DNA of 64,000 nt from Lysobacterales bacterium (GTDB lineage: Bacteria; Pseudomonadota; Gammaproteobacteria; Xanthomonadales; Wenzhouxiangellaceae): positions 1-64,000 of the forward strand of contig PBLG01000001.1 of the NCBI GenBank assembly GCA_002722315.1, in the 5' to 3' direction. Shown here piece by piece: positions 1 through 64,000 of the stretch (its first letter is position 1; each line of letters starts with the position of its first letter). Below the pieces are notes generated by a model. That model saw nothing but the letters and a program-made list of their open reading frames with translations. It was not told the DNA's origin and did no database searches. The translations under genes were made by a program, and so were the position numbers.

Positions 1-80
1 CGGGAGTCAGACGCGCTCGGCCCGGATCAGGCGGAAAAGCGCAAAAACCGGCTTGACCAGGGGGAGGCGTCCATATATGT
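1..80 (+). repeat. 80-bp direct repeat, identical to 1762-1841; right end of a second IS1111-type copy (cut by the window edge)
   Basis: 1-80 and 1762-1841 are base-for-base identical and diverge at 81/1842; contains the subterminal motif GGAGGCGTCCA (63-73). Confidence 0.8.
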
Positions 81-502
81 CCACGTTGTTCCTCCGTCAA
101 CCGAACCCAGAAGCACCGTTTCCACAGCGTCATCGGTGCCGTCGAAACGATGCGAGACCTGGCAGGCGAATTCGGACGCACCTTCCTGAAAGGCCAAACC
201 GCCGCGGCGGCGCTGTTCAATCCCGGGTAGGACGCCATCCCCAGCCCAAAGCGACGCCTATGGCCTCCCGGCCAGACTTGGCGTGTCCGAAATTCGCCAC
301 GATGGCCAGAAATTGATCACTTAATACCCCAATCGCCTGTTCGGCGCCTGATTTCTGCCCAAACCCCTAGCGGTCGCACTCTACCTTCGAACCGAGCTCT
401 GGAAGTTGGGTGATGAGATGGACGCCTCCATCATTCGCGCCGGCGTCGTAATGCGCCACACTGGTATCTCGACTCAGTCATTCGCGTAGGAGGCGTCCAC
501 TC

Positions 503-1534
503 ATGAAGACTACAACAGTCGGTATCGACCTTGCAAAAAACGTGTTCCAGGTCTGCGCGCTCAATCGAGCCGGCAAGGTGGTTTCCAATCAAGCCGTGAA
601 GCGCGCGGCGTTGACCGAGACCGTCGCCCAGCTTCAACCCAGCCTGATCGCAATGGAATCCTGCGCCGGTGCGCACCACTGGGGCCGGACGTTTCAAATG
701 CTCGGGCACAAAGTAATCCTGGTCCCACCGCAACACGTCAAGCCATTCGTGCGTGGTGGCAAGAGCGACCCGCGCGATGCGCTGGCCATCTGCGAGGCGG
801 CGCGACGACCGGGCCTGCATCCGGTACCGATCAAACCGTTAGCTCAGCAGGATCTGCAATCGCTCCACCGCGTCCGGCAGCAGCAAGTCCAGCACTCGAC
901 CGGCATCGCCAACCAGATCCGAGGGATCGCGCACGAGTACGGCGTGTGCTTTCCGGTCGGCCTGAAGCGGTTGTGCCGCGAAGTCCCTTATGCGCTCGAG
1001 GACGCCGACAACGGACTAACGGGTGCGGCTCGCGAGCTGCTTGCGCGGCGGTTCATCGATCTGCTCGCGATTCGCGAAGAGATCGAGCGCACTAGCCAAC
1101 GGATTGTGGCATTGGCCGAAGGCCTGCCGCCTTGGCCGAGGCTCATGAAACTGCACGGCTTCGGCGTCATGGTCACGTCGTCTTATCTGGCTTCGATCGG
1201 CGACGGCCGACAGTTCAAGCGCGGTCGCCAGGTCGCAGCCTGGCTGGGACTGGTGCCCCGACAACACGGCAGCGGCGGGAAGATGCGTCTGCATGGCATG
1301 ACCAAGAGCGGCGATCGCTACCTGCGAACGATGATGCTGCACGGCGCCCGCGCCGCGATCTGCTGGAGCCGCGACCGGGATACGCCACTCGCGCGGTGGA
1401 TCAATCCAATCGTCGAGCGTCGCGGCTTCAACAAGGCCGTCGTCGCCCTGGCCAACAAGAATGCGCGCATCGCCTGGAACATCGTTGCCAACGGTGCGCA
1501 CTACGACCCCGGAAAGGCATTCGGTTCGGCCTAA
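503..1534 (+). CDS. IS110 family (IS1111 subgroup) transposase
   Basis: MKTTTVGIDLAKNVFQV N-terminus (DEDD catalytic domain) and C-terminal LHGFGVMVTSSYLASIGDGRQFKRGRQVAAWLGLVPRQHGSGGK (transposase IS116/IS110/IS902). Confidence 0.95.
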   Translation: MKTTTVGIDLAKNVFQVCALNRAGKVVSNQAVKRAALTETVAQLQPSLIAMESCAGAHHWGRTFQMLGHKVILVPPQHVKPFVRGGKSDPRDALAICEAARRPGLHPVPIKPLAQQDLQSLHRVRQQQVQHSTGIANQIRGIAHEYGVCFPVGLKRLCREVPYALEDADNGLTGAARELLARRFIDLLAIREEIERTSQRIVALAEGLPPWPRLMKLHGFGVMVTSSYLASIGDGRQFKRGRQVAAWLGLVPRQHGSGGKMRLHGMTKSGDRYLRTMMLHGARAAICWSRDRDTPLARWINPIVERRGFNKAVVALANKNARIAWNIVANGAHYDPGKAFGSA

Positions 1535-1841
1535 GCCGCCCGCCACGGAGTCTGCAAAGCCGATGAGACAAAGGTCCACGACCCCGGGAGAGCCTGAACG
1601 TGGACAAAGGTGAAAAGCCGATTGGGTGTATAGGCCCCGGGGTCATCTCGAAACTCATGTTGGGCCGGAGCCAATAAAAGCGCTCCATCAAGAGCCCGGA
1701 TATATGTCAGCAGACCCTCTTCTCTCATCGCGACAATCCGGAAAAGCGACCTCCCGGAAATCGGGAGTCAGACGCGCTCGGCCCGGATCAGGCGGAAAAG
1801 CGCAAAAACCGGCTTGACCAGGGGGAGGCGTCCATATATGT
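1535..1841 (+). ncRNA. candidate seekRNA/bridge RNA region of the IS1111-type element
   Basis: About 300-nt non-coding 3' segment where IS1111 elements carry their guide RNA; contains potential helices GTCCACG(1574-1580)/CGTGGAC(1599-1605), GACCCCGG(1580-1587)/CCGGGGTC(1637-1644), CTCCCG/CGGGAG (1751-1767). Confidence 0.4.
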
Positions 1842-2190
1842 GCACGTGCTGAAGCATTTCGTGCTGACATTCGACCAGGCAAACGAACGCGTGCGTTTCG
1901 AGCCGCAGGTCGAAGGCCCGGTGCGCATGCAGCCCAGGCGCAGTACCGGTGCCCTGCTGCGCGCCGATCCGGGCGGCTGGTTCGAGGTCGCGCGGGTGCT
2001 GCCGGATACCCCTGCGGCCGCCACGTCGCTGCGGGCGGGCGATCGCGTCCTGGAGCTCGACGGAACGCCGGTCGCCGAACGCGGCTGCAAGCGCCTGGAC
2101 GAGCCGGAAAAGCTGCGCCAGCGCCTGGGAATTCAGCGCGGCGACTCGATCGAGCAGGTGGATATCGATCTCATCGACCTGATCGAATAG
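1842..2190 (+). pseudogene. 3' fragment of retropepsin-like aspartyl protease / PDZ-domain protein truncated by the IS
   Basis: HVLKHFVLTFDQANERVRFEPQ...GGWFEVARVLPDTPAAATSLRAGDRVLELDGTPV (PDZ-like); coding similarity begins at the IS right end. Confidence 0.6.
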
Positions 2191-2235
2191 CCCGACGTGG
2201 AGCGACGCGAATCGTAGTGTGGGCCTGTCGAATCC

Positions 2236-5200
2236 TCAGCCGCTTGCGGCCTGCGCGGTAGGAGCGACTGCCGGCGGCGGATAGGGTTGGTTGCACGCGG
2301 CAGGCGCCGTCGTCGTTTCGAGTTTTCCCGGCACCGATACGGCTGCGCTCGCGACCTTGAACTTCCAGCCCTCGAGCGGCGAGTCTTCGAGATTCAGCGT
2401 GCTTGCCAGGTAGTAAAGCCGATCGGTCGCCGGGGTGTCGTAGCCGGCTTCCTTCGCCTCATTGGCCATGGAGAAGCGATCCCACAACCAGGCCGGTGTC
2501 ACGGCTTGCGAATACAGCGTCGCCTCGACGGTCGCCGCGCCTTCGATTACGCCAAGCGGTATGCGGTACCTGAGCGAGTCGCCCCCGGGATTCTGGTTGA
2601 AATCCGGGTCATTGCCGACGCCGTCGGGATCGGTGGCGCGCATGATTTCACGCAGAAGCTCGCCCTGGTCCGCGAGCCCGCCGCTGCCCGGCACGCCGCC
2701 GGCGAACACGTCGCCGGGCACCCACCCGCGAGGCATCAAGCGGTTGTCCTTGACGTGGTCCACGCGGTGGACGAAGCTGGTGGTGAATTCGCCCTGGGCA
2801 TTCCTGACAAGCTCCTCGTAGATCTGGACCCGGTCCTGGCTGCAGATTTCCTGGTAGTGATCCTGGTAGAGATCCGGATCCTGGAGGAATTCGGTCGGCA
2901 AGCGTTCGCCGTTTTCGTCGACGATGATGCCGGCGTCGTTGCTCCTGCCCGAGCGCCACAGGTCTGCGCCTGTGGCATTCTTGATCCGGAAATCGATCCA
3001 AACGCGGCGAAAGGCCACGCCGCTGGGGAATCGATGCCCGGTCCTGTTTTCGACGCGCACGTCGACCACAAGGTTTTCGCCGGCGGCATCAATCTTCGGC
3101 TCGCCGACCGTCAACGTTGCGACCCGCCCCTGGGTCGTTGAATCGATCATGTTGTTCACGGCCAGTTCCGCACCCCTGGCGTTCGACGTCTCGATGTCGG
3201 TCAGGTTGACGTTCAGCACGTCGGGATGCTGCTCGAACATCTTGACCATGAAGCCGTTGAGGCCCACCAGTTCGTGGCGGCTGTAATCCGATCGCACCGG
3301 CACGTCGATCTCGTTGCTGGGCAGCTGGAAGGCTGCAAACGGATAGTTCGAGTCCTGGATGGTGGCTATCTGCGCTGCAAGCGGCTGTGCGGTTTCCGGA
3401 TCGTCCAGCGGCGAGCGGTTCGGCATGTGGCAATCCTGGCAGCTCTGGAAATCGTCGCCGATCTCGTTGTTCATGCCCGGCCCGAAGTCGCTGTTCAGCC
3501 ACTCGAGATAAGTCGCCTGCTCGATGCTGTGGGGGATGTCCTGGAACACCGGGTTGGGCTGCAGCAGGCGCAGCACCGGGTTCTTCTCATCGGCCAGCGG
3601 CTGGCCGATGTTGGGGAGGTTGATCGTGTGGCAGGTACCGCACATCGCCGAGTCCCGGGTGAACGGTTCGGCCGGCGCGGCCTTGTCGCCTTTCCGGGTG
3701 CCGAGATCGAACGAAGGCGCGATCTGCGGCGTCAGCCCCAGCGCATGCTGCATGGGCTTGACCCGTACGTCATCCAGCGGCCCGAGGATCTGATCCGCGT
3801 CCGAGCGCTGATAAAGCCCGGAGTTGTTGGTCGCCAGATAAGCGAAGAACTGGTCGGTCCAGACCAGGCCTTCGCCGGCAATCCAGTCCGGGTGCGAGGC
3901 GCCGGCTGTGGCGATGAAGTTGTTCACGTCATCGCTGCCCGGCGGGGAGATATGGTGACAAACCGTGCAGCTGATGCCCTCGCGCGCCAGGTTGCCGAGC
4001 TCGTCCGAGTACTCGCTGGGTGCCGGCGGCGGCGCGGGCGGGTTCGGCCAGGGTTCGAACGGCCGGGTCTCCGCGCTGGGCGGCACCGTGCGGTAGAAGT
4101 CGTTCAGGTCGAACTGGGGATTCAGGATCGCGCGGTTGAGTTCTGTCAGGTATTGCTGCACTGGATCGTTCGACGTGCTGGTATTGACGGCGTGCGCATC
4201 GAGCATTGCGGGGGTCTGGTTAAGACCCTTCTGGCGCAGCCCCATCGCGCCGTGACAGCGCAGGCAGGTATCGACCAGCGCCTGCTGAACGACGCGCACC
4301 TCGGCGAGCTTTTCCGCGTTCTCGGGGTGGTCCAGCAGACCGTTCTCCTTGAGCAATATCAGCTGCTCGGTCTCGATCTGGGAATGAAAGATGGGGTCGC
4401 GGCCGGCGAGCCCCATCGGCGACCAGCGCCATTCCCCAAAGGGCGAGATGTTGTAGCCGTCGCCGTACTTCGGGCCGGTGAGCAGGAACTGGGATACGCC
4501 GCTGGGCGCCCCGGCCAGGCCGCCGTGGCAACCGACGCAGTTGTCCGACGTGATGTACTGCTGCATCTCGGGCATCATCGGTCCGGTCGGGTGATCGTCG
4601 GGCTTCTCGCCGGGATGGGGCCGCATCCGGAAACTGTGGTCGGCGAAGGCCGGGGGGAAGCTGAAGCGCTCGATCTGCGCCTTTGTGGGCTGGCCCATCC
4701 GGGTCAGCGCGTCGAACGCGGCGACGAAATCCGGATTGAGTCTCGGTTGATTTCCATCGCCCGCGGCTGCATTCGCGTCGTTCCCCTTGGCCGCCACTTC
4801 GGTCGCCTTGTCACTTTGCGCGTCCATGCCCGGCAGATGCCCGGTGCGAACGTTCGGGACCGGCGTCGCCGCTTCGCTTTCTCGCCATGGTCTCTGGTTG
4901 TTAGGCAAATACCAGATCGGCTTCAGGTATCGGTTGAAGATCTCTTCGCCGTCGATCGTGACCGGCTTGCCGTCCACCTCGATCGTCTCGCTGAAGGCCT
5001 TGAGCTTGTCGATCAAGGTCGGGCCGGTGCCGCCCGCGGGGTCCAGGTAGGCTTCCGACCGCCACGAGTTGTCGACGCGTAACTGCAGGTTGAGCTTGTC
5101 CGGGTCGATGTTGTCCAGGGTCGAAAAAGTCGATTCACCGCTCGAGGAGGCATGGCATCGGATGCAGGTGCCGGTCGAGAAACCCGAATAGATGAAATGC

Positions 5201-5883
5201 GGCGCGGGAATTTCCAGTTCACCGCTGTCGTTGCGCCGGTAGACCGGCAGCTCGGTGGACGTGTAGTTGTCCAGCCACACCGGGTTGTAGTTCGGCGGGT
5301 TGGCGTAGACGGTATCCGGGTTCGGCTCGGCCTGGGCCCAGTACCAGCCGTCTGCCGACGGCCCGCTGCGGTCCTTGATCATGATCGTCCAGCTGCCGAT
5401 CAGCGCTTCGAGCACGCCTTCGAATGCTTCCCGGTCCGTGTCATTGCGAAACGGTGGCGTGGCCGCCAGTTCGCCGTAGATATCGGCCGGCGACATGAAC
5501 ATTTCCTTGATGATGAAGGCGCCGTCCGGCAGGTCTTCGGGACTGGCGCGGCCGTTGGCGGTCGGACGCCCGGCCTCGAGCCAGGCAATGATTTCGGGCG
5601 AGTACCAGATGCGTACAGCCGGATGCACACCATAGTCCTTCAGCGCGACGAACGGGCCGGTCTGGCGAACCTCCTTGTCCACGCTCACGCCGGCGACGTT
5701 CTTGTAGGCAAAGCAGTTGACCCAGGTGTAGAGGGCCTGCTGATAGTCGATCGAGTACTCGAAAGTGCTCGGCAACGGCGGCGGTGCAATATCGCTGCAA
5801 ACGTCGCCGGCATCGCCCCAGGCCGGATTGCCGAAAACGATCGCCAGACCGGCGATTGCCGCGAGATGAGTCGATATCTTCAT
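2236..5883 (-). CDS. exported multiheme (six CxxCH) cytochrome c, 1215 aa
   Basis: Signal peptide; CIRCH, CVGCH, CLRCH, CTVCH, CGTCH, CQDCH; ENRTGHRFPSG motif typical of multiheme cytochromes. Confidence 0.88.
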   Translation of the reverse strand: MKISTHLAAIAGLAIVFGNPAWGDAGDVCSDIAPPPLPSTFEYSIDYQQALYTWVNCFAYKNVAGVSVDKEVRQTGPFVALKDYGVHPAVRIWYSPEIIAWLEAGRPTANGRASPEDLPDGAFIIKEMFMSPADIYGELAATPPFRNDTDREAFEGVLEALIGSWTIMIKDRSGPSADGWYWAQAEPNPDTVYANPPNYNPVWLDNYTSTELPVYRRNDSGELEIPAPHFIYSGFSTGTCIRCHASSSGESTFSTLDNIDPDKLNLQLRVDNSWRSEAYLDPAGGTGPTLIDKLKAFSETIEVDGKPVTIDGEEIFNRYLKPIWYLPNNQRPWRESEAATPVPNVRTGHLPGMDAQSDKATEVAAKGNDANAAAGDGNQPRLNPDFVAAFDALTRMGQPTKAQIERFSFPPAFADHSFRMRPHPGEKPDDHPTGPMMPEMQQYITSDNCVGCHGGLAGAPSGVSQFLLTGPKYGDGYNISPFGEWRWSPMGLAGRDPIFHSQIETEQLILLKENGLLDHPENAEKLAEVRVVQQALVDTCLRCHGAMGLRQKGLNQTPAMLDAHAVNTSTSNDPVQQYLTELNRAILNPQFDLNDFYRTVPPSAETRPFEPWPNPPAPPPAPSEYSDELGNLAREGISCTVCHHISPPGSDDVNNFIATAGASHPDWIAGEGLVWTDQFFAYLATNNSGLYQRSDADQILGPLDDVRVKPMQHALGLTPQIAPSFDLGTRKGDKAAPAEPFTRDSAMCGTCHTINLPNIGQPLADEKNPVLRLLQPNPVFQDIPHSIEQATYLEWLNSDFGPGMNNEIGDDFQSCQDCHMPNRSPLDDPETAQPLAAQIATIQDSNYPFAAFQLPSNEIDVPVRSDYSRHELVGLNGFMVKMFEQHPDVLNVNLTDIETSNARGAELAVNNMIDSTTQGRVATLTVGEPKIDAAGENLVVDVRVENRTGHRFPSGVAFRRVWIDFRIKNATGADLWRSGRSNDAGIIVDENGERLPTEFLQDPDLYQDHYQEICSQDRVQIYEELVRNAQGEFTTSFVHRVDHVKDNRLMPRGWVPGDVFAGGVPGSGGLADQGELLREIMRATDPDGVGNDPDFNQNPGGDSLRYRIPLGVIEGAATVEATLYSQAVTPAWLWDRFSMANEAKEAGYDTPATDRLYYLASTLNLEDSPLEGWKFKVASAAVSVPGKLETTTAPAACNQPYPPPAVAPTAQAASG

Positions 5884-6048
5884 GCTGCCACCCGACGTGC
5901 TGATTCAACGGTGTGCTTCCGAGAACCGTGGACGCCGGCATGAACGCCGGAACAGGTCGTGTGCCGCAAGTTCTCCCCGCAGCCAATATACGCCTGCGGT
6001 TCGGGCGCGCGCAAGTCGACCCGGGCCGTCGCGACCGCCTGGCGACGT

Positions 6049-6633
6049 TCAGATGTTTCTTAGAATCCGCGCCAGTTCGGCCACGTGCAGGTCGGTCTCG
6101 CCGATTTCGCGCAGCGCCTTGTCGAGTTCGAGCAGGTATTCGCGGTTGCTTCCGCTGGGCCCGTGCGAGGCGAGGATCTGGTCGGCCATTTCCGCTGCAC
6201 CGGCCGGGCCGAGGAAGGCCGGATTGTCGGTGCCGGCGACGTAAAGCGTCCCCTTGACCGTGCCGCCCGCCTCGACCAGATCGATATCGACGCGGTGGCG
6301 CTGGTAGCCGTTCTTTTCGCGATGGTCCAGGTGTTCGTACACCGCGTGGTCGACCTCGTAGGCCATGCCGCGGCAAAGCGTCCCCGGAGATGGAATCAGC
6401 GTGACCACGCGCCCCGGTGCCTGGGGCGTGCCGCGATGGTCGTGCGAGCCCTGCCAGAACCGCCGCTTCCAGCCCGAAATGCTTGCAACTTCCCGGCGGC
6501 GGTACGGAAAGTCGACCTTGTAGATCAACGAGCCGTAGCCGAAGACCCAGTCGGTGCCGGGCTGCTCGTCCGAATTGGTCGATGCATCGCTCATCGGGAA
6601 AAGACTACCTGATTCCGTACGTGATTCAGGCAC
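6049..6633 (-). CDS. ChaC-like gamma-glutamylcyclotransferase
   Basis: WVFGYGSLIYKVDFPYRRREVASISGWKRRFWQGSHDHRGTPQAPGRVVTL. Confidence 0.88.
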   Translation of the reverse strand: MPESRTESGSLFPMSDASTNSDEQPGTDWVFGYGSLIYKVDFPYRRREVASISGWKRRFWQGSHDHRGTPQAPGRVVTLIPSPGTLCRGMAYEVDHAVYEHLDHREKNGYQRHRVDIDLVEAGGTVKGTLYVAGTDNPAFLGPAGAAEMADQILASHGPSGSNREYLLELDKALREIGETDLHVAELARILRNI

Positions 6634-6647
6634 TGTTTCGGAAAAGC

Positions 6648-6842
6648 TTTTTGGCCGCGGATCAACGCGGATGAACGTGGCTAAAGGCGGATGATTGATC
6701 GCAAAGAGGAATATCTCGAAGAGGCGCTTTCAGCCGTCTGACGGCGACGCGGCACCAGCCGCGCTACCTTGTGTTTACTTTTTGCTTTTTTTTCGACCTG
6801 GTGGTTCTTATCCGCGTTTTCCGCGTGAATCCGCGGCCAAAA
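6648..6842. repeat. inverted-repeat-bounded intergenic element
   Basis: TTTTTGGCCGCGGATCAACGCGGATGAACG (6648-6677) versus inverted TTTTGGCCGCGGATTCACGCGGAAAACGCGGATAA (complement of 6808-6842). Confidence 0.65.
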
Positions 6843-6988
6843 CGGGTCCTGAGTTTGTCCGTGCGCCGATGCTGATCGGGATTGCGACTGACTTGGTCCG
6901 GCCTGCCGAAAGTCCACTGGCAGGCGCCGACGCGTGGGTCGCTGCCGGGTCCGGTATCCTTGCTGCTGATCTTTGATTCGCTGCGCGC

Positions 6989-8434
6989 ATGCCCTCACTC
7001 CAGCTGACCGTCCTGATCGTCTACTTCGTCGGCCTGTTCGGGGTCGGCCTCTACGCCACGCGCTTCATCGGCAGCAACACCGATTTCCTGCTGGCAGGTA
7101 GACGGCTGGGCCCGGTGCTGGCCACGGCCGCGCTGTGCGCGACCCATTTCGGCGGCGGGTTCGTGCTGGGCAGCGGCGAGTGGGGATTCACGCACGGGAT
7201 GACGGGAATTGCCTACGCCGCCGGCGTGGGTCTCTCGCTGGTGCTGCTTGGCTTCGTTGCCGCGCGAAAGATGCGACGGCTGGCGATGTTCACGGTGCCC
7301 GACTACCTGGAGTTGCGCTACAACAGCAAGACGGCGCGGCTGTTGGGCACGCTTCTGTCACTGATCGCCATCGTCGGCATAATCGGCGCGCAGGTCTGGG
7401 CCGCGCAGGGCGCGCTTTCGATCCTGGGCGTCGACCCGACCTGGGCGGCGGTGGCCGCGACACTGATGTTCATCGTCTATACAGCGATGTCCGGGCTCTG
7501 GGGCGTGACCCTGACCGACGCGGTGCAGTTGGCGATCATCTTCGTCGGCGTGCCGATCGCCGCCGTGCTCGCGGTTGGCGGGGCCGGCGGCCTCGACGGC
7601 ATTCGGATCGCGATCGACGCACAATCGATGGAGATCGGAACCGATCGCTATTTCTCGCCGTTCGGCGCCGGGCTCGGCCTGGTGCTGGCGGCGATCGTGC
7701 CGACCATGATGTACACGCTGATCGGCCAGGACTTCTACCAGCGCCTGTTCGCCGCGCGCGATGAGAACACGGCGTTCAGAGCTGCGATAGCCGCCGGTGT
7801 ATTGCTGATCGCCTTCGCGATCTTCCCGGTGATCACCGGCATGGCGGCGCGCGCCCTGTTCGGACCCGAGATCGAGGCCGCGCGGGCCATCCCGATGCTG
7901 ATCGACGAGGTGCTGCCGGCCTGGGCCGCGGCGATCGTGATTGCCGCCATCCTGGGCGCGATCATGTCGACGGCCGATTCATTGCTGATGGCCGGCACCT
8001 CGCACGTCACCCACGACATCTACGTCAAGCTGATCGACCCGGCGGCGGAGGAAGACTCGAAGCGCCTGCTGCTGATCTCGCGCATCGTCACGGTAATCCT
8101 GGGACTTGCCGCGCTGTGGATGGCGCTGAACTTCAAGGCCATCATCGGCATGCTGCTGATGTCGTACACCTTGTATGCCGCCGGGGTGTTCATCCCCGTC
8201 GTGGGCGGACTGTACTGGAAGCGCGCGACCGCGGCCGGCGCGGTTGCCGCGATCGTCGGGGGCTCGGCCTATGGTCTGGCCGGCGAGCTGGGCTGGTTCG
8301 CGCCGGCCGCGCTGCCGCTGGTCGGCGGCCTGCCGATCATTGTTTCCGGCGCGTTGGTGTCGCTGCTGCTGTTTATCGGTGTGTCCTTGCTGACACGACC
8401 GGCCGACCCGCGCGAAGGTCCGTTGAACGACTGA
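6989..8434 (+). CDS. sodium:solute symporter (SSS family)
   Basis: Multi-TM; FLLAGRRLGPVLATAALCATHFGGGFVLG and MSTADSLLMAGTSHVTHDIY signatures. Confidence 0.9.
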   Translation: MPSLQLTVLIVYFVGLFGVGLYATRFIGSNTDFLLAGRRLGPVLATAALCATHFGGGFVLGSGEWGFTHGMTGIAYAAGVGLSLVLLGFVAARKMRRLAMFTVPDYLELRYNSKTARLLGTLLSLIAIVGIIGAQVWAAQGALSILGVDPTWAAVAATLMFIVYTAMSGLWGVTLTDAVQLAIIFVGVPIAAVLAVGGAGGLDGIRIAIDAQSMEIGTDRYFSPFGAGLGLVLAAIVPTMMYTLIGQDFYQRLFAARDENTAFRAAIAAGVLLIAFAIFPVITGMAARALFGPEIEAARAIPMLIDEVLPAWAAAIVIAAILGAIMSTADSLLMAGTSHVTHDIYVKLIDPAAEEDSKRLLLISRIVTVILGLAALWMALNFKAIIGMLLMSYTLYAAGVFIPVVGGLYWKRATAAGAVAAIVGGSAYGLAGELGWFAPAALPLVGGLPIIVSGALVSLLLFIGVSLLTRPADPREGPLND

Positions 8435-8695
8435 CGCGACCAATGGGCGCGGTGACAGGCGCTGCACATTGTTGTCTCTGCGCGCCCTTCGCATTCGCCC
8501 AGGAAATTCCCGTTTGTTTCGTCCACGCGGTCTCGATGCTGCGACGCGTGACCGTCTGCGCAAGCGCGAGGTGATACGAAATTTCACTCGATCGCGCTTC
8601 ATGGGGAAGAGCGCCAATCCGGTTTTGAACGACGGCCGCGTGGCCGGCGAGGGAACCACGGCGCATGAGCTCGCACTTGACCCACGGGGCATGAA

Positions 8696-10123
8696 ATGCA
8701 AAACATCTCCATCTCGAAGAATACCGCCATCCAGGCCTTGTTCGCGGCCGCGCTTTCAATCGCATGCACGCGCGTAGATGCGCTGGAGTTCGTGTTCATC
8801 GACGAATTCGAGCCGCTGCCGCCGGCCAGCGAGAAGCTTCAGTGGTTCCTGGATCAGCTCGTCCCCGGGGAGCCGATCACCGATGCGGAAATAATGGAAA
8901 ACTTCGCCCCGTCCTGGCTTTCGAGCATCAACGTGCAGGAGACGCGGGACTTTCTGTTGTCGGTTCGCAGCAGTTATCCGTCGGGCCAGGTCACCGACCG
9001 GATCATGCTGACCCCGATGCAGTTCACCGGACTGGTCACCGGCAGCACCGGCAACGTGGCGTTCGTCTCGTTCGGTTCGAAGTTCGCCGATCCCGGCATC
9101 AATCAACTCTCGGTCTCGTCGTTCGGTACCGGCCAGGCAACAGTCGTGCGCTCGGAGCACCAGGGCCTGGACCTGGACCAGGCCGCCGACGAATTCCTGA
9201 CCATGTCCAGCCAGCCGGCGCTGCTGGTCGGCCGGATCGATTCGTCGGATCAGTGCGTCGTCGTCGAGGGACGAAACGAATCGGCGGCTCGCGCGACGGC
9301 CTCCATCTTCAAGATCTGGGTACTTGGCGGTGTGGCCGGTGCGGTCGAGAGCGGCATGGCTTCGATTCGCCAGATCGTGCCGAGAATAGATTCCGAAGAG
9401 GCGCCCGGCGGGCCGGTCGCCAACGAGCCGGACAATACGCCGTTCACCGTCATGGAACTGGCCGAGCTGATGCTGGGCATCAGCGACAACACGGCCACCG
9501 ATCTGCTTCACGAGCTGGTGGGGCGCGATGCACTGAACCCGGTGCCGGCGGCATTCGGGCATGCGCAGCCGGGACTGCTGACTCCGTTCCTGAACATCAG
9601 CGAGACCTTCCACCTGCTGTTTTCGGTGCCCTTTGCCGAGGCCAACGCCTACCTCAACGGCAGCGAGAACTCGCAGGCCGATTACGTGACCGACACGCTG
9701 GAGCCTCTGGGCTCCTACGCTGCCAACGGCGGCGGCTTCAACAATGCCGACTTGACCACGACCGTGACCTGGCGCGCCTCGCCGCTGGACGTCTGCAATG
9801 CGTTCGCCCGCCATCGGACCTGGACCGTCGGTTCCGACGAAGCCCTGGTGGTCGAACGCGCACTGGGCGCCGGCGTTGCGCAGCCGAACCTGAGGAACGA
9901 ATGGGATCGCATCTGGTACAAGGGCGGCAACCTGATCGTCGAATCCGACCCGGGCAATCCGGGCTTCGAGCAGGTGGTGCTCACGCATGCCTGGATGCTG
10001 GAAAATGAAGGCAGCGACCCCTGGGTTGTCGTGGCGCTGTCCAACGGGCCGACCGACGACATCGACGGGTTCGACGTGCAGTCGATCACGGGGCGTATTT
10101 TCGAGATTCTAGCCGCGATGTAG
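8696..10123 (+). CDS. exported serine hydrolase, class A beta-lactamase-like
   Basis: Signal peptide; SIFK (SxxK), SDNTATDLL (SDN), WYKGG (KTG-like). Confidence 0.75.
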   Translation: MQNISISKNTAIQALFAAALSIACTRVDALEFVFIDEFEPLPPASEKLQWFLDQLVPGEPITDAEIMENFAPSWLSSINVQETRDFLLSVRSSYPSGQVTDRIMLTPMQFTGLVTGSTGNVAFVSFGSKFADPGINQLSVSSFGTGQATVVRSEHQGLDLDQAADEFLTMSSQPALLVGRIDSSDQCVVVEGRNESAARATASIFKIWVLGGVAGAVESGMASIRQIVPRIDSEEAPGGPVANEPDNTPFTVMELAELMLGISDNTATDLLHELVGRDALNPVPAAFGHAQPGLLTPFLNISETFHLLFSVPFAEANAYLNGSENSQADYVTDTLEPLGSYAANGGGFNNADLTTTVTWRASPLDVCNAFARHRTWTVGSDEALVVERALGAGVAQPNLRNEWDRIWYKGGNLIVESDPGNPGFEQVVLTHAWMLENEGSDPWVVVALSNGPTDDIDGFDVQSITGRIFEILAAM

Positions 10124-10191
10124 CGCCGGTGCGCCGGTCCCCGGCGCATGCTTCGAGCCGCCTGCGGTCGACCGACCTATACTTGGGCCGG

Positions 10192-11787
10192 ATGTCGAAC
10201 GGTCCGGGTAGCCGATTCCGCATGGATTGCCTCGAAAAACCTCTGAACACGTCTGCGCCGCGCGCGCTTCACCAGAACAGCCGCGCCGTGTCGTTTCGTC
10301 CGGGTCGCATCGCCAGGTCGGGCCGTCGCGTCTTTCTCGTTGCTGCCCTGGCGACGATGAGCTGGGCGGCCGAATCCGCCGAACGCTGGGTGGCGACCGA
10401 CGGCAGCGACGCGACCGGCGACGGCAGTGCCGGCAATCCGTGGGCGACCATCACGCATGCGGTCGACAATGCCGCCGACGGTGACGAGGTGCTGGTCCGG
10501 CCGGGCACTTACAACGGGCGCCAGCAGCTGCGCCGCGAGTTCGACGTTCCGGTCGTGATCCGTTCCGAGGTGCCCTACGCGGCGAAGCTGCGTCACGATG
10601 CCGGCGCGGCGCTGATCGCGTTTACCGCGCGCAACGTCGTCATCGAGGGTTTCGACATCGCGCATGCGCCCGACAATACCGGCGCCCTGGTCATCCAGGT
10701 CCAGGATCTGCTCGGCGCGGTCAACGGAAGTGCCGACGGCGCCGATCCGGTGGTCTCCGGCATCGTTTTCCGCAACAACATCATCCACTCCAGCACCGAC
10801 AACGACCTGCTCAAGGTCAACAACGGCGCTGAGAATATTCTGATAGAGGGCAACCTGTTCTTCAACCAGGCCGGATCCGACGAACACATCGACATCAACA
10901 GCGTGGTCGGCGTGGTCGTGCAGGACAACATCTTCATGAACACCGCCGCGCGCCCGGATACCAGTTCGTTCGTGGTCATCAAGGATTCCAACGGCGACAG
11001 CGACACGGTGTTGGGCACCCGCCAGGTCACCGTCCGGCGCAACGTGTTCCTGAACTGGTACGGATCTTCCGGGCAGAGCTTCGTGCGTCTCGGCGAGGAC
11101 GGCACGGCCAACTTCGAAGCCATCGATATCCTGGTCGAGAACAACCTGATGCTCGGCAACTCCGGCGACCTGATGCGGACACCGTTGACAATCCAGGGCT
11201 CGCGCGACGTGGTGTTCCGGAACAACACGCTCTCGGGCGACATGCCCAGCCGCAGTTTCGCCGGGCGGTTGATTGCAAGCCCCGACAATCCGTTGAACGA
11301 GAACCTGGTGTTCGTCAACAACGCCTGGTCCGACCCGACCGGAACCATGGGCGCCGAGGCCTTCAGCGGCGTGGACCTGTTCGACGCCCCGCCCGACCAG
11401 ACCGAATCGGCGCTGCTCGACAACAACCTGTACTTCAACGGCGGCAATCCGATCCCGGTCGACAACGGCCAGTTTCTGGACTTTACCGACGACGTCAATG
11501 CGCTGGTCGGCGACCCGCTGCTGCCGGACCCGGCCGCACTCGTCGCGCCCGCGTGGAATGGCACCGCGTTCGCCGACGGTTCGGCGACGATCCGCGAGGC
11601 CTTCGAGCGGCTGGTCGCCGACTGGGCCGCGCCGATCGACGGCAGCCCGCTGATCGATGCCGCCGATCCGGCCTCGAGTGCGATCGAAGACATGCTCGGT
11701 CAGCTTCGCGGCGACCGGCCCGACCTCGGCGCATTCGAGACCAACCCCGCCGACGACACGATTTTTGCCGACGGGTTCGAGCAATGA
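10192..11787 (+). CDS. secreted right-handed parallel beta-helix protein, C-terminal IFADGFEQ
   Basis: RWVATDGSDATGDGSAGNPWATITHAVDNAADGDEVLVRPGTYNGRQQ; N/D-rich beta-helix rungs; start codon uncertain (open frame from 10129). Confidence 0.75.
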   Translation: MSNGPGSRFRMDCLEKPLNTSAPRALHQNSRAVSFRPGRIARSGRRVFLVAALATMSWAAESAERWVATDGSDATGDGSAGNPWATITHAVDNAADGDEVLVRPGTYNGRQQLRREFDVPVVIRSEVPYAAKLRHDAGAALIAFTARNVVIEGFDIAHAPDNTGALVIQVQDLLGAVNGSADGADPVVSGIVFRNNIIHSSTDNDLLKVNNGAENILIEGNLFFNQAGSDEHIDINSVVGVVVQDNIFMNTAARPDTSSFVVIKDSNGDSDTVLGTRQVTVRRNVFLNWYGSSGQSFVRLGEDGTANFEAIDILVENNLMLGNSGDLMRTPLTIQGSRDVVFRNNTLSGDMPSRSFAGRLIASPDNPLNENLVFVNNAWSDPTGTMGAEAFSGVDLFDAPPDQTESALLDNNLYFNGGNPIPVDNGQFLDFTDDVNALVGDPLLPDPAALVAPAWNGTAFADGSATIREAFERLVADWAAPIDGSPLIDAADPASSAIEDMLGQLRGDRPDLGAFETNPADDTIFADGFEQ

Positions 11788-12770
11788 GAATACTGGTCAC
11801 CGGCAGCGCCGGCCACCTCGGCGAGGCGCTGATGCGTGTTTTGCGTTCCCGGGGCCGCGACGCGCGGGGCACCGACATCAAGCCTTCGGATTTCACCGAC
11901 AAGGTCGGTTCCATCGTCGACCGGGTGTTCGTGCGCGAAGCCATGGCCGGGGTCGACGCGGTGCTGCATACTGCCACGCTGCACAAGCCGCACGTGGCCA
12001 CGCACACGCGGCAGGATTTCATCGACACCAACATCACCGGCACGCTGAACCTGCTGGAAGAAGCGCTTGCCGCCGGCGTGGGTTCGTTCGTCTTCACCTC
12101 GACCACCAGCACCTTCGGCGACGCCCTGCGCCCGCCGCCGGATCAGCCGGCGGCCTGGATTACCGAAGACGTCACGCCCATCGCCAAGAACATCTACGGC
12201 GCGACCAAGACAGCGGCCGAGGACTTGTGCCGGCTGTTTCACCGCAACCAGGGCCTCCCCTGCGTGGTGCTGCGCACGTCCAGGTTCTTTCCCGAGCCCG
12301 ACGACGACCCGGCGCGCCGAAGCACCTTCGACGGCACGAATCTGAAAGTCTGTGAATTGTTGTATCGACGGGTCGATATCGTCGATGTCGTCGACGCGCA
12401 TCTTCAAGCGATCGAACGGGCGCCGGAGATCGGCTTCGACAGGTTCATCATCAGCGCGACCACGCCGTTTCGGCGCGAAGACCTCGAGCGGCTGCGCAGC
12501 GATCCCGCAGGGGTCCTGGATCATCGAGTGCCCGGTTGGCGCGAGGTATTCGATTCCCGCGGCTGGCGGATGCTCGACGACATCGAACGCGTCTACGTCA
12601 ACGCACATGCCCGGGCGCGTCTTGGCTGGCAACCCGTCCACGACTTCCGGCGGGCGATCCGCGACCTGGGCCGGGGACGCGACTACAGAAGCGCTCTGGC
12701 CCTGGAGATCGGCGCCAGGGGATATCACGATATCGAGTATTCCGGCGGCATCTTTCCGGTCGAAAACTGA
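11784..12770 (+). CDS. NAD-dependent epimerase/dehydratase family protein
   Basis: MRILVTGSAGHLGEALMRVL Rossmann motif; YGATKTAAEDL (YxxxK); ATGA overlap with the preceding stop. Confidence 0.85.
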   Translation: MRILVTGSAGHLGEALMRVLRSRGRDARGTDIKPSDFTDKVGSIVDRVFVREAMAGVDAVLHTATLHKPHVATHTRQDFIDTNITGTLNLLEEALAAGVGSFVFTSTTSTFGDALRPPPDQPAAWITEDVTPIAKNIYGATKTAAEDLCRLFHRNQGLPCVVLRTSRFFPEPDDDPARRSTFDGTNLKVCELLYRRVDIVDVVDAHLQAIERAPEIGFDRFIISATTPFRREDLERLRSDPAGVLDHRVPGWREVFDSRGWRMLDDIERVYVNAHARARLGWQPVHDFRRAIRDLGRGRDYRSALALEIGARGYHDIEYSGGIFPVEN

Positions 12771-12785
12771 CTCGCCCGCGCAGGG

Positions 12786-13019
12786 TTAGTCAGAGGCGCC
12801 CCGATCGGCTCCGGAAAACCAGAATACCCGCTCGACCGGCTCGCCGAAAGCGCGCGCGATCTTCAGCGCCACTTCCAGCGACGGCGAGTATCGGCCCTGT
12901 TCGATGGCGATGATGGTCTGGCGCGAGACGCCGACCGCGTCGGCCAGCGCCTGCTGCGTCATGTGATCGCGCGCATCGCGCAGGGCTCGAACCGCGTTGT
13001 CGAGATTGCTGCCGCCCAC
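12786..13019 (-). CDS. small XRE-family HTH transcriptional regulator
   Basis: MTQQALADAVGVSRQTIIAIEQGRYSPSLEVALKIARAF. Confidence 0.92.
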   Translation of the reverse strand: MGGSNLDNAVRALRDARDHMTQQALADAVGVSRQTIIAIEQGRYSPSLEVALKIARAFGEPVERVFWFSGADRGASD

Positions 13020-13020
13020 G

Positions 13021-13467
13021 TCAGAGCCCGCGCCGATAGAACACCAGCGTCAGCACAAGCTCGACGACCGTGGCCAGGAACACCGTGGCCACCAGCGCAT
13101 TGGCGATCAGCATCGGCGACTCGGCGAACGCCTGGCCGAAAATGCCGCCGATCAGGATCTGCGCAACGATGCCGATGACGCCAATGCCGAGCACTACGCC
13201 GCCGATATTGCCGGCGCGCCACGCGATCAACCTGTCCCGCTCGTCTTCCTGCTGCGGCCTGGCGGTTGCCGCGATCACGATGTGATAGCCCACCAGGACG
13301 ATGACAAGAAGAATCGTGAGCCCGGTGGCGAGCCCGGTCATCGAGGCCGCATGGAGTTGTCCAGCCTGCCAGAGCTCCCAGACCGAGCGGAAATAGAGGA
13401 TGCCAATGAACCACATGGCGATCAGCGTGCCGATTGCGCTTTTTTCGTGAAACGAAAGGTTGGTCAT
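13021..13467 (-). CDS. DUF2178-like integral membrane protein paired with XRE regulator
   Basis: Four predicted TM segments, 1-bp gap to XRE gene. Confidence 0.65.
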   Translation of the reverse strand: MTNLSFHEKSAIGTLIAMWFIGILYFRSVWELWQAGQLHAASMTGLATGLTILLVIVLVGYHIVIAATARPQQEDERDRLIAWRAGNIGGVVLGIGVIGIVAQILIGGIFGQAFAESPMLIANALVATVFLATVVELVLTLVFYRRGL

Positions 13468-13501
13468 TTGAACTGCATCCCTTTGATGATCCTGAGCAGA
13501 G

Positions 13502-13519
13502 TGTAAAGTGTACTTTACA
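13502..13519. promoter_or_regulatory. palindromic operator candidate TGTAAAGT-GT-ACTTTACA
   Basis: Perfect 8-bp arms, 35 bp upstream of the 13467 start; related half-site CTTTACA just beyond (13534-13540). Confidence 0.6.
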
Positions 13520-13682
13520 TAATGTCAAGTAACCTTTACATTCATGCGCCCGGGATGCCGGGAGACCGCGCAATCGGGCCCTTCACCTTGATCTTGCAGG
13601 CTGCCGGTACGGTGAACGCCGAATCCACTTGGATCGGTGCACTGGCGACAGGCTCGATCCCCCGAACAGACGGAACGCCAAC

Positions 13683-14114
13683 GTGACCAGGCAGTTGACA
13701 AGGACCGGCAACAATGCCGCAACGCTCATACAGAACCTCGGACTGTGGGTGGTGCTGCTGGCCACCGTGGTCGCGGGCATCCAGGAAATCTGGGTGATGA
13801 TCGAGGCCCGCCAGGTCAAGCTGACCGACCTGCTGCTGCTGTTCATCTACCTGGAAGTGATCACGATGGTGAACGTTTACTGGCAGTCTGGCAAGCTGCC
13901 GGTTCGGATGCCGCTTTATATTGCGATGGTGGCGCTGGCGCGTTACCTCATTCTCGAGGCCGCCCACCTGGGCAGCGCGCAGGTGCTGGCGGTCTCGGGC
14001 GGCATCCTGATTCTGGCGATCGCCGTCATCGTGGTGCGCTACGGCCACTTGAAGATGCCCTATCCGGACAGCGCCGCGTCGCCGGAGAAAAGAGAGCCCG
14101 CGATCAAGGATTGA
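13683..14114 (+). CDS. PsiE-family phosphate-starvation-inducible membrane protein
   Basis: VTDLLLLFIYLEVITMVNVYWQSGKLPVRMPLYIAMVALARYLIL-type sequence; GTG start assumed. Confidence 0.75.
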   Translation: MTRQLTRTGNNAATLIQNLGLWVVLLATVVAGIQEIWVMIEARQVKLTDLLLLFIYLEVITMVNVYWQSGKLPVRMPLYIAMVALARYLILEAAHLGSAQVLAVSGGILILAIAVIVVRYGHLKMPYPDSAASPEKREPAIKD

Positions 14115-14185
14115 CGCCGTCCGGATCGCGCCCGGTTGCGCCACGGTGCTACATTGGCGCCTGTTCCCGCAGCCCTGCCGTGCCG

Positions 14186-14551
14186 ATGAACGAAAAGAAA
14201 TCCCCGCTGGACATCGCCGCATCTCTGAGCGAACTCTGGTCGCCGAGAATCATAGGTGAGGTCGACGACCATTACGTCAAGGTCGCAAAGCTGAAGGGCA
14301 CGCTGGCCTGGCACGATCACGCCGGCGAGGACGAGATGTTCTACATCCTCTCCGGATGCCTGGAGATGCAAATGGCGGATCGCACCGTTCACCTCGGCCC
14401 CGGTGAGATGTTCGTGGTGCCGCGCGGCGTGCAGCACAACCCTGTCGCCGAAGAGGAGTGCCTCGTCATGCTGTTCGAACGCAAGACGACCCGTCACACC
14501 GGTGACGTTGCGACCGACAAAACGCGCTCGATCGACCAGCAGTTGCCGTGA
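14186..14551 (+). CDS. cupin domain protein
   Basis: KGTLAWHDHAGEDEMFYILSGCLEMQM...LGPGEMFVVPRGVQHNP. Confidence 0.88.
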   Translation: MNEKKSPLDIAASLSELWSPRIIGEVDDHYVKVAKLKGTLAWHDHAGEDEMFYILSGCLEMQMADRTVHLGPGEMFVVPRGVQHNPVAEEECLVMLFERKTTRHTGDVATDKTRSIDQQLP

Positions 14552-14581
14552 GATGAAGCCCGAAACAACGGAGACGACACC

Positions 14582-15481
14582 ATGAGAGTACTGATTACGG
14601 GTGCAACCGGTTTCATCGGCCAGCCGCTGTGTCGGCGACTTGCCGACAAGGGTCATGAGCTTCTCGTGGTTTCGCGCAGCCCCGAAAAAGCCCGGGCAAA
14701 GCTGCCCGACGGCACGGAAATCCGGGCCGAGGTGTCCGATTTCGTCGACACCGCGCCCGAGGCCGTGATCAACCTGGCCGGCGAACCCATCGCCGAAGGC
14801 CGCTGGACCGACGAAAAGAAGCGCCGGATCGTGGAATCGAGGGTTGAGACCACGCGCGCCATCGTCGAATTGTGCGCGGGTGCGGAGAGCGCACCGAAGG
14901 TGCTCGTCTCGGCTTCCGCCATGGGTTATTACGGCGACCAGGGCGATCGCGAAGTGACCGAGGACACCGCGCCGAACCACGAATTCGTCCACGAAATCTG
15001 CGACCGCTGGGAGACCGAGGCGCGCAAGGCCGAATCCCACGACGTGCGCGTCGCCATTGCGCGTATCGGCCTGGTGCTGGACACCGGCGGGGGCATGCTT
15101 GCAAAGACGCTGACGCCGTTCAAGATGGGCGTCGGCGGCCGGCTCGGCGACGGCAAACAGTACATGCCCTGGATCCACCGTGAAGACATGGTGCGCATCC
15201 TGGTATTTCTGCTGGAACGTGATGATCTGTCGGGCCCGTTCAACGCCTCGGCACCCAACCCGGTGACCAATGCCGAATTCACCCAGGCGCTGGCCAACCA
15301 GCTCAACCGTCCCGCCGTGCTGCCGGCGCCTGCAATTGCCTTGAAAATCGCCTTCGGCGAAATGTCGCGTCTGCTGTTGACCGGCGCGAAGATGTTGCCG
15401 GAGCGGCTGGAGGACGCCGGGTTCGAATTCCGCTACTGTAGGCTCGAAGACGCGCTGAGCGAGATTCTGGCCGCAGGCTAG
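14582..15481 (+). CDS. TIGR01777-family sugar epimerase (YfcH-like)
   Basis: MRVLITGATGFIGQPLCRRLADKGHELLVVSRSPEKA; SASAMGYYGD; PWIHREDMV. Confidence 0.92.
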   Translation: MRVLITGATGFIGQPLCRRLADKGHELLVVSRSPEKARAKLPDGTEIRAEVSDFVDTAPEAVINLAGEPIAEGRWTDEKKRRIVESRVETTRAIVELCAGAESAPKVLVSASAMGYYGDQGDREVTEDTAPNHEFVHEICDRWETEARKAESHDVRVAIARIGLVLDTGGGMLAKTLTPFKMGVGGRLGDGKQYMPWIHREDMVRILVFLLERDDLSGPFNASAPNPVTNAEFTQALANQLNRPAVLPAPAIALKIAFGEMSRLLLTGAKMLPERLEDAGFEFRYCRLEDALSEILAAG

Positions 15482-15670
15482 CACCGGCCGGACGTGCGGC
15501 CGGCTCAAGGCCGAACCGCAAGAGACCACGAGAAATTGGCCCTACGAATGAGCCTACCAGCCAAGCGTCACTTCAGGAGGCACCCGGACGACGACGTCCA
15601 CTGTTCCGTGGCGGCTCGCCCGGGTGCCCGACGCCCTCTTGAATTTCCCGGGATCTACCACGCGCGAGCG

Positions 15671-17941
15671 ATGCTCGCGCTGTTGCTTGTCTTCCTGGCA
15701 GGCGCGGCGTGGGCCCAGCCGGCAAGCGATTCCCCGCGTTTCCGGATTCAGGTCGAACAGGACGGTGTCTACAGGGTCGCCTACGATCGGCTCGAGGCCG
15801 CCGGGCTTCAGGGTCCGATTGCCAGCGACTGGCTGGCCATGGAGAACCTCGGCAAGCGCGTCGCGCTGCGCGTCGACGATGGTGGCGATGCCATGTTCGG
15901 GCCGGGTGACAGCCTGATATTCATCGGCGAGCATTTGCGCGGCGAGACGAGCCACTATCACGACTTCTCGCCGTTCAACGTCTACGTGCTCGATATCGTG
16001 CCGCAGGCCACGCCGTTTCGCATGAGCGAAGCATCCGCGCTTTCGGGAAGCGCTGGAGGCGTGGCGCCGAGCGGCCTGCGCGGCGGTGTCCACCTCGAGC
16101 AGGACCTGCTCAGAATCCCGCTGTCCGGACCGCCCGCCGCCTACCAGGACGAAACGCTCTGGTACTGGCTGCAGTTGAATAACCTGGCTTCTGCGCCGAC
16201 CGGCATTCCGGTGGATCTTTCGCGGATCGACAGGTCTGGGGACAAGGCGTTCGATCTCAGGCTGCAGTTCCGCGGATGGTCGGATACTGCCAGCGCCGCG
16301 CGCTTGCCCATTCCCGATCACGTCGTCGAAGTCGCGCTCAACGGCACCCCGATCGCGACGGGTCGATGGGAAGGCAGAGAGACCCATCTGATCGAGATTT
16401 CGGGTATTCCGTCAGCGCTGGTCGAGTCGGAAGGCAATGTGATTGAAATCCGTGTGCCTGCACGCCGTCATGGGGACAACCTCGATCCGGTCATCGACGT
16501 GGTCTACCTGGACTGGCTGGAGGTCGCTTTCCCACGTGATCCGGTGCTCCGCCACCGACAGGATCGGCTCGTAATCCCGGCGGACGGAAATACCGGCCTG
16601 CTTCGCCTCCGATCAGACAGTCGGGCCGACGCCGCACAGGTCGAGAGAGTCGAGCTTTTCGGCGAGGAAGGCTTCGCCACGGTCATGACGCCGACAGGTG
16701 AAGCGTCGAAGGCTTTCGAAGGGTCGATTCCTGATGCCGAACGTCGAATCTGGGTGGTGCCCGACGAGCATTTCGAGACACCGTCGGCCGTCTTGCTCGA
16801 TCGGCCGTCGAATCTCGCTGCGAGTCGCGAGCAGCGCGACTATTTCATCGTCGCCCATCCCGATCTCGTCGCATCGGTCGAGCCGCTGGCCCGGTTTCAC
16901 CGGCAACGCGGTACCCGCACCGAGCTGGTGGACGTGCAGGACATTTACGATGAATTCAATCACGGCATAAAGCATCCGCAGGCCATTCGCGACTTTCTCG
17001 CGCATGCCCGCCGGGTCAGGGAGGCACCCGCGCCGAGCATGGTATTGCTCGTCGGAGATGCGAGCTGGTTCGCCAAGCGAACCGACGACCCGAGCGGGGA
17101 CAGCGCTCGCTTCCACCAGAGAGATCTCATCCCAAGCTGGCAATTGCGATCGCGCGACGGGCCCGCCGCAAGCGACAACCCGTTCGTCACCCTGGACGGG
17201 GACGACCTGTACCCCGATATGGCGATCGGTCGATTTCCGGCCGCCAGTCCGTCCGAGGCAAGCGCCATGGTCGCAAAGACCATCGCCTACATGACGAGTC
17301 CGGCGCCGGGACCGTGGCGTTCGCGAATCCTGCTGGCCAGCGACCCGACCGGAAACTTCTCGGCAAGAAATTCCCAGTTGGCGCGGCGCGCTCGGGACCG
17401 CGGACTGACTGCGACCGAACTGCTGGCCCATCCATCCGAAGCCGGGGAACGGCACCAGGAGAGGATGCGGGCGGCGATCGACGAGGGCATGCTGGTGTTG
17501 CACTTCTTCGGCCACGGCGGGCGGTTCATGTGGCAGACGGCGCCGGCTCGCGGCAACGCAGGCAACCTGTTCGGGATGGAAGATCTCGACCTGCTGACGC
17601 CCAGCGACCGGTTGCCCATCGTCCTCAGCATGTCGTGCGCGACCGGCCCCTTCGACCATCCCGCCGCGGACTCGTTGGCCGAGAAATTCCTGCGCATCGC
17701 GGATCGGGGCGCCGTCGCGGTGTTGGCCGCTTCCGCGCGCAACAGTCCGTCGCTGGGCTTCACCAACAACCTGCTGGAGGGGATTCTGGTATCGGGAACG
17801 CTGGGCGAGGCGGTGCGAGTGGCAAAAAGCGCCCGGCTGCACCCGGATTCGGCCTTGTTCTACAACCTACTGGGGGACCCGGCGCTCGTACCGGCACGCC
17901 CTGAAAACGGAATGGCGTCGGACGGGGAAACAGCGGAGTAA
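15671..17941 (+). CDS. C25-family (gingipain-like) cysteine peptidase, exported
   Basis: Signal peptide MLALLLVFLAGAAWAQ; VLHFFGHGG (His) and IVLSMSCATGPFDHP (Cys); start inside open frame beginning 15494. Confidence 0.82.
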   Translation: MLALLLVFLAGAAWAQPASDSPRFRIQVEQDGVYRVAYDRLEAAGLQGPIASDWLAMENLGKRVALRVDDGGDAMFGPGDSLIFIGEHLRGETSHYHDFSPFNVYVLDIVPQATPFRMSEASALSGSAGGVAPSGLRGGVHLEQDLLRIPLSGPPAAYQDETLWYWLQLNNLASAPTGIPVDLSRIDRSGDKAFDLRLQFRGWSDTASAARLPIPDHVVEVALNGTPIATGRWEGRETHLIEISGIPSALVESEGNVIEIRVPARRHGDNLDPVIDVVYLDWLEVAFPRDPVLRHRQDRLVIPADGNTGLLRLRSDSRADAAQVERVELFGEEGFATVMTPTGEASKAFEGSIPDAERRIWVVPDEHFETPSAVLLDRPSNLAASREQRDYFIVAHPDLVASVEPLARFHRQRGTRTELVDVQDIYDEFNHGIKHPQAIRDFLAHARRVREAPAPSMVLLVGDASWFAKRTDDPSGDSARFHQRDLIPSWQLRSRDGPAASDNPFVTLDGDDLYPDMAIGRFPAASPSEASAMVAKTIAYMTSPAPGPWRSRILLASDPTGNFSARNSQLARRARDRGLTATELLAHPSEAGERHQERMRAAIDEGMLVLHFFGHGGRFMWQTAPARGNAGNLFGMEDLDLLTPSDRLPIVLSMSCATGPFDHPAADSLAEKFLRIADRGAVAVLAASARNSPSLGFTNNLLEGILVSGTLGEAVRVAKSARLHPDSALFYNLLGDPALVPARPENGMASDGETAE

Positions 17942-17967
17942 GACAATCGTGCCCAACGGGCAAGCGA

Positions 17968-17990
17968 TGACCACCGGAGGCCGGTGGTCA
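17968..17990. terminator. bidirectional terminator-like hairpin between convergent genes
   Basis: TGACCACCGG-AGG-CCGGTGGTCA perfect 10-bp stem; no long T tract. Confidence 0.45.
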
Positions 17991-18011
17991 CCGTGGAATG
18001 ACTCGGCCCGA

Positions 18012-19352
18012 TCAGGCCAGTCTACGGCTCAGGGCGGCGCCGCCGAACAGCGCCAGCGCAGCGAACAGCGCCAGCAGCGACCAGATGCTCAGCGTCGGTA
18101 CCGCGACCGGTGCGCCGAGGACGGTATCTCCGTCGGTTGCGCTTTCGTCGCCGGGAACGGGATCCGTTGCAGATGCCGAACTGATCGTCGCGGTATTGCT
18201 CAGGGTGCCGGTAGCGTCCAGCGGGATTCCGCAGATCGCGGTGTAGGTCACGGTGGACCCGACCGGCATGGTCAGTGTGTCGCTCAGGGTTCCGCTTCCA
18301 TCGGTGTTGCCGGTGGCGCCGCCGGTGGCCGAGCTGGTCCAGCTGCAGCCGGTCAACGGGGCCGGGAACACGTCGCTGACAAGCGCATCGCTTACCGCGG
18401 AAGGACCGCTGTTCTGCGCCACGATGGTGTAACTGATGGGCGTGCCGGCCAGGTGCTGGGTCTTGCCGTCGGTCTTGCTGATCGAAAGATCGGCCGAAGC
18501 ATTCAGCGTGGAGACGTCGGTCGCGCTGTCGTTGCCCGCGGCGGGGTCGGTGACAAGCGTGGACGAGATCGTGGCGGTATTGCTCAGGTCGCCGGTCGCC
18601 GCGGGATCCACATCGCAGGTGGCCGTGTAGGTGACCGACGATCCAGCCGGCATGGCCAGCGTGTCGGCGAGGTTGCCGCCGGCGTTCGTGTTGCCGGTGG
18701 CGCCGCCCGACGCCACGCTTGTCCAGCTGCAGTTGCTCAGCGGTGCGCCAAACGTGTCGCCGACCAGCGCGTCGCTGACGTCGGACGGGCCGGCGTTGGC
18801 GGCCACGATGGTATAGCTGACCGGCGTTCCCGGCGTATGCGAGGCCTGGTTGTCGGTCTTGGTGACCGAAAGGTCGGCGGACGGGACAAGCGTGGAAGAG
18901 ACGGTGCTTTCGTTGTCGGCCAGGTTGGGGTCGGTCAGTGACGCGTCGGCGGTAATCGTCGCCGTGTTGTCGAGGTTGCCCGTGGCTGCCGGATCGATGT
19001 CGCAGGTCGCTGTGTAGGTTGCGGTCCCGTTGACCAGCAAGGACACCGTGTCGCTGATGTTGCCGACCCCGGCCGCCGTGCAGCTCGAGCCGGCCGAGGC
19101 CGTACACGTCCAGGCGCAACCGCTCAGCGAGGCTGCGAACGTATCGGCAACCGTTGTCGTGCCCGCCGCATCGTTGGGGCCGGCATTTTCAGCGACGATG
19201 CTGTAGGTGATCTGCGCGCCGGGCGTCGCGGTCGGGCTGACGACGGTCTTGTCGATGCTCAGATCGGCGCTCAGGATGCCGGCGCGACCGTTTACCGCGG
19301 TCAGGGTCAGGATGGTTGTCGCGCACAGCGCAAGCCAGGTAGTCGCTTTCAT
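18012..19352 (-). CDS. DUF11-repeat surface protein with IPTL-CTERM sorting signal
   Basis: Three ADLSI.KT..YTIVA.N.GPS repeats; C-terminal VPTLSIWSLLALFAALALFGGAALSRRLA. Confidence 0.88.
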   Translation of the reverse strand: MKATTWLALCATTILTLTAVNGRAGILSADLSIDKTVVSPTATPGAQITYSIVAENAGPNDAAGTTTVADTFAASLSGCAWTCTASAGSSCTAAGVGNISDTVSLLVNGTATYTATCDIDPAATGNLDNTATITADASLTDPNLADNESTVSSTLVPSADLSVTKTDNQASHTPGTPVSYTIVAANAGPSDVSDALVGDTFGAPLSNCSWTSVASGGATGNTNAGGNLADTLAMPAGSSVTYTATCDVDPAATGDLSNTATISSTLVTDPAAGNDSATDVSTLNASADLSISKTDGKTQHLAGTPISYTIVAQNSGPSAVSDALVSDVFPAPLTGCSWTSSATGGATGNTDGSGTLSDTLTMPVGSTVTYTAICGIPLDATGTLSNTATISSASATDPVPGDESATDGDTVLGAPVAVPTLSIWSLLALFAALALFGGAALSRRLA

Positions 19353-19611
19353 TTTTATTCTCCCTCAAACACGATCCTGTACGGGATCCGGCTCGTGCCG
19401 TTCTGCAATGGCAGAGCGACCGGGCGAAAATCCCGCGATTCGTCAAGTCCGAAAATGTCCCCTTTGGCTGGCAGCGTGCTCCCGACCGCAGCGAAAAGTC
19501 ACGAACTCGAGCTGAAATTACCCCGGCAGTATAGAGTCTGGCCGCGCGGATGTATAGCGCCGGGAAAAAACCGCACTCGATCCTGTACGGGCTCCGGATG
19601 CGCGTGGCTGG

Positions 19612-21822
19612 TCATGAGTCACCCAGCAAGTCGCTCGCGGCCCGCGCCTCGGCGCTGGCCGGGGCGATCGCCCGAAGTGCACCCAGCGCCGCCCGGGCGG
19701 CGTCGCGATTACCCGCCCGTTGCTCGACGGTAATCAATGCGGCGTGGGCCTTCAAGTAGCCCGGCGCCAGCTCGATCGCCCTCCGGAAATACGCCGCGGC
19801 TTCTTCCAGCCGGGCGTCCTCGAACAGGAATGCGCCGTAGTTGAAGCTGGCCTTGGCGTAATAGGGGCCTTCCGCCAGGGCACGCCGGAACTCGGCTTCC
19901 GCCTGGTCCGGACGGCCGTTGCGGGCCCAGTGCACGGCGAGATCGACGCGTGCCGGCGCGAACTCGGGGTTTCGGCGCAGCGCGCGCTGCAGCGATTCCA
20001 GCGCGCGCTCGGGATTCCCTGTCTGCTGGTAGAAGCTCGAAAGCAGCCAGAGTGCCCGCGCACTTTCGGTCTTGCCGGAAAAGTCTTCGAGAATTTCGAT
20101 CGCGGCGCTGTGATCTCCCCGCTGGAAACGCTCCGCCGCCAGCTTCATCAGGAGTTCCGGCGAGACGGTACCGGTCGCCTGGAGCTCCCGGACGATTTCC
20201 CAGGATTCGTCGAGCTGGCCGGCGCCGGCCAGCGCCGATGCGTGGAGTTCGCGGTACATCGGGCTGTTGCCGTCGGTCTCGACCAGCTTGCGGGTGTAGT
20301 GCAGCGCGTCGATCGGTCGCTCCTTGAACAGGAGATGCTTGGCGGCGCTCATGCGATTCAGATCGGTCACGCGATCCTGTGGCGCGACCCCATCGTCGAG
20401 CAGCACTTCGCGGATCTCTTCTCCACCCTCGCCGCTACCGTGCAGATACCCCAGAGACTGCAGGCGCCTGACCAGCTCCGGCTCCAGGGCCTGCGTGGTG
20501 GCGGCCTGTTCGGCGGCATGCTCCTGGATGAAGACGGCAAGCGCCTCGCGCAAGCGCTGCGCCTCGCCAGGATCCGTCGAGCTAAGATCGGACAATTCAT
20601 CGGGGTCTGCGGAGAGGTCGTACAGCTCCGGCCGCGGGCCGTGAATGTACTTGTGATCCCCATCGTAGAGCACGCGTAACTCGCCCCAGCCGTGGGTAAG
20701 TCTCGGTGACAGGTTCTCTGCGTAGTACTGAGGCGTGTAAACCGATTCCTCTGCCGGACCGTCGGTGTCCCCGGACCAGAGCGACGTCAGCGATTGCCCA
20801 TGGATTTCGGCGGGTATTTCAATACCAAGAAGGTCAAGAATCGTCGGTACGATATCGACCGTACCCACGCGCGCATCGATTACCCGGGCCTGTTCCTGCC
20901 CGAGCCCCGGCGGGCGAATTATCAGCGGTACGTGCAGCGTCGAGTCGTAGGCCAGAACCGCGTGGGTGACTTCGTTGTGCTCGCCCAGGCCCTCGCCGTG
21001 GTCGGCCGTCATCACGATCAGCGTGCGGTCAAGCTTGCCCAGACGCTTCAATTGATCGAGCATGTGGCCAAGGCGTGAATCGGCATAGGCGATTTCGCCG
21101 TCGTACAGGTCGTCGGCGTAAAGCTGGTCGTAGGGCGGCGGCGGCTCGAACGGCTGGTGCGGGTCGAAATAATGCAGCCAGAGAAAAAACGGCTCCTCGT
21201 CCAGGTTATCAAGCCAGGGAATTACCGCTTCGTTAACCTGGGCGGCCCGACGTTCGTCGAAGAACATCTCCTTTTTCGGCGCGCGCTCGCCGAGATAGTC
21301 CTCGTACATCCCGGTCAGGTGGTCGTCGAACAGGTCGAAGCCCTGGTCGAAGCCGAAGCGGGAAATCACGGGAAAGGCGCCAACCGCCGCGGCCGTCGCA
21401 TAGCCGTGGTCGCCCAGGATTTCGGCCAGCGTCCGGTTTTGCTCGGAAAGCACGAACAGCCCGTTGTCCCGGACGCCATGACCGGTCGGATACAGGCCCG
21501 TGAGAATCGTCGAGTGAGACGGTGCCGTGATCGGTGCCACGCTCACCGCGTTGGCGAATCGGATCCCCTCATTGGCGAGCCCATCGAGCGCCGGCGTCTG
21601 GATTCGGTCGTTTCCGTAACTGCCGATTCGGTCGGCCCGGGTCGTATCGAAGGTCACCAGCAGGACGTTCCACGGCTGCGGCCGGGTTTCGCAGCTGCCG
21701 AGCAGCAGGGCAAGGGCGATCAGTGAAATGGCGCGGACGCCACGAAACCTCTGAAATGGGATCCGCGCAGCGTTGTTCACAGGTCTCCCGGTTCGCCGGA
21801 ATCGTTCGAATACTGAATTCAC
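19612..21822 (-). CDS. sulfatase-like alkaline-phosphatase-superfamily hydrolase with C-terminal TPRs, membrane/lipoprotein anchored
   Basis: NVLLVTFDTTRADRIGSYG, TAPSHSTILTGLYPTGHGVRDNG, TADHGEGLGEH; TPRs at the C-terminus. Confidence 0.85.
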   Translation of the reverse strand: MNSVFERFRRTGRPVNNAARIPFQRFRGVRAISLIALALLLGSCETRPQPWNVLLVTFDTTRADRIGSYGNDRIQTPALDGLANEGIRFANAVSVAPITAPSHSTILTGLYPTGHGVRDNGLFVLSEQNRTLAEILGDHGYATAAAVGAFPVISRFGFDQGFDLFDDHLTGMYEDYLGERAPKKEMFFDERRAAQVNEAVIPWLDNLDEEPFFLWLHYFDPHQPFEPPPPYDQLYADDLYDGEIAYADSRLGHMLDQLKRLGKLDRTLIVMTADHGEGLGEHNEVTHAVLAYDSTLHVPLIIRPPGLGQEQARVIDARVGTVDIVPTILDLLGIEIPAEIHGQSLTSLWSGDTDGPAEESVYTPQYYAENLSPRLTHGWGELRVLYDGDHKYIHGPRPELYDLSADPDELSDLSSTDPGEAQRLREALAVFIQEHAAEQAATTQALEPELVRRLQSLGYLHGSGEGGEEIREVLLDDGVAPQDRVTDLNRMSAAKHLLFKERPIDALHYTRKLVETDGNSPMYRELHASALAGAGQLDESWEIVRELQATGTVSPELLMKLAAERFQRGDHSAAIEILEDFSGKTESARALWLLSSFYQQTGNPERALESLQRALRRNPEFAPARVDLAVHWARNGRPDQAEAEFRRALAEGPYYAKASFNYGAFLFEDARLEEAAAYFRRAIELAPGYLKAHAALITVEQRAGNRDAARAALGALRAIAPASAEARAASDLLGDS

Positions 21823-23597
21823 GATTCCTCGAAAAGTGCGTCAAGCTGTTCCGCGGTGATTTCCGGTCCGGGACGTCCGACTGCCCGCAGGGTGCCCAGG
21901 CGTTCCGGAAACAATTCGAATCCGGCGGCGTCGAGAACTTCGCGCTCCAGGCTCTCGTACTCCTCGCTTGTGTACTGACGCAGAAAGGCTTCTGCCACGG
22001 CATCGCGGACTTCTTCGAACGAACGCGGCTCGAACTCGCGCCGCGCCACGACCTGGAACAGTGCAATGCCCTGCTCCGTGTTCAGCGGGGCCACCAGCTC
22101 GCCCTCGCCGGCGGGCGCAATCAGCGGCGGCAGCTTCGGATTGATGCCTCCGATCTGCCGCAAGGTATTCCAGCCGAGGTCATCGATCTCGCCACCGGTT
22201 TCACGCTGCAGTGCGTCCAGCCCGGGCGTGTCGGCCGCCGAGACCGCTTCCATCCTCGTCATCAGGGCCTCGCCCATCGCTGCATCGTCGTAGGCAACCC
22301 GCAAACGTCGCAAATTCCACTGTACCGCGGGCGTGAACTGCCCGATGTTGCTTTGATAGAAAAGCCTCAGTCGTTGCGGATCCGCGTCAACGCGATCGAG
22401 CAGGCGCTGCTCGCGCATTCGAGCGGTCAAGGCGTCGTCTTCCCAGATCGCCATCAGTCGGGCGACAGCGGTTTCATCGATGCGGCCTTCACGCTGACAT
22501 TGTTCGAAGACTTTTTCGTGGCGCAGCATTCGCTCAAGTGCGGCCCACGCCGCATCGGTGGATACCCGGCCGGAGACGCCGCTGCCGGGCGATCCCGGCC
22601 CAATCATGCTGCGGCCCAAACGGAGCCTGAATTGCGCCAGGGTCAGCTGGTAGTCCGGCGACATCAGCACGGGGTCCTGTTCACCGCCTTGCTCAATCAA
22701 TCGGTTCAGCTCGTCACGGTCGACAATGCGCGCGGTCGGCGTTGCATTCAGGGCAGCGATTTCGTCCAGCGCTCCGCTCACCGATGCGGCTTCGAGCTGT
22801 GCCCGCAAGCTGGGTGCGACCTCCTGGAGGGTTGCCTTGCGCGCGGGAAGGATCTCGTCGACCTGAAAAAGATGCACGCCATCCGCCGAGACCAGGGGGC
22901 GGCTGGGAACGCCTTCTTCAAGTGAAAACACGATGTCCTCGAAGGTCTGGGGCAACTGCCCGCGAACAACCCAGCCGATGCTGCCCTGGCGATGGCGGCT
23001 CTCCGAATCGGATTCGCTTTGCGCCAGGCGCTGAAAGTTTTCGCCGCGGAGAATGCGCTCGCGCAGTTCCAGCATCGCCGATTCAGCCTCGGATTCTTCC
23101 TCTCCCGGTTCGAGCCGTTTGTAGATGTGAAACGTGGAGCGACGCTCCGGCGCCTGAAGTTGCTCGGCGCGAGCCTCGTACTCGGCACGGATTTGTTCTG
23201 CGGAGACATCGCCTGCTTCGGGCGCCAATTCGGCCAGACACGATTGCACGGCCAGTTGCCGACGGACGGCGGTCTGGCGCAGCCGAAAGTCGTCGGTGTC
23301 CGCCAGGCCTGTCTCCCGGGCTTCGACCAGGAGCCGGCGGTCAACGACGAGGGTGCGAATCAGTTGGTCGTACCAGGCGTCGAGATCTTCCCCGGGCGCC
23401 GGCCGTTCGCCCGCGGGCAGCGCGAGAATATGGGCATCGATGTCGCTGATCGTGACGGTGCCGCCGTCGAAACGGGCCACAACGCCTGCGGCGGGCGCTG
23501 CACCGGGGCTTCCCGGCACGGCGGTATCAGTTTGCTGGGTGTCCTGACAGCCACACAATGCTGCCGTCATGCCCAGCAGCATGAGCAAACGCTTCAT
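21819..23597 (-). CDS. parvulin-type peptidyl-prolyl isomerase lipoprotein
   Basis: Lipobox ALCGCQD; FQRLAQSESDSESRHRQGSIGWVVRGQLPQTFEDIVFSLEEGVPSRPLVSADGVHLFQV; 4-bp overlap with 21822. Confidence 0.82.
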   Translation of the reverse strand: MKRLLMLLGMTAALCGCQDTQQTDTAVPGSPGAAPAAGVVARFDGGTVTISDIDAHILALPAGERPAPGEDLDAWYDQLIRTLVVDRRLLVEARETGLADTDDFRLRQTAVRRQLAVQSCLAELAPEAGDVSAEQIRAEYEARAEQLQAPERRSTFHIYKRLEPGEEESEAESAMLELRERILRGENFQRLAQSESDSESRHRQGSIGWVVRGQLPQTFEDIVFSLEEGVPSRPLVSADGVHLFQVDEILPARKATLQEVAPSLRAQLEAASVSGALDEIAALNATPTARIVDRDELNRLIEQGGEQDPVLMSPDYQLTLAQFRLRLGRSMIGPGSPGSGVSGRVSTDAAWAALERMLRHEKVFEQCQREGRIDETAVARLMAIWEDDALTARMREQRLLDRVDADPQRLRLFYQSNIGQFTPAVQWNLRRLRVAYDDAAMGEALMTRMEAVSAADTPGLDALQRETGGEIDDLGWNTLRQIGGINPKLPPLIAPAGEGELVAPLNTEQGIALFQVVARREFEPRSFEEVRDAVAEAFLRQYTSEEYESLEREVLDAAGFELFPERLGTLRAVGRPGPEITAEQLDALFEES

Positions 23598-23621
23598 TCG
23601 AAACCTGCCAGAGACTGCGGC

Positions 23622-24443
23622 TTATTCGATCCCGTACTCGATGAGTTCTACCGGCAGGATGTTGCCGCTGGCCCGTACGAGGCTGTTGAGCGTTCCGCCG
23701 AAATCGAAGGTGCCGGTGATGTTGGGGCCCTGGCCGCCGGTATAACCGACCACGCCATGGTGGCCCTGGCCGTTGGTGGTACCGGTGCCGAAGGCCGGTA
23801 CGTAAACGCTGGCGAAATCACCGAACAGTACGAAGAAGCTGCTGCCGGTGTAGGCGGCATTGATGCCAGAGAAGGTAACGGTTTCGGTCGTGGCCGTGCC
23901 CGGTGCGGTGAACGTGCTGAAGATGGCCATGGCGCCGCCGCCAACGGTCTGCGGACCCTCAATCACGAAACCGGCTGAGCTGGACGTGAAGGCCGGACCT
24001 TGAACGACGACCGCCTGCACCTGGGTCACGCTGCCGCTTGCCAGTACCGGTACGCCGGTGTGGGTATTGAAACGGTTGCCGATGATGGCGCCGCCGCCGA
24101 ACGTGGTGCCACCCACGCCGTCGTCGTAGGTGATGGTCCCTGGCGCCCGATTGGCCGCCGCGGTGCTGCCGCCTTCGCCACCCGATTGATTCTCAGCCTG
24201 CCGGTAGAAGCCGTCGGCCGGCGGCGTCGCGTTATTTTCGGCCCGATCGGCCTGCTTGACGGCGAACCAGATGCCACGTCGCTCATCGGGCGTCATGGCC
24301 TGGATCGCAGCTTTTCGCTCGGCCCGGCTCATGGCCTGGAGTTCGGCAACCCGACTCTCGAAGCCTGCGTCATTCGCCCAGGCAGGCGCGAGCGCAACAA
24401 CAAGGAAAAGGCTGGATACAGCTAGAATCCTGACGGTGATCAT
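23622..24443 (-). CDS. exported protein of unknown function
   Basis: Signal peptide MITVRILAVSSLFLVVALAPAWA; Gly/Thr-rich beta-like; C-terminal LPVELIEYGIE. Confidence 0.6.
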   Translation of the reverse strand: MITVRILAVSSLFLVVALAPAWANDAGFESRVAELQAMSRAERKAAIQAMTPDERRGIWFAVKQADRAENNATPPADGFYRQAENQSGGEGGSTAAANRAPGTITYDDGVGGTTFGGGAIIGNRFNTHTGVPVLASGSVTQVQAVVVQGPAFTSSSAGFVIEGPQTVGGGAMAIFSTFTAPGTATTETVTFSGINAAYTGSSFFVLFGDFASVYVPAFGTGTTNGQGHHGVVGYTGGQGPNITGTFDFGGTLNSLVRASGNILPVELIEYGIE

Positions 24444-24638
24444 TCTCGGTTTCCCTCTATTCAGCCTCTCTGGTTCAAGGCCTTTGATGTGCGCAAATTC
24501 CAATGGAGCAGCGGCCTTTTGGAATCCGGCGCACTGACGATGGGCAATCTAGCGCATGGACGGTGGCGTGTCAACGACGGCGGCGAAGCGGGTGCGCGCC
24601 ACGGCACATATCTTTTCAGGCACTAATTCAATAAACTC

Positions 24639-26417
24639 ATGCATCCAGCAACGCGCTTCCCGAAAGGCCTTTTTCCCGAGATGTCAGGTTCTCCGTGCCG
24701 ATCCCCGGACGACGTTTCGCGCCATGTGCCCGGCGACGCACCGGCCCGTCGACGGAACGCGTTGGTAGGCGTGTCGAGTTCCCTCATGGTGTGTTTGGTC
24801 GCCATCCTCTTGCTCGCCGGCTGCGGCGAAGCGGTGGACCCGGGCCCTGAACCCCGTCGCCCTCCGGGCTTCGACCAGCTCGAACCCGCGGTGCAGGAAC
24901 AATTTGTCGAGTTGCTGGACCGGCTGGCCCGGGCGCGTGCGGATGCTGCACCGGCCCCCGAGATGGGCCGGGCATGGGGCGAGTTGGGAAAATGGTTCGA
25001 TGTATATCGCTTTCCCGATAGCGCCATGCACTGCTACCGGCAGGCGGCGCGGCTCGATGCCAATGAGCCACGCTGGTCCTACTACCTGGGCCTGTTGGCG
25101 GTCAACGATGGCGATCTGGATCTGGCCGTCGCCGCATTTGAAACCGCGGAGCGACTTGCACCCGAGTCGATCGCCGCACCAATGCAGCTGGCCGAGTTGA
25201 AGCTCAAGCGTGGCCAGGCCACGGAGGCGGGGGAACACTACCGCCGCGTTCTGGATACGGAGCCAGGCAATCTGGCCGCCTCTCTCGGTCTGGCACGCCT
25301 CCATCTGCAGAACCATGAAGCAGATCTGGCGCTAGAGCTGCTGAAACCGCACCTCGGCGACGAAGCGCGGGTGCCCGCCGAACTTCGCTACCTGGCCGCG
25401 CAGGCCCATCGCCTGCGCGGGGACGCGGAACTTGCTCGACGGCAGCTCGACCTTTTGCCCGAAGACCACGGCGACAGGACGCCGCTCGGCGTTCAGGATC
25501 CATGGCGCAACGAGCTGATGGCGATCAAGGTGAATTCCAATCACCTCACTCGGCTCGGCATCCGAGCCTCCCGCCAGGGCAATTTTCGCCTGGCGGCGCG
25601 CTATTCCGGCAGGGCGGCAGCGCTGAATCCGGACAACGCCGAACTTCGCACCAATTACGCCGCGTCGCTGCTGGCCCTCGGCCGAGCCGGAGATGCGCTG
25701 GAACAGGTCGACAAGGCGTTGGCGCAGGACCCGAATCTGGCGCGCGCCTACCTGGTTAAAGGCGGTGTCCGCCTGCGCCTCGGCGACCGGTTGGGCGCTC
25801 GTGAGGCATTCCTGGGCGCGTTGGCACTTGACGGCGGCCTGAAGGATGCGCGCCGTCATCTCGGGCGCATCTACCAGCAAATGGGCGAAACCGAACTGGC
25901 GATCGATCAATACGCTGAACTGCGCAAACGGTATCGGGAGGCTCACCAGGCGCGTTTCTGGCACGCGGCGTTGCTGGCGTCCCTGGGACGATTCGATCAG
26001 GCGATGGCCGCGCTGGACGCCGACCTCGAGGTGCACCCGCAAAGTCCGTTGCTTCGGCTTCTCAGGGTCCGGATACTCGCAACGGCGTCCGGTAAATCCT
26101 CGAGTGGCCCGGTCGAGGCAGCCGCACTGTTTGCCGGGCTGGCGCCATATGAGCATGACGTCTATTCAATCGAATCGGCAGCCATGGTTGCCGCAGCGCT
26201 GGGCTACCATGCCGACGCCGTCGAACTGCAGCGAAGAGCGATTGCCGTACTGGAGACACTGCCGGAAGGCGAACCAGCCCGTATCGCCCGCCGCCGCCTG
26301 GTGCTGTATAGCGAGCAGAAAGCCTGCCACACGCCTTGGCAGCGCGGCGAACTGTTGATCACGAAGCCGGTTGACGCGCCGATCGGCACCCAGGAATGGA
26401 TGGAAAGCCCGCATTGA
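24639..26417 (+). CDS. TPR-repeat lipoprotein
   Basis: Lipobox LLLAGCGE; successive TPR motifs; start may be internal (24786). Confidence 0.82.
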   Translation: MHPATRFPKGLFPEMSGSPCRSPDDVSRHVPGDAPARRRNALVGVSSSLMVCLVAILLLAGCGEAVDPGPEPRRPPGFDQLEPAVQEQFVELLDRLARARADAAPAPEMGRAWGELGKWFDVYRFPDSAMHCYRQAARLDANEPRWSYYLGLLAVNDGDLDLAVAAFETAERLAPESIAAPMQLAELKLKRGQATEAGEHYRRVLDTEPGNLAASLGLARLHLQNHEADLALELLKPHLGDEARVPAELRYLAAQAHRLRGDAELARRQLDLLPEDHGDRTPLGVQDPWRNELMAIKVNSNHLTRLGIRASRQGNFRLAARYSGRAAALNPDNAELRTNYAASLLALGRAGDALEQVDKALAQDPNLARAYLVKGGVRLRLGDRLGAREAFLGALALDGGLKDARRHLGRIYQQMGETELAIDQYAELRKRYREAHQARFWHAALLASLGRFDQAMAALDADLEVHPQSPLLRLLRVRILATASGKSSSGPVEAAALFAGLAPYEHDVYSIESAAMVAAALGYHADAVELQRRAIAVLETLPEGEPARIARRRLVLYSEQKACHTPWQRGELLITKPVDAPIGTQEWMESPH

Positions 26418-26439
26418 CGATTCAGATGGATTCCAGCGA

Positions 26440-28248
26440 ATGAACCGCTATTTGCCGAGAGTCTCGGCGGCGTGTCTTGCCGTGGTGCTGCTGGCCGGCT
26501 GCGGCGATGACCGCGATGCCGACTCGTCGCCGATGATCTCCGACGCCCGGCCGCAGCGGACCGACGAGCGCGCCCGGCTTGTCGACGTCGCTGATCAGGT
26601 CGGCCTCGGCTTCACACACGACAATGGCATGAGCGGTGACCTGTATTTCATCGAACCGGTCGGCTCGGGCGCGGCACTGGTCGATTTCGACAACGACGGC
26701 GACCTGGACGTGTTGCTGGTGCAGGGCCAGAGGCTTCCGGCCGCTGCTCCGAATTCGCCGATGCCGGCCGAACCCCCCGAGGCTGCCCTCCGCTCGCGCG
26801 TGTTCCGCAATGAGCTCGTGCACGCGGATGGTACGCGCGGGGAACTGCGGTTTACCGACGTCACCGAGTCCAGCGGCCTGGTGGCGACTGGCTACGGGAT
26901 GGGCGTGGCCGCGGGCGATATCGACAACGACGGTCGTATCGATGTCTATCTGACCAATTTCGGCGCCAACCAGCTTTGGCGCAATGTCTCCGACGCTTCC
27001 GGCATCCGTTTCCAGGACGTAACCGAGCGATCGGGCACCGGTGATGCACGCTGGTCGACCAGCGCCAGCGTTGCCGATCTGGACGGCGATGGCCTGCTCG
27101 ATCTATACGTGGCCAACTACGTCAATTTCCGCTTCGAGAATCACAAGACCTGTCGGACGCCCGGTGGACGCCCAAACTATTGCGGCCCCCAGTCCTACCA
27201 GGGCGAACCCGACAGCATGTTTCTCAACAAGGGAGAGCTGAGGTTCGAGGACGTTTCCGGCCGGGCCGGGATACTGGGGTCGCCATCCAGCGGTCTGGGC
27301 GTGGTCACAGCGGATTTCGATCGGGATGGTCATCTCGATATCTATGTTGCCAACGATCTGCAGCCCAACTTTCTGTGGCGCAACCTCGGCGCCGATACCC
27401 CGGGTTTCGAGGACGTGGCTCTGCTCAGCGGCAGCGCCGTAGCCATGGACGGTCGCGCGCAGGCGTCGATGGGGCTGGTCGCGGGCGACATCGACAACGA
27501 TGGGGACGACGATCTATTCATGACCCATTTGCGCACCGACAGCAACACGCTGTATCGCAACGACGGATCGGCCGGCTTTATCGATGCCTCCTTTACCAGC
27601 GGCCTGGGCGCGCCCAGCCTGGCCGTTACCGGTTTCGGTACGGTACTGATCGATCTCGACAACGACGGCTGGCTTGATATCGTGACCGCCAACGGCGCCG
27701 TGGCCATCATCGAAGAGCAAGCGCGGCAGGGCAGTCCCTATCCGCTTGCCGAGCCCAATCTGGTGTTCTACAACACCGGTGGCGGCGACTTCATCGACAT
27801 CACAGACTCGGCCGGCGGTGAACTCACGAGACTCGAGGTCAGCCGGGGACTGGCTGTCGGCGACATCGACAACGACGGGCGTAGCGACATTCTGCTGAGC
27901 AACAACAACGGTCCGGCCCGGCTGTTGATGAATCGCACGCGCACGGATCATCACTGGCTTGGCCTGAGACTGCTGACCGCGGGTGGAACGCGCGACGCAC
28001 TGGGTGCGCAGGCAACGGTATTCCTGAGCGACGATCGGCGTCTTTCGCGTCGCGCGGCGACCGACGGCAGCTATCTTTCCGCCAGCGATCCCCGGGTACT
28101 GTTCGGACTCGGCGACGACGACCAACCGGTCACGGTCGAGGTCAGGTGGCCGGGGGGAGGGGTCGAGCAGTGGCAGGGACTTTCACCCGGTCGGTATCAT
28201 GAGCTCGAAGCCGGGACCGGCACACCCGTGGAGACCGCAACGCGATGA
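26440..28248 (+). CDS. CRTAC1-family lipoprotein (FG-GAP/VCBS repeats plus ASPIC/UnbV domain)
   Basis: DFDNDGDLDVLLVQG, DIDNDGRIDVYLTNFG, DLDGDGLLDLYVANY repeats; C-terminal ALGAQATVFL...YLSASDPRVLFGLG. Confidence 0.9.
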   Translation: MNRYLPRVSAACLAVVLLAGCGDDRDADSSPMISDARPQRTDERARLVDVADQVGLGFTHDNGMSGDLYFIEPVGSGAALVDFDNDGDLDVLLVQGQRLPAAAPNSPMPAEPPEAALRSRVFRNELVHADGTRGELRFTDVTESSGLVATGYGMGVAAGDIDNDGRIDVYLTNFGANQLWRNVSDASGIRFQDVTERSGTGDARWSTSASVADLDGDGLLDLYVANYVNFRFENHKTCRTPGGRPNYCGPQSYQGEPDSMFLNKGELRFEDVSGRAGILGSPSSGLGVVTADFDRDGHLDIYVANDLQPNFLWRNLGADTPGFEDVALLSGSAVAMDGRAQASMGLVAGDIDNDGDDDLFMTHLRTDSNTLYRNDGSAGFIDASFTSGLGAPSLAVTGFGTVLIDLDNDGWLDIVTANGAVAIIEEQARQGSPYPLAEPNLVFYNTGGGDFIDITDSAGGELTRLEVSRGLAVGDIDNDGRSDILLSNNNGPARLLMNRTRTDHHWLGLRLLTAGGTRDALGAQATVFLSDDRRLSRRAATDGSYLSASDPRVLFGLGDDDQPVTVEVRWPGGGVEQWQGLSPGRYHELEAGTGTPVETATR

Positions 28249-29873
28249 AAAATGGCGCTCACCCGCGGACCTGGCGCTTGTCATCGGTGGCGGTCGTCGC
28301 GGTTGCCGCGGCGCTTGCCCTCCAGGCCTGCGGCGACCCTTCATCCGGTACGGAGCCTGTCGCGGTCTGGGACGGCGGTGAACTCGAACGAGAGCGATAC
28401 GAAAATTGGCTCGACTCTCATAACCTGGAACCGTCGCACGAGTCGGCTCGAAATCTCGCGTTGATCGTGTCGATGGCTGCCGCGGCGCGCCATCGCGGGA
28501 TGGATGACAGCGCCGAGGTGCTCCTGTCGGTCGAAGCCATGCGCCAGGCCAGACTTCTGCCCGCGCTCAATCGGCATGTCGATGCTCAGGTCTCGATATC
28601 GGACGAAGAGCTCGAGCAACTCGCCGACGCAAATCCGGATGCCTTCAAACGGCCGCGCAAGCTGCTTCTGCGCGGCATATTCAAGCGCCTGCCGACAGAT
28701 GGCGCCGAGCGCGACCAGGTGCGTCGCGAAATGCTGGCGTTGAGGGCTCGGGTGCAGGACGGGGCCGACATCAAGCCGCTGGCGGTGAACGAATCCGAGT
28801 CGCAGAATCGCTTCCGCGAGGGAAGCATCGGCTTCGTCGATCCCGATGCCCTGCCAGTGCCGGTTCGCGACGCGGTCGAGGGTCTCGAAATCGGCGAGGT
28901 CAGCGAATTGATCGAACACGCCGGTGGGCTGGCGTTCTACTTGTGTGAGCGCATCAGCCCCGAAGTCATTCCCGATGCCGACGAGGTGCGATTCAAGTTC
29001 CGTCAGAACCTGTTTCGCCAGCGCAGAGCCGAGTTGAACAGGGTGCTGCTGAAGGAGCTCGATGCGCAGGTCAGGGTTCGCCTGGAACAGGATCCGGTAC
29101 TTCAGGCCGGTCGCTACGAGCTACCCGCTGGCTGGATCGACGATCTGATCCGTCATCGGTTGCCGGACCGCGATCCTGGATCGCTGACCGACCGACAAAA
29201 GCAACGCTTGCTGCGTGAATGGGGCCGGCGGGTGGCCATGACCGATCATGCCGAAGGACTCGGCCTTGTCGACGCCGAGGAACTGGCCGATGCGATGCGC
29301 TGGAACCTTGTCCACGCACTGGCGACGACCGAATTGCGATTCCGGGTCGACGAACGCCTGAGACCGCCGGTCGAGAGCGAGCTGCGTGCGCTCTACGAGC
29401 AGCGGCGGATGAGGATGCGCAACCCGCCTGCATATCGGGTTGCGGCAATCCAGTTTGCCGGCGTCGCGGGTCGGGACGACCGAGAAATTATCGGCCGGGC
29501 GCGTGATGCCGCTGCGCGAATCCGCGGCGGCGCGCTGGACTTCGGCCTGGCCGCGCGCGAACTTTCCGTTCACCCCTCCGCGAGCAACGGCGGCATGCTC
29601 GGCTGGATGACTTCGCGCGAACTCGGGGCACTCGAGATGGGTCTGCTCAAGCCGATGCGCGTACTGGCACCGGGCGAGGACTCGGGCCTGTTGCGGGCAC
29701 CCAGCGGCCTGTGGCTGGTGAGATTGCTCGAGCGACGGGCGGCCACGCCCATGACCTTTGCGCAGGCGCGCGGGAAGCTGGAAGGCGTGTTCGAGCGCGA
29801 CCAGATCGAGCGACTGGAGTCCGAAGTCCGCGAACAGCACCGGGCGGACATCAACCTGCGGATCCTCGAGTAG
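28245..29873 (+). CDS. parvulin-type peptidyl-prolyl isomerase lipoprotein
   Basis: Lipobox LALQACGD; two parvulin-like segments; ATGA overlap with the CRTAC1 gene. Confidence 0.75.
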   Translation: MKNGAHPRTWRLSSVAVVAVAAALALQACGDPSSGTEPVAVWDGGELERERYENWLDSHNLEPSHESARNLALIVSMAAAARHRGMDDSAEVLLSVEAMRQARLLPALNRHVDAQVSISDEELEQLADANPDAFKRPRKLLLRGIFKRLPTDGAERDQVRREMLALRARVQDGADIKPLAVNESESQNRFREGSIGFVDPDALPVPVRDAVEGLEIGEVSELIEHAGGLAFYLCERISPEVIPDADEVRFKFRQNLFRQRRAELNRVLLKELDAQVRVRLEQDPVLQAGRYELPAGWIDDLIRHRLPDRDPGSLTDRQKQRLLREWGRRVAMTDHAEGLGLVDAEELADAMRWNLVHALATTELRFRVDERLRPPVESELRALYEQRRMRMRNPPAYRVAAIQFAGVAGRDDREIIGRARDAAARIRGGALDFGLAARELSVHPSASNGGMLGWMTSRELGALEMGLLKPMRVLAPGEDSGLLRAPSGLWLVRLLERRAATPMTFAQARGKLEGVFERDQIERLESEVREQHRADINLRILE

Positions 29874-29891
29874 TTTTGCGCCCGCACAGAG

Positions 29892-30323
29892 TTATTCAGA
29901 GGTTCCCCGGGAATCCGGCGGTTGCTTGGGTGGGGCTTCCATTATGGGCGTGAACCGTTTTCGCTTGCCGCTCAGCGAGATGCTCTCGACGTAGTAGAAG
30001 TAAGCCGTGTCGGCTTCGATTCCATCGTCCACGAACCGGTAATCCCTGGGGAGGTCGGTGGTGCCTGCACCGAGCACCGGCTGCGGCGTGATGCGTTCAT
30101 AGGGGCCGTCGCGTTGCTCGGCCCGATACACATCGAAACCGAAATTATCGGATTCACTGGCGGTGGACCATTTGACGGTGTTGGTGAGCCGATGCCCGGT
30201 GGGTTCATGCACCGGCGCGCCGGTGCATGCCGCCATCGTCAGCGTCGCAGCGGCCATCAACAGCCGGGCCAGGCCGGTCCCCCGGGGGATTCGCAGCAGC
30301 CTCGTGCTCGCCCGGCCGCTCAT
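29892..30323 (-). CDS. small lipoprotein with Fn3-like domain
   Basis: LTMAACTGAP lipobox; VKWSTASESDNFGFDVYRAEQRDGPYERI...YFYYVESISLSGK; 4-bp overlap with 30320. Confidence 0.7.
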   Translation of the reverse strand: MSGRASTRLLRIPRGTGLARLLMAAATLTMAACTGAPVHEPTGHRLTNTVKWSTASESDNFGFDVYRAEQRDGPYERITPQPVLGAGTTDLPRDYRFVDDGIEADTAYFYYVESISLSGKRKRFTPIMEAPPKQPPDSRGTSE

Positions 30324-32179
30324 TGCGCGACCGCAGCTCGCCGAACGATCATTTCCCGATCCAACCCGGTGACCGGGTGGCGGCTCTCCGCGCCGTCCGG
30401 CCAGGTCACGACAACCTCGACCGGGTGCCGGTCGGCGCCCAGGCCGAAGACCGCTGCCGGCATGACCTGTGCCTGGTAGCCGCGGGTCGGCATGATGCTC
30501 TGCCGCGGCGACGCGGCGGCGTCCAGACGTATGCTGGCGCCCAGCGCGGCCCGGTTCGGGCCATCCTGTTCGAGACGGACGCGCAGCCATCGATTGCCGG
30601 TCTGCTGATCGTTGCGCAACAGGACCGGCGGGCCGCCGACCTGGGTGATAAGAATGTCGAGATCCCCGTCGGCATCGATGTCGGCATAGGCCGCAGCGCG
30701 GCCGGCCAGCGGACGCTGCAGGTCGCCTTCGCCGGCGAGCAGAAACCGGCGCGGACAATCATCGCCGCAGTTCCAGAACAATTGTGGGGGCTGTTCGTAG
30801 GCCTGGCTGGGCTGGACCTTGTGAATCTCCCGCTCCAGGTGACCGTTGGCCTGAAACAGGTCGAGCCGTCCGTCCAGGTCGGCATCGAAGAAAAACACGC
30901 CGAAGGTCAGCGCCAGCCGGCTGGGCGGTCCGATGCCGCTGGTCGAGGACTGGTCGGCATAGAGTTCCGGGGTGCCCTGCGAGAGATAAAGCGACGTCAT
31001 CTCGCCGGCGAAGTTGCCCATCGCGATGGCTCTTCGCGCGACCCCGCCGAGCATGGCCGTATCCATGCCCATCGCGCCGGTCGCGTGGCCGTCGGGATCG
31101 AAGGCCAGGCCCGTCTCGACGCCCAGTTCCTCGAATTTGCCGCCGCGATTGAGAAACAGGAAATTGCGCACCGTGTCGTTGGCCACGACCAGGTCCAGCC
31201 GGCCGTCCTCGTCGATGTCCACCGGAATGACGGCCAGCGCCTTCCCTTCCGGGCGCCCGTTGACCGGGTGCGAGACCTCGATGCCGGCCGACCCGCTGAC
31301 GTCGCTGAAGCGACCGTTACCGTCATTCCGGTAAAGCCTGTTGTGCCGGCCCGCGTAGTTGGTCGGCGGGCCGAAGGCGCGCCCGATGCCGGTCAGGCGG
31401 TAATCCACTGACAGGTCGATGTCCAGCGACCATTCGACGTAATTGCAGACGAACAGGTCGAGGTCGCCGTCGCCATCGGCGTCGAAGAATGCCCCGCAGG
31501 TACTCCAGTCGGTGTTTTCGCCTGCGACCCCGGCCGCGTCGGTGACGTCGGTGAAGCGGCCGTTGCCGAGGTTGCGGAACAACCGATTTTCCCCGACCGC
31601 GGCGATGAACACATCCGGCCGGCCGTCGCCGTCGAAGTCGCCGACGACCGGAGCGGTCGCGTAGAAGCTGGTATCCAGTCCGGAGCCGTCGGTCGCGTCG
31701 ATGAAGCTGCCATCGCCCCGGTTGAGATAAAGCCGCTGGGTGGGCCGGCTGCGATCGGCCGAATAGTCGTGCCATGGCCACAGGTCGCCGTTGGCCAGAA
31801 GCAGGTCCGGGTCTCCGTCGCCGTCGAAATCGGCGAACGCCGCCCCGCTGCCCATGGTCTCGGGCAGCAGCTTGAGCCCGTAGGCACCGTTTTCATGCAC
31901 GAAATCGATCCCGGACCCAGCGGTGATGTCTTCGAACGGCAGACGGGGCGGCGCCGGCGTTGCCGGGTCGTCCTCCGGCAGGCGGGTGGCAAGCGCCGGT
32001 TCCGCCTCGGCAAGCGCATCGGGTGGCGGCGTTCGGCTGAACCACCAGGCGCCCACGCCGGCCAGGAGGCCGGCAATGCCGATCACCGCGATCGACCACC
32101 TGACGGCGGTGCCGATCACCCGGTCGTCGTCGGCCACCCATTCTTCCTTCGGTGTATCGGTTCGTTCGTTCGGCGTCAT
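30320..32179 (-). CDS. CRTAC1-family protein (VCBS repeats plus ASPIC/UnbV), membrane anchored
   Basis: N-terminal TM; DFDGDGDPDLLLANGD, DFDGDGRPDVFIAAVG, DADGDGDLDLFVCNY; RLEQDGPNRAALGASIRL. Confidence 0.9.
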   Translation of the reverse strand: MTPNERTDTPKEEWVADDDRVIGTAVRWSIAVIGIAGLLAGVGAWWFSRTPPPDALAEAEPALATRLPEDDPATPAPPRLPFEDITAGSGIDFVHENGAYGLKLLPETMGSGAAFADFDGDGDPDLLLANGDLWPWHDYSADRSRPTQRLYLNRGDGSFIDATDGSGLDTSFYATAPVVGDFDGDGRPDVFIAAVGENRLFRNLGNGRFTDVTDAAGVAGENTDWSTCGAFFDADGDGDLDLFVCNYVEWSLDIDLSVDYRLTGIGRAFGPPTNYAGRHNRLYRNDGNGRFSDVSGSAGIEVSHPVNGRPEGKALAVIPVDIDEDGRLDLVVANDTVRNFLFLNRGGKFEELGVETGLAFDPDGHATGAMGMDTAMLGGVARRAIAMGNFAGEMTSLYLSQGTPELYADQSSTSGIGPPSRLALTFGVFFFDADLDGRLDLFQANGHLEREIHKVQPSQAYEQPPQLFWNCGDDCPRRFLLAGEGDLQRPLAGRAAAYADIDADGDLDILITQVGGPPVLLRNDQQTGNRWLRVRLEQDGPNRAALGASIRLDAAASPRQSIMPTRGYQAQVMPAAVFGLGADRHPVEVVVTWPDGAESRHPVTGLDREMIVRRAAVAQ

Positions 32180-34932
32180 GGCGTGCCGCGATCGATCTTC
32201 GGCGGGTTCAGCGGATAGATCACTATATCGTCCGCGGCGTGGTCGGCGGCCGGATCGCGCGCCCGTGCGATCGCAATGGCCCGGTCACGCGCGTTGTCGT
32301 CGATGCGGTATTTACGATGCAGCTCGGCGTGCTCGTCGGCGGACGCGCGCTCGCCGCGCATGCGCAGTACCTGGGCCAGTCCATAGTGGCTTTCGGCCCG
32401 CTCGGGGTCGATCGCCAGCGCGCGCTCGAACCAGGATCGTGCCTGTGCGAGCGCATCGTCCCGCGTCGAGCCGGGCGACGCCAGGCGAGCGCGCTCCAGC
32501 CATGCCTGGCCCAGCTGATCCAGAAGCCTGTAGTCGCGACTGAAATCGAAACCGCGAGTCCTCGCTTCCTGGTAACGGGTCTGTTCGAGATCCGTCCAGA
32601 TTGCTATCGCGTCCTCCACGAAGCCGTTCTGCCGGTTCAACTCGCCGGTCCAGTAGGCCACCGCCCAGGGATAGGCGGGATGCTCGCCGCCGCCGGCTTG
32701 CGCCAGCGCGGCGGCCGCTGCCTCGAGGCGTCCGTCTTCGAGGCGGGTGCGCGCGAGGTTCAGGAATCCCAGGCCGCGCCCCATCCCGGCGACCTGCTCG
32801 AACGCAGCCTCGGCCTGGCGAAGTTGCCCGGCGCGCAGCAAGCCGATGCCGTAATCGTTCCAGCGCATCCACAGCGGCGCCTCGGTGCTCGGGTTGCGGG
32901 CCGACGCGACGCCGCCCACCACGGCCTGCGCCTCGCCCAGTACCGTCACGGGCAGGTCGTTTCGTACGAACGCGTCGCCCTGCACCTGGCGCATCATCAC
33001 GGTATCGAACTTGCGGTAATTGACCCGCGCGGTCAGCGTCAGGGGCATGTCCTCGGGCATCGACTCGGGCAGCGTCAGCGCGTAGTGAAGCGTGGCTGCT
33101 GCGCCCGGCGGGATCTGGTGGTTGTACAACGGGGTGAATATGTCTTCGGCGTTGCGTCCATCGATGCGGTTGCCGTCCCGGTCGAGCATGTAGACGTTGA
33201 TCCGGTGGGCCCGGGGATCGACGCTGCCGTCGCCGGCGTCGGCGGCACCCGAATGGCCGATCACTTCGCCGCCGGCCCGGGCGACGAGTTCGACCCAGAG
33301 CTCGTTGGAATCGGCGGTGCCCTGGGTCAGGGGATGCCCGAGCGTGAGCGTGCGGATCACGATCTCGACCAGGTAGCGTCCGCCCGGTTCGAGCGTGGCG
33401 GACTCGACGCTGTCGGGTCCCAGCAACTCGCCACCGATGTCGTGGCCCCGACGCAGTCCGAAGATGTCCACGCGTACCGAGTCCTCGAGCATCTTCCGGT
33501 GATTGGCGTTGACCCAGTCGGGCATGCCGAGCATGTGCGGTATCGCGGTGTTGGCCGAGGCGAACTGGTGGTCGTGGATGGTCAATTCGCCGTGCTCGTC
33601 CGGCGCGGCGCCGAAGTCGTCGGAGACCATCCGCGGCATGTGGCAGCCGTTGCAGTTCTTCTCCGCCCGGTCCGGGTAATAGAAGCTGGTGACGCCGTGG
33701 CCGGATACGCCGGACAACAGGAAGGAGTCGTAATGATTCTGTCCGCGAAGCCACTTGTAGTCGTTCAGCGCTTCGGGCAGGTGCACCTTGTGGCAGCTGC
33801 CGCAGAACTCGGTGGATCGATGCAGCGGCTTGAGAAAGGTCTTCTTGTGAAAGCCGGGCTTGGCCTTGACCAGCATGCGATTCAGCCACTTGAGAAAGCG
33901 GTTTTCGCTGTAGGTGAACGGGTAGTGCAGCGGGGCTTCGACGGTGTAGTCGGCGTTGCCGCGCGGCGAGTTGATATGGGTGATGGCGTGACACGCCGAG
34001 CAGGTGATCCCGGCGGTCGCCGTCGGGTGATTGACGTCGTCGAAATCGGGATCGTCGAAGGCGCCCGAAAAGAACGGCACCGGGTCGTGGCATCCGGCGC
34101 AGAAGCGGCTGCGCTGGACGTTGCCGTCGCGCGCCATCGAAAATTGTCGGGTATTGCGCACCGAAAAACGGTAGACCGGATTGTTGAACGAGGCGAATCG
34201 GTGCATCGAGTGCGCCCACTGCTCGTGCGTGTCGGCATGGCATTCGCCGCAGTAGGTGTCGTTCATGAGATCCCGTGCCGGGATGAAGTCTCCGCTGGCC
34301 GTGCGCGCGAGCGAGGGCTGAAAATACTGCTCGCCTTCGGCCGGCCCGGTTCGTCCCCACTGGCGCGGGTCCTGCATCTGGGCGGCGAGCATGACCGCCG
34401 CGAACAGCGCGCCGCCGGCCAAGATCGCCCCGCCGACCCGCCAGTTGATTCGTTTTCCGGCGAGTCGATGCAGCACGAACAGCCAGACAACGGCGAGCCA
34501 GCCTGCCACGTGGAGCCAGTAGGCAGCTTGGCGCGCCGCAGGTGCGCGCAGTTCCAGCAGCGGCAGACCCCGAGTCAGGGCGAGTCCGCTGGCCAGCAGC
34601 ACCAGGGCGCAGGCCAGCAGGGCGTAGCCCACCTTGACGGCGCGCCGGTTCGGCCGGTCGTGCGCGTTTCGGACATGCTGGATGCCGTAGACGATGACCG
34701 GAACGATCAGCAACAGGCCCAGCCCCAGGTGCGCCAGGAACATGTACTGGTAGAAGTAGTCCTGGAAGACCTGGCCGCTGGCGGCTTCGGCAATGCGGAT
34801 CGTGAGCAGGTAGAGACTGTTGACCGAAATCAGCGCGAACAGCGCGAACAGTGCGAACAGCAGGATGCGCAAACGCGGCCCGACGGCGGGCACATAGCGT
34901 CGCAGTCGCGGCTGTCCCGGGGAATCCTTCAT
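32176..34932 (-). CDS. membrane pentaheme cytochrome c fused to C-terminal TPRs
   Basis: Four N-terminal TMs; CGECH, CAGCH, CSACH, CGSCH, CNGCH; TPRs at the C-terminus; 4-bp overlap with 32179. Confidence 0.87.
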   Translation of the reverse strand: MKDSPGQPRLRRYVPAVGPRLRILLFALFALFALISVNSLYLLTIRIAEAASGQVFQDYFYQYMFLAHLGLGLLLIVPVIVYGIQHVRNAHDRPNRRAVKVGYALLACALVLLASGLALTRGLPLLELRAPAARQAAYWLHVAGWLAVVWLFVLHRLAGKRINWRVGGAILAGGALFAAVMLAAQMQDPRQWGRTGPAEGEQYFQPSLARTASGDFIPARDLMNDTYCGECHADTHEQWAHSMHRFASFNNPVYRFSVRNTRQFSMARDGNVQRSRFCAGCHDPVPFFSGAFDDPDFDDVNHPTATAGITCSACHAITHINSPRGNADYTVEAPLHYPFTYSENRFLKWLNRMLVKAKPGFHKKTFLKPLHRSTEFCGSCHKVHLPEALNDYKWLRGQNHYDSFLLSGVSGHGVTSFYYPDRAEKNCNGCHMPRMVSDDFGAAPDEHGELTIHDHQFASANTAIPHMLGMPDWVNANHRKMLEDSVRVDIFGLRRGHDIGGELLGPDSVESATLEPGGRYLVEIVIRTLTLGHPLTQGTADSNELWVELVARAGGEVIGHSGAADAGDGSVDPRAHRINVYMLDRDGNRIDGRNAEDIFTPLYNHQIPPGAAATLHYALTLPESMPEDMPLTLTARVNYRKFDTVMMRQVQGDAFVRNDLPVTVLGEAQAVVGGVASARNPSTEAPLWMRWNDYGIGLLRAGQLRQAEAAFEQVAGMGRGLGFLNLARTRLEDGRLEAAAAALAQAGGGEHPAYPWAVAYWTGELNRQNGFVEDAIAIWTDLEQTRYQEARTRGFDFSRDYRLLDQLGQAWLERARLASPGSTRDDALAQARSWFERALAIDPERAESHYGLAQVLRMRGERASADEHAELHRKYRIDDNARDRAIAIARARDPAADHAADDIVIYPLNPPKIDRGTP

Positions 34933-35054
34933 GCGGCGGCCGGGCCGCTGCCTCGCCGGCGCCGGCTCGCGGGGCAGTGGTCCATGCGGTTGCCCGGCAG
35001 GTTTCCGAATGTTGCAGCGGGCTGGGTCATCGAAACGGGGGCTTGAAACGTTGG

Positions 35055-35094
35055 CAGAGTATATGCCGGTAAATCACTCAGTACGTATACTCTG
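35055..35094. promoter_or_regulatory. inverted repeat CAGAGTATA-N22-TATACTCTG in divergent promoter region
   Basis: Perfect 9-bp arms between starts 34932(-) and 35179(+). Confidence 0.5.
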
Positions 35095-35178
35095 GCTCGA
35101 CTCGATGATTGATCGGCGCCGCGCCCGTTGGCCGCGATAGTGTCAACAATCGTAGTGGCAATCGTCGGACCTTTTCGA

Positions 35179-38100
35179 ATGGAGTGGATGACCATGTTTG
35201 GAAGCAGCCGGCGCGTGATTCTCGCGGTCTTCGTGATCCTGGCCGGTGCAGTCTGGGCGCAGGACGAGAAAGATCCCGACGGTCGGATCGAAGACGGCAC
35301 CTCGGCCTTCTATTCGGGGCTGGCTGCGCTGGAGATGGGTTTGTTCGAGCGTGCCGCCGCCGACTTCGGGCAGGCAGCGCAGCTGCTCCCCGAAGAGCCG
35401 GCGATCCAGGCCAACCTCGGGGTGCTCGCAATGCGCCAGGGCGAGGACGCCCGTGCGCGGGAACTCTTCGAGAGTGCCCGTTCCATGGCGCCGGGAAGCG
35501 CCGATATCGCGCTGCTGATCGGCTTGCTCGAAAGACGCTCTGGCAATAGCGATGCCGCAGCGGCGTCCCTGCAGCGCGCCGTCAGGCTGGCACCGGAAGC
35601 GCTGAAGCCCCGCTACGCACTGGCGACGACTCTCGCCGAGGCCCCGGGGGATCGTTACCAGGGCCGAATCCGGGCGCTTCTTGCCGGCCTGGTTGTCGAT
35701 GCGCCGGACAACCTGGCGCTGCGCCTGGAACAGGTACGATTCCTGGCCTCCACCGGCGACCGCGAGGCGCTGGCGGAATCGGTCGAAAGCCTGGCGGCAA
35801 TGTCACGGGACTGGCCTGAAGCCGCTACTGCACAGCTCCAGACCCTGCAGGCGGTGGCGGCCGAACCGGACCAGGCCGCGGTGCGGGCGACCGTGCTGCG
35901 CAACGTCCTGCTGCGCTCCGAGGATTACCGCGAAAGCCTTGCGCGTATCCAGGTTTCGGCACAGGCCGGAGGCGAAGCGATCGATCGGCTTCTCCGGGTG
36001 CCGGCCCCGCCGTCGAGGCCGGCACCGGCGGACACGGCGCTGGTTTTCGGGCCGGCCACGCCTTACGGAACGCGAGCGAATAACGCGGATATCCTGGTTC
36101 TCGATGCAGCCGGGGCGGGTGCGATCGTTCCGGCCGGCCGCGAGGGGCTGGCGGGCGCCTCGCGGGTTTCCCTGCCGGGAATGGAGGAAATTCGCGAACC
36201 AGCCGGAATCGTGGCCGTCGACCTGGACAACGACGGCCGCCACGAACTTGTCGCGGCCACCGACCGGGGTTTGCGAATCTTCCGCCGGGATGAAGCCGGG
36301 ATGTTCGACGCTTTCGATGCGGCGCTCGAGGAGTCCGTGGAGGCTGGTCGCTACAGCGGCGCCTGGGCTGCGGACCTGGAGCTCGACGGCGACATGGACC
36401 TGGTGCTGGGCGCGGTCGAAGGCCCCCCGGCCGTGCTGCAGAACAACGGCGACTGGACGTTCACCACCCGCGACGCGTTCGAATCGGTCGATGGGCTGCG
36501 TGGATTCGTCTGGGCCGATCTCGATGGCGACGGCCTGCCGGATGTCGCGGCGCTGGATTCGAGCGGAACCGTCAGAGTATTCGGCAATGCCAGGGCGGGT
36601 TCCTGGGCGCTTGAAGAAACGATGGACGGCGACTTCGTGGCGCTGGCCGCCGCCGATTTCGACTGGGACGGGCGCATCGACCTGGCGCTTCTGGCCGGCG
36701 ACGGAAGCCTGATCCTGCATTCCGAAGGGCGCTCGAAATCGCCTGGTCGATGGACCGACATGCCGACCGACGTCGTCCTGGGACAGGCCGGGCTGTTCGC
36801 CGCCGACTTCGACAACAACGGCGCACCGGACCTTCTGGCGGCGGCCGGCGAGCGCTCCCGGGTCTGGCTGACCGAGTCGGACGGCACGCTGAAGCCGCTG
36901 GGGTCGGCCCCGCCGCTTCGCACCGCCGCGGTCGCCGATCTCGATCGCGACGGCCGCCTCGACCTGGTCGGTCTGGATGCCGACGGCCGGATCGTCGAGG
37001 CGACCGGTTCCGGGGCGCTCGACTACGGTTGGCAGGCGATTCGCCCGCGCGCGCTCGAGAATGCCGGCGACAATCGGATCAATACCTACGGCCTCGGCGG
37101 ACAGCTGGAAGTGCGCTCCGGCCTGGTCGTGCAGCGCCAGGTCATCGACGGCCCCGAACTCCACTTCGGCCTGGGGTCGCGGGAAGGGGTCGACGTGGCA
37201 TGGATCCTGTGGCCCAACGGTTCGAACCAGGCCGAGTTCGATCTCGCGCCCCGGCGGACCGTGGAGGCGGTCCAGCGTCTGAAGGGGTCGTGCCCGTGGC
37301 TGTTCACCAACGACGGCCAGGGCATGCGGTTCGTCACCGACTTCCTGTGGCGGTCGCCGCTGGGTATGCGCATCAACGCGGTGGACACGGCCACGATCAC
37401 CCAGACCGAGGATCGGGTACGCATCCCCGGAGACGCGCTGGCGCGGCTGGACGGAGGCTACGAACTGCGGATCACCGCGGAACTCTGGGAGACGCATTTC
37501 ATCGACGGCGTTTCGCTGCTGGCCGTGGACCGCGCGCCCGGAACCGCTATGTTCGTGGACGAACGCTTCGCCCGCGCGGAACCGCGCCTCGATCCGGTGT
37601 TCACGACCGACCCCCGCCCGGTCACGCGCGTGGTCGACGACCGGGGCCGTGACTGGACGGACCAGGCGCGCGAGGTCGATGCGCGCTACGTTGCCGGACT
37701 GGAGCTGTCCCGTTACCAGGGGCTGACGCGGCCGCATCATGTCGAGATCGACCTGGCCGAAGCCGGGCTCGACGAGCGGTCGGTGTTGCTGGCGACCGGC
37801 TGGATCTATCCCACCGACAGCTCGATCAACGTCGCGGTCGCCCAGGGCGCGAGCGAGCGTCCCGGCAGTCTGCGTCTCGAAGTGCCGGACGGTCGCGGCG
37901 GATGGGTCGTCGCGCGCCCCGATCTGGGCTTTCCGGCCGGCAAGCACAAGACCATGGTGATCGACCTGGAAGGGCTCTTCGGTCCCGATACGCCGCGCCG
38001 CCTGCGGCTGGCCACCAACCTGGAAATCTACTGGGATCGGTTGGCCGTGGCCGAGCGCGTGCCGGATTCGTCCGGGTCGGTCACCGCGATGAGCATGGCC

Positions 38101-38574
38101 GTCGCGGACTTGCGCTATCGCGGGTTCTCCGAAACGCTGACGCCGACCAGGGCCCACCCGGAAGTGCCCGTCTACGACCGGCTGCAGGGCACCGGCCAGC
38201 GCTGGCCCGACCTCGTCGGGTACCACACCCGGTTCGGTGACGTGCGAGAGCTGCTCGCCGGGCCCGACGACCGCTACGTGATCATGAACGCCGGTGACGA
38301 GATCGTGCTGCGCTTTACCGGCCCGCCGCCGGCCGAGGGCCTGGTGCGCGATTTCGTGCTGGTCGGCCACGGCTGGGTCAAGGACGGGGACTACAACACC
38401 GCGTTCTCCCGAACGGTGCTGCCGCTGCCCACGCGCGAAAGCGGGCTGTACGAAACGCCGCCCACGACGCTGGAGGACGACCCCGTGTATCAGCGCAATG
38501 CCGAGGACTGGATACGATTCCATACCCGCTACGTGCAGCCGTCGGAATTCCTGTCCGGTCTTCGTCGGCCTTGA
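35179..38574 (+). CDS. large exported TPR + VCBS/CRTAC1-like protein
   Basis: Signal peptide VILAVFVILAGAVWAQ; N-terminal TPRs; DLDNDGRHELVAATDRG, DLDGDGLPDVAALD, DFDNNGAPDLLAA repeats; ASPIC/UnbV-like LRSGLVVQRQVIDGPELHFGLG. Confidence 0.82.
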   Translation: MEWMTMFGSSRRVILAVFVILAGAVWAQDEKDPDGRIEDGTSAFYSGLAALEMGLFERAAADFGQAAQLLPEEPAIQANLGVLAMRQGEDARARELFESARSMAPGSADIALLIGLLERRSGNSDAAAASLQRAVRLAPEALKPRYALATTLAEAPGDRYQGRIRALLAGLVVDAPDNLALRLEQVRFLASTGDREALAESVESLAAMSRDWPEAATAQLQTLQAVAAEPDQAAVRATVLRNVLLRSEDYRESLARIQVSAQAGGEAIDRLLRVPAPPSRPAPADTALVFGPATPYGTRANNADILVLDAAGAGAIVPAGREGLAGASRVSLPGMEEIREPAGIVAVDLDNDGRHELVAATDRGLRIFRRDEAGMFDAFDAALEESVEAGRYSGAWAADLELDGDMDLVLGAVEGPPAVLQNNGDWTFTTRDAFESVDGLRGFVWADLDGDGLPDVAALDSSGTVRVFGNARAGSWALEETMDGDFVALAAADFDWDGRIDLALLAGDGSLILHSEGRSKSPGRWTDMPTDVVLGQAGLFAADFDNNGAPDLLAAAGERSRVWLTESDGTLKPLGSAPPLRTAAVADLDRDGRLDLVGLDADGRIVEATGSGALDYGWQAIRPRALENAGDNRINTYGLGGQLEVRSGLVVQRQVIDGPELHFGLGSREGVDVAWILWPNGSNQAEFDLAPRRTVEAVQRLKGSCPWLFTNDGQGMRFVTDFLWRSPLGMRINAVDTATITQTEDRVRIPGDALARLDGGYELRITAELWETHFIDGVSLLAVDRAPGTAMFVDERFARAEPRLDPVFTTDPRPVTRVVDDRGRDWTDQAREVDARYVAGLELSRYQGLTRPHHVEIDLAEAGLDERSVLLATGWIYPTDSSINVAVAQGASERPGSLRLEVPDGRGGWVVARPDLGFPAGKHKTMVIDLEGLFGPDTPRRLRLATNLEIYWDRLAVAERVPDSSGSVTAMSMAVADLRYRGFSETLTPTRAHPEVPVYDRLQGTGQRWPDLVGYHTRFGDVRELLAGPDDRYVIMNAGDEIVLRFTGPPPAEGLVRDFVLVGHGWVKDGDYNTAFSRTVLPLPTRESGLYETPPTTLEDDPVYQRNAEDWIRFHTRYVQPSEFLSGLRRP

Positions 38575-38669
38575 GCGATCTGCCGCGGATGACAATCGTC
38601 ACTGGCAATCGGTTGCCCGACTTCGTATAGTCGATTCCTCCACAACCTTCCCGAGACCTTCGCGGCCCG

Positions 38670-39914
38670 ATGAGCAAGGATGACCTGATCGACCGCCTGC
38701 GCATAGACCCGGCCGTATCCGACGAACCTCGGCGCCCGGCGTGGCCGCTTGTCGTCGTCGCTGTGCTGCTGCTGTCCCTGGCTGCTGCGGCATGGGCCTG
38801 GTATTCACGCGCAGCAGTTCCGGAAGTGCGCATTGTCGCGGCCGAAACGGTGGAGGTCGGTGCGGCCGCCTCGCGCACCAGCGTGCTCGATGCCTCCGGC
38901 TACGTGGTTGCCCGTCGCCAGGCGACGGTGGCCGCCGAGGTGACCGGCAAGCTGATCGAGGTGCTGGTGGAAGAAGGCCTGGCCGTGGAAAAAGGCCAGG
39001 TGCTGGCGCGGATGGACGACGCCACGGAGCAGGCCCAGCTCGAACTGGCCCGGGCCCGGTTGTCGGCGGCGCGCAGCACGCTGGCCGAGATCGAGGCCCA
39101 GCTGGCCAACGCGCGCCGCACGCTGGTCCGCCAGCGCGAACTGCGCCAGCGGAACCTCGCCAGCCAGTCCGAGCTCGATCGTGCCGAGACCGAGGTGGAT
39201 GCATTCGCCGCCCGGCTGGCCAGCCAGCGAGAACAGATTACCGTTGCAACGCGCGAGGTCGAGCTTCAGCAGCAAAGAATCGGCGAACTGACCATCCGCG
39301 CCCCGTTTTCCGGCATCGTGATCGCCCGCGCCGCACAGGCCGGCGAAATGGTTTCGCCGATTTCGGCCGGGGGCGGATTCACGCGCACCGGCATCTGCAC
39401 CATCGTCGACATGGATTCGCTGGAAATCGAGGTCGACGTCAACGAGGCCTATATCGACCGGGTCGAGACCGGCCAGCCGGTGGTCGCGCGCCTGGACGCC
39501 TATCCCGATTGGCAGATTCCCGCCCGGGTCAAGGCCGTCGTGCCGACCGCCGACCGCCAGAAGGCCACGGTGCGCGTCAGGGTGGCGATCGAGCAAACCG
39601 ATCCGCGAATCCTGCCGGAAATGGGCGTGAGCGTGCGTTTCCTTGCCGAAGGCGACGGACCGGCGTCGTCCGACGATGCCGCGCCGCGCCGCTTGCCGCT
39701 GGTGCCGGTACGCGCGGTATTCGAGGCCGATGGCCGAAGCTACGTGTTCGTGGTCGACGGGCGGCAGCTCGAGCGCCGCGCCGTGCGCGCCGGGGCGCGC
39801 CGCGACGACGGCATCCTGATCAGTGCCGGCCTGAACGCCGGCGAGCGGCTGGTGGCCGACGCCACCGTCGATGACTTGTCCGACGGCATGCGCGTGCGCG
39901 TCGTCGATCCATGA
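38670..39914 (+). CDS. HlyD/MacA-like periplasmic adaptor subunit
   Basis: ASGYVVARRQATVAAEVTGKLIEVLVEEG; coiled coil; IRAPFSGIVIARAAQAGEMVSP. Confidence 0.92.
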   Translation: MSKDDLIDRLRIDPAVSDEPRRPAWPLVVVAVLLLSLAAAAWAWYSRAAVPEVRIVAAETVEVGAAASRTSVLDASGYVVARRQATVAAEVTGKLIEVLVEEGLAVEKGQVLARMDDATEQAQLELARARLSAARSTLAEIEAQLANARRTLVRQRELRQRNLASQSELDRAETEVDAFAARLASQREQITVATREVELQQQRIGELTIRAPFSGIVIARAAQAGEMVSPISAGGGFTRTGICTIVDMDSLEIEVDVNEAYIDRVETGQPVVARLDAYPDWQIPARVKAVVPTADRQKATVRVRVAIEQTDPRILPEMGVSVRFLAEGDGPASSDDAAPRRLPLVPVRAVFEADGRSYVFVVDGRQLERRAVRAGARRDDGILISAGLNAGERLVADATVDDLSDGMRVRVVDP

Positions 39915-39930
39915 GCACAAGGGAAAGACG

Positions 39931-40623
39931 ATGAACAAACCAATCGTGACGGTCAGGAACGTGGTCAAGAGCTACCGGAAAGGCCGCGAGGCCGTCGAAG
40001 TGCTGCACGGCCTGGACCTCGAAATCGCCCAGGGCGAATTCTCCGCGCTGATGGGCCCGTCGGGCTCCGGCAAGACGACCCTGCTCAACCTGATCGGCGG
40101 ACTCGACCGCCCGACCTCGGGCGAGGTCGAAGTCGGCGGCGAGCGCATCGACCGGTTGAGCTCCCGGGCGCTGGCGCGCTGGCGCTCGAACCACGTCGGC
40201 TTCATCTTCCAGTTCTACAACCTGATGCCCGTGCTCACGGCGCAGCGCAACGTCGAACTGCCGCTGTTGTTGAAAAAGATGTCGTCGAAGGAACGGCGCG
40301 AGCGCGCGATGACCGCGCTGGAAATCGTCGGCCTGGCCGATCGGGCGAAGCACCTGCCGCGCGAGCTTTCCGGCGGGCAGGAGCAGAGAGTCGCGATCGC
40401 CCGGGCGATCGTCAGCGACCCCGACCTGCTGCTGGCCGACGAACCCACCGGCGACCTGGATCGCGACACCGCCAACGAGATCCTGGACCTGCTGGGCACG
40501 CTGAACACGCGCCACGGCAAGACCATCCTGATGGTGACGCACGACCCGGTCGCCGCCGAGCACGCCGGCCGAACCGTGCACCTGGACAAGGGCTCGATCA
40601 AGGCCGGCGAGGAGGCCGCGTAA
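39931..40623 (+). CDS. ABC transporter ATP-binding protein (MacB/LolD-like)
   Basis: Walker A GPSGSGKTT, signature LSGGQEQRVAIARA, Walker B LLLADEPTGDLD. Confidence 0.96.
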   Translation: MNKPIVTVRNVVKSYRKGREAVEVLHGLDLEIAQGEFSALMGPSGSGKTTLLNLIGGLDRPTSGEVEVGGERIDRLSSRALARWRSNHVGFIFQFYNLMPVLTAQRNVELPLLLKKMSSKERRERAMTALEIVGLADRAKHLPRELSGGQEQRVAIARAIVSDPDLLLADEPTGDLDRDTANEILDLLGTLNTRHGKTILMVTHDPVAAEHAGRTVHLDKGSIKAGEEAA

Positions 40624-41783
40624 TGGGCGGCATGTTCCACCTGGTGCGCAAGAACCTGGGCCGCAAGAAGCTGCGGACCCTGTTCACGCTGCTGTCGGTC
40701 GTCATCGCGTTCATCCTGTTCGCCCTGCTGGGCGGGCTGAACCGCGCGTTCACCGCCGGGGTCGAGCTGGCCGGTGCAGACCGGCTGGTCACCATGCACA
40801 AGGTATCGTTCATCCAGTTGATGCCGATCTCCTACGTCGCGCGCGTCGAAGGGATGGACGGCGTCCGCGCGGCCACGCACTACACCTGGTTCGGCGGCTA
40901 CTTTCAGGACCCGAAGCAGCAGTTCGGGCTGTTCCCGACCAACCTCGAGAAGCTTTCCGACATCTATCCCGAATACGAGATGCCGCCCGACCAGCGCGAG
41001 CACCTGATGGAAACCCGAACCGGCCTGCTGGTCGGGCGTGCGATGGCCGACCTGTACGGCTGGGAGGCCGGCGACCAGGTACCGATCTTTTCGAGCATCT
41101 ATCCGAAGCGCGACGGGTCGTACGCATGGGAATTCGAGATTGCCGCGATCTTCACCGGCACCGGCAACACCGCCGACGAGATGCAGGCCTTCATGCACTA
41201 CGATTACTTCAACGAGGCCAGGCAATTCGGCCAGGACATGATCGGCTGGATCGTCACGCGCATCGAGGATCCCGAACTCGCCGACACGGTTTCCGGCGCG
41301 ATAGACGCGCGCTTCGCCAATTCGCCGACCGAAACCAAGACATCGACCGAGGCCGGCTTCGCGGCGAGTTTCGCCGCCCAGTTCGGCAATATCGGCCTGA
41401 TCGTGCAAATGATTCTCGGGTGCGTGTTCTTCACGCTGCTGCTGATCTCGGGCAACACCATGGCCCAGGCCGTGCGCGAGCGCACCGGTGAACTTGCGGT
41501 ACTCAAGACCATCGGTTTCAGCGACGCCCGGGTTACCGGCATGGTGCTGGCCGAGAGCCTGCTGGTCGCAGTAGTCGGGGGCGTTATCGGGCTGCTGATT
41601 GGCGGATTGTTCGTGACCGGCGCGGCCTCGGCGCTGGCGCAGTTCTTTCCCGGCCTGGCCATGAGCAGCGGCACCCTGCTCTGGGGCCTGATGCTTGCGG
41701 TCGCGCTTGGCCTGGTCACCGGTGCCTGGCCGGCCTGGCGCGCGGCCCGGCTCGATGTCATCGATGCCATGGGGAGGCGCTGA
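40623..41783 (+). CDS. ABC transporter permease (FtsX/MacB_PCD type)
   Basis: N-terminal TM, periplasmic domain, three C-terminal TMs; KTIGFSDARVTGMVLAES. Confidence 0.9.
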   Translation: MGGMFHLVRKNLGRKKLRTLFTLLSVVIAFILFALLGGLNRAFTAGVELAGADRLVTMHKVSFIQLMPISYVARVEGMDGVRAATHYTWFGGYFQDPKQQFGLFPTNLEKLSDIYPEYEMPPDQREHLMETRTGLLVGRAMADLYGWEAGDQVPIFSSIYPKRDGSYAWEFEIAAIFTGTGNTADEMQAFMHYDYFNEARQFGQDMIGWIVTRIEDPELADTVSGAIDARFANSPTETKTSTEAGFAASFAAQFGNIGLIVQMILGCVFFTLLLISGNTMAQAVRERTGELAVLKTIGFSDARVTGMVLAESLLVAVVGGVIGLLIGGLFVTGAASALAQFFPGLAMSSGTLLWGLMLAVALGLVTGAWPAWRAARLDVIDAMGRR

Positions 41784-41785
41784 TC

Positions 41786-42943
41786 ATGGAACAGATCCTC
41801 GTCATCACCCTGCAGAACCTCAAGAGCATTCCCGGCCGGCTGGGCACATCGCTGGTCGCCGTGGTCGGCGTCGCCGGCGTTGTCGCGGTGCTGGTGGCCG
41901 TGCTTTCGATGGCGCGCGGTTTCGAGAACACGCTGGAATCGGGCACCTCGCCGGGCAATGTCATCGTGCTGCGCTCGGGCTCGAGCTCCGAGCTCGACTC
42001 GGGCTTCCAGGGCGACCAGGCGCGGATCATCGCTCAGGCCGAGCAACTGGCACTGGTTTCGCCAGAGGTCTACGTGATCGTCGACCTGGAAAAGAAATCC
42101 TCGCAGACGCAGGCCAACGTGCCGATGCGCGGGGTCGGCGCGGACGCCGCGGCGATTCGCAGTGACTTCAGGATCATCGACGGCCGAATGTTCGAGCCCG
42201 GGCGCAGGGAACTGGTCGCCGGCCGTGGCGCCGCCGACCAGTTCGCGGGTCTGGCGGTGGGCAACACGCTGGAATTCGGCACCGAGCGCTGGGACGTGGT
42301 CGGCATCTTCGAGTCCGGCGGCGGGTCGGCGGAGTCCGAGCTGTGGACCGATTCGGCCACGTTGCAGGGCGCTTACCGGCGCGGCAACAGCTTCTCGGTA
42401 GTCTACGGTCGCCTCGACGATCCGGGACGATTCACCGAGTTCAAGGACGCCCTGACCAGCGACCCGCAGCTATCGGTGCGGGTGGAGCGCGAATCGGAAT
42501 ACTTCGCCGAGCAGTCGCGCGCGCTGTCGACGTTCGTCTCGGTGGTCGGCTACGGGATCGCCGTGCTGATGGCGCTGGGGGCGTTGTTCGGCGCGCTCAA
42601 CACGATGTACACGGCGGTCTCCGACCGGGCCCGCGAAATCGCGACGCTGCGCGCGCTGGGGTTCACGCCGGTCGCGATCGTGGTCTCGGTGATGGCCGAG
42701 GCCATGCTGCTGGCGCTGGCCGGCGGCCTGATCGGCGCCGGGCTGGCCTGGCTGCTGTTCAACGGCTTCACCGTCTCGACGCTGAACTTCTCCAGCTTCA
42801 GCCAGGTGGTGTTCGCGTTCGCGGTCACCCCGGGCCTGCTGGTGCAGGGCATCGTGATCGCGCTTATCATCGGGCTGGTCGGCGGGCTTGCGCCTGCCAT
42901 ACGCGCGGCGCGCATGCCGATCGTCTCGGCGCTGCGCGAGTAA
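41786..42943 (+). CDS. ABC transporter permease (FtsX/MacB_PCD type)
   Basis: ATLRALGFTPVAIVVSVMAEAMLLALAGG; paralogous to the preceding gene. Confidence 0.9.
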   Translation: MEQILVITLQNLKSIPGRLGTSLVAVVGVAGVVAVLVAVLSMARGFENTLESGTSPGNVIVLRSGSSSELDSGFQGDQARIIAQAEQLALVSPEVYVIVDLEKKSSQTQANVPMRGVGADAAAIRSDFRIIDGRMFEPGRRELVAGRGAADQFAGLAVGNTLEFGTERWDVVGIFESGGGSAESELWTDSATLQGAYRRGNSFSVVYGRLDDPGRFTEFKDALTSDPQLSVRVERESEYFAEQSRALSTFVSVVGYGIAVLMALGALFGALNTMYTAVSDRAREIATLRALGFTPVAIVVSVMAEAMLLALAGGLIGAGLAWLLFNGFTVSTLNFSSFSQVVFAFAVTPGLLVQGIVIALIIGLVGGLAPAIRAARMPIVSALRE

Positions 42944-42982
42944 GCGACCGCGCGTCACCCGAATCAGGCGAGGAGACACCGA

Positions 42983-43384
42983 ATGGCAAAGGTAACCGGG
43001 CTGGGCGGCCTGTTCTTCAAGGCCGAAGACACCGACAAGACTCGCGAGTGGTACTCGCGCCACCTCGGCATTCCGTTCACCGAATGGGGCGGCTGGGGCT
43101 GGGAGTGGCGGCACCGCGACGATCCCGAACACGTCGGGCGAACCGAATGGGCGCCGTTCAAGGCCGATACCGAATACATGAATCCGAGCGACAAGCCGTT
43201 CATGATGAATTTCCGGGTCGACGACCTCGATGCACTGATCGAGCAGCTGAAGACGGCAGGCGTGGAGCTGGTCGGCGAGCCCGAGTCGCACGAATACGGC
43301 AAATTTGCCTGGATCATGGACCCCAACGGCATCAAGATCGAGTTGTGGGAGCCGGCCGGGGAGGTGCGGGACGATGCCGGATGA
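42983..43384 (+). CDS. VOC-family (glyoxalase-like) protein
   Basis: GLFFKAEDTDKTREWYSRHLGIPF...WIMDPNGIKIELWEP. Confidence 0.9.
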   Translation: MAKVTGLGGLFFKAEDTDKTREWYSRHLGIPFTEWGGWGWEWRHRDDPEHVGRTEWAPFKADTEYMNPSDKPFMMNFRVDDLDALIEQLKTAGVELVGEPESHEYGKFAWIMDPNGIKIELWEPAGEVRDDAG

Positions 43385-44174
43385 CCCGCTGACCTTCGAT
43401 CACGGTCAGTTCTGCCGGGTGGATCTCAACGCCCGCGAACCCGACGCGGCGCGCGCCTTCTACAGCGGGCTGTTCGGCTGGACCGGCGAGTTTGCCGGAC
43501 GCGCGGCCGAGGCCGGGCCTTACGAGCGTTTCGTTCTCGACGGGCGGGTGGTCGCCGGCATGGGCCGGATGAGCGACGAAATGCGCGACGCCGGCACGCC
43601 TTCGGTGTGGGTCAATTACATTTGCGTCGACGACGTCGATGCCATCGTCGAGCGCGCCGGGCAGCTTGGCGGCACGATCCGGATGCCGGCCACGGATATC
43701 TCGAAGGCCGGCCGGATGGCGTTCGTCGACGACCCCTCCGGGGCGTCGATCGCTTTCTGGCAGCCCGGCCTGGATCGAGGCGCCGAAGCGGTCACACGGC
43801 CGGGTGCCTTCTGCTGGAACGAGCTGGCGACGCCGGACCTGGCCGCTGCTGCGGAATTCTACGGCGAGCTGCTGGGCTGGGCGTACCGCGACAATCCGCA
43901 CTCGCCGGCGCCCTACCGAATCATCGAGAACAACGAGCGGCCCAACGGCGGAATGCTGCAGATGACCGAGGAATGGGGCGACATGCCGGCTCACTGGATG
44001 GTCTATTTCGCCGTCGAAGACGCCGGCGCTGCCGCCGAGCGTGCTCGCGCGCTCGGCGGACAGGTTCACCACGGACCGTTCGACACCGCGGCGGGCAGGC
44101 TGGTGGTCTGCCAGGACCTCCAGGGCGCCATGTTTCATGCCCTGGAGCTGGCCGGCGACCCGATGGCGGGCTGA
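43374..44174 (+). CDS. two-domain VOC-family protein
   Basis: FCRVDLNAREPDAARAFYSGLFGW and FCWNELATPDLAAAAEFYGELLGW. Confidence 0.9.
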   Translation: MPDDPLTFDHGQFCRVDLNAREPDAARAFYSGLFGWTGEFAGRAAEAGPYERFVLDGRVVAGMGRMSDEMRDAGTPSVWVNYICVDDVDAIVERAGQLGGTIRMPATDISKAGRMAFVDDPSGASIAFWQPGLDRGAEAVTRPGAFCWNELATPDLAAAAEFYGELLGWAYRDNPHSPAPYRIIENNERPNGGMLQMTEEWGDMPAHWMVYFAVEDAGAAAERARALGGQVHHGPFDTAAGRLVVCQDLQGAMFHALELAGDPMAG

Positions 44175-44230
44175 CCGCTCGAAGTGTGACCGATTTTCGC
44201 TCAGTCACCCCCCAGTCGACGATATCAAGC

Positions 44231-44239
44231 TGGTATAAT
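44231..44239 (+). promoter_or_regulatory. extended -10 promoter (TGGTATAAT) upstream of the atp operon
   Basis: TGnTATAAT match; weak -35. Confidence 0.6.
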
Positions 44240-44250
44240 TCTCGGGCTTT

Positions 44251-44285
44251 GCGGCTCTGGAATCGTTTGGGCCGCTTGTTTTTTT
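44251..44285 (+). terminator. intrinsic terminator-like hairpin plus T tract between the promoter and atpI
   Basis: GCGGCTC-N11-GGGCCGC followed by TTGTTTTTTT. Confidence 0.6.
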
Positions 44286-44323
44286 GATGCGCCGCGGGGA
44301 TTGGACAGGCTGTGTCTACCGAC

Positions 44324-44770
44324 ATGTCTAACGATTCCGGCAAGCCGGAAAACAACCAATCCGCCCCTGACGCCGCCGGTTTCGCCCGGACCGTCGTCTG
44401 GCTGCTGAGAACGCAGGCGGTAATGGCGGTGGCAGCGGCGATCGCCGCCGGCATCTTCGCCGGGAAAGGATGGGCGCTTGGTGTGCTGTCCGGCGGCGGC
44501 ATCGGGATCGTGCTGACGGCCATTTCGGCCTTGCGCACGGGAGCAGTTTCGGCCTCCGGCGATCCGGCGGCCATGGCGGCCGCGTTCTATCGCGGCATGC
44601 TGTTGAAGATGGCGCTTGCCGTGGTGATGTTCGTCGTCGTTGCGGCCATGTTCGCCGAATGGTTTTTGCCGGTGATTGCCGGCTACGTGGTCACGCTGGT
44701 GGCCTATTGGATTGCACTGCTGCGAATCGGGCGTCAAGCGGATTCGGGCGGGGCATTGAACGACGAGTGA
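44324..44770 (+). CDS. atpI: ATP synthase subunit I
   Basis: Small 4-TM protein directly upstream of atpB. Confidence 0.8.
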   Translation: MSNDSGKPENNQSAPDAAGFARTVVWLLRTQAVMAVAAAIAAGIFAGKGWALGVLSGGGIGIVLTAISALRTGAVSASGDPAAMAAAFYRGMLLKMALAVVMFVVVAAMFAEWFLPVIAGYVVTLVAYWIALLRIGRQADSGGALNDE

Positions 44771-44771
44771 T

Positions 44772-45040
44772 TAGTGGTCCTTCAACATGATAATTACGGA
44801 TTCAGTTGGTCTGTCAGCGTTCAGGGGAAGGCGCGGCTCGCAGTCAATGGCCATCGCCCTTTACAAGAGCCGGAACGCCGCCATGGACGCTGACAGGCCA
44901 ACCCTTCGGGCGCTCCTGTGGCGCAGCGCTGCGGCGTTCCCGTGCTTGCCAAGGGGGACGGCCATTGACTGCGCACGGCGCCTTGCAGCGCAGCGCCACA
45001 GGAACGCTGAAACCGCAATTATCATGTTGAAGAACCACTA
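44772..45040. mobile_element. 269-bp foldback/MITE-like palindromic element between atpI and atpB
   Basis: Termini TAGTGGTCCTTCAACATGATAATTACGG and inverted TAGTGGTTCTTCAACATGATAATTGCGG (26/28), with internal inverted-repeat blocks throughout. Confidence 0.75.
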
Positions 45041-45051
45041 GGGACGACTGA

Positions 45052-45852
<801 letters not shown>

Positions 45853-45926
45853 TCAAGCATCAACCAACCCATGATCGTTTACTTTTATTCGGTTCATTTT
45901 TGACAAAGCACTACTCCAGGAGATAA

Positions 45927-46199
<273 letters not shown>

Positions 46200-46251
46200 A
46201 CGCGCTTGCGAACCTCAAGCCTGAAACCTGAACCAACCGCAGGGAACTGAT

Positions 46252-46725
46252 ATGGATGTCTCTCTGGGCACCCTGATCGGCCAGGCCGGTACCTTCCTGG
46301 TGCTGGTCCTGGTCACCATGAAATTCGTGTGGCCGCCCTTGACCCAGGCCATGGAAGAGCGTCGGCAGAAGATCGCCGAAGGCCTGGCGCAGTCCGACGA
46401 GGCCGAGAAGGCGCTGGAAAAGGCCGAGCAGCAAGCCGAGCAGATCATTCGTGAAGCGCGGGCCAAATCCGGCGAAATCATCGACCAGGCCGGCAAGCGC
46501 GGCAACGAGATCGTCGAGCAGGCCAAGCAGGACGCCATCGCCGAGCGCGATCGCCAGGTTGCCGCGGCCGAGGCCGACATCAAGCTGGCGGCCAACCAGG
46601 CGCGCGAGGTGCTGCGCGAACGGCTGGCCGAGCTGGCCATCAGCGGCGCCGAGCGGGTCATCGAGCAGGAGCTCGATGCCGAGCGTCATCGCAAGCTGCT
46701 CGACAAGCTGGCCGCGGAGCTCTAG
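46252..46725 (+). CDS. atpF: F0F1 ATP synthase subunit b
   Basis: [39 protein letters not shown]. Confidence 0.97.
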
Positions 46726-46731
46726 ACGACC

Positions 46732-47280
46732 ATGCTGGCCGAAACCACACTGGCACGACCCTACGCGCGGGCGGCGTTCAGCCTGGCCGACCAGGCCGGC
46801 ACCGTCGAATCGTGGAGCGCCGCGCTCGCCACGGCCTCCGAGGCCGTCGAATCCGAAGCCATGCAGCGCGTCATCGGCCATCCCAAGGTGGATGAAAAGC
46901 GTCTGCTGGGCCTGTTCGACGAAGTGCTCGGCGAGGCTGCAGAGGGTAATAACAATCGCGCCTTCAGGAGTTTCCTGACCGTGCTGATGCACTATCGGCG
47001 GCTGCCGATGCTGCCGGAAATCGCGGCACAGTTCGAAACGCTGCGCCGGGCAAGCGAGCATCGCCTGAAGGTCAACGTGACCTCGGCCGTGGAAATGGAT
47101 GCCGACCAGCTTGAAAGGCTGGCCGCGCGCCTGCGCGAGAAGTTCGGCACCGAAATCGAGATGGAAACCGGCGTTGACGCCGACCTGATCGGCGGGCTTG
47201 TGGTGCGTGCCGGCGACAAGGTCATAGACGCCAGCGTGCGCGGACGGCTGGAGCAGCTTGGAAGGCAGCTGGTCCGTTAG
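46732..47280 (+). CDS. atpH: F0F1 ATP synthase subunit delta
   Basis: [15 protein letters not shown]; position in operon. Confidence 0.95.
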
Positions 47281-47383
47281 GCCGGCGATTACGAATCGAC
47301 AACCGAATCATCCAAATGGAATTGGCGACAAGTTTGTCCATGAAAGTCGCAATTTCGCAACCGATCAAACGAGTAATCAAGAC

Positions 47384-48931
<1,548 letters not shown>

Positions 48932-49008
48932 CTGGCGCGCGCCTTGTGCCCGCTGGCTGCGTTATCGAAGCCGCTTGATATTGCACACGTAATTCGGGAA
49001 CGATTTGA

Positions 49009-49872
49009 ATGAGTGGATCAAAGGAAATCGTAGGCCAGATCAAGAGCATCAAGAACACGCGCAAGGTCACGCGCGCGCTCGAGATGGTCTCGGCATCGAA
49101 GATTCGCAAGGCCCAGGATCGGATGCAGGCCTCGCGGCCGTATGCGCGCATGATTCGCCAGGCGATCGGCCACCTGGCCCACGCCAATCCCGAGTACAAG
49201 CATCCGTTCACGCAGCAGCGCGAAGACATCAAGCGCGTCGGCTACGTGATCATTTCCTCCGACCGCGGACTCTGCGGCGGGCTGAACAACAACATGTTCC
49301 GCCAGCTGCTCGGCCGTTTCCGCGAGCACCAGGAAAACGGCCAGGAAGTCAGCCTGGTATTGATCGGCAAGAAGGGCCAGCAGTTCTTCAAGCGCATCAA
49401 GGTCGAAATCGTGGCTGCGGTCCAGGACCTGGGCGAGCAGCCTCAGCTCGAAAAGCTGATCGGGTCGATCAAGATCATGCTCGACGGCTATCGCGACGGC
49501 ACGATGGACGAAATCTTCCTGTGCTACAACGATTTCGTCAACACCATGACCCAGCGCGTGACGGTCGACCAGTTGCTGCCCCTGCCGCCGGCCACCGACG
49601 AGCCGATGCTCAAGTACTGGGATTACCTGTACGAGCCGGACCCGGAATCGCTGCTCGACGACCTGCTGGTTCGCTACATCGAATCGCTGGTCTACAACGC
49701 GACGCTGGAAAACCTGGCCAGCGAGCACGCGGCGCGGATGGTGGCGATGAAGAACGCGTCGGACAACGCCAACAACCTGATCGACGAGCTGAACCTGGCC
49801 TACAACAAGGCCCGCCAGGCCGCGATTACCCAGGAAATTTCCGAGATCGTCGGCGGTGCCGCCGCGGTCTGA
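49009..49872 (+). CDS. atpG: F0F1 ATP synthase subunit gamma
   Basis: [43 protein letters not shown]. Confidence 0.98.
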
Positions 49873-49942
49873 CCGAACATTTGCAGAAATAGAGAAACTC
49901 GGGTTCCCGCCAGGGCGCCCACCGACCAGAAACGAGGTTTGA

Positions 49943-51340
<1,398 letters not shown>

Positions 51341-51344
51341 AGGC

Positions 51345-51454
51345 GCGCTATTCGCTCGCTGGCTGCGTTTTCGGCACGGCTGAAATACTTACGTACAACA
51401 CCGTACGCTCCGTTTTCAGCCGTGCCTCAAGCCTTGCCAGCGAACGAATATCGC
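51345..51454. repeat. 110-bp palindromic repeat between atpD and atpC
   Basis: Outer arms 51345-51363/51436-51454 (17/19), inner perfect 13-bp arms GGCACGGCTGAAA/TTTCAGCCGTGCC, core ACGTACAACACCGTACGCT. Confidence 0.75.
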
Positions 51455-51507
51455 ACCTTTGCAAAGTAGATGATTCCGCGTCGCAACGGCAAGCAGTGAG
51501 AAATTAA

Positions 51508-51933
51508 ATGGCATCGACAATTCAATGCGATATCGTCAGCGCCGAGGCGGAGATCTTTTCCGGTGCGGCGTCCATGGTGGTGATCACCGGTGAGGAAGGC
51601 GAGCTCGGCATCGCGCCGCGTCACGCCCCGCTGCTGACCCGGATCAAGCCCGGGCAGGTTCGGGTGATGCTGCCCGAGGGCGGAGAGGAGTTCTACTACG
51701 TCTCCGGCGGCATGCTCGAAGTCCAGCCGCACGTGGTCACGGTGCTGGCGGATACCGCCGCGCGCGCCGCCGATCTCGACGAAGCGGCAGCGGTCAAGGC
51801 CAAGGAAGAGGCCGAGCGGGCGCTGTCGGACCGCAGCGCCGACATGGAAATGGCGCAGGCCCAGGCGCAGTTGGCCGAGGCCGTTGCGCAGTTGGCGGCG
51901 TTGGAGAGACTCCGCAAGAACCTCAAACGCTGA
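51508..51933 (+). CDS. atpC: F0F1 ATP synthase subunit epsilon
   Basis: [53 protein letters not shown]. Confidence 0.97.
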
Positions 51934-52235
51934 AAAATCACTGCAAAGCTACTGCGCGGGCGCCTGACGGCGTCCGGCGGTGCTCGGCATCCTCACGTAC
52001 CTGTTTGTACGCTGCGGTGCCTGCGCTCCGGCGGCCACCGTCAGCCACCCGCTCGCTACGCTTTGCAGCGATTTTTCCCCGTAGCAGATTTCTTGAGCCC
52101 TTCGCGAGGCGCCGGTGGTGCTCGGCACCCTCACGTAACGTCGTACGCTGCGGTGCCTGTGCTCCAGCGGTCGACGACAGCGGCCCGCTCGCTACGCTTT
52201 GCTGCGATTTTTCCCCGCAGCAGAGTTCCTTCGTT
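51932..52235. repeat. two tandem palindromic repeat units downstream of atpC
   Basis: Unit 1 (51932-52079) is an imperfect palindrome centred on ACGTACCTGTTTGTACG; unit 2 repeats GGTGGTGCTCGGCA...CTCGCTACGCTTTG.TGCGATTTTTCCCCG.AGCAGA at a 138-bp offset. Confidence 0.7.
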
Positions 52236-52434
52236 CTTAGCGAACCGGTGATCCCGCCTGGATTTCTCCCTTGCCGAGCCCGCATTTCGACTGCTTGATC
52301 CGCATTCGCATTCCCGTGGTCGCGCCGGGCGGGTGAACCTGTTTTCGGGGGGGGCGTTATCCGAGGGCCGGTTGAATAGAACGCACGCTCTAATCTGATA
52401 TGCTAGGCAGAAACCAGGTCATAAGGGTGATGAG

Positions 52435-52842
52435 ATGCGGATATGTGCTTCGTTATTGTTCATTGCTTCATGCTTGGTGTTGGGGGGATGTGGTCAAGGG
52501 GAAGCACCAATATCCAACGATAGACTGATCGAAAGTTTCGAGCAGGGCAGGACAGGAATCTGGGTGAGCGCCGAGGCGCCGGTCGTCCAGTTGCTTGGCG
52601 ACGAGGACATCGGCGGCCAGCGCCAGCGCTTCACGATTCGACCCCAGGAGGGCGTGGTCGTGCAGGTGCGACACTCGCTGGACGACTCGGCCCGTGTGCC
52701 GGTCGAGCGCGGTGACGTCGTCCGGGTCCAGGGCTACTACCAGTGGGATGCGCGCGGCGGCTTCATTTCGCGGACATTCAGCGACCCGGAACAACCGGGG
52801 GGCGGCGGCTGGATCGAACACGAAGGCGAGCGCTACGACTGA
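52435..52842 (+). CDS. DUF3465-type lipoprotein
   Basis: Lipobox LVLGGCGQ; VVRVQGYYQWDARGGFISRTFSDPE. Confidence 0.7.
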   Translation: MRICASLLFIASCLVLGGCGQGEAPISNDRLIESFEQGRTGIWVSAEAPVVQLLGDEDIGGQRQRFTIRPQEGVVVQVRHSLDDSARVPVERGDVVRVQGYYQWDARGGFISRTFSDPEQPGGGGWIEHEGERYD

Positions 52843-52911
52843 TACCGAAGCGGCCCTTCACCCAGCTATACCGAGCGGCGCCGGCATCGCAACCGGCACC
52901 GCCATGTTCGC

Positions 52912-53583
52912 TCAATCGTCAAAATACTCGGGCTCGGCGCCCTGTATCTCGCCAACGGTTGCGCTTTCATGAATCTGGAGGTTGACCGGCCGCTCGAAGA
53001 CCAGCGGGCCGCCGACTTCGGAATCGGCGTGAATGATCACCGTCACCGGCTTGTCGGCCTTGGCGAACCGGGACTTTGCGACCCTCAATTCGCCCAGTAC
53101 GCGGCTTCCCTTCTCGAGTACGATCCCGCCGTTGTTGTTCTTTACCGATCCGGCGATCCCGCCCTCGATTCGTATCTGCCCGTTCACGGATTCCAGCGCA
53201 CCATCCACCCGTCCCCCGGATTGCAGCACGACCAGGCCGTTGACCGTCGCGACGCCGCCCGAGATTGTTGCGTCCTGGCCGATTTCGATGGAGCCGTTGA
53301 CCCCCTCGACATGCTCCGCCGACGCCCCGGCCCCGATCGTGATCTTGCCGTTGACGGTCGAAACGTGTCCGGCCACTGTCGTGTTCGAGCCGATGCTGAT
53401 GGACCCATTCACGCTCTCCACGTCGCCATTGACGCTGCTTTCGTCGCCGACCCTCACCGAGCCGTTGACAGTGCCCAGCCCGCGGTCCACGTCGGTACCG
53501 CTCGCGACGTCGATATCGCTGTTCATCCCGAAGCACCCGCCGAGCCAGAGCACGGCAAAAAAGACGGAAATTCGTAGCCTCAT
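52912..53583 (-). CDS. lipoprotein with repeated VNGSI.IG...V.G.V bactofilin-like beta repeats
   Basis: Lipobox LWLGGCFG; at least six VNG-x-I/V repeats. Confidence 0.7.
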   Translation of the reverse strand: MRLRISVFFAVLWLGGCFGMNSDIDVASGTDVDRGLGTVNGSVRVGDESSVNGDVESVNGSISIGSNTTVAGHVSTVNGKITIGAGASAEHVEGVNGSIEIGQDATISGGVATVNGLVVLQSGGRVDGALESVNGQIRIEGGIAGSVKNNNGGIVLEKGSRVLGELRVAKSRFAKADKPVTVIIHADSEVGGPLVFERPVNLQIHESATVGEIQGAEPEYFDD

Positions 53584-53675
53584 GAGTCCCGCTCCCGATG
53601 AGTATTGAATAGACAACCAATCATACGCCCGGCCCTAAGCGCGCGTAAGTCCCGAAAGTCACGCCCCGTGGAGGG

Positions 53676-54557
53676 CTATTCGGCTGAAGCGGTCGGGGGC
53701 CTGGCCGGCACCAGCCAGTCGCCGACGCTCGGCGGTGCCGAATCAGCGGTCTCCTCGAGCCCGACGAAGTCGAAAAGCGAGGTGTCACAAAGCTGGGAGG
53801 GCGCGACATTGGTCAGCGCCTTGAAGATCGTTTCGGTGCGTCCCGGCTGCCGTTTGTCCCATTCGGCCAGCATCTGCTTGATGGCCTGGCGCTGCAGGTT
53901 GGGCTGCGACCCGCACAGGTTGCACGGAATGATCGGGTAGTCGCGGGTCTCGGCGAGCTTCTCGAGGTCCGACTCGCGGCAGTAGGCCAGCGGCCGGATG
54001 ACGATGTTGTCGCCATCGTCGCTCTTGAGCTTCGGCGGCATCGCCTTCAGCGCACCGCCGTACAGCAGGTTCAGGAAAAACGTCTCGACGATGTCGTCCA
54101 GGTGATGGCCCAGCGCGATTTTCGTGAAGCCGTTTTCCCGGGCAAACGTGTACAGGTTGCCCCGACGCAGCCTCGAGCACAGCCCGCAGGTGGTCTTGCC
54201 CTCGGGAATCACGCGCTTGACCACCGAGTAGGTGTCACGCTCGATCACGTGGTAGTCGACGCCGATCGATTCCAGGTATTCCGGCAGCACGTGCTCGGGA
54301 AAACCGGGCTGCTTCTGGTCCAGGTTGACGGCGAAGAGTTCAAACGATACCGGCGCGCGGCGCTGCAGGCTGAGCAGCAGGTCCAGCATCGCGTAGCTGT
54401 CCTTGCCGCCGGAAAGACACACCATCACCCGGTCGCCGTCGCGGATCATCCCGTAATCGCCGATCGCCTTGCCGACGTTCTTGCGCAGTCGCTTGAACAG
54501 CTTGTCGGCGTTGTACTTGGCGGCCTTGTGCGCGGCGGTGTCGAGTGTTGCGGTCAT
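53676..54557 (-). CDS. ttcA: tRNA 2-thiocytidine(32) synthetase TtcA
   Basis: [39 protein letters not shown]. Confidence 0.96.
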
Positions 54558-54639
54558 GGCGGGGAACGAACAGTTTCAAACCCGAAAGGATACAGGAAAT
54601 CAACAACCTGAGGCCGTCAGCGCCAGCCCTCGATTCGGA

Positions 54640-55596
54640 TCACGGGATCGAAATGCAGACGATCTTCGCGCTTGCCACGATCGTTGTACTGGTAAGGTTT
54701 ATCCAGCGGCATTGATAGCCCGCAACAGATCCCGGATCGGTCCAATCGAGAACATCGGTCCCGACAAGGCGTGACGACGTTTGCGGACAAGCGCCGTTCA
54801 GTGGTCGATCATTGGAATCCGTGCAGCTTGCGGTGGCCGCTCCAATCAAGCCGGGCGGAATGCTGATTTCTGGCGAACTGCTTTCATAAAGCTCGTCCCG
54901 GCTCCGGTAGCTGCCCGGTTGAAGCGCTGCCAGTTCGACGCATCCCGAAGCGGCAGCGCATGAAAATTCACCATCCACCTCCAGTTCGCCGACCACCCGT
55001 ACCGCCGGCTGGGTTGGTCCACTGTTTTCGACGAGCAACGCGACGCTGTCGTTGAACCGCTGTATTGCCACCCCGCCCTGCAGATCCACCGGCCCGTCGC
55101 TGAACACCTCGTCGGCCTCGACGCGGCCGGCGCGAACCTCGCCCGCCGTCGTAATGTCGCCGTCCACACTCAGCGCGCCCTGCACGTTCGCCTCCCCGTC
55201 CACGTCCAGCGGCGCGATCACGGCCTGGGCGGCAATCGCGTAGGGGGAGGCGTTGACCGGCTGGCGCGGCAGCAGCGGCGTGAACGCACCGGTGCTGGCC
55301 CCGTCGCGCACGCGGGCCTCGACCCAGTAGCCTCCGCCGGCCTCGAACGGCGCGCCGGTGAAGTCGGCGGCCAGCTCGAACAGCCCGCCGGTGACGGTCA
55401 CGTCGTCGAACGCGTTGACGTCGATGGAGGTCCCGCCGGCCTCGACGTTATAAAGCGCCAGCTCGAAGTCGAACGTGCCGTCGGCGGCCGTGCCGGCTTC
55501 GGTCAGGTAGCCCTGGTAGGTGAAGGTCGTGGTCTGGGCGTTTGCCGGACCGCCAATCAGAAGCAGGAAGGCAACAAATATTTCGACACGCATCAT
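54640..55596 (-). CDS. secreted fibre-like protein, paralogue 2
   Basis: Signal peptide; QTTTFTYQGYLTEAGTAADGTFDFELALYNVEAGG; near-identical to 55628 N-terminally, different tip. Confidence 0.7.
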   Translation of the reverse strand: MMRVEIFVAFLLLIGGPANAQTTTFTYQGYLTEAGTAADGTFDFELALYNVEAGGTSIDVNAFDDVTVTGGLFELAADFTGAPFEAGGGYWVEARVRDGASTGAFTPLLPRQPVNASPYAIAAQAVIAPLDVDGEANVQGALSVDGDITTAGEVRAGRVEADEVFSDGPVDLQGGVAIQRFNDSVALLVENSGPTQPAVRVVGELEVDGEFSCAAASGCVELAALQPGSYRSRDELYESSSPEISIPPGLIGAATASCTDSNDRPLNGACPQTSSRLVGTDVLDWTDPGSVAGYQCRWINLTSTTIVASAKIVCISIP

Positions 55597-55627
55597 ATTG
55601 ACTTCTCCGTAGCGCAGGGAACTCGTT

Positions 55628-56584
55628 TCAGGGCAGTGGCGGCAGGCAGTAGATACGCGTGTCCACGTTTTCCGGGGTTCCCCCGGAGTTCTTGTAGAAG
55701 CAAGAGAATCTGACGGGCAAGCTGGTGTCCGCAAGGTTTTGCCACTCGTGCGCGACGGCAACCATATTCGGCCGCAGAGAGGGGCAGTCCGCAAATACCG
55801 GAACGTGTTCGCTCGTTGGGCAGCTCGCTACCAGTTCGGAAGTCAACCCGGCCCCCACTGATCGGCTCTCGACGACCGTGACGATTTGCGCTCGATCGGC
55901 CAGGACGGGAAAGGCCAGCACCGAAGGCGTGATGCAGCCGCCGGCGCAGCGCAACTCGCCATCGAGTTCGAGGTCGCCGATCACCCTTGCCGCCGGCTGG
56001 GTCGGCCCGTCGTTGCCGACGACCAGCGCGACGTCGTCGCCGAAGCGCTGGATGGCCACGCCGCCGGTGAAGTCCACCGGTCCGTCGCTGGCCATCTCGT
56101 CGGCCTCGATGCGCCCGGCGCGAACCTCGCCGGTGGTCGTGATGTCGCCGACGACGCTCAGCGCGCCCTGCACGTTCGCATCGCCAGCGACGTCCAGCGG
56201 TGCGATCACGGCCTGGGCGGCGATGGCGTAGGGCGAGGCGTTGACGGCCTGCCGCGGCAGCAGCGGCGTGAAGGCACCGATGCTTGCCCCGTCGCGCACC
56301 CGGGCTTCGACCCAGTAGCTCCCGCCGGCCTCGAACGGCGCGCCGGTAAAGTCGGCCGGCAGCTCAAACAGCCCGCCGGTGACCGTTACGTCGTCGAAGG
56401 CGTTGACGTCGATGGGCGAACCGCCGGCGTCGACGTTGTAGAGGGCCAGCTCGAAGTCGAACTCGCCCTCGGCGGCGGTGCCGGCCTCGGTCAGGTAGCC
56501 CTGGTAAGTGAACGTGGTCGTCTGGGCCTGGACGCACAGCGATGCGACGGCCAGCAGCGCGGCGGCGATGAATCTGAAGATCAT
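55628..56584 (-). CDS. secreted fibre-like protein, paralogue 1
   Basis: Signal peptide; QTTTFTYQGYLTEAGTAAEGEFDFELALYNVDAGG; 4-bp overlap with 56581. Confidence 0.7.
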   Translation of the reverse strand: MIFRFIAAALLAVASLCVQAQTTTFTYQGYLTEAGTAAEGEFDFELALYNVDAGGSPIDVNAFDDVTVTGGLFELPADFTGAPFEAGGSYWVEARVRDGASIGAFTPLLPRQAVNASPYAIAAQAVIAPLDVAGDANVQGALSVVGDITTTGEVRAGRIEADEMASDGPVDFTGGVAIQRFGDDVALVVGNDGPTQPAARVIGDLELDGELRCAGGCITPSVLAFPVLADRAQIVTVVESRSVGAGLTSELVASCPTSEHVPVFADCPSLRPNMVAVAHEWQNLADTSLPVRFSCFYKNSGGTPENVDTRIYCLPPLP

Positions 56585-56901
56585 GGCAAGTCCTCCTCGT
56601 CTGGTACTTGGCTGCGCGCGGCGGGCGGGTTTTCGAAACTGTCGGTGAACACCAGGCTGCCGGCCGCGCCGGGGTGGGGCACCAGCGCACCGACGCGAAG
56701 CACGTAGTCATCGCCCTCGGCCCGGCCGACGACGGGTTGTCCTGTCAGTGCGATCACTTCGAAACGGCCGCCGGACGAGGTTTCTCCGCCCGACGCGACC
56801 GTGCCGCGTTCGAGTTCCTGGGCCGCGATGCTGCCGGTAAGCAACAGTCCCAGAATCACCGCGATCCTGGGCGTGGGTCGATCGATGCGTTGAGTTTTCA
56901 T
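56581..56901 (-). CDS. small exported protein with VFTDSFE motif
   Basis: Signal peptide; SGGRFEVIALTGQPVVGRAEGDDYVLRVGALVPHPGAAGSLVFTDSFENP. Confidence 0.6.
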   Translation of the reverse strand: MKTQRIDRPTPRIAVILGLLLTGSIAAQELERGTVASGGETSSGGRFEVIALTGQPVVGRAEGDDYVLRVGALVPHPGAAGSLVFTDSFENPPAARSQVPDEEDLP

Positions 56902-57025
56902 CGTTCTCGGACTCCGTGTTGTTCGATCGAAAAGCCCCGTGGCATCCGGGCCGTGGAGGCTGAGCTGGCCCGGACGCCGTCTCGGCCCGGGGCGCCCGGA
57001 TTCGGAAGCGCGGCTCGAATGCCCG

Positions 57026-60000
57026 CTACTCGAATCCATCGAGGAAGATCAGGTCGGCAAAGTCCTCGAATGCACCCACGTCGCAAGGCGTCCCGGAGGG
57101 CGCCGGGCGCGGCTGACCGCGCTGGTCCTGCGTCAGCGGCACCCCCAGAGCGTCGGCGCAACCTGCCGGGTTGCCGGCTTCTATGGCCGGACTGCCCGGC
57201 AGCAGCGCGCGCGTGGGCGTCGGACCGCCGTTGTCGGCCAGCGGACCTAAAAGCGGGTTGATGGGGTTTCCCGAATCGCCGACCTGGTCGCCGTCGACGG
57301 TGTCGACGAAGCCCGAGCAGAACGAGCCGGGAATCCCGACGATGTTGTGCCCGCCCGTGGTGAAATTGCCGGAACAATCGGGCTCAACGCCGTTGTCGCT
57401 GTCGGTGTTGCCGGCGAGGATGGTGTTGCGCAGGGACGCATCGGCCGCCGGGATGCCGCTGGACAGTCCGCCACCTGCGCGCGCACTGTTGCCGGCGATC
57501 GTTGACGACGCAATCGACAGCGTGGCGCCGGCGTTGACGACGAGTCCGCCGCCGAAGCTTCCAGACTCGTTGCCGCTGAACGTGGAATTCGTCACCAGGA
57601 GGTCGCTTCCGCTCACCGACACGCCGCCCCCGCCGGCGTCGGCGCTGTTGCCGTCGAAGGTCGAGTCGACGATATCCACGACGGTGCCGGATCCGGAGAG
57701 CCTCAGCGCGCCGCCGCTTCCCGATGTCGCTTCGTTCTGGCTGAAGCGCGAACGACTGATCAGGATCGACAGATTGGGGTTGTTACCGAATATCGCGCCC
57801 CCGCCGGCGGCTTCGCTGGCGGTGTTTCGCTCGAAGACGCAGCGATCGATCGTAACGTCGCCGAGGACGAACAGAGCACCGGCGCCGTCGCTTGAGTTGT
57901 CGGCGAATCGGCACTCGGAAAAGATCGCCGGCGCGCCGACCTGGAAAGTGTTGTCGTTTCCGGTGGTCACGGCGTTGCGGACCGTGAGGCCGTGGAACGA
58001 TAAAGGCGCTGACGTGGCGAATACGCCGTCGGGCGAATTGGTCGCGTCCAGCGCAAGCACGTCGCGACCGGGGCCATGAATTGCAAGCGGTTCGCTCACG
58101 GTCTGGAATCGTCCGGTGACCAGGATCGAGCCCGTAACGTCGGCCGTGAACGTGATGACGTCTTCGGCCGGCGACGGACTGCCGGCGCTGCACTCGTTGG
58201 CCGACGATCCGGAAGGCGCGTTGAAGCGTGCCGAATTGATCGCCTCGCGCAGCGTGCACTCGCCGTCGTCGGCTACGGTGTCGGCGTTGCTGTTGACGAC
58301 GATCGCGTCATTGCTGAATACGGCTTCGACGAGGCGTGAAGCGTCCATCGTGACCTGGCAGCCGGCGTCGCCACTGCAGTCCCCGCCCCAGGCGAGGAAC
58401 GCGAAGCCCGTCTCGGCCTGCGGGCTCAGTGAGACGACCGTGCCGGGAACGAACGGCGCACTGCAGGTGCCGGGGCAATCGATGCCTGATGGAGTGCTGG
58501 TGACCCGACCCTCGCCGAATACCTCAACCAGCAGGAGTTCGCGGTTATCGGCAAACGATGCCTGAACCGAGCGCGCCTGGTCCATCGTGATTTGGCACGT
58601 GCCCGATCCGGTGCAGTCGCCGGTGAATTCGTTGAACGTGAAGCCGGGCTCCGCGCTCGGGGTCAATTCGACCAGCGTGCCGTCCTCGTATTCCTCGGAG
58701 CAGTCGCCGGGGCAGTCGATGCCGGCCGGATTGCTCTGCACCGAGCCACCCGGGGTCGTCGAAACCGAAAGTTCGAAGGTCGGGATCGGCACGACCTCGG
58801 CGGCACCGATGTCGCAGCGCGGCCCGCCGATCTCGTCACCGTCGGCCTCGCGCGTCTCGCCGCGCTGGTCGGTCACCAGTGCGACGCCGTCTGCGCGCAG
58901 GCATCCGCCCGGGTTGCCGAAATCCAGTGCGGGGCTGCTTGCCAGCGGGAGTCGGGTGCGGGTCGGCCCGCCGTTGTCGGCGATCGGTCCCAGCACCGGC
59001 GACAGCGGGCTCGCCAGGTTGCCGGTCTGGTCACCGGTTATCGCGCCGAAGGTGCAGTCGTTGACTGCGCCGATCAGGTTATAGCCGTCGCTGACCGGCT
59101 GATCAGCGCAGTCCGGACCAGTGCCGTCGGGCGCGATGTTCTCGGCGATGATCGTGTTGCGCAGCAGTATGTCCTGTGCCTGGCCGGCGATGCCGCCGCC
59201 ACGACCGCTGCCGCCGTTGCCGTTGGCGGTGTTGCCGGTGATCGTCGAGCTGGCGATGGTGGCGGTATTGGGCAGTGCGTTGACCATCCACAGCGCGCCC
59301 GCGTCGTCTCCGGCGGCGTTGCCGTGAAAGGTGCTGTTGGTGATCTGGACGTCCGATTCCGACAGGAATGCCGCCCCGCCGCTGCCCGCGGCTTCGTTGT
59401 TCTCGAAAGTCGAGCGCCGGATCCGGATGGCGTGGTTCGACGAAGCGCTGTGAATCGCCCCGCCGCTGCCCGAGCTGACATTGCCGCTGAATGTCGTGTC
59501 GACCACCGAAAGGCCGATGATCTCGCCCGGATCGGCGATGCCCGGCAGAAACAGGAAAATTGCGGCGCCGTTGCCGCCGGCATTGTCTATGAACTCGCTG
59601 TTAGTGATGTCCACGAGCGCCGGTCCGCTGGTCGCCGATACGCTCAGCGTGCCGCCGGCGGCGTTGGTCATCTGATTGTTGACAAAGCGACAGTCGTCGA
59701 TGGTGAGCGTGGTACCCCCGGCGTCGCCCTGGAAAACGATGGCGCCGCCGCCGTTCTGCGCCGTCGTGTCCCTGATCTCGCAGTCGCTGAGCGTCAGATC
59801 CGCCGGCGTGTTCATCCGGATCGCCGCATTGCCGGACCCGCCAGCTTCCTCCAGCGCCAACCCGCTGATGATCAGCTCCGCGCTAGACGCCAGAATGCCG
59901 GCCGTGCCGTTGCCGCTGATCGAAAGCGCCGCGCGACCCGGTCCGGTGATCACGAGCGGCTCGGTAACGTCCGGCAGCGGATTGCCGTCGATCTGAATGG

Positions 60001-60247
60001 TTACGGGTACCAGCAGCAGGCCGAACTCGATGAAGTCGAAGCCTGACGTGCCATTGACGCACTCGCCGGACGATGCGCCGGATGCGGTGTTCGTATTGGC
60101 CGCGATGATCGCTTCGCGCAGCGTGCAGACGCCGTCGTCGGCGACTGTATCGGTCACGTTGTTGACCGTGATGGTGGCGGCCTGAGCCCCGATGCAGCTG
60201 GCCAGTGCAATCGCGGCCGCTGCGAGGAGATGGATGCTGCGGTTCAT
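57026..60247 (-). CDS. CSLREA-domain secreted beta-helix protein (two CSLREA units, choice-of-anchor-Q-like), C-terminal IFLDGFE
   Basis: [22 protein letters not shown] and [48 protein letters not shown]; two Cys-rich InlB-like repeats in between. Confidence 0.85.
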
Positions 60248-61950
60248 GGCAGTTCTCCCATCCTGAGGTAGTAGTTGTCGCCGACCCAGAAGCCGTCCCA
60301 GGGCGGCGACTTCGGCGCCTCGTTCGGCGCGCCTTCCTTGGCGACCATGCTCAACTCGAACGCCTGGGCGACGCCCTCGGGTCTGAGCTCGTCGTCGGTG
60401 ATCGCGACCGTCACCGGCAGCCGCCACTGGATCGGCCGACCGAACATGTCCTTGGCCGCAACCTGCCACGGTCCGGTCACCGAAACGGCCAGCACGTCCT
60501 GCGGGCGCTTTTCGCTCTGGCCCCAGTCGCGGTCGTCGGCAAGGTATTGCTGCACCGAGCTGCTCAGCTGATCGGTGCTTCCGGGACCATCGAAACCGCT
60601 CATGTGGCCCGGCCAGGTCGCTGAAGCAATGCGCGCCATCTGTTCGTCGCGCTTGGCCTGCGCCAGTTGATCAACCTGGCTGCGCAGACGGTTCAGTCGC
60701 GGGTTGTTGGGATCGATGGATTGCCCTGTGCGGATCATCTCGGCGGCTTCTTCCAGTCGCTCTTGCTGAACCTTGGCCGAGTAATCGTCGATATCGGCCA
60801 GGCGCCCGGCAACATTGTCGGCGACCGTTTCGGCGCTGACTGCGCGGGTACCCCGCAGCTTGTCCAGAAACCCGAGCAAGGCCATGGCGTTATATGCAAC
60901 GCGAGAATTGGTCGACGACGCCTCGGCCCCGGCCGCGTCCAGCGCCTCCTCGATAGCCGCGCCCTGGCTGCCGTATTTCTGGCCGAACTCGAGCAGGGTC
61001 GGTCGAATCGCCTCGGCGGACGCTTCGGCGGCCTCGATGGCCGCCAGCGCCTCGTCGACGGCGCCGGGATTGTCGTAGTAGACGACGCTGCGACCGTGAA
61101 TCGAAGCGATCATGTCGCTGTGAGCTTGTTGCAGATCCAGGATGGCCTGGGCGTCTTCAGTGGCCGTGGCAGCCGTCGTCGCCGCATCGGCCCGGGCAGC
61201 GCCGGCTTTGGCTTCGGCACTGCCGATGGCGCTCGCCACCTCGGTGATCCGACCGCGGACGGTCGCGACTTCCTTCGAGTCGGCAACAGCGGGGTTCGCC
61301 GCGACGAATGCCTCCAGCCGTTCGGCGGATTCGGCCTGGTCGCGCTTTGCGCCTCTGAGGGCCAGCGCGGCCGCGTCTTCGCGATCTGCGTCGTGATAGG
61401 CGTCCAGGCTCGACTCGGCATTGTTCAGGGAAGTATCGATCTGTTGCAGTTCGAACTTCTGTCTCCGCGACAGCGCGGCGTCGGCCGCCGGGGCCGTCTG
61501 GCTCGGCGATTCGGAATTGCCGGTTGCTGAATGTTTCCGCGCTGCGGCGGGCGCCGCGCGCCGTTCACCCGAAGCCGGAGCGGTTGGCGAAGATGATGCG
61601 GCGTCGGCTCGCCCGATTGCGTCGGCCAGCTGATCGAGTCGAGTGCTTGCGGCCATGACGTCGGGATGCGAGACCAGTTCCCGATTTCGCGAAAGGAACT
61701 GATCCAGCCGATCGCGCGCCTGGTCCAGGTTGCGCTGGGCGCCCCGGCGCGCAAGTGCCGCTGCGTCGTCCCGGTCGGCCGACTCGATTCGCTCGAGATC
61801 CTTGGCGACGTTGTCCAGGCTGCGATGCACCTGGTCGATCTTGAATTGCTCGCTGGATCCCAGCGGCTCGTTGGCGTGAGCGGCCACCGCAAGAATCAGC
61901 GTCAGCAGGGCGCTCAGCATGATGATTTGATGTCGTGACGGAATGTTCAT
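60244..61950 (-). CDS. exported coiled-coil protein of unknown function
   Basis: Signal peptide LSALLTLILAVAAHA; two related coiled-coil blocks (F.I.Q...SL.N....L......DREDAAALA.RGA.R...). Confidence 0.7.
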   Translation of the reverse strand: MNIPSRHQIIMLSALLTLILAVAAHANEPLGSSEQFKIDQVHRSLDNVAKDLERIESADRDDAAALARRGAQRNLDQARDRLDQFLSRNRELVSHPDVMAASTRLDQLADAIGRADAASSSPTAPASGERRAAPAAARKHSATGNSESPSQTAPAADAALSRRQKFELQQIDTSLNNAESSLDAYHDADREDAAALALRGAKRDQAESAERLEAFVAANPAVADSKEVATVRGRITEVASAIGSAEAKAGAARADAATTAATATEDAQAILDLQQAHSDMIASIHGRSVVYYDNPGAVDEALAAIEAAEASAEAIRPTLLEFGQKYGSQGAAIEEALDAAGAEASSTNSRVAYNAMALLGFLDKLRGTRAVSAETVADNVAGRLADIDDYSAKVQQERLEEAAEMIRTGQSIDPNNPRLNRLRSQVDQLAQAKRDEQMARIASATWPGHMSGFDGPGSTDQLSSSVQQYLADDRDWGQSEKRPQDVLAVSVTGPWQVAAKDMFGRPIQWRLPVTVAITDDELRPEGVAQAFELSMVAKEGAPNEAPKSPPWDGFWVGDNYYLRMGELP

Positions 61951-62071
61951 TGGCTGTAGTTCCCCATGAAGGTTTGTCGGGACGGTCCCTCGATCCCGCT
62001 TTGCGCGTTGCTGGCCGGCCTTCGCAGGTGCTGGCCCCGGAACGTGGCGGATCAGGATCCCAACGCTGACC

Positions 62072-62088
62072 TGCAAGCCGCGCGCCAG
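62072..62088 (-). promoter_or_regulatory. sigma-54 (-24/-12) promoter for the 61950-54640 operon
   Basis: Minus strand CTGGCGCG-CGGC-TTGCA versus consensus YTGGCACG-N4-TTGCW; one mismatch, correct GG-N10-GC spacing. Confidence 0.75.
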
Positions 62089-62138
62089 CCCGATCTCAGC
62101 CAATGAAATCAGAGCGTTGCAAGGGTCGAGGCCGCTCG

Positions 62139-62158
62139 CTGTCTCAGGATGGAGACAG
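62139..62158. promoter_or_regulatory. candidate upstream activator site CTGTCTC-N6-GAGACAG
   Basis: Perfect 7-bp arms about 80-100 bp upstream of the expected start site. Confidence 0.45.
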
Positions 62159-62295
62159 GTCGAGCCGCACCGTCACAGCGGGGTTCGGGCTGCCGAAAGC
62201 GGCCGCGACGGTGTAATCGGGGAATCGCCGGTCCGGCGATCCGAAAGCGGTAAGGAGAGGCGTCTGCAGCGCCCGCTGCCGTGGTGGCCGAGCGC

Positions 62296-63949
62296 TCAGC
62301 GCCGGACCTTGAGATCCTTCATGCGGCGGTAGAGCGTAGCGCGACTGATGCCCAGCGCTCGGGCGGCGTGGGTAGCATTACCGTCGTGCTTGGCAAGCGC
62401 CTGTTCTATGGCCTGTCGCTGCGCCTCGGCGCTGACGTCCTGCAGATCCGCGGTGACTTTCTCGAGATTCGCGATTTCCGGTGACAGGTGCCGGCTTCCG
62501 AGCAGTTCCCGGTGCTCGACGAACAAGGCGGCCCGCTGCATTTCCTGCTCGAGCTCGCGAACGTTGCCGGGCCAATCGTGGGCGCACAGCGCATCCATGG
62601 CCGCATGGCTGATGCCGGCCGGCTGTCTGCCGGCATCGCGCGCGGCCCGGGCAAGGAAGTGTCCGGCCAGCTGGGGGATGTCTTCTGCCCGCTCGCGTAG
62701 TGGTGGAAGCCGCACTTTCCATCCGGCCAGTCGGTGTATGAGGTCGGGCCTGAGCGGGCCATTCTGGCCACTTCTGGCCGAGATTTCGCGGTTGGTGGCC
62801 GCCAGGATTCGTACATCGATCGCTCTGGCGTGGCGCGCTCCGACCGGCACGACCTCGCGCTCCTGCAATACCCGCAACAGCTTGGCCTGGCAGTCGTCCG
62901 GCATCTCGGTGATCTCGTCCAGCAGCAAGGTACCGCCGTCGGCCTGGAAGAAGCGGCCTTCGCGCGCGCTGACGCCCGTGGCCACGCCCGCCTCGATGCC
63001 GAAGAGTTCGGCCTCGAGCAGTTCGCGCGACAGCGCGGCGCAGTTGACGGCCACGAACGCGCCCTTGCGACCGCTGGCCGCATGCACGAAACGCGCGAGC
63101 AGTTCCTTGCCGGTGCCTGTTTCGCCCTGGATCAGGACGCTGAGCGCGCTCGGCGCGATCGTAGATTTCGAGCATGGCCCGGTTGACCGAAGCCGGCGCC
63201 GGGCGTTCGCTGACCGGCCGATGATGTTCAGGCGCATCCGGGGTCTTCCCGGGCGATTCGATCTGGCCGACCAGGTCAAGCAGGCTTGCGCACAACGCGA
63301 TCGACGGCGCGGCATTGACGCGCAATGGTCGCGGCCCGTAAGCGTGAATTTCGAAGCGCCCGGCCCGACGCCTGTCACTGAGCGCATTGGATTCGATTCT
63401 CCTGCCCGCCAATAACTGCCCGCCTTCGGCTGCCACACAGAATGCGAGGCCCTCGAAGCTGCGCGAAAGCGAGGCGTAGATTCGCGATCCCAACGACTGG
63501 ATATCCGGATTCGCACGCGCATGTTCGAGCAGTTCGGGAAACACCTCGAGTGCAAACCGGCTCGTGCCCTCGGCGACTAGCGTGGCCTGGTCGCGGGCCG
63601 GGTCATCCTGCGCCTGCTCGACCGGATCCTGCGGGAGCCGCAAAGCGGCGCGCGCGTCGGCCGCATCGAGGTAGCGCAATTCGGCTGCGACCATCCCGAA
63701 CTCGATGCCGGCCGTTTGCCTGATCTCGGTCGCGGACTGGACCAGGCGGCCGTCGACGCGCGTTCCGTTGCTCGAATCCAGGTCTTCGACGACAACCCGG
63801 TCGTCGCTGACTGTCAGCCGCGCGTGACGGCGGGACACGGTCGGGTGCTCGACCCGCAAGGCGCACCTGGCGCCGCTGCCGAGCACGCTGGACCGTGGTC
63901 CGAGCGTCAGACAGCGGCCCGAGTCGAGAAGTATCAGCTGCCACCGCAT
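62296..63949 (-). pseudogene. FHA-domain sigma54-dependent Fis-type activator, apparently frameshifted near 63140-63175
   Basis: FHA (SVLGSGARCALRVEHPTVSRRHARLTV...DSSNGTRVDG) in frame 62378-63949; AAA+ (GETGTGKELLARFVH), WPGNVRELE and Fis HTH in frame 62296-63555. Confidence 0.75.
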
Positions 63950-64000
63950 GCCTCGAGTGTATCACTAGTGAGACAGTCCGGGCTTGCGGCCATCTGGCGT

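Follow-up and report, generated by a model that had tools for sequence, protein, structure and literature searches.

An inner-membrane pentaheme cytochrome, which we call MHC5, and a CRTAC1-type propeller protein, CRT2, make up a real, conserved and apparently undescribed redox pair, which this genome joins to a second module of exported proteins. The genes lie in a window of 64,000 nucleotides (the whole stretch of DNA that was analysed), which is part of contig C8 of a draft genome of 3.53 Mb that is 85% complete. The initial annotation interpreted positions 19612-38574 as one surface-associated machine and named the lack of a conserved neighbourhood in related genomes as its refutation. That refutation fails, because a conserved neighbourhood was found, but the neighbourhood falls into two units. 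We think it probable that two envelope modules, each conserved separately, meet in this interval: module A, an inner-membrane redox unit, and module B, a set of exported proteins. We found no description of the MHC5-CRT2 pair in a search of the open-access literature that mostly left subscription journals aside.

Gene content of the interval

Module A comprises MHC5 (32176-34932, minus strand) and CRT2 (30320-32179, minus strand), with a large protein, GIANT (35128-38574, plus strand; likely ATG at 35179), as a frequent third member. MHC5, CRT2 and a small FN3-like lipoprotein gene (FN3; 29892-30323, minus strand) are chained by two 4-bp overlaps, exactly the cassette first described. Module B comprises FN3, which belongs to it in the related genome G009, together with a C25 peptidase, a DUF11-repeat protein, the alkaline-phosphatase-superfamily lipoprotein SULF, the parvulin proteins PPI1 and PPI2, a 273-amino-acid exported protein (x273), and a TPR lipoprotein paired with the CRTAC1 lipoprotein CRT1. 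A Pfam search supports the assignments of parvulin, TPR, FG-GAP plus UnbV_ASPIC, Cytochrome_C554 and sulfatase-superfamily domains, and the annotated genes and 4-bp overlaps are present, that of SULF given a GTG start.

By inspection, all but three of the products encoded between 19612 and 38574 carry an export signal or lipobox, close to the original statement that nearly all are exported or lipidated. The exceptions are MHC5 and CRT2, both of which appear to be anchored in the inner membrane, and PPI1, a probable lipoprotein with an atypical lipobox. The recurrence of the same domain types was also taken as a sign of one machine; this is weak evidence, because TPR, FG-GAP and PPIase domains belong to large paralogous families.

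A conserved cytochrome-propeller pair

A search with MHC5 as query found a close homolog in about 24 of 121 genomes from the order, and a scan of GTDB species genomes yielded more than 560 relatives. The best 80 of these span at least five phyla, including Pseudomonadota, Planctomycetota, Verrucomicrobiota, Acidobacteriota and Latescibacterota. At E <= 1e-100, MHC5 was found in 0 of 391 good Pseudomonadota genomes, a rough lower bound on prevalence across the phylum because only two candidates were scored per genome. The nearest named relative, a Lysobacteraceae metagenome-assembled genome (L066), has an MHC5 that is 85% identical and the same MHC5-CRT2-FN3 arrangement facing PPI2-CRT1. Two Wenzhouxiangella loci are also among the relatives, and the cultured carriers (Rhodopirellula, Stieleria, Roseiconus and Wenzhouxiangella) put the pair within reach of experiment.

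Genes in relatives were called with a home-made codon model, and 95 MHC5 loci, those with more than 1.2 kb downstream, were testable. In 88 of the 95, a CRTAC1 gene in the same direction comes directly 3' of MHC5, and tblastn added one more. The two genes overlap in half of these pairs (44 of 88), by exactly 4 bp in 29 of the 44. On a tree, the MHC5-adjacent CRTAC1s cluster together (4 label changes, versus 26 in shuffles), such that the neighbour is nearly always a member of one dedicated clade. Distances among MHC5 and CRT2 proteins are correlated (r = 0.89; permutation maximum, 0.17), in part through shared species history. Two adjacent CRTAC1s fall among CRT1-like proteins; their owners are probably short MHC paralogs of genomes G112 and G077. 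In these genomes (loci L055 and L060), the short paralog has no TPR arm, its first heme motif is CX4CH, and it shares an operon with GIANT, hydrolase, CRTAC1 and TPR genes.

Planctomycetes, verrucomicrobia and acidobacteria carry many CRTAC1 (FG-GAP/UnbV) proteins, and to our knowledge most have no known function. That one dedicated clade keeps its place next to a membrane cytochrome gene across five phyla or more suggests a testable role, as a partner of quinol-linked electron transfer. CRT2 and CRT1 both have FG-GAP repeats and score 44.3 and 57.2 bits, respectively, for UnbV_ASPIC (cut-off, 23.4). A lipobox is absent from CRT2 and from all of its relatives (0 of 84), and in 81 of the 84 a short conserved leader is followed by a strongly hydrophobic stretch at the N terminus. 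We therefore consider it most likely that CRT2 sits in the inner membrane with its propeller in the periplasm, rather than being a surface lipoprotein. CRT1 is a lipoprotein of a separate clade.

MHC5 combines b-type and c-type heme motifs

The initial annotation correctly described MHC5 as a pentaheme protein with TPRs, but missed five transmembrane helices with four invariant histidines at its N terminus. This diheme-b-like region is followed by a pentaheme c554-like domain, a beta-sandwich and a C-terminal TPR arm, an order that is reproduced in an AlphaFold2 model (mean pLDDT, 88.3; N-terminal helices at residues 19-52, 59-90, 96-119, 131-157 and 164-185). Across 44 sequences, all five CxxCH sites are invariant, as are H68 and H86 in the second transmembrane helix and H141 and H155 in the fourth; in the model, these pairs lie on helices 59-90 and 131-157. 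MHC5 thus has the four conserved membrane histidines, paired on two helices, of a diheme cytochrome b quinol dehydrogenase. Judging from helix alternation, the pairs may sit near both membrane faces, as in diheme cytochromes b, and the spare conserved histidines of MHC5 would be enough for bis-His hemes. The protein is predicted to be seated in the inner membrane and to face the periplasm, at odds with the surface location first assumed for MHC5 and CRT2.

MHC5 matches the Cytochrome_C554 family (PF13435) at 31.0 bits (cut-off, 20.8), and 44 of 44 relatives match at E <= 0.1. In a sequence search of the PDB, its first heme segment resembled pentaheme cytochrome c552 (5ze8, E = 4e-5) and, weakly, the multiheme selenoprotein MccSep. 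We rejected NrfA, the cytochrome c nitrite reductase, as an identity for MHC5, since each of its five sites reads CxxCH and a CxxCK catalytic heme site is missing. When MHC5 and GIANT were compared by fold as whole proteins, TPR and propeller matches prevailed, which leaves the MHC5 heme domain and the GIANT C-terminal domain unplaced.

Two other large proteins are encoded in the window. The first (2236-5883, minus strand; 1,215 amino acids) has six CxxCH motifs, matches MtrC/MtrF domain and ExtKL models weakly, and lies about 26 kb from MHC5; it may be a cytochrome of the outer membrane or the cell exterior. The second (57026-60469, minus strand) has choice-of-anchor Q and CSLREA domains.

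Genes flanking the pair

Around MHC5 in the order, the genes usually run hydrolase, GIANT, MHC5 and CRT2, and in many cases another CRTAC1 and a TPR gene come next. GIANT consists of a signal peptide, TPRs, an FG-GAP propeller and a C-terminal domain of about 400 amino acids without a Pfam match; its UnbV_ASPIC score was 21.4 bits in one search and 25.8 in another, on either side of the cut-off of 23.4. Its relatives, which are 22-30% identical to the window copy, lie at many loci, usually upstream of MHC5 and mostly co-directional with it; the window GIANT is divergently oriented relative to MHC5. Directly upstream of GIANT, many relatives' loci, including some from Planctomycetota, have a hydrolase that is closest to formamidase, with a score far below the cut-off. 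The window genome has no close homolog of this hydrolase, the best match being distant (33%).

The MacAB-like exporter that was noted next to GIANT is there, as HlyD, ABC and two FtsX genes 3' of GIANT (38670-42943), but it is not a conserved partner. One weak HlyD match aside, no homolog occurs beside MHC5 loci in the order, and we therefore rejected it as a member of the system. Related ABC genes at 7 of about 105 clustered loci, window included, carry little weight because the family is too common. Nor is it a true MacAB, in which the ATPase and the MacB permease are fused in one protein: here the ABC ATPase and each of the two FtsX/MacB permeases have a gene of their own (39871-42943).

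Module B

The conserved cluster begins further to the left than the annotated interval, at the C25 (gingipain-type) peptidase gene (15494-17941, plus strand; PF01364, 255.6 bits). The next gene encodes the DUF11-repeat protein (18012-19352, minus strand), the IPTL-CTERM-like C terminus of which scores 20.4 bits against TIGR04174 (cut-off, 20.5); a search of the draft genome, 85% complete, revealed no exosortase. SULF (19612-21822, minus strand) overlaps PPI1 (21819-23597, minus strand) by 4 bp when its GTG start is used, and the corresponding genes abut in G009. They are followed by x273 (23622-24443, minus strand), which has no Pfam or NCBIfam match. The proposed cassette of TPR lipoprotein (24639-26417), CRT1 (26440-28248) and PPI2 (28245-29873, with two parvulin domains), all on the plus strand, has the stated order and the 4-bp overlap of CRT1 and PPI2, which recurs in G009; CRT1 starts at ATG 26440, 22 bp after the TPR gene.

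PPI1 has strong homologs in eight genomes, that of the window among them, and each adjoins a SULF homolog. Within the order, module B has a patchy distribution, and it is rarer than the module A pair. G009 has C25, DUF11, SULF, PPI1, x273, TPR, CRT1, PPI2 and FN3 in the same order and orientation as the window, uninterrupted by MHC5-CRT2, which lie on another contig; its CRT1 and PPI2 orthologs are 69% and 55% identical to those of the window. The six other genomes (G037, G083, G008, G010, G082 and G113) have subsets of the module in other orders. The marker x273 was found in 7 of 200 genomes of the order, and five of its six matches outside the window genome (G009, G037, G083, G008 and G113, leaving G559) lie within a module B locus. 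We rejected its C-terminal PVEL as a sorting signal, since the single match in the genome is x273 itself. In f9 genomes, a fused MFS/spermidine-synthase-like gene lies beside module B (G083:C44:181519-184536 and L179:7802-10897).

SULF was annotated as a TPR-sulfatase, and its TPRs and superfamily stand. Its nucleophile motif is T-A-P-S-H, with threonine also present in the four orthologs in which the motif was found; this replaces the Cys or Ser of C/S-x-P-S-R and speaks against a formylglycine sulfatase. Given the threonine, we regard SULF as a probable phosphohydrolase or transferase within the alkaline-phosphatase superfamily. The C25 peptidase is present in module B of G009, G083, G010 and G008. 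Across the order, C25 genes as such are present in 40 of 121 genomes, the window copy being a gingipain-type peptidase in a gammaproteobacterium. The most likely role of module B, guessed from domain names, is in the folding, trimming or modification of surface proteins.

Relationship between the modules

MHC5 occurs in 7 of 8 genomes with module B versus 17 of 113 others (Fisher, 3.8e-5, kinship ignored). Within the two main families the association is borderline (p = 0.058 and 0.069, with family sizes taken partly from the genomes listed). The modules form one contiguous stretch in the window genus and do so a second time in G083, from another family, where they span about 33 kb (contig C44, 170.7-204.1 kb), with a phosphodiesterase-like gene, CRTAC1s and a TPR gene between them. 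Because of this co-occurrence and the contiguity in G083, a shared role is possible. One integrated machine for redox-linked maturation or modification of surface proteins nevertheless seems doubtful to us: in G009, G037 and G008 the modules are found on different contigs or 1.7 Mb from each other, many genomes and phyla hold module A with no sign of module B, and MHC5 and CRT2 remain coupled across at least five phyla without parvulin or sulfatase genes. A more specific version is slightly less probable still. In it, MHC5 would pass quinol-derived electrons to surface proteins that are bound by CRTAC1 propellers and matured by the parvulins, the C25 peptidase and a Thr-type transferase, with MHC5-CRT2 as the ancient core and a new class of redox system.

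Proposed function of the MHC5-CRT2 pair

In our best reading, MHC5-CRT2 is a quinol-linked conduit for electrons that docks on a calcium-type propeller. Quinol would be oxidized at the diheme b helices, with H68/H141 and H86/H155 as the candidate heme sites, and electrons would then pass through the five periplasmic c hemes. CRT2, as a membrane-anchored calcium-type propeller, and the TPR arm of MHC5 may together form a periplasmic docking platform for an acceptor. The direction from quinol to periplasm is a guess that we only slightly favour. Electrons could just as well run the other way, from a periplasmic dehydrogenase through MHC5 to the quinone pool, since five hemes with enough conserved histidines would suit that too.

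It is unlikely, in our judgement, that MHC5 is instead a reductase or dehydrogenase that acts on a small nitrogen or sulfur compound at a catalytic heme, with the formamidase-like hydrolase supplying or removing the substrate. The CxxCH-W-S-H motif shared with cytochrome c552 and MccSep, the hydrolase gene upstream of GIANT, and the CRTAC1 gene that adjoins hydrazine-synthase homologs (PMC12758564) would fit such an enzyme; the uniform CxxCH motifs, the absence of hydrazine synthase and NrfA from the best 60 of 70 PDB matches (E <= 1) and the lack of a close hydrolase in the window genome argue against it. Ordinary paralogy, in which common TPR, FG-GAP and PPIase families happen to lie together in a lipoprotein-rich genome and form no system, is very improbable. 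Such domains are abundant, and the links to FN3 and the exporter are not general, yet the neighbourhood data already oppose this explanation: chance adjacency would hardly produce MHC5 with a dedicated CRTAC1 clade in five phyla, or the gene order of module B. It is tenable for the exporter alone.

Comparison with known systems

Hydrazine-synthase-like loci resemble module A in having a CRTAC1 gene beside cytochrome genes; MHC5 itself differs from hydrazine synthase, with no similarity among those best 60 PDB matches. For module B, the closest known family is that of PorU and the C25 gingipains, with which the window protein shares the peptidase domain. We rejected it as the T9SS sortase PorU, as its NF033707 score (194 bits) is far under the cut-off of 420.

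With the pentaheme c552 (5ze8) and c554 (PF13435) proteins, MHC5 shares the first heme segment and its CxxCH...W..S.H motif. Those proteins are shorter chains, to which MHC5 adds b-type transmembrane helices, a beta-sandwich and TPRs. The membrane quinol:cytochrome c oxidoreductases of extracellular electron transfer include CbcL, ImcH, CymA and NetD (PMC9012536, PMC6085454), systems that have been termed mutually nonhomologous (PMC9012536). What MHC5 would have in common with these is a membrane quinol-site module joined to a periplasmic multiheme c domain. In its b-type diheme domain, MHC5 resembles CbcL-like proteins in layout; it is set apart by its five c hemes, its TPR arm and its dedicated CRTAC1 partner.
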